The position numbers and the translations under genes were made by a program. A stretch of DNA of 41,245 bases from positions 1-41,245 of the forward strand of contig CAIJWE010000025.1 of the NCBI GenBank assembly GCA_903824295.1. The letters are read 5' to 3'. This DNA is from an uncultured Chlorobiaceae bacterium (GTDB lineage: Bacteria > Bacteroidota > Chlorobiia > Chlorobiales > Chlorobiaceae). Under the pieces are notes generated by a model, which was given only the letters and a program-made list of their open reading frames with translations, had not been told where the DNA came from and searched no databases. Shown here one piece after another: positions 1 through 41,245 of the stretch (positions are counted from its first letter, which is position 1; every line of letters starts with the position of its first letter).

Positions 1-313
1 AGGGATGAAATTTTTCGGGAACAAATTCTGAAATCCCTTCAGGGTTTTGATGCCCGCTATTGTAATCGATACGCAGCAAGCCTGTTTTAGTATCGTTTTG
101 CTGATGGTGAAAACTGACACGAATACTTTTTTTCTGGCTCTGTTTTATTTCCAATAAAAAAGTAAACTCATCATCTTTTGCTGAAATAATCTCGAAACGT
201 TGGTAAAACGAAAACTGCTGGTCAATCGTCAAACTCTCCAGCAAACCTTCCGGCCCAATAATTTTCTTGGGCAATTTCAACAGGTATTCTGCTTGTTCAT
301 TCGATATTTTCAT
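1..313 (-). CDS. Unrecognised protein, N-terminal 104 residues only
   Basis: An open frame starts with ATG at 313 (MKISNEQAEYLL...) and runs off the left edge without a stop, so only the first 104 residues are visible. The start lies 9 nt after the hsdS stop on the same strand, so it is probably the next gene of the restriction-modification operon. The visible part is hydrophilic, with no signal peptide or membrane segment, and contains an alternating beta-type stretch around residues 55-85 ending in HHQQND. I do not recognise the family. It is not obviously HsdR, whose N-terminal nuclease motifs would be expected in a much longer product. It may be an accessory protein of the locus. Confidence 0.7.
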   Translation of the reverse strand, partial: MKISNEQAEYLLKLPKKIIGPEGLLESLTIDQQFSFYQRFEIISAKDDEFTFLLEIKQSQKKSIRVSFHHQQNDTKTGLLRIDYNSGHQNPEGISEFVPEKFHP

Positions 314-322
314 ATCTGTAAC

Positions 323-1564
323 TTAATTTATCACCGACACTTCGCCGCTCATCAGTTTTGGAAGAAGGGTGTCACGGAGTTTTTCAAGTGTACGAAGTTG
401 TAAATGGTTCACGTCTTTCTTTTTCCACCATGACTTCACAAGTCTTGAAAATTCAACAACCGTTTCTTTTGGTGGTAATTTGAACTTAGGTCTTTGTAAG
501 CCGTCTATTGCAAGCATATTAACAGTCGAGCCATTTGTAGCAGATATGATCTGTTCTCTAACATTAGGCGTCATTAGAAGGTAATAAAGGTACTCGGTAG
601 TGAGATAGCTGTTTTCCTTTAAAATTACCCGGTAAATATGTTGGCTGAACAATCCATTTTCTCCATAAAAAGACGGAACAATTGCGGGGCATCCAATTAG
701 CTTAAATTCATGTCCTTGTTCAGTGTTTGCAACAATAATATCTCCAGTTCTGACAAGATGGCGTTCTTTGAATTCGCCCGTATAATACTTAATTCCGACT
801 TCTTTATACCCGCCACCTTCATAGATCGAATTCAAATTGTGCATTGGTATACCCAAACCTGAATCAGATAAGCCACTGCCTTTATAGCTAAGTCCTCTCA
901 TGACTTCACTATGGCAATCAAGTGTTGTGTCTGACCACTTCTCATGCGCATCTTCGATGAACCACTGGCGAAAAAGGGTTTCGGCCATGGATTCGAGGGT
1001 TTTGTTCTGGCGATGCAGCAGATCGATTTTGTCATCGAAGCTGCTGAGGACTGCTGCAATAACTTTTTGTTCGGGAAGAGCAGGAAGTCTAATCGGCAGC
1101 AATTTAAGAATTTGCTGATTTAGAGAGGGCATGGTGGCACCACTTGCAAATTGAAGCATCCACTCCCTATGTGACTCACTACCAAATTGATAAGAAATAA
1201 ATGCTGCATCTATCGAGTCATCAAATCGCAATCTGATACAGTCACTTCCCTGCAGCCATCCCTCCTCCGATGTTTTGATTATTGCCCTACGCTCGACGGC
1301 ACCCTTCCTCCCAAAAATAATATCACCTTTTTTAACCTTATACCGCGATAAACGCTTTACAGTAAATTCGTTAACATAAACAAACTTATGATGGCTCAGC
1401 TTGTTTTCACCAATATCTTGAACGGCAATCACAGGGGTTCCCGTGACGGTGTATTCTGAAGAATTGAGCATTGTCCCAAATGGACCCGTTTGAAGCTCCG
1501 CACTACCTCTATCAATTAATTGCCCTAATTGATAGACGTTCCACCCGCTCAAACCTTCACTCAT
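323..1564 (-). CDS. hsdS: Type I restriction-modification specificity subunit HsdS
   Basis: This is the DNA sequence-recognition subunit of a type I restriction-modification enzyme; it docks two HsdM subunits and dictates the bipartite target. The 413-residue product has the classic two-half layout: target recognition domain 1 (about residues 5-160), a central helical conserved region (FDDKIDLLHRQNKTLESMAETLF), target recognition domain 2 (about 205-380), and a second conserved helical region near the C-terminus (LRTLEKLRDTLLPKLMSGE). I chose ATG 1564 (MSEGLSGW) over an in-frame start at 1588. It is preceded by GGAGGTGGGG and its ATGAGTGA overlaps the stop of the upstream DUF1016 gene by 8 nt, indicating translational coupling. 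Target specificity cannot be read from the sequence. Confidence 0.93.
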   Translation of the reverse strand: MSEGLSGWNVYQLGQLIDRGSAELQTGPFGTMLNSSEYTVTGTPVIAVQDIGENKLSHHKFVYVNEFTVKRLSRYKVKKGDIIFGRKGAVERRAIIKTSEEGWLQGSDCIRLRFDDSIDAAFISYQFGSESHREWMLQFASGATMPSLNQQILKLLPIRLPALPEQKVIAAVLSSFDDKIDLLHRQNKTLESMAETLFRQWFIEDAHEKWSDTTLDCHSEVMRGLSYKGSGLSDSGLGIPMHNLNSIYEGGGYKEVGIKYYTGEFKERHLVRTGDIIVANTEQGHEFKLIGCPAIVPSFYGENGLFSQHIYRVILKENSYLTTEYLYYLLMTPNVREQIISATNGSTVNMLAIDGLQRPKFKLPPKETVVEFSRLVKSWWKKKDVNHLQLRTLEKLRDTLLPKLMSGEVSVIN

Positions 1565-2663
1565 CCCCACCTCCCAACTCCGCCTCAATCTGCTCGATAC
1601 TCGGGAGGGATGACTGATATTCTGCTGGCAGGTTTTTGGTAATCATGTATTCACTGACACCAATCGGCTTGTGAATATCTTTGAGTGCGTATTCGACCAC
1701 CACATCATTTTTTGACTTGCAAATGATGATGCCTATGGTGGGGTTATCCTGTTCGGTTTTCAGGATACCATCAACCGCAGAGACATAAAAATTAAGTTTT
1801 CCGGCAAACTCCGGCTTGAACTTTACCGCTTTGAGTTCAATCACCACAAAACAGTGCAGACGGGTATGGTAGAACAGGAGGTCAATAAAATAGTCTTCGC
1901 CGCCGACTTCCAGTTTGTACTGCCGCCCGATGTATGAAAAGCCTGCGCCGAGTTCCAGTAGAAATCGGGTAACATGCTCAATTAAAGCATCTTCGAGTTC
2001 TTTTTCATCGTGCTTTTTGCGCAGCAAAAGAAAATCGAAATTATAGGGGTCTTTGAGGATTTGCTGGGCTAAATCTGATTGCGGGGCTGGCAGGGTTGCC
2101 TTAAAGTTGGTGATGGCTTTACCTTCGCGCTGGAAGAGGCGGCTTTCGATATGATGGGTTAAAACAGCCCTCGACCAATTGTTCTGAATGGTTTGCTGCA
2201 CATAAAAGAGCGCTTCGCCCTGTTCCTTGATTTTGCTGATGATGACAAGGTTGTGACCCCAAGGTATTTGGGCAACAAGCTGCTGCCCAAATAATGAGTT
2301 TTCTAATTGGGCAACAGCCTGTTGCCCAATTGCAGATTTGTCCAATTGTGCAGCAGCTTGCTTCGCAATTGCATTCGTTCCTGACCAGAACTGATACCAC
2401 TGGCGCATATATTTCAGGTTACGCACGGAAAACCCTTTCATATCAGGAAATTCAGATTGCAGGTCATGGCTTATCTGCCCGAGAATGCCATCACCCCAGG
2501 CCGATGCCTGTTGGCGGGCAATAATGCGTTCAGCCAAATCCCAGTACAACTGAAGCATAGTCTGATTGACCGATACCGCTGCTTTGAGTTGTGCTGATTG
2601 AATCCGGTTTTTGAGTTCCCTGATAAACTCCCTGTACTCTGTTGTGTTGAGCGGCGCGTTCAT
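1557..2663 (-). CDS. DUF1016 (YhcG-type) PD-(D/E)xK nuclease-like protein
   Basis: The 368-residue protein has the two parts of the DUF1016/YhcG family: an N-terminal helical DNA-binding-like domain (about residues 10-95 and 137-180, with the WGHN motif at the junction) and a C-terminal PD-(D/E)xK nuclease domain. The visible catalytic signature is D261 (in YFIDLLFYH) followed by E276-L-K278. Homologues are predicted nucleases often found inside or beside restriction systems. The gene sits between hsdM and hsdS: its ATG overlaps the hsdM stop (ATGA) and its stop overlaps the hsdS start, so it is part of the operon. Residues 98-136 are three tandem 13-residue repeats of the type xxGQQxVAQLxxS, annotated separately. 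Whether it modifies restriction or acts as an independent nuclease is unknown. Confidence 0.88.
2256..2372 (-). repeat. Three 39-bp palindromic repeat units inside the DUF1016 gene
   Basis: Three in-frame 39-bp units encode [26 protein letters not shown] and [13 protein letters not shown]. Each contains a 27-bp inverted repeat. The middle one (2305-2331) is a perfect 13-bp arm palindrome (AATTGGGCAACAG and its complement) around a single base. The copy at 2266-2292 is nearly perfect, and the one at 2344-2370 is degenerate (10 of 13 arm positions). The repeat lies between the two domains of the protein, so it works as a linker, but the palindromic DNA could also be selected as DNA or arise by duplication. 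Confidence 0.85.
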
Positions 2664-4204
2664 ATTTTCACCCTCGCCAGATTCTCCGCAATTGCCTTGT
2701 TCAGCTCAGCTTCTTCGAGCAACTGTGATTCAAATTCAGCCTTCAGAGCAGCAAAGCGTTCGGCGAAGTCAAAGTCGTCCTCTTCTTCAGCAAGGCCAAC
2801 ATAGCGCCCCGGTGTGAGCACGTAGTCGAGTTCCTGAACTCGTTCCAGCGGCACGGAGGCACAAAAGCCTTTGCTATCCTCATAATCGCCTTCGCCGGTT
2901 CGCCAGTCATGATAGGTCTTGGCAATGAGATCAACGTCGTCACCTGAAAGTTCACGGGTACGGCGATTGATAAGGTGACCAAGGTTTCGCGCGTCAATAA
3001 AAAGTATTTCATTCTTGCGCGGATGACCGTTGTTCCGTGCCCGATTCAGAAACCAGAGAGCGGCTGGAATCTGGGTGTTCAGGAAGAGTTTGGCGGGGAG
3101 GTTGACAACGCAGTCAATCAGGTTACCATCGGCTATCATGGATTTACGGATATCGCCTTCGCCGCTGCTTTTACTGGTGAGTGCGCCTTTGGCAAGCACA
3201 ACTCCGGCAAGGCCATTCGGCGCAAGGTGAAAGATGAAGTGCTGCAACCATGCGAAGTTGGCATTGCCTGCCGGTGGAATGCCATATTTCCAGCGGCCAT
3301 CACCACGCAGTTGCTCACCGCTCCAGTCGCTGTCGTTGAAAGGGGGATTGGCTATGACGTAATCAGCTTTGAGGTCTTTATGGGCGTCGTTGAGAAAGGA
3401 GCCTTCGTTGTTCCATTTGACCTGGGAGCTGTCGATACCGCGAATAGCGAGGTTTATCTTTGCCAGACGCCAGGTGGTCTGGTTGCTCTCCTGACCGTAG
3501 ATTGAGATATCCTTTACTCGGCCCTGATGCTCGGTAATAAATCGTTCGGACTGCACAAACATGCCACCGGAACCACAGCAGGGATCCAAAACCCGGCCTT
3601 TATAGGGTTCAAGCATGGAGACAAGCAATTCAACAATGCTGCGCGGGGTGTAAAACTGCCCACCCTGCTTGCCTTCGGCGAGAGCGAATTCGCCGAGGAA
3701 GTATTCGAAGACGTGACCAAGCACATCGCGGCTCCGCGACTTGGCATCACCGAGGGCGATATTACTCATGAGGTCAATCAGACCACCAAGACTTGCAGGA
3801 TCAAGGTTTTGGCGTGCATAGACCTTGGGCAGAACACCCTTGAGCATAGGGTTCTCTTTTTCAATAATATCCATCGCCTCATCGACAAGGATACCAATAT
3901 CCGACTGGCGGGCACTTGTCAGCAAAAATGACCAGCGTGCTTGCTGAGGCACAAAGAAAATGTTTTCTCCTTTGTACTCATCCTTATCTTCCGGGTCGGC
4001 TCCGGCATACTCCCCTTCACCTGCCTGAAGTATGGCGTACATCTCTTCGAAAGAGTCGGAGATGTATTTGAGGAACATGAGCCCAAGCACGATGTGTTTG
4101 TATTCGGCGGCGTCAATATTTTTACGCAGCTTGTCGGCGGCTTTCCAGAGCTGCTTTTCTATGGGTTCTTCTTTGGTCTCTTTTGGTGACTTGGTTCTTG
4201 CCAT
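2660..4204 (-). CDS. hsdM: Type I restriction-modification methyltransferase subunit HsdM
   Basis: This is the adenine-N6 DNA methyltransferase subunit of a type I system; it forms the M2S modification enzyme with HsdS. The 514-residue protein has the N-terminal helical HsdM_N domain (about 15-150) and an N6_Mtase domain. The AdoMet-binding motif I is DPCCGSGG beginning at D207, and the catalytic motif IV is N286-P-P-F. The length is typical for the family. The start at ATG 4204 gives [13 protein letters not shown], a normal charged N-terminus. It is the first gene of the operon, and its stop overlaps the ATG of the DUF1016 gene by 4 nt. No hsdR follows within the window; the minus-strand order places any hsdR beyond the left edge. 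Confidence 0.95.
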
Positions 4205-4325
4205 GGGTATGAATGAGTCCTTTACTGATCAAAATGGTTCGTTAGTCAAGAAGAGTCTGACTCCTGTTGTTCATAAAAAAAAAACGGGCTGCCTGATGCT
4301 GCAAATACTCACCCATGGAGAGGGA

Positions 4326-4574
4326 TCATATTGGTTTGTCAACAGGCTGCATTTCGGCAAGCAATGTCTCAGGAGCAATATCCTGCTCATTTGGCCATGT
4401 GACCGCACCAAAGAGTATGCTGACCTGATTGAAATAGCTGATATCACGCAGTTCGGAGAAAACCCCATGATCAAGATAGGGCTTGAGATCAAAAATTCCT
4501 TTTTGCCCACCTGCGGTTTCGATGTAAATCCGATAATCTGACAAAGGCTTTACATTTTTTACATCCCAGTACAT
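4326..4574 (-). CDS. DUF2442-family protein
   Basis: This small soluble protein of 82 residues (MYWDVKNVKPLSDYRIYI...) matches the DUF2442 pattern: a short beta-rich N-terminus describing a property of a target, then IFDLKPYL and a conserved region around FGAVTWPNEQDIAPETLL. I use ATG 4574 because it follows GAGGTG at good spacing; the longer frame to 4616 would overlap the upstream gene. It starts 7 nt after the stop of the DUF4160 gene. DUF2442/DUF4160 pairs are common in genomes and are often proposed to be toxin-antitoxin-like, but their function is not established, and the sequence gives no active site. Confidence 0.85.
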   Translation of the reverse strand: MYWDVKNVKPLSDYRIYIETAGGQKGIFDLKPYLDHGVFSELRDISYFNQVSILFGAVTWPNEQDIAPETLLAEMQPVDKPI

Positions 4575-4581
4575 AGTCACC

Positions 4582-4848
4582 TCATAATGGGTTGATTTTA
4601 TAAGGGGCCTCACCATTGACGGCTAATTCCCAGTCAGCGACCAATTCATCGCGACGCAACTCAATCCAAGCCTGCACCAAACGCAACTGTTTGCGCGGTA
4701 ACTCTCCGATAAGAATCTCGCCATCCTGAATACCGACAGTCGCCTCAAACTCACCATATTTTGCATGGATATGCGGCAAATGATGCTGCTTGTTATCAAG
4801 GAGATAAAGACGGATGATAATACCGTAAAACATTGAGATAATTGGCAT
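4582..4848 (-). CDS. DUF4160-family protein
   Basis: The 88-residue protein begins MPIISMFYGIIIRLYLLD and carries the DUF4160 hallmark of closely spaced histidines (HHLPHIHAKYGEFEA), followed by a beta-strand block (IQDGEILIGELP) and a helix (KQLRLVQAWIELRRDELVADWE). I prefer ATG 4848 over the upstream frame start at 4917 because the family normally begins directly with this MPxIS-type segment. It is co-directional with the DUF2442 gene with a 7-nt gap, so the two are probably one transcript. The biochemical role of the family is unknown. The histidine cluster suggests a metal or nucleic-acid contact, which is inference. Confidence 0.87.
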   Translation of the reverse strand: MPIISMFYGIIIRLYLLDNKQHHLPHIHAKYGEFEATVGIQDGEILIGELPRKQLRLVQAWIELRRDELVADWELAVNGEAPYKINPL

Positions 4849-4968
4849 TATGTACACTCTGGATAATTTATTTTGAAAACAACAGATGCACTTGCGAAAC
4901 ATCCTGCCAAGAGACAAGGTACGGTAAAATTAACCCTCCAGGAAATGCACACTGACAAGCAGATACAT

Positions 4969-6078
4969 CTACACCACCCGATCAAGCACGGCAACAATGC
5001 GCCCGGCGGCGGCTCCGTCCCATTTTTCGGGAATTTTTGAGCGGCTGGTGATGTGCTTGTGCGTGCCGGGATGGAGAATGTCGTGGATGCGACTCCTGAT
5101 CTCCTCTTCATCGAGGCTGACAAGGGCGTTGGTGCCAATTTCGATGGTGGCGGGGCGGGCAGAGCTCTCCATGATGGTGAGGCAGGGCACATTCATGACG
5201 GTGGCTTCCGACTGCATCTCTTCAATATCAGTGAGGAGCAGCAGTGCATCGCGGAGCAGTTTCAACAACGTGGCGTGCTGCGGTGGCTCAATCATCTTCA
5301 CTCCCTCCATTTCACCGAAGGCACTACCCATGCCATGCTGCTGCAACAGGGCATCAAGCCCGGCAACGAGCGGTATGACGACGGTGATGTTGCCGGAAAT
5401 ATCTTTGAGCAGCCGCTGCATCATTTCGAGCGGCTCTTTTGCGGCAAAACGGCCTGCTGGATCAAGGAGCAGCAGCGCATATTTTTTGGGTTTGGCTTCC
5501 GGAACCGGCAGTGCGTCGGAGTTGCCCGTCTCTTCCATCAAGCCGACGAGGCTGTCGATGAGCAGATTCCCTGCAAAGAAGACCTTTTCATCGGCAACCC
5601 CTTCGTTGATGAGGTTGTATTCGCCGCTGTGTTCGCTGACAAAGTGGAAGTCGGCCATGGCGTCAATAACGACACGGTTAACCTCTTCGGCATCCGAGCG
5701 CTCGTAGCTCCGCAGCCCCGCATCGACGGCGGCCACGGGCAGACCAAGCTTTGCGGCCGTGACGGCGGCTCCAAATGCGGCATTGTCGGAGCCGCATACC
5801 AGTACGAGATCAGGTTTTTCGCTGAGCATGATCTTTTCCATGCCGGTCATGGCGGCGGCAAGCTGTTCAACCGGTGTGCCGTTTGGGAGTGTGAGGGTGT
5901 GGCTTGCATCACCAATACCGAAACTTGCAGCCAGTTCACGACTGATTGGTTCTGCACCATGGGGGGCGGCAAGGAGCACTACGGGATGATAGGCTCCCTT
6001 TTTTTTCAGGGCTTTATAGAGCGGAGCAAGCAGAAGAGTGCCAGGCTTGCCACCGGCAGCCAAAAGTAATTTTTTCAC
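4969..6078 (-). CDS. UDP-N-acetylglucosamine 2-epimerase (WecB)-like protein with altered active-site positions
   Basis: The 369-residue GT-B-fold protein aligns along its length with WecB/MnaA epimerases, which convert UDP-GlcNAc to UDP-ManNAc for surface polysaccharides. Matching landmarks are an N-terminal beta-alpha start (KLLLAAGGKPGTLLLAPLY), the AGLRSYERSDAEEVNR region (usual form EAGLRT...PEEINR), FHFVSEHSGEYN, GNLLIDSL and the C-terminal SSARPATIEIGTN. Several catalytic positions of the E. coli enzyme look replaced: the GDT motif is GSD, HVEAGLR is AVDAGLR, and the THRxEN segment carrying the catalytic His is missing (LDPAGRFAAKE instead). It may therefore be a divergent epimerase or a related glycan enzyme. 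It is divergently transcribed from the OstA/LptC-like gene. Confidence 0.75.
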   Translation of the reverse strand: MKKLLLAAGGKPGTLLLAPLYKALKKKGAYHPVVLLAAPHGAEPISRELAASFGIGDASHTLTLPNGTPVEQLAAAMTGMEKIMLSEKPDLVLVCGSDNAAFGAAVTAAKLGLPVAAVDAGLRSYERSDAEEVNRVVIDAMADFHFVSEHSGEYNLINEGVADEKVFFAGNLLIDSLVGLMEETGNSDALPVPEAKPKKYALLLLDPAGRFAAKEPLEMMQRLLKDISGNITVVIPLVAGLDALLQQHGMGSAFGEMEGVKMIEPPQHATLLKLLRDALLLLTDIEEMQSEATVMNVPCLTIMESSARPATIEIGTNALVSLDEEEIRSRIHDILHPGTHKHITSRSKIPEKWDGAAAGRIVAVLDRVV

Positions 6079-6192
6079 AGTAAAAACAAAGCTTTGTTAC
6101 ATTATGGAGAAAGTTCTTTCAGGAACAGCTCTGGCTTTAAACGAACCACTCACGACACTGCAAAACCGGTGTCAGAAAAAATCAATGATTCA

Positions 6193-7122
6193 ATGAGAAC
6201 CGTTTTTTCACGACCGCTCTTTACCGCTTTCCTGCTGCTTATTCTGGCAGCATCAGCCGCTGTTCCGGTTTATAATACATTGCTTGCGGAACAAAAGAAA
6301 ATTATTCTCCAGCATGCCGATATCATCGAAGGCAGCGAGAGTGACGGTGCATCCTACCACTCGGTTATCGGCAATGTGGAGTTTCAGGACGGCGCCATGA
6401 CTCTCCGATGCGACCGGGCCACCAGTTACGAGCGTGAGCATAAAATTGTGCTTAGCGGCAACATTATCATTACCGACAACACCCTTGCCGTCTATGGCGA
6501 CAGTGGCATCTACTTCACCGACAAACAGGCTGGCGAAATAAACGGCAACGTCCGGGGCAAAATGCTCGATAACTCCCTCTTCGGCAAATCACGCCGGGCG
6601 GTGATCAACAAGGCGAAGGGCCAGCTCTGGCTCTATGACGATGCCATTGCCTGGCATCAGCAGCAGCAGATCAGCGGGGATATTATCCTTATCCACTTCA
6701 TGGAGTCCGGGAACAGCAAAAAGCAGAACATTGATGAAATACAGGTGCACAACAACGCTTTTTTTGCCTCTGCCGATACCCTTTCGCGCTCTCCGGTCGT
6801 CTATGACCAGTTCAGTGGCAAGAAAATGGTCATCCGCCTCAAGGAGGGCAAAAAAATAGCCGGGATAACACTCTCCGGCCAGGCTGAGAGCCTCTATCAC
6901 CTCTATAATGAACAGCGGCAGCCATCAGGGATCAACTATTCGAGCGGTGATATGATCAGGATGTTCTTTTCCGATGGCATCCTCGGCAGTGTAAAGGTGA
7001 CTGGTAATGTTGAGGGAAAGCAATACCCCGAAAGTTTCAGGGGGAACGCGAAGATCAACCTTTCAAAATTTGCATGGAGAGAGCGGGAGAACCCTTTCAG
7101 AGAACAGAAAAGCCTTCCGTGA
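6193..7122 (+). CDS. OstA/LptC-like lipopolysaccharide export protein
   Basis: The 309-residue protein starts with an N-terminal signal/anchor segment (VFSRPLFTAFLLLILAASAAVPVY) followed by a repetitive beta-strand protein of the OstA/LptA-LptC type (YHSVIGNVEFQDGAMTLRCDRATSYER, then HKIVLSGNIIITDNTLAVYGDSGIYFTD). This is the beta-jellyroll expected of a periplasmic LPS-transport component that shields lipid A between the inner and outer membranes. The open frame extends back to a TTG at 6094, but ATG 6193 puts the hydrophobic segment at the N-terminus and is preferred. It could be an LptC or OstA-like domain protein; I leave the symbol blank. Its stop codon sits in the loop of a terminator hairpin. 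Confidence 0.72.
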   Translation: MRTVFSRPLFTAFLLLILAASAAVPVYNTLLAEQKKIILQHADIIEGSESDGASYHSVIGNVEFQDGAMTLRCDRATSYEREHKIVLSGNIIITDNTLAVYGDSGIYFTDKQAGEINGNVRGKMLDNSLFGKSRRAVINKAKGQLWLYDDAIAWHQQQQISGDIILIHFMESGNSKKQNIDEIQVHNNAFFASADTLSRSPVVYDQFSGKKMVIRLKEGKKIAGITLSGQAESLYHLYNEQRQPSGINYSSGDMIRMFFSDGILGSVKVTGNVEGKQYPESFRGNAKINLSKFAWRERENPFREQKSLP

Positions 7123-7140
7123 ACAAGAGGGAAGGCTTTT
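7108..7140 (+). terminator. Rho-independent terminator overlapping the stop of the OstA/LptC-like gene
   Basis: An 11-bp perfect stem, AAAAGCCTTCC (7108-7118) with GGAAGGCTTTT (7130-7140), encloses an 11-nt loop that contains the TGA stop codon at 7120-7122. A- and T-runs on the two stem ends mean it could terminate transcription from both directions, which fits the convergent fmdB-type gene ending at 7187. Confidence 0.8.
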
Positions 7141-7186
7141 CAAAAATTGCGGTACAAACAATGGGACTCAGTTACAAGCCGATCCT

Positions 7187-7459
7187 CTATTTCGCCATGG
7201 GGCAACTTCCGCCGGAGCAGGCACCGGTTGAGCAGGGGCTTGGTGCTGCCGGGGCCGCCGCCGGGGCTGGTTTACCGCTACCGTAGTCTGTTTTGTAAAA
7301 GCCTGAGCCTTTGAGCACAAATCCGCCACTGGCGCTGATAACCCGCTCAAAACCCTCGGTTTCACATTTCGGACAATGCGTCAGGGAGTTTTCACTTATT
7401 TTCTGGACTATTTCAAGCTCATTTCCGCAGTTGTTACAACGATACTGATAGGTAGGCAT
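7187..7459 (-). CDS. FmdB-family zinc ribbon protein
   Basis: This small protein of 90 residues begins MPTYQYRCNNCGNELEI, the standard opening of the FmdB putative regulatory family, and has two CxxC knuckles (C8-NN-C11 and CPKC near residue 33) that would bind one zinc ion. A low-complexity Ala/Pro-rich linker (PAPAAAPAAP) leads to a Cys/Gly/Ser-rich tail (CSTGACSGGSCP) that may also bind metal. Family members are small regulators or chaperone-like zinc ribbons of unproven role. It is divergent from recO, with a 141-bp shared upstream region, and convergent with the OstA/LptC-like gene. Confidence 0.9.
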   Translation of the reverse strand: MPTYQYRCNNCGNELEIVQKISENSLTHCPKCETEGFERVISASGGFVLKGSGFYKTDYGSGKPAPAAAPAAPSPCSTGACSGGSCPMAK

Positions 7460-7600
7460 CTCTCTATTTCTCCTTGATTAATCGCTTGCTGACGGCAACT
7501 CTTCACCGTCACTTGTGGTTGTTTAAAAAGTTCGTAGGCCGCAGTCGTGCGCCGTTTTCGTATATAGTGATATTTGCCGGAATATTAAAACCCTCTCGCT

Positions 7601-8386
7601 GTGATCGTCAAAACCCGGGCCGTGATACTGCGGGAGATAAAATACCGCGACCAGTCGAAAATCTGCTCCATCTACACCCGCGATTTCGGCAAAATGTCGG
7701 TGATCATCAAGGGGGCGCGCAATCCAAAAAACAAACTCTCCAGCCTCTTCAACGCGGGCAATGTGGTCGACCTCGTTCTCTATAAGAAAACCAGCCGCGA
7801 CATCCAGCTTGTCAGTGATGGTAACCTTGTTTTAAGTCCGATGGTTCCCGAGCCGGATCTTGAACGCTTCGCCATCCTCTACCGCATCATCGACTTTGTG
7901 CGCCATACAACCCAAAACGATGAGAAAAACCTGCCGCTCTTTACCCTGCTGGCTGGAACTCTGGAGCAGCTCTATCATACCGATTTTAATTTCGAGCAGC
8001 TCTACGCCTGGTTCCTCTTGCGCTTTGTCTCACTGCTTGGTTTTCAGCCCTCACTTCGTCGATGCGTCTTCAGTGGTGAAGAGCTTCTGCCTGCCGTCAA
8101 AGCGCTGAATCTGAAGGAGCTCTATTTTGTGATGAACCCTGGCGGACTTGCCTTGCCCTCTGCGGCAGATCCCGGTATGGCAAAAAAGCGGCTCATCCCG
8201 GTACGCCTCGCCATGCTGATGAGTACACTTGCCGCCATCCGCCTTCCCTCCTGTGAGGCCATCACGGCCGATCCCGGGGAAATTGAAATGATATGGAATC
8301 TGCTTCAGGAGTATTGCTCACTCCATCTGGAACATGCGCGGGGGCGCAAAAACCTCACCATCATCTCACAAATCCTCCTCAAATAA
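7601..8386 (+). CDS. recO: DNA repair protein RecO
   Basis: RecO anneals single-stranded DNA and helps RecR load RecA onto SSB-coated gaps. The 261-residue product has the family's N-terminal OB-fold (VKTRAVILREIKYRDQSKICSIYTRDFGKMSVIIKGARNPKNK) followed by the helical C-terminal domain (about residues 85-255, with YAWFLLRFVSLLGFQPSLRRC). The start is a GTG at 7601, directly before IVKTRAVIL, where RecO proteins normally start; a longer ATG-initiated frame is not available. Only one cysteine of the zinc-type Cys cluster found in some RecO proteins is visible at RRCVFSGEEL, so this copy probably does not bind zinc. hemL follows on the same strand after 111 bp. Confidence 0.93.
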   Translation: MIVKTRAVILREIKYRDQSKICSIYTRDFGKMSVIIKGARNPKNKLSSLFNAGNVVDLVLYKKTSRDIQLVSDGNLVLSPMVPEPDLERFAILYRIIDFVRHTTQNDEKNLPLFTLLAGTLEQLYHTDFNFEQLYAWFLLRFVSLLGFQPSLRRCVFSGEELLPAVKALNLKELYFVMNPGGLALPSAADPGMAKKRLIPVRLAMLMSTLAAIRLPSCEAITADPGEIEMIWNLLQEYCSLHLEHARGRKNLTIISQILLK

Positions 8387-8497
8387 CAGTGCCTGCTCTT
8401 TTTGGGGTTTTATATCTTGCGGACTATTTCTATCTTGAGCAAGCCTTTTCTTACTCTTATAACGTCCTCTCCAATCAACAAAACAGCATAGTCCGAC

Positions 8498-9793
8498 ATG
8501 TCGAAACTCGCCAAATCTGCTGAACTCTTTGAGAAAGCAAAGAAGTTTATTCCCGGTGGTGTAAACTCTCCGGTACGCGCCTTCAAATCCGTTGGTGGAA
8601 CTCCCGTATACATGGCCAAGGGGTCAGGAGCATACATGACCGACGTTGACGGCAACACTTACCTCGACTATGTCGGCTCGTGGGGTCCCTTCATTCTTGG
8701 CAGCATGCACCCTCGAATCACGGCGGCACTTGAGTATACACTGAAAAATATTGGCACCAGTTTTGGTACCCCGATTGAGATGGAGATCGAAATTGCTGAA
8801 CTCCTCTGCAAAATTGTTCCCTCGCTTGAAATGGTGCGCATGGTCAACAGCGGCACCGAAGCAACCATGTCGGCCGTCCGCCTTGCCCGTGGCTACACTG
8901 GCCGCGATAAAATCATCAAATTTGAAGGGTGCTACCACGGACACGGCGACAGCTTCCTCATCAAGGCTGGTTCCGGCGCACTGACTCTCGGCGCTCCCGA
9001 CAGCCCCGGCGTCACCAAAGGCACGGCAATGGATACGCTCAACGCAACCTACAACGATATCGATTCGGTAAAGCTTCTGGTCAACGAGAACAAAGGGCAG
9101 ATTGCGGCCATCATCATCGAGCCTGTAGCAGGCAACACCGGTGTTATCCCGGCCAAGCCCGGCTTCCTTGCAGCACTGCGCGAGCTCTGCGACCAGGAAG
9201 GCATCGTCCTGATTTTTGATGAAGTGATGTGCGGTTTCCGCGTAGCACTTGGCGGCGCACAGAGCCTTTATGGCGTTACACCTGATCTTACCACTATGGG
9301 CAAGATCATCGGCGGTGGTCTTCCGGTTGGCGCATTCGGCGGCAAACGTGAAATCATGGAGCGTGTTGCTCCGCTCGGCGACGTCTACCAGGCAGGCACC
9401 CTGTCAGGCAACCCGCTGGCGCTGACCGCAGGTCTTGAAACACTGAAGATTCTTATTGAAGAGAATCCCTATCCGGAACTCGAAAGGAAAGCCGTTATCC
9501 TTGAAACAGGCTTCAATGATAACCTGAAGAAACTCGGCCTGAACTATGTGCAGAACCGTGTCGGCTCCATGTCATGCCTCTTCTTTACGGAGACGCCGGT
9601 AGTAAACTACTCGACCGCCGTCACCGCCGACACGAAAAAGCATGGCAAATATTTCCACTCTATGCTCGATCAGGGTATCTACCTTGCCCCGTCGCAGTTC
9701 GAAGCGATGTTCATCAGCTTCATGCACACCGACGAGGATCTCGAAAAGACCATCAAGGCAAACTATAACGCCCTTGTCGCTTCCGGCAAGTAA
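8498..9793 (+). CDS. hemL: Glutamate-1-semialdehyde 2,1-aminomutase HemL
   Basis: HemL is the PLP enzyme that turns glutamate-1-semialdehyde into 5-aminolevulinate, the last step of the C5 route to haem and (bacterio)chlorophyll. The 431-residue protein is of family length and closely matches Hem[14 protein letters not shown] near the N-terminus, [40 protein letters not shown], and the PLP-binding lysine K269 in [18 protein letters not shown]. In a phototroph this enzyme supplies all tetrapyrrole synthesis. It starts at ATG 8498 ([14 protein letters not shown]). A G/C-rich hairpin follows the stop. Confidence 0.97.
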
Positions 9794-9807
9794 GCTTCGC
9801 CTGTTAT

Positions 9808-9835
9808 GAATGGGGGGGAAGAAACCCCCTCATTC
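9808..9835. terminator. Hairpin between hemL and the DUF190 gene (possible bidirectional terminator)
   Basis: GAATGGGGGG pairs with CCCCCTCATTC around an AAGAAA-type loop, an 11-bp stem with one G-U pair. No T-run follows on the plus strand, so the terminator assignment is tentative. The hairpin lies in the convergent junction and its right arm includes the stop of the DUF190 gene (9830-9832). Confidence 0.5.
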
Positions 9836-10165
9836 CATAATTCCCACACGCACCTGCTCCCTTGTAATCATCACTCGCCCTGACGCATCCCTCACTAACT
9901 GCTGAATAATGGGCAGAAAACTGTCAATCTTCACCGTCTCATCAACAATCTCGATAATCATGGGAAGGTTTGTACCCAAATCCATAATTTTTGACGTGTT
10001 GATCTGCAAGTCGTGACCGTAGGAGAGCACTCCTTTCAGTGCCGTGGCACCTGCGAGCCCAAAGAGGCGGGCTTCTCGCACAATCTCTTCATAGAGTGGG
10101 CGATGACCATAGCGTACCTGCTCACCAACAAAAACCCGCAGCAGTTCCAGATTCTGTAGTTCCAT
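9830..10165 (-). CDS. DUF190-family protein linked to CrcB
   Basis: The 111-residue soluble protein matches DUF190: LLRVFVGEQVRYGHRPLYEEIVREARLFGLAGATALKGVLSYG, then IVDETVKIDSFLPIIQQLV, a PII-like alpha/beta ferredoxin-type pattern. DUF190 proteins are frequently encoded beside crcB and are thought to act in fluoride tolerance or in regulating the channel; the exact role is not established. The gene lies 15 nt downstream of crcB on the same strand, so the two are almost certainly cotranscribed. The start at ATG 10165 is preceded by an AAAAAGAG-type purine stretch. Confidence 0.9.
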   Translation of the reverse strand: MELQNLELLRVFVGEQVRYGHRPLYEEIVREARLFGLAGATALKGVLSYGHDLQINTSKIMDLGTNLPMIIEIVDETVKIDSFLPIIQQLVRDASGRVMITREQVRVGIME

Positions 10166-10180
10166 CTCTTTTTACCTCCA

Positions 10181-10564
10181 TTATGTCCAGAGTTTTGCAA
10201 AAAACGCTCCTGTGTAGAGGGCAACGAACCCTCCGGCAACAGTTCCGGCAAGATAGATCGCAGCATAAAAAAGCTGACCATCCTTGAGCAATGCCGTATG
10301 CTCAAACATATAAGCGGAAAAGGTGGTAAACCCTCCGCAAAAACCAGTAACGAGAAAAAGCCTCGCTTCAGGCGAAACAAGGGTGGTCGAAACCGCCAGC
10401 TCACCGAGGAAACCGATAAGAAAACTACCGGCAATGTTGACCGTCAAGGTGGCAAAGGGAAAACCCGGCACCAGGGGAGCAAACATGAGCCCCACCAGAT
10501 AGCGCGCCACAGAGCCAAGAAAGCCTCCTGTGCCGACAAGCATCACCGCCCCCGCCTGTTTCAT
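10181..10564 (-). CDS. crcB: Fluoride channel CrcB (Fluc)
   Basis: CrcB is a small four-helix membrane protein that works as a dual-topology dimer to expel fluoride. The 127-residue product shows the signature TVNIAGSF (N43) and GFCGGFTTFSAYMFE (with F82 of the TTFS motif), plus four hydrophobic segments. I chose ATG 10564 (MKQAGAVML), which follows GGAGGATCGGATT; the frame extends to 10582 but lacks a comparable ribosome site. DUF190 lies downstream and a small two-TM protein upstream, in one apparent operon. I looked for a fluoride (crcB-motif) riboswitch before the operon and saw none I could support. Confidence 0.94.
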   Translation of the reverse strand: MKQAGAVMLVGTGGFLGSVARYLVGLMFAPLVPGFPFATLTVNIAGSFLIGFLGELAVSTTLVSPEARLFLVTGFCGGFTTFSAYMFEHTALLKDGQLFYAAIYLAGTVAGGFVALYTGAFFAKLWT

Positions 10565-10606
10565 AATCCGATCCTCCCGCACTCTTCTGGCGCTGTTGAC
10601 ATAGGT

Positions 10607-10837
10607 TCAGCGGTCGTGACAACCGGTTTGACCATCCTCAATGCGCTTGTGCGCACAACACATTTCATCAAGAATACCGAGCAAGGTGTTGAAAATACCG
10701 ATACAGACAATAGTCGGCGCCCACAGACCAATAAAAATGGCTATCAGCTCATGGTTCACACCTGTACCGAAAATGAAGAGGTAGATGGAGAGCAGTATCG
10801 ACAACGTTGCTCCAATAAAGTAGTAGTGAGGCTTCAT
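10607..10837 (-). CDS. Small membrane protein with two TM segments, unknown
   Basis: A 76-residue product, MKPHYYFIGATLSILLSIYLFIFG..., has two clear hydrophobic segments (about residues 7-24 and 30-56) and a short charged, Cys- and His-containing tail (DEMCCAHKRIEDGQTGCHDR). I do not recognise the family. It is co-directional with crcB, 42 nt upstream, and may be cotranscribed. The regular hydrophobic pattern and the position at the head of the crcB transcript support it being real, but no conserved motif proves it. Confidence 0.6.
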   Translation of the reverse strand: MKPHYYFIGATLSILLSIYLFIFGTGVNHELIAIFIGLWAPTIVCIGIFNTLLGILDEMCCAHKRIEDGQTGCHDR

Positions 10838-10936
10838 ACCTTGTACATTTGATTTGAATGATCCCGCAGCTTTTCAAAATGTAAGAATAATAAGTCCACT
10901 AAAAAATCTGCATCATGCCACCTCGACGCTCAATTC

Positions 10937-11560
10937 TTACTCAATATCGATATGCACCTCGTTTCGCCGTAAAAACGGAAGAGTCCAGGGAGGATCGTAA
11001 CTTGCAGCACGCGGTTGCGAGCGTACACTGTAGCCATGCTTCTCAAGCCAAACGGTCAGTTTTTCCGCATAGTGCCGCAAGTTGCTTTCAGAGTGCAGGC
11101 CCGAATAACAGATGACGCCGACCTTTTTTCCCGGCACAGACCGAAGGGTTACAGCAGGATCAAGCGGGACGGGAAGCGTTTCAAGCCGAGACCCTTCCGG
11201 CATGACAAACGCCATCACCCAGGCACCTCCCTTCTTTTCCTGAAGTACCGGGGCCGTCATGGAGATTTTCTCACTTGCAGGCTCCTGAAGAACGGGGGCT
11301 GTCATCGACAGTTTCTCTTTTGAGCGGTTCTTGCCAAAAATATATCCCGCCAAGCGGCTGAACCCCGGTGCTCCAGTCTGCCCGTACGCTCCCTCAATAA
11401 CCGTTTCAGCAACAATCATCTCTCCATATTGCCTTACCTCACAGTCTCCATCCTCTTTAAGCACCTTGTATGGCGGCTCATTTGCCGTACGCTTTCCCAA
11501 AACCGAACAACCGGCAAGCATCAAGCTTGTCATCAATAACAACGAGAACCCTCCCATCAT
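10937..11560 (-). CDS. SOUL-family haem-binding lipoprotein
   Basis: The 207-residue protein has a lipoprotein signal (MTSLMLAGC, lipidated Cys at residue 18) followed by a SOUL domain: [27 protein letters not shown] near the start and the doubled family motif SMTAPVLQE ([11 protein letters not shown]...[11 protein letters not shown]) around residues 85-110. SOUL proteins bind haem or other tetrapyrroles, which suits an organism with heavy tetrapyrrole metabolism; the in vivo ligand is unknown. The final part (residues 165-207) has the usual [15 protein letters not shown] helix. It would be anchored to a membrane facing the periplasm. A monocistronic transcript is likely, because neighbours are more than 90 bp away. 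Confidence 0.9.
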
Positions 11561-11813
11561 AACCCCCTGTGATAATGCATTGTTTTTAACCTCACGTTAC
11601 AAGAGGAAACAATCATAACAGGGAAAAGGTTTGAAACGTATGGCTTCGTTATTTGAGCCATCCACCATGACGCTCATTCCTTTATCGGAGCCGAAACGAC
11701 ATCCGTAATCAAAGAGCTCTGTTCCTTTGATAAAGTTGCTATATTTTATTGAGGCTGAAATTGCTTCAAGCACAGGTATTTCAAAACTATAGAATCAATC
11801 GAAAGGTGCGGTC

Positions 11814-12251
11814 ATGAGTCTGACTTCAAAAAAAAGGGTGGTCGCCATCGACTTCGGCACAAAGCGCATCGGAGTGGCCCAAAGCGATCCCCTCTGGCTC
11901 TTCGCCCAGCCGGTAGGCACCTTTGACCGCGCCGGACTCTCCGCAACTCTTGAGAAGATGATCAAAAAGGATGACATTGATCTCCTTATTGTCGGCTACC
12001 CGCTCAGTGAAAGTGGCCAGAATAACGCCATGACCGGAGTAATCGACCGTTTTATCGAGACGCTGCACGAAGAGTTCCCCCAACTGAAGATTGAAACCAT
12101 CGATGAGCACCACTCATCAAGGGATGCCCGCAGCATCCTGATTGCCTCCGGCACCTCAAGAAAAAACCGCCAGCAGAAGGGACGGCTCGACAGTGCTGCT
12201 GCCTGTGTCTTGCTCAGCGAATTCCTTGAAAACCATTTGAGAGAGCGCTAA
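11814..12251 (+). CDS. ruvX: Putative Holliday junction resolvase RuvX (YqgF)
   Basis: The 145-residue RNase H-fold protein starts MSLTSKKRVVAIDFGTKRIGVAQSDP, with the first catalytic Asp in AIDFGTKRIG. It contains IVGYPLSESGQ and the helix/strand block IDEHHSSRDARSIL that carries later acidic and basic positions. YqgF/RuvX proteins act in pre-16S rRNA 5'-end processing and are also annotated as Holliday-junction resolvases. The length is standard. pyrE follows after 111 bp, so ruvX may be first in the pyrE-tyrA-nadK transcription unit. Confidence 0.93.
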   Translation: MSLTSKKRVVAIDFGTKRIGVAQSDPLWLFAQPVGTFDRAGLSATLEKMIKKDDIDLLIVGYPLSESGQNNAMTGVIDRFIETLHEEFPQLKIETIDEHHSSRDARSILIASGTSRKNRQQKGRLDSAAACVLLSEFLENHLRER

Positions 12252-12362
12252 AGTACCGTACAGGAGAGAAGCACAACCACTCAAATGTTTTTCCTTTAGC
12301 TTTTGGGAGCGGCTTCTTTATCTTTATCGTTTTCAGCAACCCTTTTTATAACCTCTTCAGCC

Positions 12363-12929
12363 ATGCTTGACGTTTTCAAAACAACCGGAGCCCTGCTTGA
12401 TGGTCATTTCAGGCTGACCTCGGGCCGCCACAGCAATGCCTATTTTCAATGCGCCAAGGTACTGCAGCATCCGGAACACCTGACGACAATCTGCAGAGAA
12501 ATTGCGGAGCACTTCAGGGGCAAGGGCATTGAAACGGTTATCTCTCCGGCAATTGGAGGAATTGTGGTCGGAACGGAGGTTGGACGCCAGCTCGGCGTGA
12601 AAACGATCTTTGCCGAGCGCAAGGAGGGGGGCATGACCATCCGCCGCGGCTTTACGCTCGAACCCAACGAACGGGTACTGGTCATTGAGGATGTCATTAC
12701 CACCGGCGGCTCGGTGGCGGAGGTGATTGAGCTGATCAGAAGTGCCGGCGCCACACTTGTCGGGGTCGGCTCCGTGGTTGACCGCAGCAACGGGCGGGTA
12801 AAACTTGCTGACGATCATTTTTCTCTCCTTTCGATGGAGGTGATCAGCTATACTCCCGAAGAGTGCCCTCTCTGCAAGGAGGGAGTGCCGATTGATGCGC
12901 CCGGAAGCAGGGCAAACAAGCAAAACTAA
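12363..12929 (+). CDS. pyrE: Orotate phosphoribosyltransferase PyrE
   Basis: PyrE joins orotate to PRPP to make orotidine 5'-monophosphate in pyrimidine synthesis. The 188-residue protein shows [23 protein letters not shown] (substrate region), [27 protein letters not shown] (catalytic loop lysine) and the PRPP-binding motif [14 protein letters not shown] start at ATG 12363 (MLDVFKTTG), where family members normally begin; the frame extends back to a TTG at 12303 that would add a non-conserved segment. tyrA follows 11 nt after the stop, so the genes are probably cotranscribed. Confidence 0.95.
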
Positions 12930-12940
12930 TCGGCACCGCT

Positions 12941-13804
12941 GTGAAGTCACCTGTCAGGAGCATCTCATTTATCGGCCTCGGGTTGATTGGCATGTCGCTG
13001 TTGCGTGCCCTGAAGCGCTCTCCGCTTGCCCTTGAGAACGCAATTCTCTTTCAGGGGTTCGACCCGAACTTTACCGAAAGCGACCGCGAAAGCGTTGAAA
13101 CGCTTGGACTTGATCGCTTTACTGCCGATAAGCAGACCCTTTATGCGGCTGATCTGATTATTCTTTCAGCCCCGGTGGAGGTCAACATTGCCCTTCTGGA
13201 AGAGATAAAGCGGCTTGCCCCCCTCTCAACACTGGTGAGCGATGTCTCAAGCACCAAGTCGCTCATCGCCCAAAGAGCCCGCCAGCTCGGACTCCCCTTT
13301 CTCGGGATGCACCCGATGGCGGGCAAGGAGCAGCAGGGTTACCGTGAAAGCCATGAAGAGCTGCTGCAGGGGCGACGCGTTATCCTCTGTGACGACAACA
13401 ACCTGCTTGCTGGCGACAAGGGTGCTTTTCTCGTTGCCCTGCTTGAATCAGCAGGCTGCACAACGCTCTCAATGACGGCGGAAGAGCATGACCGCATCAT
13501 CGCAAAAGTAAGCCATCTGCCCCAATTGCTCTCGACCTTGCTGATGACCCACTGCGGAGAATCAATCAGCCGTTCGGGCCCCGGTTTTGCCACCCTTGCA
13601 AGGCTGGCAGGCAGTTCATGGGAGATCTGGCGGGATATCATCGCAACAAACAGCGACAACATTGCTGATGAACTCGAACGCTTTTCCGGCGAACTTGCCC
13701 AACTCGCCGGCGAAATACGAGAGCGCGACCTCGGGCCGCTTGAATCACGCTTTAATGAGGCCAATCGGCTCTATCAAACCCTTAAAGAGATGAACCGGTC
13801 ATGA
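12941..13804 (+). CDS. tyrA: Prephenate dehydrogenase TyrA
   Basis: TyrA oxidatively decarboxylates prephenate (or arogenate) to 4-hydroxyphenylpyruvate (or tyrosine). The 287-residue protein has an N-terminal Rossmann fold with GLGLIGMSL, the family's LSAPVEV and VSSTKS motifs, and the substrate-binding [11 protein letters not shown] block around residue 125. The helical dimerisation domain follows (residues 170-280, including [11 protein letters not shown]). It begins with GTG at 12941, 11 nt after pyrE, and its TGA overlaps the nadK ATG by 4 nt (ATGA). There is no fused chorismate mutase or ACT domain. Confidence 0.94.
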
Positions 13805-14667
13805 AATTCGCCATTGTTGTCAATATTACAAGACAAATCGCACTCGATCTTGCCCGCAAACTTGCCGCATGGTTGGACGAACGAAAGGTGAGCTATATTT
13901 TTGAAAGCCTCTCGGCAGAAAAACTGCAAACCGATAATTCGGCTCCGATTGAGGAGATCAACAATTACTGTGACGCCTTTATCTCGCTTGGCGGCGATGG
14001 CACACTGCTCTTTACCTCTCATTACGCAGTAACGAAACCGGTCATCGGCGTCAATGTCGGCTACCTCGGTTTTTTAACGGAGTTTACCCAGGAGGAGATG
14101 TTCTCGGCCATCGAGCGGGTACTTGACGGGAGCTACACTATCCATAACCGCTCGCAACTTGAGGTCGCGGTGCGTATCGACAATGAAATGCAGCAGCTCA
14201 GGGCGCTGAATGACGTGGTCATCGAAAAAGGAGCCTATCCGCGCATTCCGACCTTCATCATAAAACTTGACGGCGAGCTGCTCAGCTCTTACCGTGCTGA
14301 CGGCATCATCATTGCCACATCAACCGGCTCAACCGCCTACTCCATGTCTGCCGGCGGCCCCATCATTGCGCCAAAATCAAGTGTCTTTGTCATCACGCCG
14401 ATCTGCCCGCACATGCTCACCGTACGGCCTATCGTCATCAGCGATGAGAAACTTATCCAAATTTCGGTCGATGCTCCTGACGGCTCTTTTCCCCTGAACT
14501 GCGACGGCAATCTGAGAAAAATGCTCACCCCGCAGGAGTGCATCTCGATCAGAAAATCTGCGGTGGTGATCAATCTTGTCGCCAATGAATCCCGCAATTA
14601 TTGTGAAGTTCTGCGCACGAAACTGCTCTGGGGACGAGAGCATAATTTTGGGCAGCACAGCAGTTGA
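13801..14667 (+). CDS. nadK: NAD kinase NadK
   Basis: NadK phosphorylates NAD+ to NADP+, the only route to NADP in most bacteria. The 288-residue product has the diagnostic GGDGTLLF motif with D66, the glycine-rich C-terminal motif [18 protein letters not shown], and [12 protein letters not shown]. The commonly conserved NE pair reads N-D here ([10 protein letters not shown]), a conservative change. The ATG overlaps the tyrA stop by 4 nt. An unknown 502-aa gene follows almost immediately on the same strand. Confidence 0.96.
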
Positions 14668-14670
14668 GAG

Positions 14671-16179
14671 TTGTCGGTTTTCTCTTATCCATTACCCATT
14701 GATTATTTTCCATTGAAGAGTAACAGCATTAGTTCCGATTCACTCAACCTTCTTCTTGGTATTCCCCTTGATACGCCGCTGGGAATTGATGAGATGTGCA
14801 AAAGGCTCCGGCCAGTGCTCTATCCGGCACCCGGTCTTTCGCCACGCCTTGAGCGCTTTTGCCGCTCCCTTTCCAACGCCATGCACGCTCTCGGGATTGC
14901 TGTATGTTCAGCGGAGGATGCTGCAGGAGATGACGGGCGTTTTGCTCCAGGGACTGTTATTCTGGCACCGGGCTTTTTCCCCGACAACCTGCTGGCCATC
15001 AACCGGGTCACAACGCTCTACAACAACATCATTGTCGGCATCTACGACGAAGCGCCTCCGCTTACCCCTGACTCCCTGCCACAGGAGCGGCTCAACGCCA
15101 TTGTGGGCCGCCTTGCACGCGACATGGTGCATATCCTCATCTTTGTAACCGAACGGTCGTGGAGCATCTGCACCATGAACGGCGGAGTGGTCACCTTCAA
15201 CACTCCGCTTCCTGAACCTGAGGATGTACGCAACACACTGGTGCCCAAGCTCACGGCACAGGTTGTGCCGCCAAGGAGTGAGGATCTTGACATGGAACTG
15301 GGAACAATGGAGAGCGAAACGGCAGAGTTTGAGGCCGTTGCAGAGGATTTTCTGGAGTGCAGCGACCTCTGGAGCAGCAATGCCTGCCTCTTGACGCACA
15401 CCTCTACCGAGGGACTCGAATACCGCAGCAACTTTTACAAGCGAATTGTTGCCCGCTATTTAGACCAGCGAAGCGGTATGAGCTACGGCTTCTTTGCCCG
15501 CCAGTTGCCGGTTGCCGTACAGCCCGCCATTATACAAAAAGAGAGCGGAGGGCTACCTGTGGGGATGGTTCCTGTCCGGGTGCAGGGGCAAACCTTGCTG
15601 GTGCCGGTGCCGCAGCTCCGCGTCATCACCACCAGATCGGGATGCAAAAAAAATCATCTTGAAACAAAAAATGATCTGGTGGAGATCGGGCTCGTGCAGC
15701 GCAACGGAAAAGGACGCGCATACCTCAAGACTCCCATGGGGTGCCCGCCGGAGATTGTCGTCAGACCCTCCTTCGACACCCTCACCATTCTGGCACACGC
15801 TCTCGGCAACGCTCTGACAGCAAGTATCCTGATGAAACTCAGGCCCAACGCGCGCTTCCCCCGCCATCTGGCCAGTTTCGGCGCCACCATGACCCACTGG
15901 CATGACTATCCCTCCCTTGAGATGCTGCCCGAGGGGTACCATAGGCACGGAGAAGAGAATCCGCCGGTCGCCTGCTCAACGCCGCAATCAGCGGCATACA
16001 GCCTTCTTGGCAAAATAGCCGCGCTTGAAATTGCACTTGAAGAGGGGAGGAGCTACCGGGGAGATGTGCATGTGGAGCCGAGCCACGGCACCAACATTGT
16101 CGGCATGCTCTCACTTGCAGAGACCGCCCGGCTCATGAACCCTGCCCGCACCCCTGAGTTGCTTCAGGAGGAGCGGTAG
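14671..16179 (+). CDS. Unknown 502-residue protein following nadK
   Basis: A long open frame begins 3 nt after the nadK stop and ends 4 nt before the convergent KdsC-like gene, so it is probably the last gene of the ruvX-pyrE-tyrA-nadK unit. I do not recognise a family. The protein is soluble, without signal peptide or clear TM segment, and has mixed alpha/beta character. Noticeable segments are a central acidic stretch (EDLDMELGTMESETAEFEAVAEDFLECSD, about residues 207-235 in part) and a conserved-looking C-terminal region with FPRHLASFGATMTHWHDYPS and HGTNIVGMLSLAET. No ATG lies near the 5' end; the start could be TTG 14671 or TTG 14713. No nucleotide-binding motif is visible. Confidence 0.75.
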   Translation: MSVFSYPLPIDYFPLKSNSISSDSLNLLLGIPLDTPLGIDEMCKRLRPVLYPAPGLSPRLERFCRSLSNAMHALGIAVCSAEDAAGDDGRFAPGTVILAPGFFPDNLLAINRVTTLYNNIIVGIYDEAPPLTPDSLPQERLNAIVGRLARDMVHILIFVTERSWSICTMNGGVVTFNTPLPEPEDVRNTLVPKLTAQVVPPRSEDLDMELGTMESETAEFEAVAEDFLECSDLWSSNACLLTHTSTEGLEYRSNFYKRIVARYLDQRSGMSYGFFARQLPVAVQPAIIQKESGGLPVGMVPVRVQGQTLLVPVPQLRVITTRSGCKKNHLETKNDLVEIGLVQRNGKGRAYLKTPMGCPPEIVVRPSFDTLTILAHALGNALTASILMKLRPNARFPRHLASFGATMTHWHDYPSLEMLPEGYHRHGEENPPVACSTPQSAAYSLLGKIAALEIALEEGRSYRGDVHVEPSHGTNIVGMLSLAETARLMNPARTPELLQEER

Positions 16180-16183
16180 GGAG

Positions 16184-16735
16184 CTATTCCTCATCGACGG
16201 CACGCTCGATGTAGGGCCATTTACCCTGCTTGATCAGAATCATCTCGATCAGCTCCCGCACACAACCTTTTCCACCCTCATAACCCGAAATATAACCAAC
16301 CCGGTTTCGCAGATAATCGGCACCGTCAATGGCTGTCGCAGGCAGACCAACTTTTGAAAGCACCCCGATGTCACCGATATCGTCACCGATGTAGGCACAC
16401 TCCTCATCAGCAAGATTGTGGCGCTGGAGAAAGGCTTCGTAAGAGTAGAGAAGATTTTCACCGTTGAGATAGAGATCCTGCACACCAAGCGCCTCAAGCA
16501 GGGGACGATACCCCTCGGCATCCCTTTCGGAGAGCACAGCAACACGGACACCCTGCTTCAATGCCTCCTTGATGGCCACGGCATCGCGGACCGAAATTGA
16601 ACAGAGTTCCCCCCCGTTGGCGTCAAAAGTGATCCTGCTGCCGTTCAAAACACCATCGATGGGAAAGAGAAGCGCCCGAACAGACTGGAGGGCCTGATCT
16701 ATTCTTGATGATGGATCAGCTTGCGAAGGCTGCAT
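16184..16735 (-). CDS. KdsC-like HAD phosphatase homologue lacking the nucleophilic Asp
   Basis: The 183-residue protein has the KdsC (3-deoxy-manno-octulosonate 8-phosphate phosphatase) layout: RALLFPIDGVLNGSRITFDANGGELCSISVRDAVAIKEAL, then VAVLSERDAEGYRPLLEALGV, then AYIGDDIGDIGVLSKVGLPAT. In active KdsC the first motif is DxD; here it reads P25-I-D27, so the nucleophile is proline. The usual motif III lysine is also not evident (YLNGENLL), whereas the GDD of motif IV is kept. It is immediately downstream of kdsA, which supports an ancestral role in Kdo synthesis. The start is uncertain: the frame extends to a GTG at 16801 overlapping kdsA by 28 nt, and ATG 16735 is used here. Confidence 0.8.
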   Translation of the reverse strand: MQPSQADPSSRIDQALQSVRALLFPIDGVLNGSRITFDANGGELCSISVRDAVAIKEALKQGVRVAVLSERDAEGYRPLLEALGVQDLYLNGENLLYSYEAFLQRHNLADEECAYIGDDIGDIGVLSKVGLPATAIDGADYLRNRVGYISGYEGGKGCVRELIEMILIKQGKWPYIERAVDEE

Positions 16736-16773
16736 CCCGAAATATTGAAATCCTTCCAAAAGCGTATGATTTT

Positions 16774-17604
16774 TTAGAGTGAATGAAGAGCGTGCACACA
16801 CCGGTAAAGGTGGAGCAGTTGTTTGACCATCGTGCCAAAATCGGCCAGTGCCACCTGCGTGGTTGCATCAGAAAGCGCTTTTGAGGGTTCAGGATGAATC
16901 TCAAAAAAGAGACCGTCCACACCGGCGGCAACCGCAGCTCGCGCAAGGGGCATCACATACTGCCGCTCTCCGCCTGAAACCCCCTGACCCGCCCCGGGCA
17001 GTTGCAGGCTGTGCGTTGCGTCATAAAGCACCGGATAGCCCGACTCCGCCATTTTGGCCAGCCCCCTGAAGTCAACGACAAGGTTGTGGTAGCCGAAACT
17101 TGATCCCCTTTCGGTCAGCATCACCCGCCGGTTACCGGTCTGAACAACCTTGGCTGCAGCAAGCACCATATCCTCAGGAGCCATAAACTGACCCTTCTTG
17201 ATATTGACGGCAAGACCGCTCTCTCCGGCAGCCACCAGAAGCTCAGTCTGACGGCAGAGAAATGCCGGGATCTGCAACACGTCAACATAGCGGGCCGCAA
17301 GAGTAACATCTTTTGTTTCGTGCACATCGGTAATAACCGGCATGTTGTAGACCTGGCGAATCTCGGCAAGTACTTCGAGCGCCTCGGTATCGCCAATACC
17401 GGTGAAAGAGGAGCCGGAAGTGCGGTTGGCCTTGCGGTAAGAGCCCTTGAAAATAAAACGAACCCCCTCCTGCCGGCTTATGCGCTGCAACTCCTCGGCC
17501 GTCTGCAGAGCCATTGCCCGACTTTCGATGACGCAGGGGCCTGCGATAAAAAGCGGAGTACTGCTATCCGGCACTGAGAGTGAACCAATTGAGAACTTTT
17601 CCAC
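16774..17604 (-). CDS. kdsA: 3-deoxy-D-manno-octulosonate 8-phosphate synthase KdsA
   Basis: KdsA condenses phosphoenolpyruvate with arabinose 5-phosphate to make Kdo-8-phosphate for lipopolysaccharide. The 276-residue TIM-barrel protein shows [20 protein letters not shown] (usual form FDKANRSS), [21 protein letters not shown] and the C-terminal [14 protein letters not shown]. The cysteine in AGPCVIES marks the metal-dependent class II enzyme; the metal-free class I has Asn at that position. It precedes the KdsC-like gene on the same strand and is divergent from the ClpB-like gene. Confidence 0.96.
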
Positions 17605-17725
17605 GTTGTTATCCGTTACACTTTTTTTAGGTTTAGAGCGGATGCCGATGATGACTTTACTATTTTAGTCCTTAAATTTACAACAATAAATCTTATTCAC
17701 ACTCCGTAATCAAACGCGAAAGAGT

Positions 17726-19048
17726 ATGAGCATCGCTGACACGAAACAACGGTTGGAAGAGATAGAGAAACAGCTCGCTAACCTTATTGAAGAGCAGACC
17801 GTCATCAAGGCTAAATGGGAGAGCGAAAAGGAGCTGATACAGTCGTCACGCAACCTGAAATCGCAGCTTGAGGAGCTCCGGGTGCAGGCTGAAGAGTTTG
17901 AACGACAGGGTGACTACGGCAAGGTGGCCGAAATTCGTTATGGCAAAACCGTAGCCATTGAGCGGCAGATCGAAGAGAATCGTCTGAAAATAGAGGAGAA
18001 AAAAGCCTCCGGTGACCTTATCATGAAGGAGGAGATCGACGCCGAGGATATTGCCGATATCGTTTCAAAATGGACGGGCATCCCCCTCAGCAAAATGCTC
18101 CAGTCGGACCGGCAGAAGCTGCTGCTTATCGAAGAGGAGCTGCACAAACGCGTGATAGGGCAGGAGGAGGCCGTCACGGCGGTCAGCGAAGCGGTCAAGC
18201 GCTCACGGGCAGGCATGGGTGACGACAAGCGACCAATCGGTTCCTTCATCTTTCTCGGACCTACAGGCGTCGGAAAAACCGAGCTGGCCCGCACCCTGGC
18301 CGACTATCTTTTTGATGACGAAGAGGCGATGATACGCATCGACATGAGCGAATACATGGAATCGCATACGGTCAGCCGTCTGGTGGGTGCCCCTCCGGGC
18401 TATGTCGGCTATGAAGAGGGTGGGCAGCTCACCGAAGCGGTGCGTCGCAAACCCTTTGCCGTTGTGTTGCTCGACGAAATCGAGAAAGCGCACCCCGACG
18501 TCTTCAACATCCTTTTGCAGATTCTTGATGATGGGCGCCTGACCGACAGCAAAGGGCGGACGGTGAACTTCAAAAACACCATCATCATCATGACGAGTAA
18601 CATCGGAGCCCAGCTTATCCAGTCGGAAATGGAGATGCTGGAAGGAGTGAACCGCGAGGGAATGCTTTCCGGCCTCCAGGAGAAACTCTTTCAGCTTTTG
18701 AAGCAGAAGGTAAAGCCCGAATTTCTCAACCGTATCGACGAGGTGATTCTCTTCACGCCGCTCACCAGGGAGGATCTGAAAAAAATTGTGCTTATCCAGT
18801 TCGACCGCATCAAGGCGACGGCGTTGCGGCAGCGCATCAATCTCACCATCTCTGAAGCGGCCATACAGTGGTTTGCCAATGCAGGTTTTGACCCGGCCTT
18901 TGGCGCCCGGCCACTCAAACGGGTGATGCAGCGAAAAATCACCAACCGTATTTCAGCGCTCATTCTTTCGGGTGAAATCGGCGAGGGCGACGAGGTGGCT
19001 ATCGACATGGCCGATGGCGAACTGAGCATCAGAAAAACGGTAGCCTGA
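17726..19048 (+). CDS. ClpB-like AAA+ protein: M-domain and second ATPase domain only
   Basis: The 440-residue protein corresponds to the C-terminal half of the disaggregase ClpB. Residues 1-92 are the coiled-coil middle domain ([18 protein letters not shown]...[13 protein letters not shown]), then [10 protein letters not shown], and the NBD2 AAA+ module with Walker [10 protein letters not shown] (K184), Walker [12 protein letters not shown] and the arginine-finger region FLNRIDEV (R336). The sensor-2 motif GARPLKR ends it. The N-terminal substrate domain and NBD1 are absent. The frame starts cleanly with ATG 17726 ([20 protein letters not shown]) after kdsA's divergent promoter region, with no ClpB-like sequence upstream, so it looks like a genuine short paralogue rather than a recent break. 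A full ClpB elsewhere is likely but not in view. Confidence 0.9.
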
Positions 19049-19109
19049 TGCCGGGCGCCGGAAGCAAACGAAAAGGGAACTCATGTGTAAAGGAAGTGCT
19101 CAACTTATG

Positions 19110-20231
19110 AAAAAACAATTGCGTGGGCTGGCAGCACTCCTGTTTTTCGCTCTCTTTTGCATGCCGGCACACGCCGCAAAAAAGCCCGACAGCCTCTCCG
19201 TCAAAATCGGACAAATGCTGATGATCGGCTTCCGGGGGCTCAGCATAGCCGAAGCTCCTCAAGTCGCAGCGGACATTGGTGAGCGCCATATCGGTGGAGT
19301 GGTGCTCTTCGACTACGATGTTCCCTCCCATACACCCTCACGAAACATCAGCAGCCCGGAGCAGCTCGCCCGCCTGACGCTTGAGTTGCAGAAAACAACC
19401 AATATCCCGCTTCTGATTGCCATTGACCAGGAGGGGGGAAAAGTCAATCGCCTCAAACCGGCAAGGGGATTTCCCCCCAGCCTCTCAGCCGCCCATCTTG
19501 GAGAGCTGAACAATCCGGACAGCACCCGCGCTGCTGCCCGGCAATGCGCCCGAACGCTGAAGGCGATGCACATCAGCCTCAACCTTGCCCCCGTGGCCGA
19601 CCTGAACGTTAACCCAGACAATCCGGTCATCGGCAAAATTGGCCGCAGCTTTTCCGCCGACCCCGCCGTCGTCACCAGCAACATCACACTCACCTGTAGC
19701 GCATACCGTGAGGAGGGCATTATCCCTGCGCTGAAACACTTCCCCGGCCACGGCAGTTCAACCACCGACACCCATCTCGACTTTACCGACATTACCGAAA
19801 GCTGGTCGGAAAAAGAGCTGGAACCCTACCGCGCCCTCATTGCCGCCGGCTACCGTGACCCCATCATGACCGCGCATGTCTTTAATGGCAAGCTCGACCC
19901 GCTCTACCCGGCAACACTTTCGAAGGCGGTGCTCGACGGCCTGCTCCGCGGCAAGCTCGGCTTCAAGGGGGTAATTGTGAGCGATGACATGCAGATGAAG
20001 GCCATTGCCGACCGTTACGGCCTTGAAACTGCCATCCAGTTGGCCATTGAGGCGGGTGTCGATATATTGCTCTTTGGAAACAACACCTCTTACGACCCGG
20101 AGATTGCCTCAAAAGCAACGGCAATCATTCACTCGCTGCTTCAAAAAAAGATCATTACCGAGGATCGCATCGATTGTTCATACCGTAGAATCATGGAACT
20201 CAAAAAACGTTACCACACCTACCGAACATGA
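19110..20231 (+). CDS. nagZ: Glycoside hydrolase family 3 beta-N-acetylhexosaminidase (NagZ-like), secreted
   Basis: This GH3 enzyme removes terminal GlcNAc from muropeptide-type substrates in cell-wall turnover. The 373-residue protein begins with a signal peptide (MKKQLRGLAALLFFALFCMPAHAA), so it acts in the periplasm, whereas E. coli NagZ is cytoplasmic. Family landmarks are IAIDQEGGKVNRL, the NagZ-type KHFPGHGSSTTDTHLD acid/base loop, and the nucleophile D292 in VSDDMQMKAI. I chose ATG 19110 because it places the signal peptide directly at the N-terminus; an in-frame ATG at 19083 is possible. The stop overlaps the sixA start by 4 nt. Confidence 0.9.
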   Translation, partial: KKQLRGLAALLFFALFCMPAHAAKKPDSLSVKIGQMLMIGFRGLSIAEAPQVAADIGERHIGGVVLFDYDVPSHTPSRNISSPEQLARLTLELQKTTNIPLLIAIDQEGGKVNRLKPARGFPPSLSAAHLGELNNPDSTRAAARQCARTLKAMHISLNLAPVADLNVNPDNPVIGKIGRSFSADPAVVTSNITLTCSAYREEGIIPALKHFPGHGSSTTDTHLDFTDITESWSEKELEPYRALIAAGYRDPIMTAHVFNGKLDPLYPATLSKAVLDGLLRGKLGFKGVIVSDDMQMKAIADRYGLETAIQLAIEAGVDILLFGNNTSYDPEIASKATAIIHSLLQKKIITEDRIDCSYRRIMELKKRYHTYRT

Positions 20232-20722
20232 AAACTATCTACCTTATCCGTCACGCCAAATCAGACTGGGGAAACGCCAGTACCGGCGATTTTGACCGCA
20301 CGCTGAACGAACGCGGCATGAAAAACGCCCCCGTCATGGCGGCACGGCTGAAGCAAAAAGGAGTTTTCCCGGAAGTTGTCATTTCGAGCCCCGCAACAAG
20401 AGCCCTCACCACCGCAAAGCTCTTTTGCGAAACACTCGGCTACCCGGAGGAGCAGATCCAGCAGCGCATTGAAATTTACCGGGGAGGAGTCCTCGATCTG
20501 CTCAAAATTGTCCAGCAGATCCCCGACACCTGCGAGTCGGCCATGCTTGTCGGCCACAACCCGACGCTGACAGAGTTTTCAAACCTGCTTGCTGGAAGTT
20601 ACATCGAAAGTGTGGTCACCTGCGGAGTAGTCAAAATTGAGCTCAATATCGAGTCATGGAAGAGTGCAAATCCTGATGGCGGTAAACTGGCCTGGTACGA
20701 TTTTCCCAAAAAGCACCCGTAG
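20228..20722 (+). CDS. sixA: Histidine phosphatase family protein, SixA-like
   Basis: The 164-residue protein has the phosphoglycerate-mutase-like fold of SixA: catalytic LIRHAKSDWG near residue 8, SSPATRALTTAKLF, and the second histidine in VGHNPTL. SixA dephosphorylates phosphohistidine on signalling or phosphotransfer proteins in E. coli; the substrate here is unknown. The ATG overlaps the nagZ stop (ATGA), so the pair is translationally coupled. The gene converges on gpsA with 5 nt between the stops and no visible terminator. Confidence 0.9.
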   Translation: MKTIYLIRHAKSDWGNASTGDFDRTLNERGMKNAPVMAARLKQKGVFPEVVISSPATRALTTAKLFCETLGYPEEQIQQRIEIYRGGVLDLLKIVQQIPDTCESAMLVGHNPTLTEFSNLLAGSYIESVVTCGVVKIELNIESWKSANPDGGKLAWYDFPKKHP

Positions 20723-20727
20723 GCAGC

Positions 20728-21729
20728 TCAGTCGCGCTCCTGTTTCGGATCGCGGGTCATAAGATCGAGAATCGCCTGCTGAACCGGCTTTTGCTTAAAA
20801 AGCATCTCGTACACGGCCCGCGTGATGGGCATTTCGACGCCAACTGAGCAGCTCAGCTCATAGACCGACCTTGAACTGTGAACCCCTTCGGCAATCATGT
20901 TCATCTGGCTGATAACCTCATCGAGAGAGCGGCCCCGCCCGATCTCTTCACCAACATAGCGGTTTCGGCTGTGGCGGCTCAGGCAGGTAACCACAAGATC
21001 GCCAATGCCGGCAAGACCGGAGATGGTGGGCGCTTCGCCACCAAGCTTGATGCAGAGTCGCGAAATTTCAGCCATCCCCCGGGTGATGATGGCCGCCTTG
21101 GCGTTGTCGCCATATCCCACTCCGTCAGAGATTCCTGCCGCGATAGCAATGACATTCTTGACCGACCCGGCAATCTCAACCCCGACAATATCGGTATTGA
21201 CATAGACGCGGAACATGCTTGTATGAAAAACCTCCTGCACCTGTTCAGCCGTAGCAAGAGAGGGTGAAGAGGCAACAACCGTGGTAGGCTGCTCCTTCGA
21301 AACCTCCTCAGCATGACTCGGGCCATACAAAGCCGCAACCTGTGATGCAAGCAGACCGGGAAGCACTTCAAGCAGCACTTCCGACATCCGTTTACCCGTC
21401 CCGATCTCAATTCCCTTGGCCACATTGACCAGAATTTTTCCGTTCAAATCAAGAGCACGAAAACCGAGAATTGTCTCACGAAGCGCCTGAGAAGGCACCG
21501 CAGTGACAATCATCTCCGACCAGGAGACAAGCTCCTCCAAATAAGGGGCGATCTGCAGCCTCTGTGGAAAAGGAACACCCTTGAGATAACGGCGGTTTTC
21601 ACGCTCAAGGTTGAGCGTTGCGGCAAATTTGGGCCGATGCGCCCAAAGGCGAACCTCATGCCCTTTTTTCGCAAGCAGCACCGCAAGGGTGGTACCCCAG
21701 CTTCCCGCCCCCAGTACAGCAATATTCAT
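20728..21729 (-). CDS. gpsA: Glycerol-3-phosphate dehydrogenase [NAD(P)+] GpsA
   Basis: GpsA reduces dihydroxyacetone phosphate to sn-glycerol 3-phosphate, the backbone for phospholipids. The 333-residue protein starts [23 protein letters not shown] (Rossmann GxGxxG) and carries [33 protein letters not shown] (catalytic Lys region) and [18 protein letters not shown] 21729 is preferred over an upstream TTG at 21762 because it begins exactly at the Rossmann strand and leaves a 16-nt gap after plsY. plsY directly upstream uses its product, making a phospholipid-precursor operon. Confidence 0.96.
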
Positions 21730-21745
21730 AGAAGTATGCAGTGGC

Positions 21746-22453
21746 TCAATGCTTTTTTCCAAAGGTAATACGACTCTCGGTACCTGAAATCAATCTTCTG
21801 ATGTTGGTACGGTGCGTATAGAGAATTCCAAGCGCAACAACAAGCCCGAAAATCATGAGATGATAATCGAGACTGTCATGAATGGAGAAGGGTTGCCCGA
21901 AGAGCCCGACATAGTAATCGAGGCCGGCGCCAAGCTCAAAAATATATTTGCGGATGGCAATAATCAGCGGAAAGGCGATAGCCGCAAGCATGGAGGCAAC
22001 AGAGACGTGACGCGAAAGATAGACGGTCAGCAAAAAAATACCGACAACCATTAACATGCTCACCGGGGCAATCCCGATCAGCATACCAGCGGCGGTACTC
22101 ACCCCCTTGCCCCCCTTGAATCCGGCAAAAAGGGTAAAAACGTGACCAATCACCGCGCTCATGCCCGCAAGCAGACGCAAGGCAACCTCATTCATATCAG
22201 GAAAAGCGCCAATCGGGTGGTTGCGAAAAAAGGCGACAACCGAGACCGCCGCAACAACGCCCTTGACAATATCAATCAGGGTGACAATAAGACCGGGCTT
22301 CCAGCCAAGCACCCTGAAGGCATTGGTGCCGCCGGCATTGCCGCTGCCGAAATTGCGAATATCAATCCCCTTGAGCATCTTTCCCGCCATGAGGCTGGTA
22401 GGAATTGATCCGATGATATAGCTCACCGCCAAAATGGCCAGTAACGTCAGCAT
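21746..22453 (-). CDS. plsY: Glycerol-3-phosphate acyltransferase PlsY
   Basis: PlsY transfers an acyl group from acyl-phosphate to glycerol 3-phosphate to start phospholipid synthesis in the inner membrane. The 235-residue polytopic protein shows the three conserved loops: [31 protein letters not shown] (GSGNxGxTN motif) and [15 protein letters not shown] (GFKGGKG motif), with five or more hydrophobic segments. The start is ATG 22453 after AGGGGTGCTT; a GTG lies two codons earlier. It lies between purM and gpsA in a four-gene minus-strand unit. It is slightly longer than many PlsY proteins because of an extended loop around residues 150-190. Confidence 0.95.
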
Positions 22454-22495
22454 AAGCACCCCTGATTATTGCCCTGTTTCAACAAAAAAAGAAGA

Positions 22496-23485
22496 TCAAA
22501 TTCTCGACACAGCTCCGATAATATAGGCATTTTCCCCTTGAGATTTCAGGGACGAGAGTACCCCTTCTGCCGCACCTTTTTCAACAACCATTACCAACCC
22601 CAACCCAAGATTAAAGGTTCTCCGCATATCCTCCTCAGGCACCTGGCCTGCCCGGCGGATGATGTCGAAAATCAGCGGCTCAGGCCATGCGTCCCATGTA
22701 ACATCAAGCTTCAACCCTTCAGGCACAATACGCATGGTGTTGCCCATCAGGCCGCCACCGGTAATGTGCGAAAGCCCCCTGATATCGGGCGAACCAAAAA
22801 AGGGCTCAATCAGAGAGAGATAGGAGCGATGCACCTTCAGCAGCTCCTCGCCAATGGTGCCATCAAGACCAGAAACCCTCTCCCCCATTCTCCCCTCAAG
22901 CACTTTCCTCGCAAGCGAATAGCCGTTGGTATGCAAGCCGTTGGAGGGAAGTCCGAGAAGCACATCGCCCTCCCTGATGGCCGATCCGTTGATGATTTTT
23001 TCGTGATCTACCACGCCGACAATGGAGCCCGCAAGATCAAAATCCTGCTCCTGATAAAGCCCCGGCATCTCCGCCGTTTCACCGCCAATAAGCGCACAAC
23101 CATTCTCGCGGCAGGCATTGACCATACCGGTCACCACCGCCGCAGCAATAACAGGCGTCAGTTTTCCGCAAGCATAGTAATCCAGAAAAAAGAGCGGTTT
23201 TGCGCCGCAGACCAGAATATCGTTCACACAATGGTTAACCAGGCAGGAACCCACGGTCTCATACTGGCCAAGCTCAATGGCAATCTTCAGTTTTGTGCCA
23301 ACGCCATCAATGCTGCTTACCAGCACCGGTTTTTTATATGCAGAAAAATCAGGCAGAAAGAAACCGCCGAAAGCGCCAATATCGGTGATGACGCCGGGAG
23401 TAAATGTCTGGCGAACCTGGGGCTTGATCATGCGGACAAACTCTTCACCCGCACCAATATCAACTCCAGCTTTTTTATAGTCCAT
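22496..23485 (-). CDS. purM: Phosphoribosylformylglycinamidine cyclo-ligase PurM
   Basis: PurM (AIR synthetase) closes the imidazole ring in purine synthesis using ATP. The 329-residue protein starts [17 protein letters not shown], typical for the family, and shows [41 protein letters not shown] and [16 protein letters not shown]. The length and motif order are standard. It lies 44 nt downstream of lysC and 42 nt upstream of plsY on the same strand, suggesting a shared transcript with genes of unrelated pathways. Confidence 0.97.
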
Positions 23486-23529
23486 GTGTACAGTACCTTT
23501 TTATTATCGACAATTAAAACTTGCAGGCC

Positions 23530-24945
23530 CTACCGGCTCCCTGCCGGTGTTTCAAAAATACCCTCATCCTGCCTGTTGGAAAAAAACTCCCGGTGCAGAT
23601 TGTTGACCGCTGTAACCACCTCGGGCTCCTCAACCACAACGCCGACATTGATCTCCGACGCACCCTGTGAAATCATCCGGAGGTTGACATCTTTTAACGC
23701 GCTGAAAATCCGACCTGCAACCCCACGTGACATGCGGAGATTATCACCAACAACACTGATGGTTGCCACACCATGCTCCAGATCAACCTCGCCAAGCCCC
23801 TTCAGCTCCCCGATAAGCTCATCACTGAAGCTCTTTTCATCAACGGTCAACGAGACCGAAACCTCACTGGTAGCAATCATCTCAACCGAAACACCGTACC
23901 GGGCATAGACATCAAACAACTCCTTCATAAAGCCGTGGCGACCGAACATCCGGTTTGAACGCACATTGATAATGCACTGCCCCTTTTTGACCGCAATCGA
24001 CTTCACCAGACCCTCATAGCTCATCCCCGAAAGGCGCTCGGGATCATTGGTGATGATAGTGCCTTTGGCATCAGGATGCAATGAATTCAGCACATAGACC
24101 GGAATATTTTTCTGCACTGCGGGCGCAATGGTATCGGGATGAAGCACTTTGGCTCCAAGATAGGCAAGCTCCGCCGCCTCCGAAAAGGTCATAACCCTGA
24201 TGCTCCTCGCTTCAGGAACCATACGCGGATCGCAGGTCATGACGCCATCAACATCGGTCCAAATCTCTATCGCCTCCTCGTTGAGCCATGAACCAAGCAG
24301 TGCCGCCGAAAAATCGGAACCACCCCGGCCAAGCGTTGTCGTCCGGCCATCAAGAGTTGAACCAATATAACCCTGCGTCACAACGGTCGTGCCGCCATCA
24401 AGCAGCGGGCGAATAATGCGGCTCACGCGCGCTTCGCACACCTCCTGCAGGGGACGGGCAAACCCGAAATTGTCATCAGTAATCATCACCGTACGAACAT
24501 CCACCCACGCCGCCTTGTGCCCCAGCTCCTTCATGGCCGCCGCAAACACGGTAGTAGAAAAGAGCTCACCGAAAGAGCAAAACATATCCCTCGAACGCTC
24601 CGTCAACTCGCCCACAATATCAACACCCTTGATCAGCATCTCAAGCCGACCGGCAAGCTCCTCTATTTTGACCGCAAGCTCCACCTTGAGCTCCCCATCC
24701 TTTATCAGCTCATCAAGCAGATCAAGGTGAAAGTGGCGCACCTCACCAGCCAGAGCCATCGCCTCATCAAGAGCACTGCGACCGGAGGCATCAGCAATGC
24801 GCACCAGCTTGTTGGTAATACCACTGCACGCGCTCAGCACCACCAGAGGCACCCCCTTCTGCTCTTTTCTCGCCACAATGGAGATCGCCTGCCGCATGGC
24901 CTTGGCCGTCCCCACAGAAGTCCCTCCGAATTTCATCACCGCCAT
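23530..24945 (-). CDS. lysC: Aspartate kinase LysC
   Basis: LysC phosphorylates L-aspartate, the first step to lysine, threonine and methionine. The 471-residue protein starts [17 protein letters not shown] (catalytic KFGGTS) and continues with the kinase domain: [30 protein letters not shown] and [15 protein letters not shown]. Two C-terminal ACT domains (about residues 310-460) imply feedback control by an end-product amino acid. The open frame extends far upstream to 25350, but that stretch overlaps the divergent NlpC gene and has no kinase similarity, so ATG 24945 is taken. It heads a lysC-purM-plsY-gpsA unit. There is no fused homoserine dehydrogenase. Confidence 0.95.
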
Positions 24946-25063
24946 ATCTTCACTCAAATAATTTAATGTAGTATCTTGACTCTTGTGTTGTTTCTCCCGC
25001 TTCCTTTCTCTGGGAATCCGGCATTGGTTTCTCTTCTCAAAAAAACTGAACTTCGACCCGCTC

Positions 25064-25678
25064 ATGCAGCAACCATCCAACCCGGCCTCATCACAAAGCC
25101 TGTACGGAAGAACGGCCCTGCTCCTCTGCACCATCATCGGAATGGTAATCGGTGTTACCGGCTGCCAGAGCACCTGGAGCGGCTCAACAGGATACCGCAT
25201 GGAGAGCAAATATAGTTTAAAAAACAGAAAATCGCATATCTCCTGCCGCCCGGAAGGGAGCAACTCCGCAGTCACCTGCGCCCTGCCACTGAAGGTAACC
25301 CCATATTCGCTCGACCAGCTCTTTTCATCCATAGACGAATCCCTCGGCACTCGCTACCGCTACGGCGGATCCTCACCGGATGGGTTCGACTGCTCAGGGC
25401 TCGTGCTCTATCTCTACAAAAAAAACTTCCAAATGATTTTGCCACGAACCGCCAGTGAACTTGCCGCGCTCGGCACCATTGTACCCAAAAACAGCCTCCG
25501 CCCCGGCGACCTTGTTTTTTTCAGTAACGAAGGAAGCATCATCGACCACGTCGGCATCGTTACAGGCCCTGAGAGCTTTACCCATGCTGCACGAAACGGG
25601 GTCAAGCGCAGCAACCTCTACGAACGCTACTACGACAGCCACTACGCCTTTGCCGCACGCATCATCACCGCCGAATGA
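25064..25678 (+). CDS. NlpC/P60-family peptidoglycan endopeptidase lipoprotein
   Basis: The 204-residue product has a basic-hydrophobic signal ending in a lipobox (IGVTGC, Cys34), so it is a predicted lipoprotein. Its C-terminal NlpC/P60 domain has the catalytic Cys110 in [14 protein letters not shown], His162 in DHVGIVTG and a third polar residue in [12 protein letters not shown]. The [15 protein letters not shown] block is the standard family entrance. Such enzymes cut peptide cross-links of peptidoglycan. ATG 25064 gives a proper signal peptide; the frame extends to 24983 but with a hydrophilic addition. It is divergent from lysC and followed by prmA after 145 bp. Confidence 0.92.
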
Positions 25679-25823
25679 GCGCCCCCCCCGTTTACTTTTT
25701 CGAGAAAAATCGCCTTTCCCCTCTGTACTCGTATCATCCCGCAACCAGCCACCACCTCTACTTTGCCGGAGGAAATCACTATATTGGGAGAACAACCATA
25801 TTAATAACTGCCCGACCCCTTTT

Positions 25824-26690
25824 ATGCCTCAGCCCGGAACACACCATTTTATCGAACTGGCTTTTCAAATAGCCCCTGATCTCCACGAGCTCTACATCGG
25901 CCTGCTTGCCTCCGAAGGTATCGACTCCTTTCTCGAAGAGGATCACCAGCTCCTCGCCTATCTGCCCGAAACCGAATGGAACGAAGAGAAAAAGCAGAGC
26001 CTCCACACCATGCTGCAGGAAAGGGTGGGTACGCTTCCCGACTACACCGCAACCTTCATCGGCGACCGGAACTGGAACGCCGATTGGGAGGCAACCCTGC
26101 AACCCATCGAAATCTCCAACCGCCTCCTCATTATCCAAAAAAGCAGTGAGATAACGCCAAAACCCGGCCAGATCGTCATCGAAATCAACCCAAAAATGTC
26201 GTTCGGCACCGGATACCACGCCACAACACGCCTGATGCTGCGCCAAATGGAGCGTCTCGACCTGAAAGACAAAAAAATGATGGACATCGGCACCGGCACC
26301 GGCGTCCTTGCCATAGCCGCCCGCAAGCTCGGCAACAACCGCCCCATCCTCGCCTTCGACAACAACTCCTGGGCCGCCGAAAACGCCATCGAAAACATTG
26401 CCGAAAACCACGCCGAAGAGATCAAAGTCGAACTCCTCGATGCCGAAGAGGATCTTGTGGCTAATCTCAAAGAGGGCTACGATCTCATTCTGGCCAACAT
26501 CAACAAAAACGTCATCGACCGCATTCTGCCCGTCATCCGCAAATACGCCCCTGCGGCGCCGGTGTTGCTCTCAGGCATTCTTGTCTATGACGAGCCGTGG
26601 CTGAAGAAGCTGCTCAAACGGCTCGGCTACACTGCGGATAAAACCATCTATGAAGATGAATGGCTCTCAAGCTTTATCAAACCACTATGA
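25824..26690 (+). CDS. prmA: Ribosomal protein L11 methyltransferase PrmA
   Basis: PrmA trimethylates lysines of ribosomal protein L11 using AdoMet. The 288-residue protein has an N-terminal substrate-recognition domain (residues 1-95), then MSFGTGYHATTRLML and the AdoMet site MDIGTGTGVLAIAARKLG, followed by ILANINKNVI and LLSGIL. The open frame extends to 25455 inside the nlpC gene, but the family N-terminus (HHFIELAFQIAPDLHELYIGLLASEGIDSF) starts at ATG 25824. It is the last gene of G+C-richer housekeeping DNA before the A+T-rich cassette. Confidence 0.94.
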   Translation: MPQPGTHHFIELAFQIAPDLHELYIGLLASEGIDSFLEEDHQLLAYLPETEWNEEKKQSLHTMLQERVGTLPDYTATFIGDRNWNADWEATLQPIEISNRLLIIQKSSEITPKPGQIVIEINPKMSFGTGYHATTRLMLRQMERLDLKDKKMMDIGTGTGVLAIAARKLGNNRPILAFDNNSWAAENAIENIAENHAEEIKVELLDAEEDLVANLKEGYDLILANINKNVIDRILPVIRKYAPAAPVLLSGILVYDEPWLKKLLKRLGYTADKTIYEDEWLSSFIKPL

Positions 26691-26812
26691 CACATTGAAA
26701 TCTCAAGGAAGAAGGAGATGATATCGGACAATCGGTAGAGAGTAGGGGTGGCTATGATAATTTATATTATTCTTCCTTTTAGGATAAAACACTCTTATTC
26801 AAAACAACAACA

Positions 26813-27454
26813 TTAACGCATGAATATTTTCCACACATAGACGAAATTATTCAACCAATGAGCTAATGCACCATCAATACCGCTTCTCATCGACCAAATA
26901 ATTAATATCAAATGAAACAATATAAACGCCACAATAAAAAGGCACGAGAAAAATATCCCGTAATACTGAATATCTGGTTGGAATCTACCAATTTGTTTTT
27001 TCATTGCAATTGCATGAAATCCAAACGTTAGCCCTATGAGCAAATCAATAATCCAAAGAGCTTTAATCGTTATCCAAAGTCGGAGAATTAATAAGGCAAA
27101 GGTATAAACAGGCAAACAGTAAGGTGCAAGTAAAATAAACGGATTGTTCGTCATTTTGCCACTGTGAGAAATAGCACCGCCTTCACCGTTTGTGGCATGA
27201 AATAAATGTATCTTTTGGAAAAAAGCTAATACGACAATAGTGTGCGTGAGCTCATGGGTAAAGGTCTCCAAAAAATCCAGATTTTTTTGGAGCAAACCTT
27301 TCAATACTATATATGCTACAAAGCCAATAATAAACCACAAATAAGCTTTTGGGTGCATTACTGCCCAACTGATTGCATTATATAGGCAATAAATGCTGAA
27401 TAGCGAAAACAGGGTTATAAGTGGATATGATATAATTTTTAAGAATTTGAACAT
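26813..27454 (-). CDS. Membrane HExxH (M50-like) metalloprotease-like protein
   Basis: The 213-residue polytopic protein has about five or six hydrophobic segments and the zinc-protease motif H67-E68-L-T-H71 in FTHELTHTIVVLAFF, placed inside or next to a TM helix as in M50-type intramembrane proteases. A downstream segment (SGKMTNNPFILLAPYCLP) sits where M50 proteins carry their further metal or structural region, but a canonical NPDG motif is absent. It is the last gene of the cassette, starting 9 nt after the PBP-like gene. It may process a membrane protein of the same operon, such as the single-TM 528-aa protein; that is inference. Base composition is A+T-rich like the rest of the cassette. 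Confidence 0.7.
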   Translation of the reverse strand: MFKFLKIISYPLITLFSLFSIYCLYNAISWAVMHPKAYLWFIIGFVAYIVLKGLLQKNLDFLETFTHELTHTIVVLAFFQKIHLFHATNGEGGAISHSGKMTNNPFILLAPYCLPVYTFALLILRLWITIKALWIIDLLIGLTFGFHAIAMKKQIGRFQPDIQYYGIFFSCLFIVAFILFHLILIIWSMRSGIDGALAHWLNNFVYVWKIFMR

Positions 27455-27463
27455 GATGCCTCG

Positions 27464-30127
27464 TCATTGAAAAAGCTTGTCAGTATAGAAAAGGATTTTT
27501 TCAAAAACATTATTTTTGTTGGATATAAAATTACGAGCAGAACTAGAATTGATATTGCCTATAGCACTGCCTTTTTCTGTCCAATATGTATGCACAATGC
27601 GTACAACTGCTGAAATACCGGAATTATGTGCAACTCTATCACTTCCATTTCTAATTCTGTTATATTGTATAGTATTCATAAGCGAGAATGAATACAAACC
27701 CATATCATATTCAACATTTTTTTTGTTGTCGCTGTTTATATTTCGTTGGGCATTTTCAATATCAGGCAAAGAAAATTCATCAGGCGTCCCAGTTTTTCCC
27801 AAAATTACTAAATTGCGACCAATAGCAGTAACACGAGATTGAGACGGGCCGAGCAAACTTGCATTACCATTTGACGACTGTGCATCGTGAAATGATTTCA
27901 TAAAATCGTTCCATACATCATTTGCCCTCCTTGTGCCGTGTCGATAATCTCTGCCGTCCCGATCTATTTTTTCAGTAAGCAGTTGTTCGTAAGTTGGATT
28001 GGGATTACGAATAAAGGACAATCTAACAGGATATTTTGTGTTCATTCTTGCCCAAGCTTCTGCAAGCTTTAACGGAGACCAACTGTTATCGCCTTGACCC
28101 AATACCCACGAAATCACTTTTGTGCGAAATGATTCTCCATTGTTGTGCCACGACCAATAATTCATATTGGTATATTCAGGCGATATATCAGGAAACGAAA
28201 TGCTATCTTCTTTGCTAAATTGATTTTTATTAAACATTCGCCAAACATAAATTTCAGGAACAATATGCATATCTTGGGTGTTTTGCCTTGCTTCGTTTGA
28301 ATTGATATTGTACAAAATATCAAGCATTTTTGCGAACTGACTATTGTGTATAGGATAATCACTGTTTATTTTAGTGTCTGCCGTTCTGGGGAGCAATAAA
28401 GTTGCAGGAAATTTGTGTGGATTTATTGTCATAAAACTTGTTGGCAATTCATTTCGATCGTTTGGATTTGTAAAAGCGTACATTGCCAGCATAATAGGGT
28501 AGACATCATTTGAAGACGCAAAATATTGGGTCATTGTCATTCCGTTATTCCACTGTGCTTTAATGTAATTCGACAAACTGAAAATGGGACAACCGAGCAA
28601 AGTTACATTCCAACGGTCGCCGTTAGCAACAGGCAGTGGTTGCCACATTGCAGGATTAGTTGTTAAATTAAGTAAGTCTGGATAAACCTGTACTGCTGCC
28701 AAAGTCATAAGCGGCTTAAAGCATGAACCGATAAAACGCCGTTGAGTATTTGAATTTTTCCGATCTAATTGATAGGCTGGATTGATTCTTAATGTTGAAT
28801 ACGAAGGTGCTGCCAAAATTTCACCTGTAGCCGAATTTATTAATGAAATAGACATTTCAACCTTTTCACCTTCGTGTAACTTAACACCACTAATCAAAAC
28901 AGAGTCAACATATTTTTTTAATTCGCCTTCTAAGGTTTTAGACAAATAGGGGTCTATTGATAGATTAATATTATCAGGCGATGTTTCGTTCATTTTCTGA
29001 TTAAAAAGATCTACGATTTTCTGTGTAAAATTATCGGTATAAAGCGTATCGACCTGTGTTCTCATTTTCCCCTTATTTGTATCAAGAGAATATGAAAGCG
29101 TATTCATTGGATTGTTGCGAAAAAAATAAAATTCGGCTTTCTTGTTTTTTATACCTTCATCAGAAACTACTACTCTCAGAACATTTTCGTTAAATCTAAA
29201 AGTACACCCGACACGAGAAAGACTTGCATTAGGAGAGCCTACCATTTTTTTTGTACCACAATAAATATCTAAATTTGTAGGCATATCAAAAACCAAACTG
29301 TCTCTTTGTTTTATAGTGTCCGTAAAAATTTGTACCGTAAAAGATTTATTGTCATCACCGTCAACACTAAATCTTATAAACCTTCCTTTTTCATAACATT
29401 CTTTGTAGTAATCGTATAAATCAATTGGCAAATCGCTGTGCTGTAAATAATTATTTTTTAACTTTACGATATAATTTTCCTGGCGTTGGACAAAAATGCT
29501 ATCCTGTCGCTTAACTGGCAAAACCGAACTTCCATATACGACAAACAATGAATTAGTTGAATCGATTTTTCCATACGAATGGCCAACAATAGTTCCAAGC
29601 CAAGGCTTATTGTTGAATTTTATTGTATACAATTCAGGAATCATTTTGATATATTCAATCTCAGCAACTCCCTTATAAATTTTAATTTTCAAATTAAAAT
29701 ACTTTTTGTAAAGGTTTTGATTTTGCTGTTTGAGAATATTTTGCAACTCGCTACTAAGATAAAAATTTTTAAGATTTGTATTTTTTATCCTATTCTCTTT
29801 AATACCGACTAAGCGAATATCGCCAACCAAGCACTCGCCTTCTTTAACATCATCGGGAAGAGCAAATATAAGTGCAGGATAACGATAATTTAATTGATCT
29901 AATGGTGTTAAATTCTTTTTTGTATCAATATTTTCTATTAATAGCAATTCTGTAAACAAAGCATCTGCTTTGCCAATAAAACCTTTGCCATCCCCGGCAA
30001 TTGGCTTATAACTATCTTTACTGCTGTTGCTAAAAAGAGAATAGCCAAATACGCAACTAACAATCACAACTACAATTACGATTATCGCCTGGAGCATATT
30101 TTTATGATTTGCATTAAATACCGCCAT
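27464..30127 (-). CDS. Membrane-anchored penicillin-binding-protein-like transpeptidase
   Basis: The 887-residue protein has an N-terminal TM anchor (about residues 11-33), a long extracytoplasmic region (35-430) that I do not recognise, and a C-terminal transpeptidase domain. All three active-site motifs of penicillin-binding proteins are in order: S468-C-F-K471 (in RRFIGSCFKPLMTLAAV), S538-S-N540 (in FASSNDVYPIM) and K778-T-G780 (in VILGKTGTPDEF). The entry strand SLINSATGEILAAPSYS is also typical of PBPs. The triad is intact, so an active D,D-transpeptidase is likely. The spacing to KTG is longer than in most class B PBPs. A SEDS-like gene lies in the same cassette, matching the known SEDS/class B PBP partnership. 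The M50-like gene follows after 9 nt. Confidence 0.8.
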   Translation of the reverse strand: MAVFNANHKNMLQAIIVIVVVIVSCVFGYSLFSNSSKDSYKPIAGDGKGFIGKADALFTELLLIENIDTKKNLTPLDQLNYRYPALIFALPDDVKEGECLVGDIRLVGIKENRIKNTNLKNFYLSSELQNILKQQNQNLYKKYFNLKIKIYKGVAEIEYIKMIPELYTIKFNNKPWLGTIVGHSYGKIDSTNSLFVVYGSSVLPVKRQDSIFVQRQENYIVKLKNNYLQHSDLPIDLYDYYKECYEKGRFIRFSVDGDDNKSFTVQIFTDTIKQRDSLVFDMPTNLDIYCGTKKMVGSPNASLSRVGCTFRFNENVLRVVVSDEGIKNKKAEFYFFRNNPMNTLSYSLDTNKGKMRTQVDTLYTDNFTQKIVDLFNQKMNETSPDNINLSIDPYLSKTLEGELKKYVDSVLISGVKLHEGEKVEMSISLINSATGEILAAPSYSTLRINPAYQLDRKNSNTQRRFIGSCFKPLMTLAAVQVYPDLLNLTTNPAMWQPLPVANGDRWNVTLLGCPIFSLSNYIKAQWNNGMTMTQYFASSNDVYPIMLAMYAFTNPNDRNELPTSFMTINPHKFPATLLLPRTADTKINSDYPIHNSQFAKMLDILYNINSNEARQNTQDMHIVPEIYVWRMFNKNQFSKEDSISFPDISPEYTNMNYWSWHNNGESFRTKVISWVLGQGDNSWSPLKLAEAWARMNTKYPVRLSFIRNPNPTYEQLLTEKIDRDGRDYRHGTRRANDVWNDFMKSFHDAQSSNGNASLLGPSQSRVTAIGRNLVILGKTGTPDEFSLPDIENAQRNINSDNKKNVEYDMGLYSFSLMNTIQYNRIRNGSDRVAHNSGISAVVRIVHTYWTEKGSAIGNINSSSARNFISNKNNVFEKILFYTDKLFQ

Positions 30128-30308
30128 ACTATTCTACCCCTTGATTTACAGAGTTAATAAGCGTTAAACTACAAGTTTTTCCGTGTTAACGTGTCGGTTT
30201 TGCTTGATTTCCTATCGTTCAACTAGTCAGTTACTTAGGGATTAACTCTTGTTTAGAGCTTACGATTAGGAATCTCGTTATAAAATTCACCTCCTGTAAC
30301 TTGCCCAT
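30128..30308 (-). other. Intergenic 181 bp in the cassette: no translatable gene, structured element
   Basis: This is the only large gap within the cassette. It contains a 100-bp segment (30150-30249) bounded by perfect 9-bp inverted repeats, AGAGTTAAT and ATTAACTCT. On the minus strand a Shine-Dalgarno-like AGGAGGTGAAT (around 30290) is not followed by a start codon. Instead it lies within a 30-codon open stretch (30253-30345) in another frame, overlapping the end of the 528-aa gene. It may hold a promoter or a mobile/structural element. No U-tract terminator is visible. Confidence 0.5.
30150..30249. repeat. 100-bp segment flanked by perfect 9-bp inverted repeats
   Basis: AGAGTTAAT at 30150-30158 and ATTAACTCT at 30241-30249 are exact reverse complements. 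Inside are partly symmetric blocks (CGTTAA and TTAACG near the left arm). It could be a folded RNA, a MITE-like remnant or an attC-like recombination site; none of these is demonstrated. Confidence 0.5.
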
Positions 30309-31895
30309 CTATTGTTTTTGTTTTGAACGTACGAATATAGTCGTATCATTGATTTTAAAAGAAATAAGCTCCTTATTTAGAATGTCTAACACTTGAAACC
30401 ATTCAGGATTTATTGTAATCGACATCGTTCGCCCATCTGGTACAGATACAGGTACAGATGCATTTGCTGGTGCTGAAGGAGCCTCTACTAACGGTGTTAT
30501 ATGGGCTGGCGCATTTATAAGTGAACCAGTTTTATAGCCACCTCCAAAACAAATAATCAATGCTGCTATTACAAGAAACGCTGTAATATTGTATTTATTT
30601 ACATAGTCAAAAGTTTTTTTGAAAATGCTTGGCATTGTTATATCATTTTTAAAAAACTCTTTATGTACTTTGCGAGATAACTGCTTGATTTTATGTTCAC
30701 AAACAGAAAATTCAATTCCAACATTTTTAAAAAATATCAATAATTCGCGCAGTTTTTTCTCTTTTTCTTTTTCAGGAATAAAATCTATCAATTTTTTCAC
30801 GTCAATATCTTGACCAATCAACAATCTGTTGTCTGGCAACAATTTTGTATCTTTAATATCTGGAATATCAAGGCTTTTAATTGTCTCCGTATCAGGCATT
30901 TGTTTTGTAATTTTCCAAATAAAAACAACTTCACCTATATTTTGACAGAATGGGTAAAGCTCTGCAATGCTATTTGACAAATCAATGTTGATAAATGGAC
31001 TTTTTCCACCAAGATAGTTCAAAAATTTTTGAAAGTCGGCAGATGTAATAGGCTGTAAATTTTGAAGGATTGTTGCAAAAGATAAATCGGTATCGAAAAA
31101 ATCTATTGCGCCATTCATCAATCTTGATGCGCTTCTTATATATACTTCCGATTGATCGAGATAATCAGTTTCAGACTTATGACTTAAATCACTCCATTCA
31201 ATTTGTTTTATTTTTCCAAATCCGAAGTCTTTTATATTACCGTGATAAATAATAATCAATTTATCATACAGAAATTCTTTGTAGTAATTTTCATCTATCG
31301 ACAATGCAAACGAAGCCAAAGGGCGCAACTCCTCGGGCAACATGTCTATAGCTGCAAAAAGCGTTTTTGCAACTTCGTTTTCCAAAACTCCATTTTCTTT
31401 CCATTCGAAATCATTATCTATACGAATTAACAGATACTCTAAATTAGCAATCGCATGCATAATTTGTTCGGCAAGATTGAATGCTTTGCTTCTGTCGTAT
31501 CCTTTAGTTTCTTTTAGCTGTAATAAATTGTCTAACTGTCCAATTTTTTTGTCACGATACTTTTCCATTTTCGGCAAACTGTTTATAATTTCACCGATTT
31601 TGAAATTGCATTCACGAATATTATCTGCATCAATGTCGTAAAATATTCGCGTATCGTACATTCTACCGGGTATACCATTGTGTTGACCCTGAATATGTAT
31701 AACTGATAGACAATTAAGGCTTGGCTCACGATATGCAAAAAGCGAGGCATATATTGGCGACAGTTTGTTTTGTCCGTGCTTGTCTTCAAGCAATTCAGAA
31801 ACGTGTGGGCGTATAGTTGTGGTCGCAATTTCCAAATAACCTATTGCTCCCTCTAATGCGCCCTTTATTGCTTTTTTTATTAGTATATTTTTCAT
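30309..31895 (-). CDS. Unknown 528-residue protein with one TM segment near the C-terminus
   Basis: The large N-terminal part (residues 1-430) is soluble and mixed alpha/beta, with no domain I recognise. One hydrophobic segment lies at about 436-453 (ITAFLVIAALIICFGGGY). It is followed by an Ala/Pro/Val-rich stretch (APAHITPLVEAPSAPANASVPV) and a short beta-type tail that would be extracytoplasmic if the N-terminus is cytoplasmic. This bitopic layout could pass a signal across the membrane, linking the GTPase-like side to the wall-enzyme side. It starts 7 nt after the 213-aa gene and precedes the PBP-like gene. Its last codons overlap a 30-codon open stretch in another frame (30253-30345). 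Confidence 0.7.
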   Translation of the reverse strand: MKNILIKKAIKGALEGAIGYLEIATTTIRPHVSELLEDKHGQNKLSPIYASLFAYREPSLNCLSVIHIQGQHNGIPGRMYDTRIFYDIDADNIRECNFKIGEIINSLPKMEKYRDKKIGQLDNLLQLKETKGYDRSKAFNLAEQIMHAIANLEYLLIRIDNDFEWKENGVLENEVAKTLFAAIDMLPEELRPLASFALSIDENYYKEFLYDKLIIIYHGNIKDFGFGKIKQIEWSDLSHKSETDYLDQSEVYIRSASRLMNGAIDFFDTDLSFATILQNLQPITSADFQKFLNYLGGKSPFINIDLSNSIAELYPFCQNIGEVVFIWKITKQMPDTETIKSLDIPDIKDTKLLPDNRLLIGQDIDVKKLIDFIPEKEKEKKLRELLIFFKNVGIEFSVCEHKIKQLSRKVHKEFFKNDITMPSIFKKTFDYVNKYNITAFLVIAALIICFGGGYKTGSLINAPAHITPLVEAPSAPANASVPVSVPDGRTMSITINPEWFQVLDILNKELISFKINDTTIFVRSKQKQ

Positions 31896-31902
31896 GATCG
31901 TA

Positions 31903-32544
31903 TTAAATTTTTAATAGCCAATTTTCTATATTAGAGTTATTCATATATGCTGGAACTCGTATCTTGTATTTACTAAATAAATCAACAACAAGATTAAAAG
32001 TCCCAAATGGCAAACGTTGATCTATATTAAGATTGTCAAATTTCTGACGATGAATGCTGTTATTTTTATGTATAGTCAATTGGGTTCCGTCTATTGGATA
32101 AGCTGTAAAATATATATGCGGAATAATGATATTTGTATATACTGTAGGCGTATTTGTATTTACTGATGGCTTAAACCTTTCATGGCCAAATACAGTATAG
32201 CTTTGCAATTCACTAACTCTGCTCGCTAAAAGTACATCAAGTCCTTGATTATTATTGTCTCGAGGAACTGCAAATTCACTTTCTTGTTTCAATATATCAT
32301 CTAAATATACAGAAGAGTTGTCAATGTGAATGAAGTTTGGATCTAAATTACTTTCATCAAAAAGAATCCAGTTTGATGCTTTACTGGCACCTTCAAAGAA
32401 TTCATCAAATTTATCAACAAACCTCGCACCAAATTTCTTATATATTGCTAATAGGACGAGATAGTATACTTTAGTCGACATAGTCTTAATGTCGGTGACA
32501 TTAAAAGTATTATATAATCCAATGAATTTATCAGGATTCAACAT
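31903..32544 (-). CDS. Unknown 213-residue cassette protein
   Basis: A soluble protein with no signal peptide or TM segment: MLNPDKFIGLYNTFNVTDIKTMSTKVYYLVLLAIYKKFGARFVDKF, then a mid-region rich in Asn/Asp. I do not recognise the family and see no catalytic motif. It lies between the GTPase-like gene (9-nt gap upstream) and the 528-aa gene (7-nt gap downstream), both on the same strand. It is therefore surely part of the transcript and a candidate cytoplasmic partner of the GTPase-like protein. Confidence 0.7.
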   Translation of the reverse strand: MLNPDKFIGLYNTFNVTDIKTMSTKVYYLVLLAIYKKFGARFVDKFDEFFEGASKASNWILFDESNLDPNFIHIDNSSVYLDDILKQESEFAVPRDNNNQGLDVLLASRVSELQSYTVFGHERFKPSVNTNTPTVYTNIIIPHIYFTAYPIDGTQLTIHKNNSIHRQKFDNLNIDQRLPFGTFNLVVDLFSKYKIRVPAYMNNSNIENWLLKI

Positions 32545-32553
32545 TGCATCTAA

Positions 32554-34290
32554 TCATTTAAATACTACATATAAATTAGGACACGTTCCAGTTTCTTTTT
32601 CAAAAAAGGTTTTGACACCACGGAGACATGATGTATAGTTTTTCTGTTCTGTATTAACATTATAGCTTATCCCTCCAGCATCTATTGGCAATGCAAGCAA
32701 TTCACATAAAATTATATCAGTACTTTTATCACAAAATACATATGCATAGAAATTTTGCCAAAATGTAGTAGAAATATTTTTTAAATTAGCATACCCATCT
32801 ATCTCTTCTACTATCTGTTTTAATACATTCTTTAAATTATCTGTATCATATTGTTCAAAGTTTTTTACAACATCTTTTCCGCTGACATATTTGTATGCTT
32901 TAAGATTGTGAATATTATTTTCATCGACATTACTGACCTCACGCATTAAGACTCGTTTTGTGCTTTTCGTATTCCCCTTATAAAGAGATAATTGTCTCCC
33001 CTTTTCACTATCCATTTCCATTAAGAAGTTAATATTATCAATATCCAAAGAAATACCAAGCCATTTTATAAGCCTTTTTGTCAATTTGTTAGGAAGTTTA
33101 GTTAACATTATCTTCCACCTTTTATGAGTGTATTTCTCTTTAAGGCAGGACTTTAAATTCGTATAAATACCAGTAATATTTTCAGCCTCGTGAAATGCCT
33201 CACCCGGTATATCCATAAACTCAATAATTCTTTCATTTCCTTCAATTGTTAATGAACCTTTATAGTGGTGTGTTGATTTTGTAAGATTAGTTATATCTGT
33301 AGGGTCAATATTTTTATTTCCAACAATACTGTTCAAATAACTTTGAACTTGCGGATAACCATAATAAGGTTTCGTATTTACATTTATTCCCATAATGGTT
33401 AATGCTCTGAAAATATCAGAAATACAATGCGATTTCCCATTATCTTGAGTTCCTACAACAGCAATTTTTATTGGTTTTTTTTTCATATCAGTATTGTATT
33501 TTATGCCATTATTCTTTGTAATATAATGATACAACTTATTACTTGTTATTGATATTTCGGCATTTTTATCTTTATAAATATGATTTATGCAATAAATCAA
33601 ACAATCAATGTAACCAAAATTTATATCTGATTTATATAAACAGAAAACCTTTTTTCGAAGAATAAGACGTTTTTTTTGTGGAGTTATAATGCCCTGTGTA
33701 TCCGTGTAAGGAAACAAATATCCAGATTGTAAAAGGCTTTTCAATTCTTCTGAGAATCCTTCTGCTGTTCCATTTATAAGATCTATGTGCTGCGCAACTG
33801 CTAATCTTGCGTATGTATTGAAATCAACAGGATATTTCTTTTCAAACCCAAAATGAGGGTCTTCATCAAAAGCAGCAAACAAAATTGTTTTTTCGCTATC
33901 AATTTGCTTTATGTTATATGATATCCTGTTTATTTTCCATGTTTCGGGTAAGTTTTGTAAATCAATACACAAAACAAAAATATCGGCCGAATCGCACCAG
34001 ATTTTTATACTCTCCGAAATACTATTGTTATCCTGATATTCAAAAATTTCCGCTGGTGGCGCTGTATTATCAAAAGTAATTTGTCGTTTAGGCAAATCTA
34101 TTCGACCACCTCCGAGATAAAATGATTTTTCTGTTCCTGCCACTTTTTTACGCACAAAGCCCCATCGCTTATCAAAAACTTTCTTTTGCGTAAGTAAATT
34201 CTCAAAGTGCACAATAATCCTGTTTGTTTCGTTTTTGTGTTCAAAAAACGAGAACAGGCATATACGGCCATTCGGGATTTTTTGGTTCAT
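32554..34290 (-). CDS. P-loop GTPase-like protein of the cassette
   Basis: The 578-residue soluble protein has a Walker A motif G280-TQDNG-K286-S287 (KIAVVGTQDNGKSHCISDIF), and 80 residues later a switch II/Walker B-like D360-I-P-G363-E (IIEFMDIPGEAF). This is the G1/G3 arrangement of TRAFAC-type GTPases; DxPGE forms are seen in GTPases of bacterial conflict and signalling operons. No clear G4 N/TKxD was found. Residues 1-250 form a separate domain without a P-loop (VLCIDLQNL, TILFAAFDEDPHFG), perhaps a degenerate relative. The frame extends to 34380, but ATG 34290 overlaps the stop of the upstream gene by 4 nt (ATGA) and is taken as the start. Confidence 0.75.
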   Translation of the reverse strand: MNQKIPNGRICLFSFFEHKNETNRIIVHFENLLTQKKVFDKRWGFVRKKVAGTEKSFYLGGGRIDLPKRQITFDNTAPPAEIFEYQDNNSISESIKIWCDSADIFVLCIDLQNLPETWKINRISYNIKQIDSEKTILFAAFDEDPHFGFEKKYPVDFNTYARLAVAQHIDLINGTAEGFSEELKSLLQSGYLFPYTDTQGIITPQKKRLILRKKVFCLYKSDINFGYIDCLIYCINHIYKDKNAEISITSNKLYHYITKNNGIKYNTDMKKKPIKIAVVGTQDNGKSHCISDIFRALTIMGINVNTKPYYGYPQVQSYLNSIVGNKNIDPTDITNLTKSTHHYKGSLTIEGNERIIEFMDIPGEAFHEAENITGIYTNLKSCLKEKYTHKRWKIMLTKLPNKLTKRLIKWLGISLDIDNINFLMEMDSEKGRQLSLYKGNTKSTKRVLMREVSNVDENNIHNLKAYKYVSGKDVVKNFEQYDTDNLKNVLKQIVEEIDGYANLKNISTTFWQNFYAYVFCDKSTDIILCELLALPIDAGGISYNVNTEQKNYTSCLRGVKTFFEKETGTCPNLYVVFK

Positions 34291-35672
34291 TGTCTTTTTG
34301 TACTGCTTATTGCTGGAAAAGCGACCAATCCTGCCAAAAGTATAGGGGCTAAATCTATCAAAATACTTAAGAAAAAGCATCGGATACTTTCCTTAAACAG
34401 CAGTTCATGGACTTCTTTTTCGCCCTCTGATCTTAAGTTATTGTGGTTTTCTGTGTATTTTCCGGACAACAATTCAAACAAATCATTAAGTGCTTTATTT
34501 TGGTCTATTGTTTTTGTATTTATGATAGTATGATACTTTATTACTGTTATATTTTTTTGTGAAAGAGAATCTAATTTGCCATATAACTCACCCTCTACTT
34601 TTACAATATTGCTTTTTATATTTCGTTGCATTACTTTATTACCAGCTATTTTCTCCAAATCAAATCTTAGAATCAAAGAATCCAATGTATGTAGTAAACT
34701 ATCAGCTGAAAAAATTGCGTCCTTTTTTTGGATAATAGGCGGTGTTTGTATTGTATCATCTAAATCTTCAATTTTTTTATCAAGTTCTTTTATATTTTTA
34801 TTTACCTGATTAAATACCGGATTTGTGTAACGAAAATTTTTTTCGTCATATTTATATCTGGTAATTTGACTGCTATTTAACTTCTCCTGTAATTCACTTT
34901 TCTCTGTTTTATATTCATTGATTTTATTTATATTTGGTTGATTTACTTGTCGAAGTGAATCTAATTTTGTGTTTATTTTTTGTTTGTCCGTGCTGATGTT
35001 TGGCGTTATGTATTTGCTTAATTCTTCGCTTGTTCTTACTGCTTGTGCCATTATTTGCGTTTCGCCAAAGTTGCTGTAAATATGAAAATAGTTAAAAGTT
35101 AATGCTGCAATATCAAACAATATGTAAAGCCCGATACAACATACCAAAAATAGAATTTTTTTGTCGCCTTGTATATAGGGCATTTGGTGTGTAAGCCAGC
35201 CTGTTACCCAAAAGAGAGTAACAATGACAATAACTGACAGAAACCAACAGAACACACCGTCAAGCCCGTTTTCATTCATCCACAAAAAAGATATACTTTC
35301 ATGCATAATGTAGCAGGCAACAGCCAAAAATGAAATAGTTAATATCCAACGCAGATAAATCCAAACCGACATTTCACGCATTTTTTGTCCTGTACTTTTC
35401 CATCTCTCTTTCCAGCTTTTTGGCGTATCGTATTTGTAATCATAATTTACAGTTTCAATGCAAATTTCGTCTTCCGCCTCAAACTTTTTATAAAAGAATG
35501 AGGTCACCCAACCAATAAAACAGCTTATTAACAACCACAAAAACCAGTTACTATTAAAATTGCGGCAAAAAATTCCGAAAACAACTATATACAGCACAAA
35601 CGTTATTAGCAGACCATTGTTTAGGAAGAGTTTACCAAGTTTGTTTATCGCTTTTTTCTTTTCTTCTGTCAT
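34287..35672 (-). CDS. Polytopic membrane protein with extended coiled coil, unknown family
   Basis: The 461-residue protein has five predicted TM segments in its first half (about 20-37, 42-62, 103-122, 139-160, 171-192), a long charged helical region at about 200-425 (KINTKLDSLRQVNQ, KTEKSELQEKLNSSQ, KNIKELDKKIEDLDD) that should form a coiled coil, and a last TM at about 429-455. I do not recognise the family. Its ATG overlaps the SEDS-like stop (ATGA) and its stop overlaps the GTPase-like start (ATGA), so it is coupled to both and may be a membrane scaffold or sensor between them. Confidence 0.75.
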   Translation of the reverse strand: MTEEKKKAINKLGKLFLNNGLLITFVLYIVVFGIFCRNFNSNWFLWLLISCFIGWVTSFFYKKFEAEDEICIETVNYDYKYDTPKSWKERWKSTGQKMREMSVWIYLRWILTISFLAVACYIMHESISFLWMNENGLDGVFCWFLSVIVIVTLFWVTGWLTHQMPYIQGDKKILFLVCCIGLYILFDIAALTFNYFHIYSNFGETQIMAQAVRTSEELSKYITPNISTDKQKINTKLDSLRQVNQPNINKINEYKTEKSELQEKLNSSQITRYKYDEKNFRYTNPVFNQVNKNIKELDKKIEDLDDTIQTPPIIQKKDAIFSADSLLHTLDSLILRFDLEKIAGNKVMQRNIKSNIVKVEGELYGKLDSLSQKNITVIKYHTIINTKTIDQNKALNDLFELLSGKYTENHNNLRSEGEKEVHELLFKESIRCFFLSILIDLAPILLAGLVAFPAISSTKRQ

Positions 35673-38578
35673 CTTTTATCTTGATTATAAGGATTATTCA
35701 AAGTACACATATATGCAAATAACACAATAATTTCGAATGCTTCCCCTACTGCATCAACGCCAAAGCCTGGTATTAGCCGTCCTGTGAATGGGACTATATC
35801 ATAATAGGAAGCGAATAGAAAAAGTGTAACACCAATCCACAAGTTGCAAGCAAGCAGTTGCCCAATTAGTTGACGATTTATTGTGAATTCTTGAGGATTT
35901 TGTCTCCATGCATCGCCAATGCTGAAAAAATAAACATAAAAGCCCAATGCCAAAACACCAAACAACAAGCCAATCCAACCCCAGCCACGCATCGAGCCAA
36001 GATATACGCCAGGAATGGCAAAATCATTCAATATTACAGGTGACTGGCCCGCAGAAACAAGTTGGTGAAAATTGTTTTCTTCGCTGTAAATATCATAATC
36101 ATTACCTCTACCAGCTTCTACCTTCTCAGCATAATGAAGCATCACTTCCATCCATTGCATATCACTTTCGGAATAGAGATAACCCGCATTTTTCACATCG
36201 CCTGGTGAAATATAATTTTGTATACGGCGAGACACCCTACTATAGTTAATATTTTCTGTATTAGAATATATATTTGAAACCTCCCAAACTCCAATCCCAA
36301 GAACAAGAATGCAAACAATCAAACTCAAACTAAAATTCCAGTTCATAATTCGAATATTGTTTTTTCCAGCACCCGATATTACTTTAGAAGAACAGAATAT
36401 CAAAAACATCCAAGTCGCAGCGATTCCAAATACATATACAAAAAAACCAAAATCAGAAAAAACCCCTATTAAAACCCAAATACAAACAAAAGCCAAATTT
36501 CCAATAATCCACAGCCAAAGTTTGTGGGTCAACAAATTAGTCTTATACCATTCTTTATTTTTCGAAATACCATAAAATGCTTTATGTTCAATGTTTTCGT
36601 ACGCTGGATTAGTTTGGCAATTAATTTTCCAACAAAATATATTTTCCCCCATATACCGATCAGTTGGTGTAGGTATCGTAGATGTAAGTATTTCCATTAA
36701 TTGTCTTAATACAATAAGCAAAATCAGCACGGCGGCTGCCGTGCCGTAATGTCCAAGAAACGATATAAAAATTGCTATTAAAATGATTATTCCGATTTTA
36801 GTCGGCCATTTCAAATTGGCAATACTCGGAAATTTCTGCTCAATCCAAATAATCGTTTTTTCTATAAAATTAAGATTTAATATCAATATCAAAAAAAATA
36901 ACAAACCACCAACCAACTCAAAAACATAAAAGTGATTGTCCTTCATTGAATTACTAAAAGGTTTAAGAAACGATATCTCTTCTTTTAAATAACTGTTCCA
37001 AATCGGCGACACAAAACTTTCTGTTATGCCATTATACGCTTTTACACAAATAATAATAATAAAAATAGAAATAATTGATTTCCATATCCAGTTATAACTT
37101 ATTTTAAGTTGGATATATTTTTTGGTTTTTGAAAATAATCCTTTTTTTATTGTAATATATTTAAGACTGGCATTGTTTAAAAACGACCTGTTGATCACAA
37201 TTATTAACAAAAACATTGTAAAAAGTGAGAACAAAGTTGTAAGATACGCAACAGGATAAATATTTTCAAAATATGGATATGTAAAAGTCAATTTCTCGGC
37301 AATCAATAATTTTTGATTTAAAAAAAACCAAAACAAAGTAAACATACCCAAGATATACCAACGCATATCTTGAATTTTTTCAGCTTGTGAGCCTCCTCCT
37401 GATTCAGGAAATGACAAAAACAAAATCACCCCCAAAACCAACCATACAACTGCCAATACCCAATGTTTCGACCAATAAAAAGCTTTATTTAAAACCCGTG
37501 ATTTGTATGTGATTCCGCCCGCTACAAGTTGTTGATTTACTGCATTAATTTTTGGAATAAAGCTTCCTGAAGTCGATAACAGTACTGTATCTTCTTTTTC
37601 TGATTCCTGGAAAATCAGATTATTGTTTTTAACTCCAGAAAGTTCACAAACATTTCCTGAAAGGGCATTAGAAAATGCAGGAATATAAAAATCGGTAGGC
37701 AAAGGGTAATATGATTTCAGCATTTGCTTAAGATACACGCCTGTTTTAGAACTATCACCTCTTGCTTTTGTTATTCCGTCAATTGGAATCGTGGTGGTTA
37801 TAGCTTTGGGGAAGGTTACTGAAAAATGTGAATCATTTCTTTTTATGAGAATATGACCCGCACCCCAATCTGTAAATACTTGCACTGGTTTTGCAAAATA
37901 TGTTCTAATGCTGTCTGATAAATTTTTGTTATTCTCTTGTTTTTTTATGCTCCAACTTTTCATTTTAAAAAACTGGATTTTTAATTCTGAGCCTTGAGAT
38001 AACGTCTTAGAATAGCAATAACCAACATCATTTATTCTTGTGGATTTGTCGAGGATTACAAGCCTGTATTCGCCATTTTTCTTATGAATAAACGAGTTGA
38101 ATTCAATTTCGCCATTATTTACTGAATTAAGAAGTTTAAGAGTTAAGCGGTCAGCAAATAAATCTTTGAGCATATAGTAACCATCATCAAAATCTTTTAA
38201 TCTTCTTAAAATATAATCACCAGTAACTCGAATATTAAAAATGGTAATTATGCTGTTTTTTCCTATTTCGTAAAGATTGATATTTTCGTTATTGATAAAA
38301 TAATACAAACAACTATCTGTATTGTTGATTTTGTATGAAAAGGCTCCTTTATCATACGATACTGTCATATACTTTTCAGGTATACCTTTAAAGCACACAT
38401 CGGAGTTCTCGCCAATGGTTAAATCATTGCTATTGGGCAAATCAAATTGTGTAATTGAGAAATACAAACGATCATTCGTGGCATTTATATATCCGAACCA
38501 TACAATACTGATTGTAGCTAAAATAGTTGCAACCGTCATACCAATAAACCCGTTTTGGAATGGGAATTTGAATTTCAT
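35669..38578 (-). CDS. Divergent SEDS (FtsW/RodA)-like polytopic protein with large extracytoplasmic domain
   Basis: The 969-residue protein starts with a TM segment (about 10-31), then has a roughly 340-residue non-membrane, probably extracytoplasmic region, then about a dozen TM segments from residue 373 to the end. The C-terminal half resembles SEDS peptidoglycan glycosyltransferases: FLGHYGTAAAVLILLIVL, then LNDFAIPGVYLGSMRGWGWIGLLFG, where D852 would match the catalytic Asp of the DFIF...EElGfiG loop, and P930-FTGRLIPGFGVD, equivalent to the PvTGlPLPF motif. Similarity is motif-level and the protein is more than twice normal SEDS length. The PBP-like partner in the same cassette supports the call. 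An ATGA overlap joins it to a 36-codon ORF upstream. Confidence 0.68.
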   Translation of the reverse strand: MKFKFPFQNGFIGMTVATILATISIVWFGYINATNDRLYFSITQFDLPNSNDLTIGENSDVCFKGIPEKYMTVSYDKGAFSYKINNTDSCLYYFINNENINLYEIGKNSIITIFNIRVTGDYILRRLKDFDDGYYMLKDLFADRLTLKLLNSVNNGEIEFNSFIHKKNGEYRLVILDKSTRINDVGYCYSKTLSQGSELKIQFFKMKSWSIKKQENNKNLSDSIRTYFAKPVQVFTDWGAGHILIKRNDSHFSVTFPKAITTTIPIDGITKARGDSSKTGVYLKQMLKSYYPLPTDFYIPAFSNALSGNVCELSGVKNNNLIFQESEKEDTVLLSTSGSFIPKINAVNQQLVAGGITYKSRVLNKAFYWSKHWVLAVVWLVLGVILFLSFPESGGGSQAEKIQDMRWYILGMFTLFWFFLNQKLLIAEKLTFTYPYFENIYPVAYLTTLFSLFTMFLLIIVINRSFLNNASLKYITIKKGLFSKTKKYIQLKISYNWIWKSIISIFIIIICVKAYNGITESFVSPIWNSYLKEEISFLKPFSNSMKDNHFYVFELVGGLLFFLILILNLNFIEKTIIWIEQKFPSIANLKWPTKIGIIILIAIFISFLGHYGTAAAVLILLIVLRQLMEILTSTIPTPTDRYMGENIFCWKINCQTNPAYENIEHKAFYGISKNKEWYKTNLLTHKLWLWIIGNLAFVCIWVLIGVFSDFGFFVYVFGIAATWMFLIFCSSKVISGAGKNNIRIMNWNFSLSLIVCILVLGIGVWEVSNIYSNTENINYSRVSRRIQNYISPGDVKNAGYLYSESDMQWMEVMLHYAEKVEAGRGNDYDIYSEENNFHQLVSAGQSPVILNDFAIPGVYLGSMRGWGWIGLLFGVLALGFYVYFFSIGDAWRQNPQEFTINRQLIGQLLACNLWIGVTLFLFASYYDIVPFTGRLIPGFGVDAVGEAFEIIVLFAYMCTLNNPYNQDKR

Positions 38579-38685
38579 TCTTTATTCTCAATTATAAGAT
38601 TCAGAAAGATTGCGTAGGCCCTGGATAAACGCATGAGGTATCTGTTTGCTGCTTCAGAGGTTTTTGCATTGGGTCGCAGTGGCAT
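38575..38685 (-). CDS. Small 36-codon ORF coupled to the SEDS-like gene
   Basis: ATG 38685 opens MPLRPNAKTSEAANRYLMRLS... and ends in a TGA that overlaps the ATG of the SEDS-like gene (ATGA at 38575-38578). The open frame continues upstream to a stop just before a CAA codon, adding about 13 residues without another ATG. It may be a translated leader that couples ribosomes to the SEDS-like start, or the tail of a truncated gene carried into the island. No similarity recognised. Confidence 0.4.
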   Translation of the reverse strand: MPLRPNAKTSEAANRYLMRLSRAYAIFLNLIIENKE

Positions 38686-38734
38686 CAGCAAAGTTGCATT
38701 GGCAAAAGGTGTATGTAGCCATTGTCAAATCTTT

Positions 38735-38744
38735 AGTCGCGACT
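38735..38744. promoter_or_regulatory. Palindrome AGTCGCGACT upstream of the cassette
   Basis: A perfect 10-bp palindrome followed by TAA lies 50 bp before the small leader ORF. A related palindrome sharing the GACTTAA core is at 38828-38839. The pair could be operator half-sites for a repressor of the cassette; no regulator gene is seen in the window. Confidence 0.3.
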
Positions 38745-38827
38745 TAATATCGCCATATTACGTCGCAACATATTCTCTGAACAACTGTACTCAATAACAA
38801 AATAAATACACATAAAATATATAATGC

Positions 38828-38839
38828 CGACTTAAGTCG
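38828..38839. promoter_or_regulatory. Palindrome CGACTTAAGTCG upstream of the cassette
   Basis: A perfect 12-bp palindrome lies immediately upstream (on the minus strand) of the TATATATTTTATG stretch, where an operator overlapping a promoter could sit. It shares the GACTTAA core with the palindrome at 38735-38744. Confidence 0.35.
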
Positions 38840-38964
38840 ACTACACGGAATACACTAAAACAAGACGAATAATGAAGCGTTACGATAAAAAAAGCTTTGA
38901 ATCGGCGGACTTTGGGTGGGTGTATGTGGCATTTTTGTATATATAATTTGCAATTACTGACCGC

Positions 38965-39073
38965 CATCACGTACTACAAATAACTCACTCTCAATGTATT
39001 CAACATTTTCAACTATATAAACGATTAGTGTAAATTTTTATTAAAAATCACCGAAAAAGATCAGTTTTACAGC
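38965..39073. repeat. Dispersed repeat, copy A (upstream of ppx)
   Basis: A 109-bp stretch matches 40707-40814 in the same orientation. A 23-bp core is identical (38992-39014, starting CAATGTATTCAACATTTTC), with further matches on both sides (TACAAATAACT before it; GTAAATT, TTAAAATCA, AAAAAG and TTTAC after it). It carries no transposase and lies in non-coding DNA. Confidence 0.75.
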
Positions 39074-39429
39074 ATAGCTACCAGTCTGTTATTGATCGAA
39101 CTTTGTGTATCTGTTGTGCTGCGCACCTGGCAATCAGACTCATGATAAGCTCACAGCGGCATTCCTCACTTTCCAAAATCTCACTTTGCACAACATCACG
39201 TTGAGTGAATACTCTCAAAACCCATATATTTACCATATCTTAACGGAACCAAAATTTTACGTACGAGTTGACCCCTGACACGCAGGTATCTGTTGGCTGA
39301 TTTATCGCCAACAGAGCCCGCATACATCGGCAAATTGGATATGGTTTTGCTTCTGTCAATGTTGCACCAGCAACCTGAACAAGAACTTTTTCGGGAGGTA
39401 GCGCTTCTCGACAATAATAACGCACTCAA

Positions 39430-40371
39430 ATGAGTACAAGAGTTTCATGTATCGACATCGGCACCAACACCGCCCTGCTGCTCATTGCCGACCTTGATCC
39501 GGCAGCGGGCACTATCCTGCCGGTTTACCACAAGCAGACCATTGTTCGGCTGGGCAAAAATGTGGATGCCGCCAAAACCATTGACGCGCAAGGGTTGCAG
39601 CGCCTCATCGACTGCATGATTGACTATCGCCAGCTCAGCGATGAGCACGAGGCCGACACCATCATTGCCGCAGGCACCAGCGCCCTGAGAGATGCCAAAA
39701 ACCGCACGGAGGTAATCGAGGCGGTTGAGCGTGCTGCCGCGATAACCATTGAGTGTATCTCCGGTAAAGAGGAGGCTGACCTCACCTTCAGCGGCGCTGT
39801 CGCCGGTATGAGCGATATCCCCGAACTCTTTACCGTCATCGACATCGGCGGCGGCAGTACGGAGATCTCCATGGGATCACCCGGCGCCATCACGGAGAGC
39901 GTCAGCCTTGACATCGGTTCGGTGAGGCTCACGGAGCGCTTTTTCACCACACTGCCCCCGTCGACAAGTGAAATTGATGCTGCCAAAAGCTGCATCGACC
40001 AGCTCCTCACAGCTAACATCATTCCCTTTTTTGCTTCCAGAGAGCACGTCTACGGCGTTGCCGGCACTATCACCACCATCGCCCAGGTTGATCAGGGGCT
40101 GAAACATTTCGACGCCCTGAAGGTGCACAACTACCCCCTCACCTACGAGGAGGTGCACTCCTTTCTCGACCGTCTCAAAACGAGCACCCTTGAGCAAATC
40201 ATCGAGCTTGGCATCCCCGAAGGAAGGGCCGACGTCATCACCATGGGAATGCTCATCCTGCACCAATTCATGCGCCTGCTTGGTGTCGGCGAGATCCGCG
40301 TCAGCATTCAGGGGCTGCGCTTCGGCCTTGCCCAGAGAGAGCTGCTTCGTCTCCAGAAAAACAACGACTAA
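39430..40371 (+). CDS. ppx: Exopolyphosphatase / Ppx-GppA phosphatase
   Basis: The 313-residue actin-like-fold protein starts MSTRVSCIDIGTNTALLLIADL, with the phosphate-1 motif DIGTNT, and continues with AAGTSALRDAKNR, ISGKEEADLTFSGA and the phosphate-2 motif VIDIGGGSTEIS, plus VYGVAGTITTIAQV. Such enzymes hydrolyse polyphosphate or (p)ppGpp-type guanosine pentaphosphate. The length corresponds to the short two-domain form, lacking the C-terminal HD-like domains of E. coli Ppx. ATG 39430 is fixed by an in-frame stop shortly upstream. Base composition returns to that of the housekeeping region, so the A+T-rich cassette ends before it. It is bracketed by two copies of a dispersed repeat. Confidence 0.93.
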   Translation: MSTRVSCIDIGTNTALLLIADLDPAAGTILPVYHKQTIVRLGKNVDAAKTIDAQGLQRLIDCMIDYRQLSDEHEADTIIAAGTSALRDAKNRTEVIEAVERAAAITIECISGKEEADLTFSGAVAGMSDIPELFTVIDIGGGSTEISMGSPGAITESVSLDIGSVRLTERFFTTLPPSTSEIDAAKSCIDQLLTANIIPFFASREHVYGVAGTITTIAQVDQGLKHFDALKVHNYPLTYEEVHSFLDRLKTSTLEQIIELGIPEGRADVITMGMLILHQFMRLLGVGEIRVSIQGLRFGLAQRELLRLQKNND

Positions 40372-41123
40372 ACCGCAGGGTCAGTCATTAATAATTTTCA
40401 TCCTTCCAGCCAACTGCATGAAATATTGCGGCCTTGACCAAATTTTCAGCGGCTTGATTATTATACGAAAGTGTTGATTATCAGAACTATTGATCCCATT
40501 TTTGCTGAAAACAAAAAAACGGTTAATCCGACAAGCTGCGAACCATGAACGTTGAACCTGTCAGCCCATTTTCCTCTGTTTAAATCTTGTTCCGATCAAG
40601 ATGAATTGCGTTCCTCGGGGGTGCACCGCTTCAACACACATCACACAAAAAGGCAAGCACTTTTGATAAGAAGTTTCTACGGCGGCCTTTGCGAGGGTGA
40701 GTGGTACATCATACGCTACAAATAACTTGCCTCCAATGTATTCAACATTTTCAACTCTGAAAACATTTGAGGTAAATTATCACTTAAAATCAGCTAAAAA
40801 GCTCAACTTTACGCCGTATCCACTTGCCAGAATCAGAGAGCGCACCGCTGGCGATCGAGACTGTGATATGGCTCACTGAAGGGGCACCAACTGCACGCAA
40901 GGCAGGGAAGGGATTTCTCAACCATCTTGAGGATGCAAACCATACAATGCCAATTCGGAGATCACGCGACTTGCGGTGAGGGTTGCGACAGGTGCAGGCA
41001 ACTCTTTCTTTCAACGGCAAACTTCTGAATTTCCGGTCGGGAGACCGTTGTATCCCATCTCTTTGCCTGGCAGTGATATGTTCCTCGGAACAAGCTTGCG
41101 AAGGGTGATGCTTAAAAAAAGGC
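40372..41123. other. Intergenic region between ppx and the rRNA operon
   Basis: About 750 bp without a gene I can support. It contains repeat copy B (40707-40814). A 111-codon minus-strand frame (40790-41125) has no recognisable domain and overlaps the repeat, so I treat it as chance. No terminator for ppx is evident. Confidence 0.5.
40707..40814. repeat. Dispersed repeat, copy B (downstream of ppx)
   Basis: Direct-orientation counterpart of 38965-39073, with the identical 23-bp core at 40734-40756. Read on the minus strand, both copies can encode VENVEYI...LFV, but both have two stop codons just upstream, so this is probably a remnant or a non-coding element. Confidence 0.75.
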
Positions 41124-41160
41124 AAAAAAAAAGCCCTCCAGTATTAGTGGGGGGCTTTTT
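41124..41160 (-). terminator. Rho-independent terminator of the rRNA operon
   Basis: On the minus strand, AAAAAGCCCCCC, a short loop, then GGAGGGCTT followed by a long T-run (the A-run at 41124-41132 on the plus strand) forms a classic terminator a few nt after the 5S rRNA. One stem position is mismatched. Confidence 0.85.
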
Positions 41161-41169
41161 TATAAAAAC

Positions 41170-41245
41170 TCGGCGACGACCTACTCTCCCGCTTTTAGGC
41201 AGTACCATCGGCTCTCCAGGGCTTAACTACTCTGTTCGGAATGGG
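41170..41245 (-). rRNA. rrf: 5S ribosomal RNA, 3' part (partial at window edge)
   Basis: Read on the minus strand, the sequence has the hallmark 5S segments CCCATTCCGAAC near the edge, GTTAAGCCC, CCGATGGTACTGC and GGGAGAGTAGGTCGTCGCC. About 76 nt of the 3' part are present and the 5' part lies beyond the right edge. It should be the last gene of an rRNA operon transcribed leftwards, with its terminator at 41124-41160. The exact 3' end is uncertain by a few nt. Confidence 0.93.

Follow-up and report, generated by a model that had tools for sequence, protein, structure and literature searches.

Positions 26813–38578 of the window analysed here (41,245 nt from an uncultured Chlorobiaceae bacterium; GCA_903824295.1, contig CAIJWE010000025.1, positions 1–41,245, forward strand) contain a cassette of seven large open reading frames, A to G, all on the minus strand. 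They encode a SEDS-like membrane protein of 969 residues (A, 35669–38578), a coiled-coil membrane protein of 461 residues (B, 34287–35672), a P-loop GTPase-like protein cut off by an in-frame TGA (C, 32554–34290), a 213-residue product corresponding to the C-terminal domain of C's gene (D, 31903–32544), a regulator-like protein of 528 residues (E, 30309–31895), a class-B-like PBP transpeptidase of 887 residues (F, 27464–30127) and an M50B-like membrane metalloprotease of 213 residues (G, 26813–27454). The first-pass annotation had described a one-strand block of seven large genes with ATGA overlaps; the block was recovered at or near the positions it gave, and the overlaps are real. The gene count needs qualification: seven open reading frames are present, but C and D form one gene in relatives, and a small additional frame of 36 residues (38575–38685, minus strand), which overlaps the start of A, is doubtful and without independent support.

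The GC content is 30–34% per cassette gene versus about 50–55% in the flanks, as the earlier remark on base composition had implied. The cassette lies between prmA and ppx, which adjoin each other in relatives and thus represent an empty site. In blastn comparisons of the flanks with two relatives (L101 and L104), similarity to the prmA side stops at about 26683–26690 and restarts at about 38714; together with the site comparison, this delimits an inserted segment at 26684–38714. RHS-repeat proteins occupy the same junction in the two closest relatives. Judged from the empty prmA/ppx site, acquisition of the cassette by this green sulfur bacterium, and the earlier proposal that it arrived as a unit, are supported.

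Distribution and co-inheritance of the cassette genes

Natural relatives were recovered at 41 loci by a degenerate-motif scan of genome contigs with the A5 query. The scan used made-up variant rows; every later result derives from natural sequences only. The carriers are mainly rumen and other gut Bacteroidales, with Prevotellaceae and Muribaculaceae among those from rumen, and include one Chitinophagaceae and one alphaproteobacterial MAG. The operon order A-[B]-C-E-F is conserved, with genes for a GH25 muramidase and an M50 protease being optional. The layout is more than chance, because some 40 other genomes have these genes in the same order. Co-occurrence outside this strain had been suggested as a check on the first-pass annotation, and the cassette genes do recur together in these genomes and co-evolve, with Mantel r values of 0.90–0.97 between components for A, C, E and F. 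The host genomes also keep canonical FtsW/RodA (SEDS) genes; both this presence beside the normal machinery and the shared inheritance are direct observations. The operon has the same GC content as its host in rumen genomes, which suggests long residence.

A profile search across 345 evenly sampled Bacteroidota genomes found no relative of A beyond the window's own genome. Single-sequence searches returned nothing for A, B, C, E and F in plasmids, for E in phages, for F in genome contigs, or for A and F in the order and phylum samples. Viral contigs yielded nothing with either the degenerate made-up variant rows or the natural F alignment. A PADLOC scan matched no model beyond one chance-level match, and no description of this operon was found in the open-access literature.

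This distribution might reflect a housekeeping-like morphogenesis module that gives gut Bacteroidales, for example, an unusual shape or a structure on the cell surface, and that moved to Chlorobium by accident. Such an origin would account for an operon of host-like GC recurring in rumen Prevotellaceae and Muribaculaceae and for the co-evolution of its proteins, but it agrees poorly with the patchy presence, the signs of transfer and the lack of any A relative outside the window's genome in the 345-genome profile search, and is considered unlikely.

The SEDS-like protein A and the transpeptidase F

SEDS glycosyltransferases and class B PBPs cooperate in elongation and division; such pairs belong to the essential core machinery of the cell and are targeted by antibiotics. 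AF2 models of A display an N-terminal TM segment, an extracytoplasmic beta-rich domain (residues ~37–363) and about 12 TM helices, with a large loop at residues ~771–867. When the membrane half was compared with 350,542 PDB chains using Foldseek, FtsW was found at rank 1 (8p1u_A, probability 0.90) and rank 3 (8bh1_A, 0.77), and RodA at rank 6 (8tj3_B, 0.25). These matches have E-values of about 0.57–2.6, which are not significant, and a TM-score of 0.33 by target. For the full-length model, no SEDS protein was among the best 50 Foldseek matches shown, which were mostly ion-channel-like combinations of beta structure and helices at chance level.

Three stretches of A, Y779-x-R781-x-x-R784-R785, N851-D852 and P930-F-T-G933, resemble SEDS motifs, and R781, R785, N851, D852, P930, T932 and G933 are invariant in 41 rows. 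The residues corresponding to FtsW R243/R246, D297 and P368-x-T-G371, matched by eye, recur in order; loss-of-function data exist for FtsW Y242/R243/R246, D297 and G371 (PMC8765783). The S-Y-G-G that follows P-x-T-G in SEDS proteins is not present in A, and P-G-F-G-V-D-A-V-G-E is found there instead. The Pfam SEDS family (PF01098) matched none of the 41 A members, and the A of the window has no Pfam match at all. An hhalign comparison of A with FtsW/RodA scored 26.4, not above block-shuffled controls (mean 24.4, maximum 38.4), and a profile search of the PDB with A returned nothing. A weak match to a green-sulfur-bacterial cytochrome c was dismissed as chance similarity of membrane helices.

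Neither the fold check nor the synteny check refuted the interpretation offered at the outset, which is supported overall. For the SEDS fold, FtsW and RodA are the best PDB matches, but their E-values are not significant and no match exists at the profile level. With E-values of 0.6–2.6 and no profile-level match, A is termed SEDS-like rather than a proven SEDS protein, an assignment that its models and motifs leave well supported rather than proven; the polymerase activity is inferred. It is also conceivable that A is a multi-pass protein of another kind, either GT-C-type or a transporter (for instance a flippase, or a polymerase or ligase like Wzy or WaaL), and that the polymer cross-linked or anchored by F is a different one, as the non-significant Foldseek values, the missing profile match and the replaced S-Y-G-G signature would allow. 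Since the best PDB matches are nevertheless FtsW and RodA, four motif matches occur in order, and a class-B PBP is usually partnered by a SEDS protein, this alternative appears distinctly unlikely.

The assignment of F, which the first-pass annotation had called a PBP-like transpeptidase, is firmer. Pfam Transpeptidase (PF00905) matches 29 of the 32 F members, with a best E-value of 1.4e-6, and the F of L037 exceeds the curated cut-off; the F of the window alone (E-value 0.032) stays under it. The catalytic motifs S-x-x-K, S-x-D and K-T-G-T are invariant in the 32 members and correspond in the window to S468-x-x-K471, S539-x-D541 and K778-T-G-T, in agreement with the proposed fold. The second motif, S-x-D, is PBP2-like. 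F has a single N-terminal TM segment (residues 14–32), and no class A glycosyltransferase domain is among its Pfam matches; a profile search of the PDB with F returned nothing. F is thus a class-B-like transpeptidase as far as its sequence can tell, with penicillin binding and cross-linking inferred. The gene identities and the conserved residues are, like the shared inheritance, matters of observation.

The GTPase and its partners

The open reading frame caller assigned C 608 residues, with a start at 34380; the start implied by the first-pass annotation, at 34290, is probably correct and gives 578 residues. Numbered from 34380, C contains a P-loop, GTQDNGKS, at residues 310–317 and a Walker B motif, D-I-P-G-E, at 390–394. 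C and D align with a single gene of 825–832 residues in four relatives (L024, L029, L040 and L041). D is in the same frame as C, separated from it by the TGA (32554–32556) and three codons. The relatives have glycine (F-K-G-x-D) at the TGA position; recoding of TGA as glycine was dismissed, since TGA is also the stop codon of A, B and F. With its GTPase gene broken, the window copy may be decaying and may not work. That the cassette is a real but non-functional passenger in this strain is possible, if doubtful, and would not conflict with the best explanation for the family as a whole. Against it, the remaining genes are all open, the catalytic residues of F and the motifs of A and G are intact, D could arise by re-initiation at an ATG four codons on, and the assembly is fragmented, so that the TGA may be an error.

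The GTPase-like call for C was right. DO-GTPase2 is its commonest Pfam match (11 of 33 members; best listed E-value 1.3e-4), every listed score of C for DO-GTPase1/2 being below the 27-bit cut-off (not all members' scores were listed). An hhalign comparison with real DO-GTPases adjoining GAP1-N1 genes gave a probability of 87 and an E-value of 4.5e-6 over 95 columns. The Walker B glutamate (D/N-x-P-G-E) is present in all 29 C rows counted, and tandem or paired GTPases are found in 18 loci. On these comparisons C is a P-loop GTPase nearest the DO-GTPase families; a role for GTP is inferred.

E is regulator-like and cytosolic, apart from one TM segment at its C-terminus. E and F are fused in three relatives, with one TM segment between E and the PBP. 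The N-terminal domain of E bears a weak likeness to GAP1-N (hhalign E-value 0.013; 0 of 100 column shuffles scored as high), and none of 31 E members has a GAP1-N1/N2 Pfam match. The best PDB match of E (7nmi_B, 2.2e-4) was judged spurious, because it falls mid-profile. B has a long coiled-coil region and 6 predicted TM segments and is found in 7 related loci. The M50-like call for G was also correct: G has HELTH at residues 67–71 and meets the M50B criterion of an HExxH motif in a multi-TM protein. G homologues were recognised in two relatives (L047 and L052); that of L047 passes the PF13398 cut-off (27.3 versus 26 bits), with the window protein (E-value 0.005) below it. A GH25 domain is found in L020 (2.4e-40), and its family directly follows F in 12 loci; the window cassette has no GH25 gene.

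These partners raise the possibility of a GTPase-centric conflict or defence system, in which an invader would be detected by the GTPases together with a GAP1-like protein, and SEDS, PBP and GH25 proteins would then act as effectors that remodel the wall or lyse the infected cell. Described systems of this kind have a DO-GTPase-GAP1 gene order and variable effectors (Kaur et al. 2020, PMC7159879). The GTPase-E order resembles that arrangement (PMC7159879), the GTPases are nearest DO-GTPases and tandem or paired in 18 loci, E has its weak GAP1-N similarity, and RHS-repeat proteins occur at the same junction in the two closest relatives. The core genes here are constant, however, no GASH, EAD, TIR or nuclease component was recognised, PADLOC gave only its one chance-level match, and the host-like GC of the rumen operons suggests long residence; the possibility is unlikely.

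Proposed function and relation to known systems

The best explanation, to which we assign a probability of roughly 0.6, is that the cassette specifies a GTPase-gated SEDS/class-B-PBP peptidoglycan synthase, which would be accessory to, and distinct from, the machines for division and elongation. Lipid II would be polymerised into glycan by A, and the product would be cross-linked by F. The TRAFAC-type GTPase C, often in two copies, would gate A and F from the cytoplasm through E, a single-span protein that is fused to F in some cases; experimental evidence connecting GTP with wall synthesis is lacking. B may act as a scaffold. Of the optional proteins, the GH25 muramidase may make openings in existing wall, and the M50 protease may serve as a switch that works by cleaving membrane partners. 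The enzymatic activity of A, the gating by GTP and the trigger are inferred; a likely use would be wall building or repair upon envelope attack or damage, and any stress, conflict or defence role remains inference. Only tentatively can it be suggested that this is an undescribed class of bacterial system: a dedicated, horizontally mobile SEDS/PBP synthase, equipped with a muramidase and a membrane protease of its own and controlled by a TRAFAC GTPase switch, that serves envelope repair or defence against phage, contact-dependent toxins or predators.

A mobile accessory SEDS/PBP pair coupled to a GTPase would mean that cells can hand over wall synthesis to a module that is turned on and off. 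The cassette would also be a testable relative of GTPase-centric systems with an assayable enzymatic output (lipid II polymerisation, penicillin binding), and in the E-F fusions one can examine directly how a regulator in the cytosol might drive a transpeptidase in the periplasm.

Oversized SEDS proteins (1222–1357 residues) are found in other Bacteroidota (L094–L096), one adjoining PP2C- and kinase-like genes and wired to a signalling module. Like A they are oversized but, unlike A, are clear PF01098 members, and the HMMs of this analysis show no relation between them and A. DO-GTPase/GAP1 systems share with the cassette TRAFAC-like P-loop GTPases with a glutamate after Walker B (D-x-P-G-E), often in two copies, a regulator gene after the GTPase, and membrane association. 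The cassette differs from them in that no gathering-level Pfam match was seen and no GASH or FNIII component was recognised, and in that its SEDS/PBP genes are constant where those systems have variable effectors; the link between E and GAP1-N is only suggestive. RodA-PBP2 and FtsW-FtsI resemble the cassette in pairing a multi-TM SEDS or SEDS-like protein with an adjacent single-TM transpeptidase, and A has Y-R-x-x-R-like, N-D and P-x-T-G motifs. In contrast to RodA and FtsW, A has ~970 residues and a large extracytoplasmic N-terminal domain and is undetected by PF01098, and the cassette is tied to GTPases rather than linked to mre, mur or fts genes.

The cassette and its insertion site

The cassette occupies the minus strand between prmA and ppx (26813–38578) in an assembly of 2.85 Mb and 131 contigs, and its GC content is 30–34%, compared with about 50–55% outside. 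The genus is inferred to belong to the green sulfur bacteria: one of its genomes codes for a protein similar to a structurally solved cytochrome c, the reaction-centre cytochrome of green sulfur bacteria, and the structure of the family is consistent with this. The ORFs listed in the first-pass annotation match those found here: A (SEDS-like, i.e. related to FtsW/RodA-type peptidoglycan polymerases), B (coiled-coil membrane protein), C (P-loop GTPase-like), D (C-terminal part of the C gene), E (cytosolic regulator-like protein with one C-terminal transmembrane helix, TM), F (class-B-like PBP transpeptidase) and G (M50B-like metalloprotease). C most likely starts at 34290, overlapping the stop codon of B (ATGA). 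D is in frame with C, after TGA-TTA-GAT-GCA. In four loci of other genomes (L024, L029, L040 and L041), C and D form a single protein of 825–832 residues, and the in-frame TGA (32554–32556) replaces a glycine conserved in relatives (F-K-G-x-D). Therefore, the GTPase gene is split in the window strain; the TGA may represent strain-specific decay, an assembly error or re-initiation. The window sequence was kept as it stands, with no base restored.

The prmA and ppx genes adjoin in relatives (e.g. with a 4-nt overlap in L104), and similarity of the window to these relatives stops at about 26683–26690 and restarts at about 38714. The same junction is interrupted in two of the closest relatives, G058 and G066, where small A+T-rich genes accompany RHS-repeat proteins. 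In G058 (L101, 1516–17471) the insert spans 17 kb and includes RHS-repeat proteins (PF05593, 1.6e-26); G066 has an assembly break at this point, and RHS-like sequence is present on its ppx side. The region at 38714–39440 resembles the ppx-side end of the RHS island (about 89% over a stretch including ppx) and, by this comparison, is a retained end of that island. The interrupted junctions and the shared island end mark this site as a hot spot whose cargo varies, and make a chimeric window contig unlikely. No real homologue of A was found in 98 genomes of the order, except the window's own. In two loci (L101, 1055–1100; L102, 1571–1616), prmA is directly followed by 46 bp similar to an internal part of ppx, a possible trace of the insertion event.

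Distribution and gene order of the family

Ordinary sequence searches identified no relatives. The alignment used next was not purely natural: its first row consisted of parts of F and A, and the other rows were invented variants that served only for degenerate patterns around motifs expected to be conserved. A degenerate scan of 84,980 genomes yielded 41 loci, all of them upheld when the natural row was used in tblastn; the E-values of this confirmation cover the candidates only. Homologues of C, E, B and G were detected in the same loci (phmmer, HMM iteration), and this independent presence of other cassette genes beside the matches places the 41 loci beyond doubt. The family is rare, and the A profile matched only one of 345 evenly drawn Bacteroidota genomes, the window's own. 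The loci found concentrate in rumen and other gut Bacteroidales.

The cassette is a conserved set of genes inherited together. It combines a transpeptidase and a SEDS-like protein with a P-loop GTPase and a single-span adaptor; a muramidase and a protease are optional. A, F, C and E have strongly correlated pairwise identities (r 0.90–0.97; 0/2000 permutations). The core gene order is A-[B]-C-E-F. A is present in all 41 loci and F in 35 of the 41 relatives (36 including the window); contig ends are near in the six loci without F (L013, L029, L030, L033, L045 and L050). In 18 loci there are two GTPase genes. B occurs in seven loci of the window's subtype (L024, L027, L029, L040, L041, L046 and L053), and the order is F-A-B-x-x-E in L046 (Alphaproteobacteria MAG) and L053 (Chitinophagaceae). 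In another subtype, seen in L014, L015, L017 and others, F is followed by extra GTPase-like genes whose best match is DO-GTPase1. In L014 (10134–16212) and similar loci (u1, u4, u5), a TM GTPase and a second GTPase, both DO-GTPase1-like, follow the PBP gene, and two unknown proteins are also added there. The GH25 muramidase encoded in L020 (PF01183, 2.4e-40) has a TM at its N-terminus, and members of its family come after F in 12 loci. In L047 and L052 an M50B homologue of G follows. The window A is sister to that of L013 (Bacteroidales MAG; support 1.0), where A has a GC content of 0.345 versus 0.461 in the flanks, so the A+T-rich lineage was probably imported there too. Cassette and flank GC are about equal in rumen loci.

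Predicted properties of the core proteins

Judged from its sequence, F is a TRANSPEPTIDASE. PF00905 is matched by 29 of 32 F members, with L037 exceeding the curated cut-off; the window F alone is sub-threshold (E 0.032). Residues S468, K471, S539, D541, K778, T779, G780 and T781 are invariant.

A is best described as SEDS-like, not as a proven SEDS. None of the 41 members has a Pfam SEDS match, and hhalign scores of A against SEDS did not exceed those of shuffled controls. No useful PDB match was obtained with the AF2 model of the whole protein (pLDDT 75, pTM 0.81). The membrane-half model (pLDDT 74, pTM 0.82), compared with 350,542 PDB chains, matched FtsW at ranks 1 (8p1u_A, prob 0.90) and 3 (8bh1_A, 0.77) and RodA at rank 6 (8tj3_B, 0.25), with E-values of 0.57–2.6; on the strength of this model, SEDS at three of the top six positions would be hard to explain otherwise. 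Four motifs, nearly all of them invariant, follow in SEDS-like order: G-N-F-x-T-A (SEDS P-D-x-G-T region), Y-x-R-x-x-R-R (FtsW Y242-R243-x-x-R246), N-D (D297) and P-F-T-G (P368-x-T-G371). Changes of FtsW R243, R246, D297 and G371 are reported to abolish function (PMC8765783). In contrast to SEDS, the S-Y-G-G part is not conserved in A. Homologues in L046 (11353–13860) and L053 (9428–12034) start with signal sequences like those of lipoproteins (LIQSC, LYSC), suggesting an extracytoplasmic location for the N-terminal beta domain of A.

C is a putative GTPase-like switch, without data on nucleotide identity. Its P-loop and a D-x-P-G-E motif are conserved, and its commonest Pfam match is DO-GTPase2 (11/33, best 1.3e-4). 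The C profile matches GTPases beside true GAP1-N1 genes (L056, L057; prob 87, E 4.5e-6) and, in the PDB, GTPases of the EngA/Der kind, with YcjX only at chance level. The E N-terminus weakly resembles GAP1-N (E 0.013, 0/100 shuffles), but none of the E members has a Pfam match to GAP1. L017, L038 and L044 encode E–F fusions, in which a single TM separates the E part from the PBP. Residues 363–446 of E (30309–31895) match phrog_21426 (PHROG, unknown function; 1.3e-5). A gene beside the GAP1-N1 system of L056 (1389–2540) encodes a long uninterrupted glutamate run.

Probable accessory role and relation to known systems

Canonical FtsW/RodA-type genes are also present in the window's genome and in all eight relatives' genomes checked, with only one found in G399; the cassette is accessory to the host's own SEDS genes. 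We infer that A and F would make cross-linked glycan, and that the GTPase would switch F, and hence A, across the membrane via E. GH25 might open the sacculus, and the M50 protease might provide release or shut-off. Our preferred guess for the trigger is envelope damage or attack, since a role in conflict has been predicted for DO-GTPase systems (PMC7159879) and RHS proteins are what is otherwise found at the Chlorobium site.

Oversized SEDS proteins (1221–1355 residues, PF01098 members) occur in other Bacteroidota (L094, 8558–12229; L095, 7335–11000; L096, 7537–11604); that of L096 has PP2C-like and kinase-like neighbours, a further case of a SEDS gene linked to signalling. The parts of the cassette are of known kinds, and searches of the open-access literature gave no description of their combination. 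We call the cassette a SEDS/PBP synthase variant not previously described in the open-access literature searched, with a realistic chance that it represents a new class of system.

Follow-up and report, generated by a model that had tools for sequence, protein, structure and literature searches.

A candidate GTPase-gated peptidoglycan cross-linking module on a horizontally acquired island of a Chlorobiaceae bacterium

Introduction

SEDS–PBP pairs are known from growth, division and sporulation, or are tied to kinases. The PBP partners most relevant here are the class B PBPs (FtsI/PBP2-like, PF00905), and the island protein described below shares with them a single N-terminal transmembrane (TM) segment, the order SxxK, SxN, GQG/GYG and KTG and, ahead of the active site, the SID..L...L region and TGEILA; it differs from them in its sub-threshold Pfam score, in having no recognised pedestal, and in longer SxN–KTG and SxxK–SxN distances. 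A second relevant group, the double-GTPases (DO-GTPases) of conflict systems, is described as carrying a conserved Walker B Glu and as having GAP1 and GASH or FNIII partners, often near the membrane; the main text of that source contains none of the terms transpeptidase, penicillin, FtsW and SEDS (PMC7159879).

Here we analyse a locus in an uncultured Chlorobiaceae bacterium at which a PBP-like gene and a GTPase gene occur in the same operon. The window, 41,245 nucleotides in length, is one whole contig, and its genome encodes a member of PF02327, the family of bacteriochlorophyll A proteins (E 9.5e-225), which points to a green sulfur bacterium of Chlorobiaceae type. A reading of the DNA letters (the original prediction) had proposed that 27464-30127 encodes a PBP-type transpeptidase, with an unrecognised N-terminal region and a SEDS-like partner in the same cassette; it named neither the strand nor the precise prmA–ppx insertion nor the GTPase.

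The Island and Its Insertion Site

The G+C content of the window falls from ~0.52 to ~0.33 across 27-39 kb, and the GC profile and comparison with relatives define an AT-rich island (26691..39429) between prmA and ppx. These two genes adjoin in nine of ten close relatives, where they run together or lie at most ~10 bases apart. In the window, neither the end of prmA around its stop nor the beginning of ppx around its start is disrupted, so the island falls precisely between the two genes. In the tenth relative (L267, G002:C45) the 15 kb upstream of ppx lack prmA and contain RHS-repeat genes, which suggests a hotspot for insertion that has been used more than once. No target-site repeats frame the island ends, and an Rfam search returned no match. 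The island holds seven genes, all on the minus strand and with intact ORFs, separated by gaps of 7-9 bases or joined by ATGA overlaps (two, one of which requires the GTPase start at 34290). This seven-gene unit, including the PBP-like gene, is foreign and horizontally acquired. Elsewhere in the same genome, PF00905 proteins above the cut-off are encoded on contigs C114, C14, C105 and C30, and FtsW/RodA proteins on C114 and C51; the island PBP is therefore an accessory copy.

Several further features of the region were recorded. The longest gap in the operon, 181 bases (30128-30308), runs from the 528-aa gene to the PBP gene and may hold a separate regulatory signal. The 850-base right end of the island, in which no gene is listed, contains a 19-base near-repeat (38636-38654 and 39284-39302, 89%), and a G+C-rich hairpin of nine pairs with a T-rich tail (36725-36746, minus strand) lies inside the AT-rich 969-aa gene. 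Three relatives carry short second copies of the ppx 3' end at 67-87% identity (G002:C67:2437-2538, G010:C169:5262-5354 and G018:C220:2679-2786), such as insertion at a gene end could leave. The G+C content is also lower (0.40-0.49) at positions 1-2700 of the window.

The PBP-Like Protein: Motifs and Profile Similarity

The 887-aa PBP-like protein is encoded at 27464..30127 on the minus strand (ORF list, translation, motifs, and HHalign with shuffles), frame 1 of the plus strand having many stops over the same interval. Hydropathy predicts a sole N-terminal TM segment (residues 14-32; 30032..30088). The start of the transpeptidase domain is marked by SLINSATGEILAAPSYS (residues 428-444; 28796..28846), which aligns to the PBP profile, and is followed by SxxK (S468-C-F-K471; 28715..28726), SxN (S538-S-N540; 28508..28516), a GQG element (residues 677-679; 28091..28099) succeeded by DNSWSPLKLAEAW, the two together corresponding by motif pattern and HHalign to the G[QY]G...TPLQ region of class B PBPs, and KTG (K778-T-G780; 27788..27796). 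The triad named in the original prediction (S468xxK471, S538-S-N540 and K778-T-G780) thus lies at exactly those positions (SCFK 468, SSN 538, KTG 778), as does its sequence element at residue 428. Since the protein contains five SxxK-type strings, a single SxxK motif carries little weight; SxxK, SxN and KTG do occur in class B order, at spacings greater than in the references.

Library profiles gave weak, collinear matches in two pieces: Pfam PF00905 at residues 425-480 (13.9 bits against a cut-off of 22.1, hence sub-threshold) and NCBIfam pbp2_mrdA at residues 667-795 (E 0.008, 14.8 bits against a cut-off of 455). A transpeptidase profile was built here from 33 PF00905 proteins of other genomes and of the same genome. 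With HMMER, this profile ranked the PBP-like protein above the other island proteins and 1400 shuffles, but at an E value of 0.0033. With HHalign, the PBP-like protein matched the PBP profile over residues 383-480, around S468, with a probability of 90, E 1.8e-6 and a score of 58.7, compared with at most 26.6 for 60 full shuffles, at most 26.1 for 60 local shuffles and 13.0 for the reversed protein; this match supports the predicted PBP-type transpeptidase domain. When the remainder of the protein was aligned, residues 621-785 matched with GKTGT in register and a score of 26.9, which is about that of the best whole-protein shuffle (26.6, of 120), so that the KTG-side match is only consistent with such a domain. 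Taken together, these comparisons support a putative PBP transpeptidase domain in the 887-aa protein despite its sub-threshold Pfam score. Two AlphaFold models (mean pLDDT 30 and 45) were too poor to use.

Against separate class profiles, the labels of which were assigned in this analysis, HHalign scores ranked FtsI-like (56.3) above class A (45.6) and PBP2 (42.9, five sequences), with lower scores for SEDS–PBP fusions (29.2) and for a PF00905 group of 263-324 aa taken to be class D-like (25.8). By this ranking, the nearest profile of the PBP-like domain is that of FtsI-like class B.

The extreme divergence of the protein and its weak profile scores would also suit a pseudoenzyme, in which the fold serves as a scaffold or binding module and carries out no catalysis; we judge this improbable, given that the S, K, S, N, K, T and G residues and the GQG-like element have all been kept, and in order.

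Architecture of the PBP-Like Protein

The ~350 residues between the TM segment and the profile match (residues 33-382; 28982..30031) have no recognised match in Pfam or HHalign, in agreement with the original prediction of an unrecognised N-terminal region. Pfam found no domain in residues 1-382, including the glycosyltransferase domain that marks class A, and HHalign of the N-terminal region against the PBP profile scored 12.4, which is noise; the class B pedestal/dimerisation module was not found by this comparison. It is because this module is not recognised that we describe the protein as class-B-like rather than as a member of class B.

The long insertion also predicted between SxN and KTG holds: this spacing is 240 residues, and the corresponding range is 145-164 among the reference PBPs (measurable in 26 of 33). 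The SxxK–SxN spacing is 70 residues, compared with 53-59 in 26 references. The SxN–GQG spacing is 139 residues (57-77 in 10 of the 33 references) and the GQG–KTG spacing 101 residues (86-89, likewise in 10), references with unmatched motif patterns being left out of each range. The insertion therefore lies mostly between SxN and GQG (residues 541-676; 28100..28507). The PBP-like protein may, as had been proposed, be both active and specialised. An intact triad, a location on an accessory island and an enlarged region between the active-site motifs would also fit a PBP that is simply accessory or of low affinity and sustains cross-linking when the housekeeping PBPs are inhibited, with its neighbours as unrelated passengers. 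The tight packing on one strand and the predicted TM segments in four of the six other island proteins suggest instead a single membrane machine, and we give the passenger reading a low probability.

Neighboring Genes and the Metalloprotease-Like Protein

On the downstream side of the PBP-like gene lies a gene for a 213-aa protein (26813..27454, minus strand) with five TM segments by hydropathy, a sub-threshold M50B-like Pfam match and the motif HELTH at residues 67-71. This arrangement of a PBP-like domain adjoining an HExxH membrane protein resembles the parts of BlaR1. In BlaR1 and MecR1 an M56 protease is fused to a class D-like sensor. The island could accordingly encode a split BlaR1/MecR1-like sensor, with beta-lactams or wall fragments as ligands of the PBP-like domain and the metalloprotease-like HELTH protein as the relay of the signal. 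We consider such a sensor distinctly unlikely: the domain is closer to class B than to the 263-324-aa group, the HELTH protein is a separate chain and M50B-like rather than M56, Pfam scans of all seven proteins of the island identified neither a BlaI-like repressor nor a beta-lactamase, and the GTPase would be left unexplained.

On the other side are, all on the minus strand, genes for a 528-aa protein with one predicted TM segment near the C-terminus (30309..31895; ORF list, hydropathy), a second 213-aa protein with no Pfam, NCBIfam or PADLOC match (31903..32544), a 608-aa GTPase (32554..34380), a 461-aa protein with six predicted TM segments and a 240-aa loop (34287..35672) and a 969-aa multi-TM protein (35669..38578). 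Residues 363-446 of the 528-aa protein have a weak match (E 1.3e-5) to phrog_21426, a family of unknown function, and tblastn of the same protein against phage records returned no match.

The GTPase

The 608-aa protein has the features of a TRAFAC GTPase with a Walker B Glu, namely a P-loop GTQDNGKS at residue 310 and DIPGE at residue 390. An alternative start at 34290 would place its gene in ATGA overlap with the upstream stop. Relative to six double-GTPases, HHalign gave a collinear match with a score of 43.8 (E 1.8e-5), and relative to a single one (L050) a score of 28.4, with 100 shuffles at or below 21.4; the comparison set consisted of DO-GTPases only. The pattern D-x-(P/A)-G-E is common to the island GTPase and three of the five double-GTPases checked, and the Pfam DO-GTPase2 match is sub-threshold (E 0.12).

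Like the DO-GTPase systems (PMC7159879), the island combines the P-loop and Walker B Glu (DIPGE) with a mobile neighbourhood and membrane-associated components; unlike them, it has no recognised GAP1, GASH or FNIII protein. None of the three was matched by Pfam among the seven island proteins, in a search that detected GAP1-N in all three control proteins from other systems, and HHalign of the 528-aa protein against these three GAP1 controls gave noise. An 'LP...R' motif expected of GAP1 occurred in none of these three GAP1 proteins. The trio of GTPase, 213-aa and 528-aa proteins is similar in size to a trio of GTPase, 209-aa and 533-aa proteins at L050, but the resemblance has no sequence support and was set aside. 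DO-GTPase loci from other genomes were also inspected, and neither the PBP gene nor the SEDS-like gene had a counterpart there.

The 969-aa Protein and the SEDS–PBP Fusions

In the 969-aa protein, a ~345-aa N-terminal region lies between predicted TM segments 1 and 2 and is followed by many TM segments, with SEDS-like C-terminal motifs NDF at residue 851 and PFTG at residue 930. The original prediction had paired the PBP-like protein with a SEDS-like partner. All profile tests of that idea were negative, with no SEDS (FtsW/RodA) similarity by Pfam, by our own profile or by HHalign, whereas a C-terminal DF...GxG...PxTG pattern, written post hoc after the likeness had been noticed, fits the 969-aa protein and 25 of the 32 true SEDS proteins, but only 4 of 2000 local shuffles. 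In a background of 2059 ORFs, two carriers of the pattern are not classed as SEDS by the profile, and one of these two is the 969-aa protein itself. Weighing profiles and motif, we give the 969-aa protein roughly an even chance of being a SEDS protein.

Single-chain SEDS–PBP fusions of 1222-1357 aa, beside FHA and PP2C genes, were identified in other genomes of the phylum (L241-L244); Pfam assigned SEDS and transpeptidase domains to L242 and L244, and FHA or PP2C to their neighbours. Their order of N-terminal region, SEDS and transpeptidase parallels the island with its putative SEDS protein, and signalling genes adjoin in both. They differ from the island in being one chain, in being readily recognised by Pfam, and in having neighbours of phospho-signalling type rather than a GTPase, and their sequences are not significantly similar to those encoded on the island.

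Distribution

No relative of the PBP-like protein other than itself was found in 150 relatives or 394 genomes of the phylum (overlapping sets), nor in plasmids, phages, viral contigs or genome contigs. In 325 genomes of a class there was a single match, local (residues 144-254) and at 29%, which on visual inspection resembles a ComF-type phosphoribosyltransferase and was rejected. The 98 pattern matches checked in genome contigs (80 and 18) included none that was related; an in-frame check covered 105 of 123 pattern matches (L053-L157). Contig scans pick up only peptides that are nearly identical or patterns that match exactly, and the genomes searched represent part of the phylum, so this failure to find relatives does not prove absence. 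Similarly, the other island proteins had no relatives in plasmids, viral contigs or phages, and the GTPase had none in 97 genomes of the order (the source genome not being among those listed). Apart from its own genome, 11 of 385 gave short motif matches to the 969-aa protein, all local and weak. We recognised no publication describing such an island in a literature search.

A Proposed Switchable Wall-Synthesis Module

The best explanation of the locus as a whole, in which we place about half of our confidence, is an accessory GTPase-gated peptidoglycan cross-linking module. The PBP-like protein would be bitopic, crossing the inner membrane once and exposing outside the cytoplasm a class-B-like transpeptidase domain with intact catalytic residues, and the cytoplasmic double-GTPase-like protein would act as the switch, the state of which the membrane proteins of 528, 461 and 969 aa would relay across the membrane. 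Once switched on, the PBP would cross-link peptidoglycan locally, in probable partnership with the SEDS-like 969-aa protein, which would polymerise the glycan. We infer the activity of the PBP, its pairing with the 969-aa protein and its gating by the GTPase from the gene neighbourhood and from the parallel with the signal-linked fusions. The trigger would be stress or conflict, the role of the module being a response to these rather than housekeeping growth.

The tight operon, with its overlaps and 7-9-base gaps, counts in favour of such a module, and the signal-linked SEDS–PBP fusions provide a precedent. Counting against it are the PF00905 score below the cut-off, the KTG-side score close to the best shuffle, the negative SEDS profile tests of the 969-aa protein and the unrecognised GAP1/GASH proteins. 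A more specific proposal is a mobile GTPase-gated peptidoglycan synthase, in which a double-GTPase-like switch controls a dedicated, highly diverged SEDS–PBP pair and wall synthesis is itself the conflict or stress effector; this we advance tentatively, as unlikely.

The locus hints at a wall-synthesis unit that is triggered by a signal and does not serve ordinary growth. If this is true, the presence of a wall synthase with a conflict-type GTPase on a strain-specific island would mean that bacteria acquire switchable modules for wall synthesis, and that the range of PBP-type domains is wider than standard family models detect.

Follow-up and report, generated by a model that had tools for sequence, protein, structure and literature searches.

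Does the protein P0001, encoded on the minus strand at positions 35669..38578 of the window (the whole analysed stretch of 41,245 nucleotides), belong to the SEDS polymerases, and what could such a protein contribute to a cell that encodes canonical FtsW and RodA elsewhere in the same genome? Its open reading frame starts with ATG, codes for 969 amino acids without an internal stop and is the first gene of an apparent operon of seven genes (P0001, P0003, P0004, P0005, P0006, P0002 and P0007), all located on the minus strand. Hydropathy identifies a first transmembrane segment (TM1, residues 10-28, 38495..38551) and a second one (TM2, residues 373-391, 37406..37462). Between them lies a stretch of about 343 residues without a transmembrane segment, the predicted extracytoplasmic domain (residues 30-372, 37463..38491). 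The polytopic SEDS-like part comprises residues 400-969 (35672..37381), with the TMs mapped partly by eye. After TM2 12 further TMs are predicted, some of them counted by eye, and these probably represent the 10 TMs expected for SEDS and one extra hairpin. Hence the original prediction of an open reading frame with a first TM, a large soluble domain of about 340 residues and a part with roughly 12 TMs was confirmed. According to the positive-inside rule residues 30-372, D852 and P930 are all predicted to be outside. An AlphaFold2 model of P0001, calculated with the single available relative, reached a pLDDT of 35 and a pTM of 0.25, too low to judge the fold; the TM count of P0001 (12 after TM2) is compatible with SEDS.

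The motifs N851-D852-F853, G865-W-G-W-I-G and P930-F-T-G are present at the residues originally named and in SEDS order. Two additional SEDS motifs upstream, SDFG (708-711) and RIQNYISP (785-792), had been missed and also occur in the correct order. By hhalign, S708-D709-F-G (36446..36457) is the counterpart of the SEDS motif PDLG with D159 of RodA, and R785-IQNYISP (36203..36226) pairs with R210-VMMLLDP of RodA at the start of ECL4 in the periplasmic helix. Motif and alignment place N851-D852-F853 (36020..36028) at the position of the catalytic residues D262 of RodA and D297 of FtsW, and P930-FTGRLI-P937 (35768..35791) at the P..G...P motif of SEDS ECL5. Functional roles of D262, R210 and D159 have been reported for E. 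coli RodA, with R210 as the pyrophosphate-binding arginine on a periplasmic amphipathic helix (PMC10449877). Separate hhalign runs yielded local matches at SDFG, at RIQNYISP and from DF to P930, again in SEDS order. G609-H-Y-G-T had also been considered as PDLG equivalent and was dropped, as the profile alignment favours S708-DFG, where the Asp is retained and the spacing agrees better.

Order and orientation of the motifs are as in SEDS and the spacing is close to it: the distance from DF to G..G is 15 residues compared with 11 in SEDS, and from R to DF 67 compared with about 50. D852-F is located in a predicted outside loop of 99 residues which is followed by GWGWIG, resembling the large extracytoplasmic loop before TM8 and the subsequent G..G of SEDS. 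The P..G...P motif is found between the last two TMs, 32 residues from the C-terminus (33-43 in the SEDS proteins listed). A composite of the last three motifs (R[IVLKM]..[LFMWY], D[FMIL]...G..G and P..G...P near the C-terminus), for which the windows of the patterns were relaxed in knowledge of the P0001 sequence, was detected in 54 of 56 SEDS proteins, in P0001 and in none of 597 other ORFs. Among 500,000 block-shuffled versions of residues 691-969 the strict form with four motifs never occurred.

Family-level comparisons gave a different picture. P0001 has no match in Pfam, NCBIfam or PADLOC, and the Pfam family PF01098 (FTSW_RODA_SPOVE) was not matched at E <= 10 by the whole protein or by residues 497-969, whereas it is matched by the genome's canonical FtsW and RodA. 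The profile-profile comparison with SEDS, suggested along with the original prediction, gave no significant result for single-sequence hhalign of P0001, with scores within the null. One of these scores was 21.3, and 13 of 60 block shuffles were equal or higher; the C-terminal global score against SEDS was 17.7 with a maximum of 17.9 for the polytopic null. These results would fit an unrelated polytopic membrane protein with coincidental SEDS motifs. We regard this explanation as very improbable, because even in a loose form the four motifs, collinear and correctly placed relative to the membrane, appear in at most 1 in 300,000 shuffles, and because a PBP-like gene is part of the same operon.

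This gene, P0002 (27464..30127), encodes a protein of 887 amino acids that resembles class B PBPs in TM prediction, motifs and profile comparison. It consists of one N-terminal TM (14-32), a domain of about 350 amino acids of no assigned family and a divergent transpeptidase domain. As in a class B PBP, the motifs SxxK (GSCFK, residues 467-471, S468-CFK, 28715..28729), SxN (ASSND, residues 537-541, S538-SN, 28505..28519) and KTG (GKTGT, residues 777-781, K778-TG, 27785..27799) are intact and in order. The match to the Pfam transpeptidase family (E 0.03) was below the cut-off. Using hhalign, P0002 scored 46.7 bits against the PBP profile (P 6.8e-5), residues 381-887 reached P 1.9e-5 at a relaxed threshold, and the SxxK, GQG and KTGT motifs were paired with those of PBPs. 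Only three of 597 null ORFs outscored P0002 (409, 173 and 85), presumed to be true PBPs without individual checks, and the next one scored 32.0. A PBP transpeptidase is the usual cross-linking partner of SEDS. The original assignment of P0001 as SEDS-like is thus supported by four collinear motifs, the expected membrane side and an operon partner with PBP motifs, but not by a match to the Pfam SEDS family.

Two SEDS features are not recognisable in P0001. The PL2/ECL2 stretch (W and QPSExxK before TM4) could not be identified; the candidate PL2 loop at 520-550 contains W527 and no QPSE, and E554 is Leu in the relative P0008. The glutamate of the GEE motif was not found either. P0001 may be inactive because these elements are not recognisable. 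By our own reading of the sequence neither element is recognisable, and P0002 retains intact PBP motifs, which would suit a SEDS pseudoenzyme, a scaffold without polymerase activity that regulates or anchors P0002 or senses the envelope for the GTPase of the operon. We consider this rather unlikely, since P0001 keeps, in order, counterparts of D262 and R210 of RodA, reported as most important (PMC10449877), and of D159. It could also be another GT-C polymerase or ligase, similar to O-antigen polymerase or WaaL, with some other undecaprenyl-linked glycan as substrate. WaaL-type GT-C enzymes share an arginine on a periplasmic amphipathic helix (PMC10449877), and P0001 has 12 TMs instead of 10. 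This seems improbable to us, as P0001 does not match a Wzy or WaaL family, DF and P..G...P are signatures of SEDS and a PBP-like transpeptidase is encoded in the same operon. P0001 and P0002 are best read as an accessory SEDS-bPBP pair that has diverged strongly and is linked to a GTPase.

Compared with RodA-PBP2 and FtsW-FtsI, P0001 has counterparts of D159, R210, D262 and the ECL5 motif P..G...P, and the SEDS-like and bPBP-like genes are likewise separate within one operon. It differs in its length of 969 amino acids (about 370-415 for RodA and FtsW; 360-420 had been given before for canonical SEDS), in the outer N-terminal domain, in the longer ECL4 (about 99 residues) and in the lack of a recognisable QPSExxK, and it shows no family-level sequence similarity. 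Natural SEDS-PBP fusions exist (PMC10449877). Those of Bacteroidota (L040-L043) show, like P0001, the order TM1, extracytoplasmic domain, TM2 and SEDS. An oversized SEDS protein with an outer N-terminal domain, originally implied to be rare, is therefore not unique. In the fusions SEDS and PBP transpeptidase form one polypeptide, whereas here they are separate genes. The fusions match the Pfam families SEDS (E 1e-44 to 1e-53) and Transpeptidase (1e-21 to 1e-38), so that their SEDS part is canonical by Pfam, unlike P0001. Their outer domain contains CarboxypepD_reg in two of three scanned proteins and has no detectable similarity to that of P0001. A comparison of the outer domains revealed that those of P0001 and P0002 resemble neither the fusions' domains nor each other. 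For the P0001 domain, which according to the original suggestion may bind wall or lipid II or sense damage, no family or profile match was obtained. An FHA-like reading of residues 36-120 showed a full-length register and was rejected, as it scored 10.8 and the null reached up to 18.1. FHA genes are located near the fusion loci.

The remaining operon genes encode a GTPase, further membrane proteins and a protein of no assigned family without a predicted membrane role. P0003 (34287..35672) overlaps the stop of P0001 and codes for 461 amino acids with 6 predicted TMs and a stretch of about 240 residues between TM5 and TM6, probably a coiled-coil. P0004 (32554..34380) is a P-loop GTPase according to its motifs GTQDNGKS and DIPGE; a start at 34290 (M31, ATGA overlap with the P0003 stop) is more likely. 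P0005 (213 amino acids, 31903..32544) and P0006 (528 amino acids, 30309..31895, one C-terminal TM at 435-453) have no assigned family. P0007 (213 amino acids, 26813..27454) contains 5 TMs and an HExxH motif (HELTH) and resembles M50B peptidases below the cut-off (E 0.005). A P-loop GTPase in an operon with membrane proteins is likewise present in DO-GTPase conflict systems (Kaur et al. 2020, PMC7159879), and the Glu in the Walker B-type motif DIPGE is as in these systems. The match of P0004 to DO-GTPase2 (E 0.12) was below the cut-off, the components GAP1, GASH and FNIII were not detected, and searching the text of that paper revealed no FtsW or penicillin-binding component.

All seven genes lie within a low-GC island (26800..39000, approximate boundaries) of about 12 kb with about 32% GC (30-38%); both flanks have about 53% (50-55%), and no convincing direct repeats flank the island. 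The host looks like a green sulfur bacterium. In overlapping samples of 296, 398, 393 and 395 Bacteroidota genomes the only homologue of P0001 was P0008, a truncated protein from a Prevotellaceae MAG with 56% identity (57% in the outer domain), and searches of viral contigs, phages and plasmids added nothing to it. P0008 ends before the motif region (D709, R785, D852). Neither P0002 nor P0004 was detected in the genome of this relative, in which, however, the contig is interrupted within the P0008 gene. Homologues of P0006 were not detected in 98 genomes of the host's class. A same-genus match (L002, 49 residues, E 6e-4) overlaps a stretch weakly matching a PDB cytochrome c and was treated as chance TM similarity. 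The combination of a SEDS-like protein, a PBP partner and a GTPase in one operon on a low-GC island points to a mobile machine for wall synthesis that is rare and linked to a GTPase.

On balance we favour P0001 as a strongly diverged glycan polymerase of the SEDS-like (GT-C) type, with P0002 as its class-B-PBP-like transpeptidase, both in a horizontally acquired module. The data show the ORFs, their motifs and order, the predicted topology, the low GC, the rarity and the separate canonical FtsW and RodA; from these we infer what the module does and on which substrate, that its proteins form a complex gated by GTP, and that it serves envelope repair or defence. The product of P0001 and P0002 would most likely be a peptidoglycan-like glycan, polymerised and cross-linked outside the inner membrane. 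In this scheme D852 would activate the acceptor 4'-OH, the donor would be held at its undecaprenyl pyrophosphate by R785, and D709 and the P930 loop could line the central cavity. P0002 would then cross-link the strand by means of SxxK/SxN/KTG. The outer domains of both proteins and the enlarged loop before TM12 may serve as coupling and sensing surfaces, and the cytoplasmic GTPase P0004 may gate the complex, with P0003 and P0006 as intermediaries in the membrane. Acquired horizontally, the module would supplement the FtsW and RodA that the cell already has. As a more speculative and doubtful extension, it could be an undescribed mobile module in which the GTPase gates a dedicated SEDS-bPBP-type synthase via membrane adaptors and thereby lets an accessory wall polymer or repair patch be produced when needed, such as after an attack by phage or on the envelope.

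SEDS-bPBP pairs are essential wall synthases and are thought to be strongly constrained. In the literature searched we found no report that links GTPase-centred systems to wall synthesis; if our reading is true, such a link would exist. It would further mean that cells with intact FtsW and RodA can adopt a wall-synthesis machine as an accessory module under separate control, and so divergent a pair would help to identify the SEDS residues that are truly required.

The open reading frame at 35669-38578 on the minus strand, which encodes the SEDS-like protein P0001, is intact and comprises 969 residues. Its topology was predicted from hydropathy and the positive-inside rule and starts inside with TM1, followed by an outer domain (residues 30-372), TM2, twelve further TMs and a C-terminus inside. 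The oversized architecture of the original prediction, an N-terminal outer domain in front of a part with about 12 TMs, is therefore confirmed at this level. On the outside, the prediction places the SDFG turn, the P930 loop and the loop 769-867, which contains R785 and D852. The order TM9-SDFG-TM10-TM11-loop-TM12-TM13-P930-TM14 corresponds to TM5-PDLG-TM6-TM7-ECL4-TM8-TM9-ECL5-TM10 of SEDS proteins. Upstream of TM9, P0001 has six TMs compared with four at the SEDS equivalent and thus probably one extra hairpin. The AT-rich gene also contains a GC-rich hairpin with a terminator-like score, CGGCACGGCAGCCGCCGTGCTG (36725-36746), which covers the GTAAAVL codons.

Searches of Pfam, NCBIfam, PADLOC and PHROGs gave no match for P0001. 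When its single sequence was compared at the profile level with alignments of Bacteroidota and E. coli SEDS proteins, the scores fell within the null distribution, but the resulting alignments repeatedly placed the SEDS motifs correctly: the segment from the DF loop through PxTG was aligned with its SEDS counterpart, RIQNYISP with the region of RodA R210, and SDFG with PDLG. The ordered C-terminal pattern R[IVLKM]..[LFMWY] - D[FMIL] - G..G - P..G...P is present in P0001 and in 54 of 56 SEDS proteins, whereas a sample of 597 ORFs from Bacteroidota genomes contained no match. A strict four-motif form occurred in 0 of 500,000 block shuffles and a loose four-motif form in 1 of 300,000. Only 5/56 SEDS match the strict form, because the Pro or the length of the first gap differs in many of those from Bacteroidota. 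All of these pattern statistics are somewhat optimistic, since P0001 was taken into account when the pattern windows were widened. The QPSExxK stretch conserved in SEDS was not recognisable in P0001. Retained are D852, R785 and D709, the counterparts of E. coli RodA D262 (the proposed catalytic base), R210 (which binds the donor pyrophosphate) and D159 (part of the modelled active-site cluster) (PMC10449877). In FtsW, D297A as well as changes at R243, R246 and residues of ECL3 and ECL5 abolish function (PMC8765783).

P0001 is the first of seven overlapping or closely spaced minus-strand genes, which by their layout form a putative operon; the largest gap, 181 bases, lies just before P0002 (27464-30127). 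P0002 consists of one TM, a 350-residue domain without assignment and a divergent transpeptidase domain with the motifs S468-CFK, S538-SN, GQG and K778-TG in order. Against a PBP profile it reached an hhalign score of 46.7; three of the 597 ORFs, presumed to be true PBPs, scored higher and the next one reached 32.0. Class B PBPs are the working partners of SEDS proteins, and P0002 is therefore the strongest contextual support for a SEDS-like P0001.

SEDS-PBP fusions in a single ORF are already known (PMC10449877). A PF01098 scan of Bacteroidota revealed proteins of 1221-1355 residues with the order TM - outer domain - TM - SEDS - PBP (L040:8057-11728, L041:7834-11499, L042:7307-10972 and L043:7536-11603), so that an architecture with an outer N-terminal domain ahead of SEDS already exists. 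In two of the three fusions that were scanned, this domain contains CarboxypepD_reg. P0001 and P0002 resemble a split version of these fusions but are far more divergent, and no similarity between the outer domains of the two groups was detected. Genomes with the giant fusions also carry FHA-domain genes, some of them near the fusion.

The seven genes occupy a stretch of about 30-38% GC, flanked by DNA of about 50-55% GC, in a host genome of 2.85 Mb. P0006 was not found in 97 other genomes of the host's class, nor P0001 elsewhere in a 296-genome sample of the phylum, except for a chance-like 49-residue match; a recent acquisition of the cluster is therefore likely. The species-collection scan used short exact peptide patterns, which detect close relatives only, and the sole relative of P0001 found is located in the Prevotellaceae MAG Pc512_bin106 (L003; 56% identity over residues 1-559). 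Its contig stops short of the motif region. The gene is also oriented divergently from its upstream neighbour, compatible with a first position in its unit. P0002 and P0004 were not found in this MAG, but their absence carries little weight, as the P0001 gene itself is interrupted by the end of the contig. Two similar adjoining ORFs nearby (L003:2547-5839; 538 and 555 residues) appear AAA-ATPase/nuclease-like by eye. Elsewhere in the window, Type I restriction-modification genes (323-4204; hsdS 323-1588, hsdM 2660-4204) enclose a 368-residue ORF without identification (1557-2663). The match of the ORF 17726-19048 to ClpB is confined to the C-terminal half (profile positions 431-852 of 853), and no N-terminal half was seen just upstream on the same strand.

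The remaining genes of the cluster encode P0003 (34287-35672), P0004 (32554-34380, start more likely at 34290), P0005 (31903-32544), P0006 (30309-31895) and the HExxH membrane peptidase-like P0007 (26813-27454). P0003 has six TMs and a long stretch, probably a coiled coil, that is predicted to lie outside; in this plan it resembles DUF4407 proteins, but it had no Pfam match. Residues 363-446 of P0006 match PHROG 21426 (function not assigned; E 1.3e-5). P0004 carries the P-loop GTQDNGKS and DIPGE, with weak matches to GTPase families (MMR_HSR1, E 0.004; DO-GTPase2, E 0.12). With a Glu following the Asp of its Walker B-type motif, P0004 is reminiscent of the DO-GTPases described by Kaur et al. 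(PMC7159879), but the GAP1 component of these systems was looked for and not found, and the protein was therefore not filed among them.

Taken together, the ordered motifs, their predicted location outside and the PBP-like partner make the SEDS-like reading of P0001 likely, although no formal family match was obtained. We consider an origin from SEDS proteins quite probable, and predict with moderate confidence that P0001 is an active synthase together with its PBP partner P0002. Judging from gene order, the GTPase P0004 may gate this synthase.
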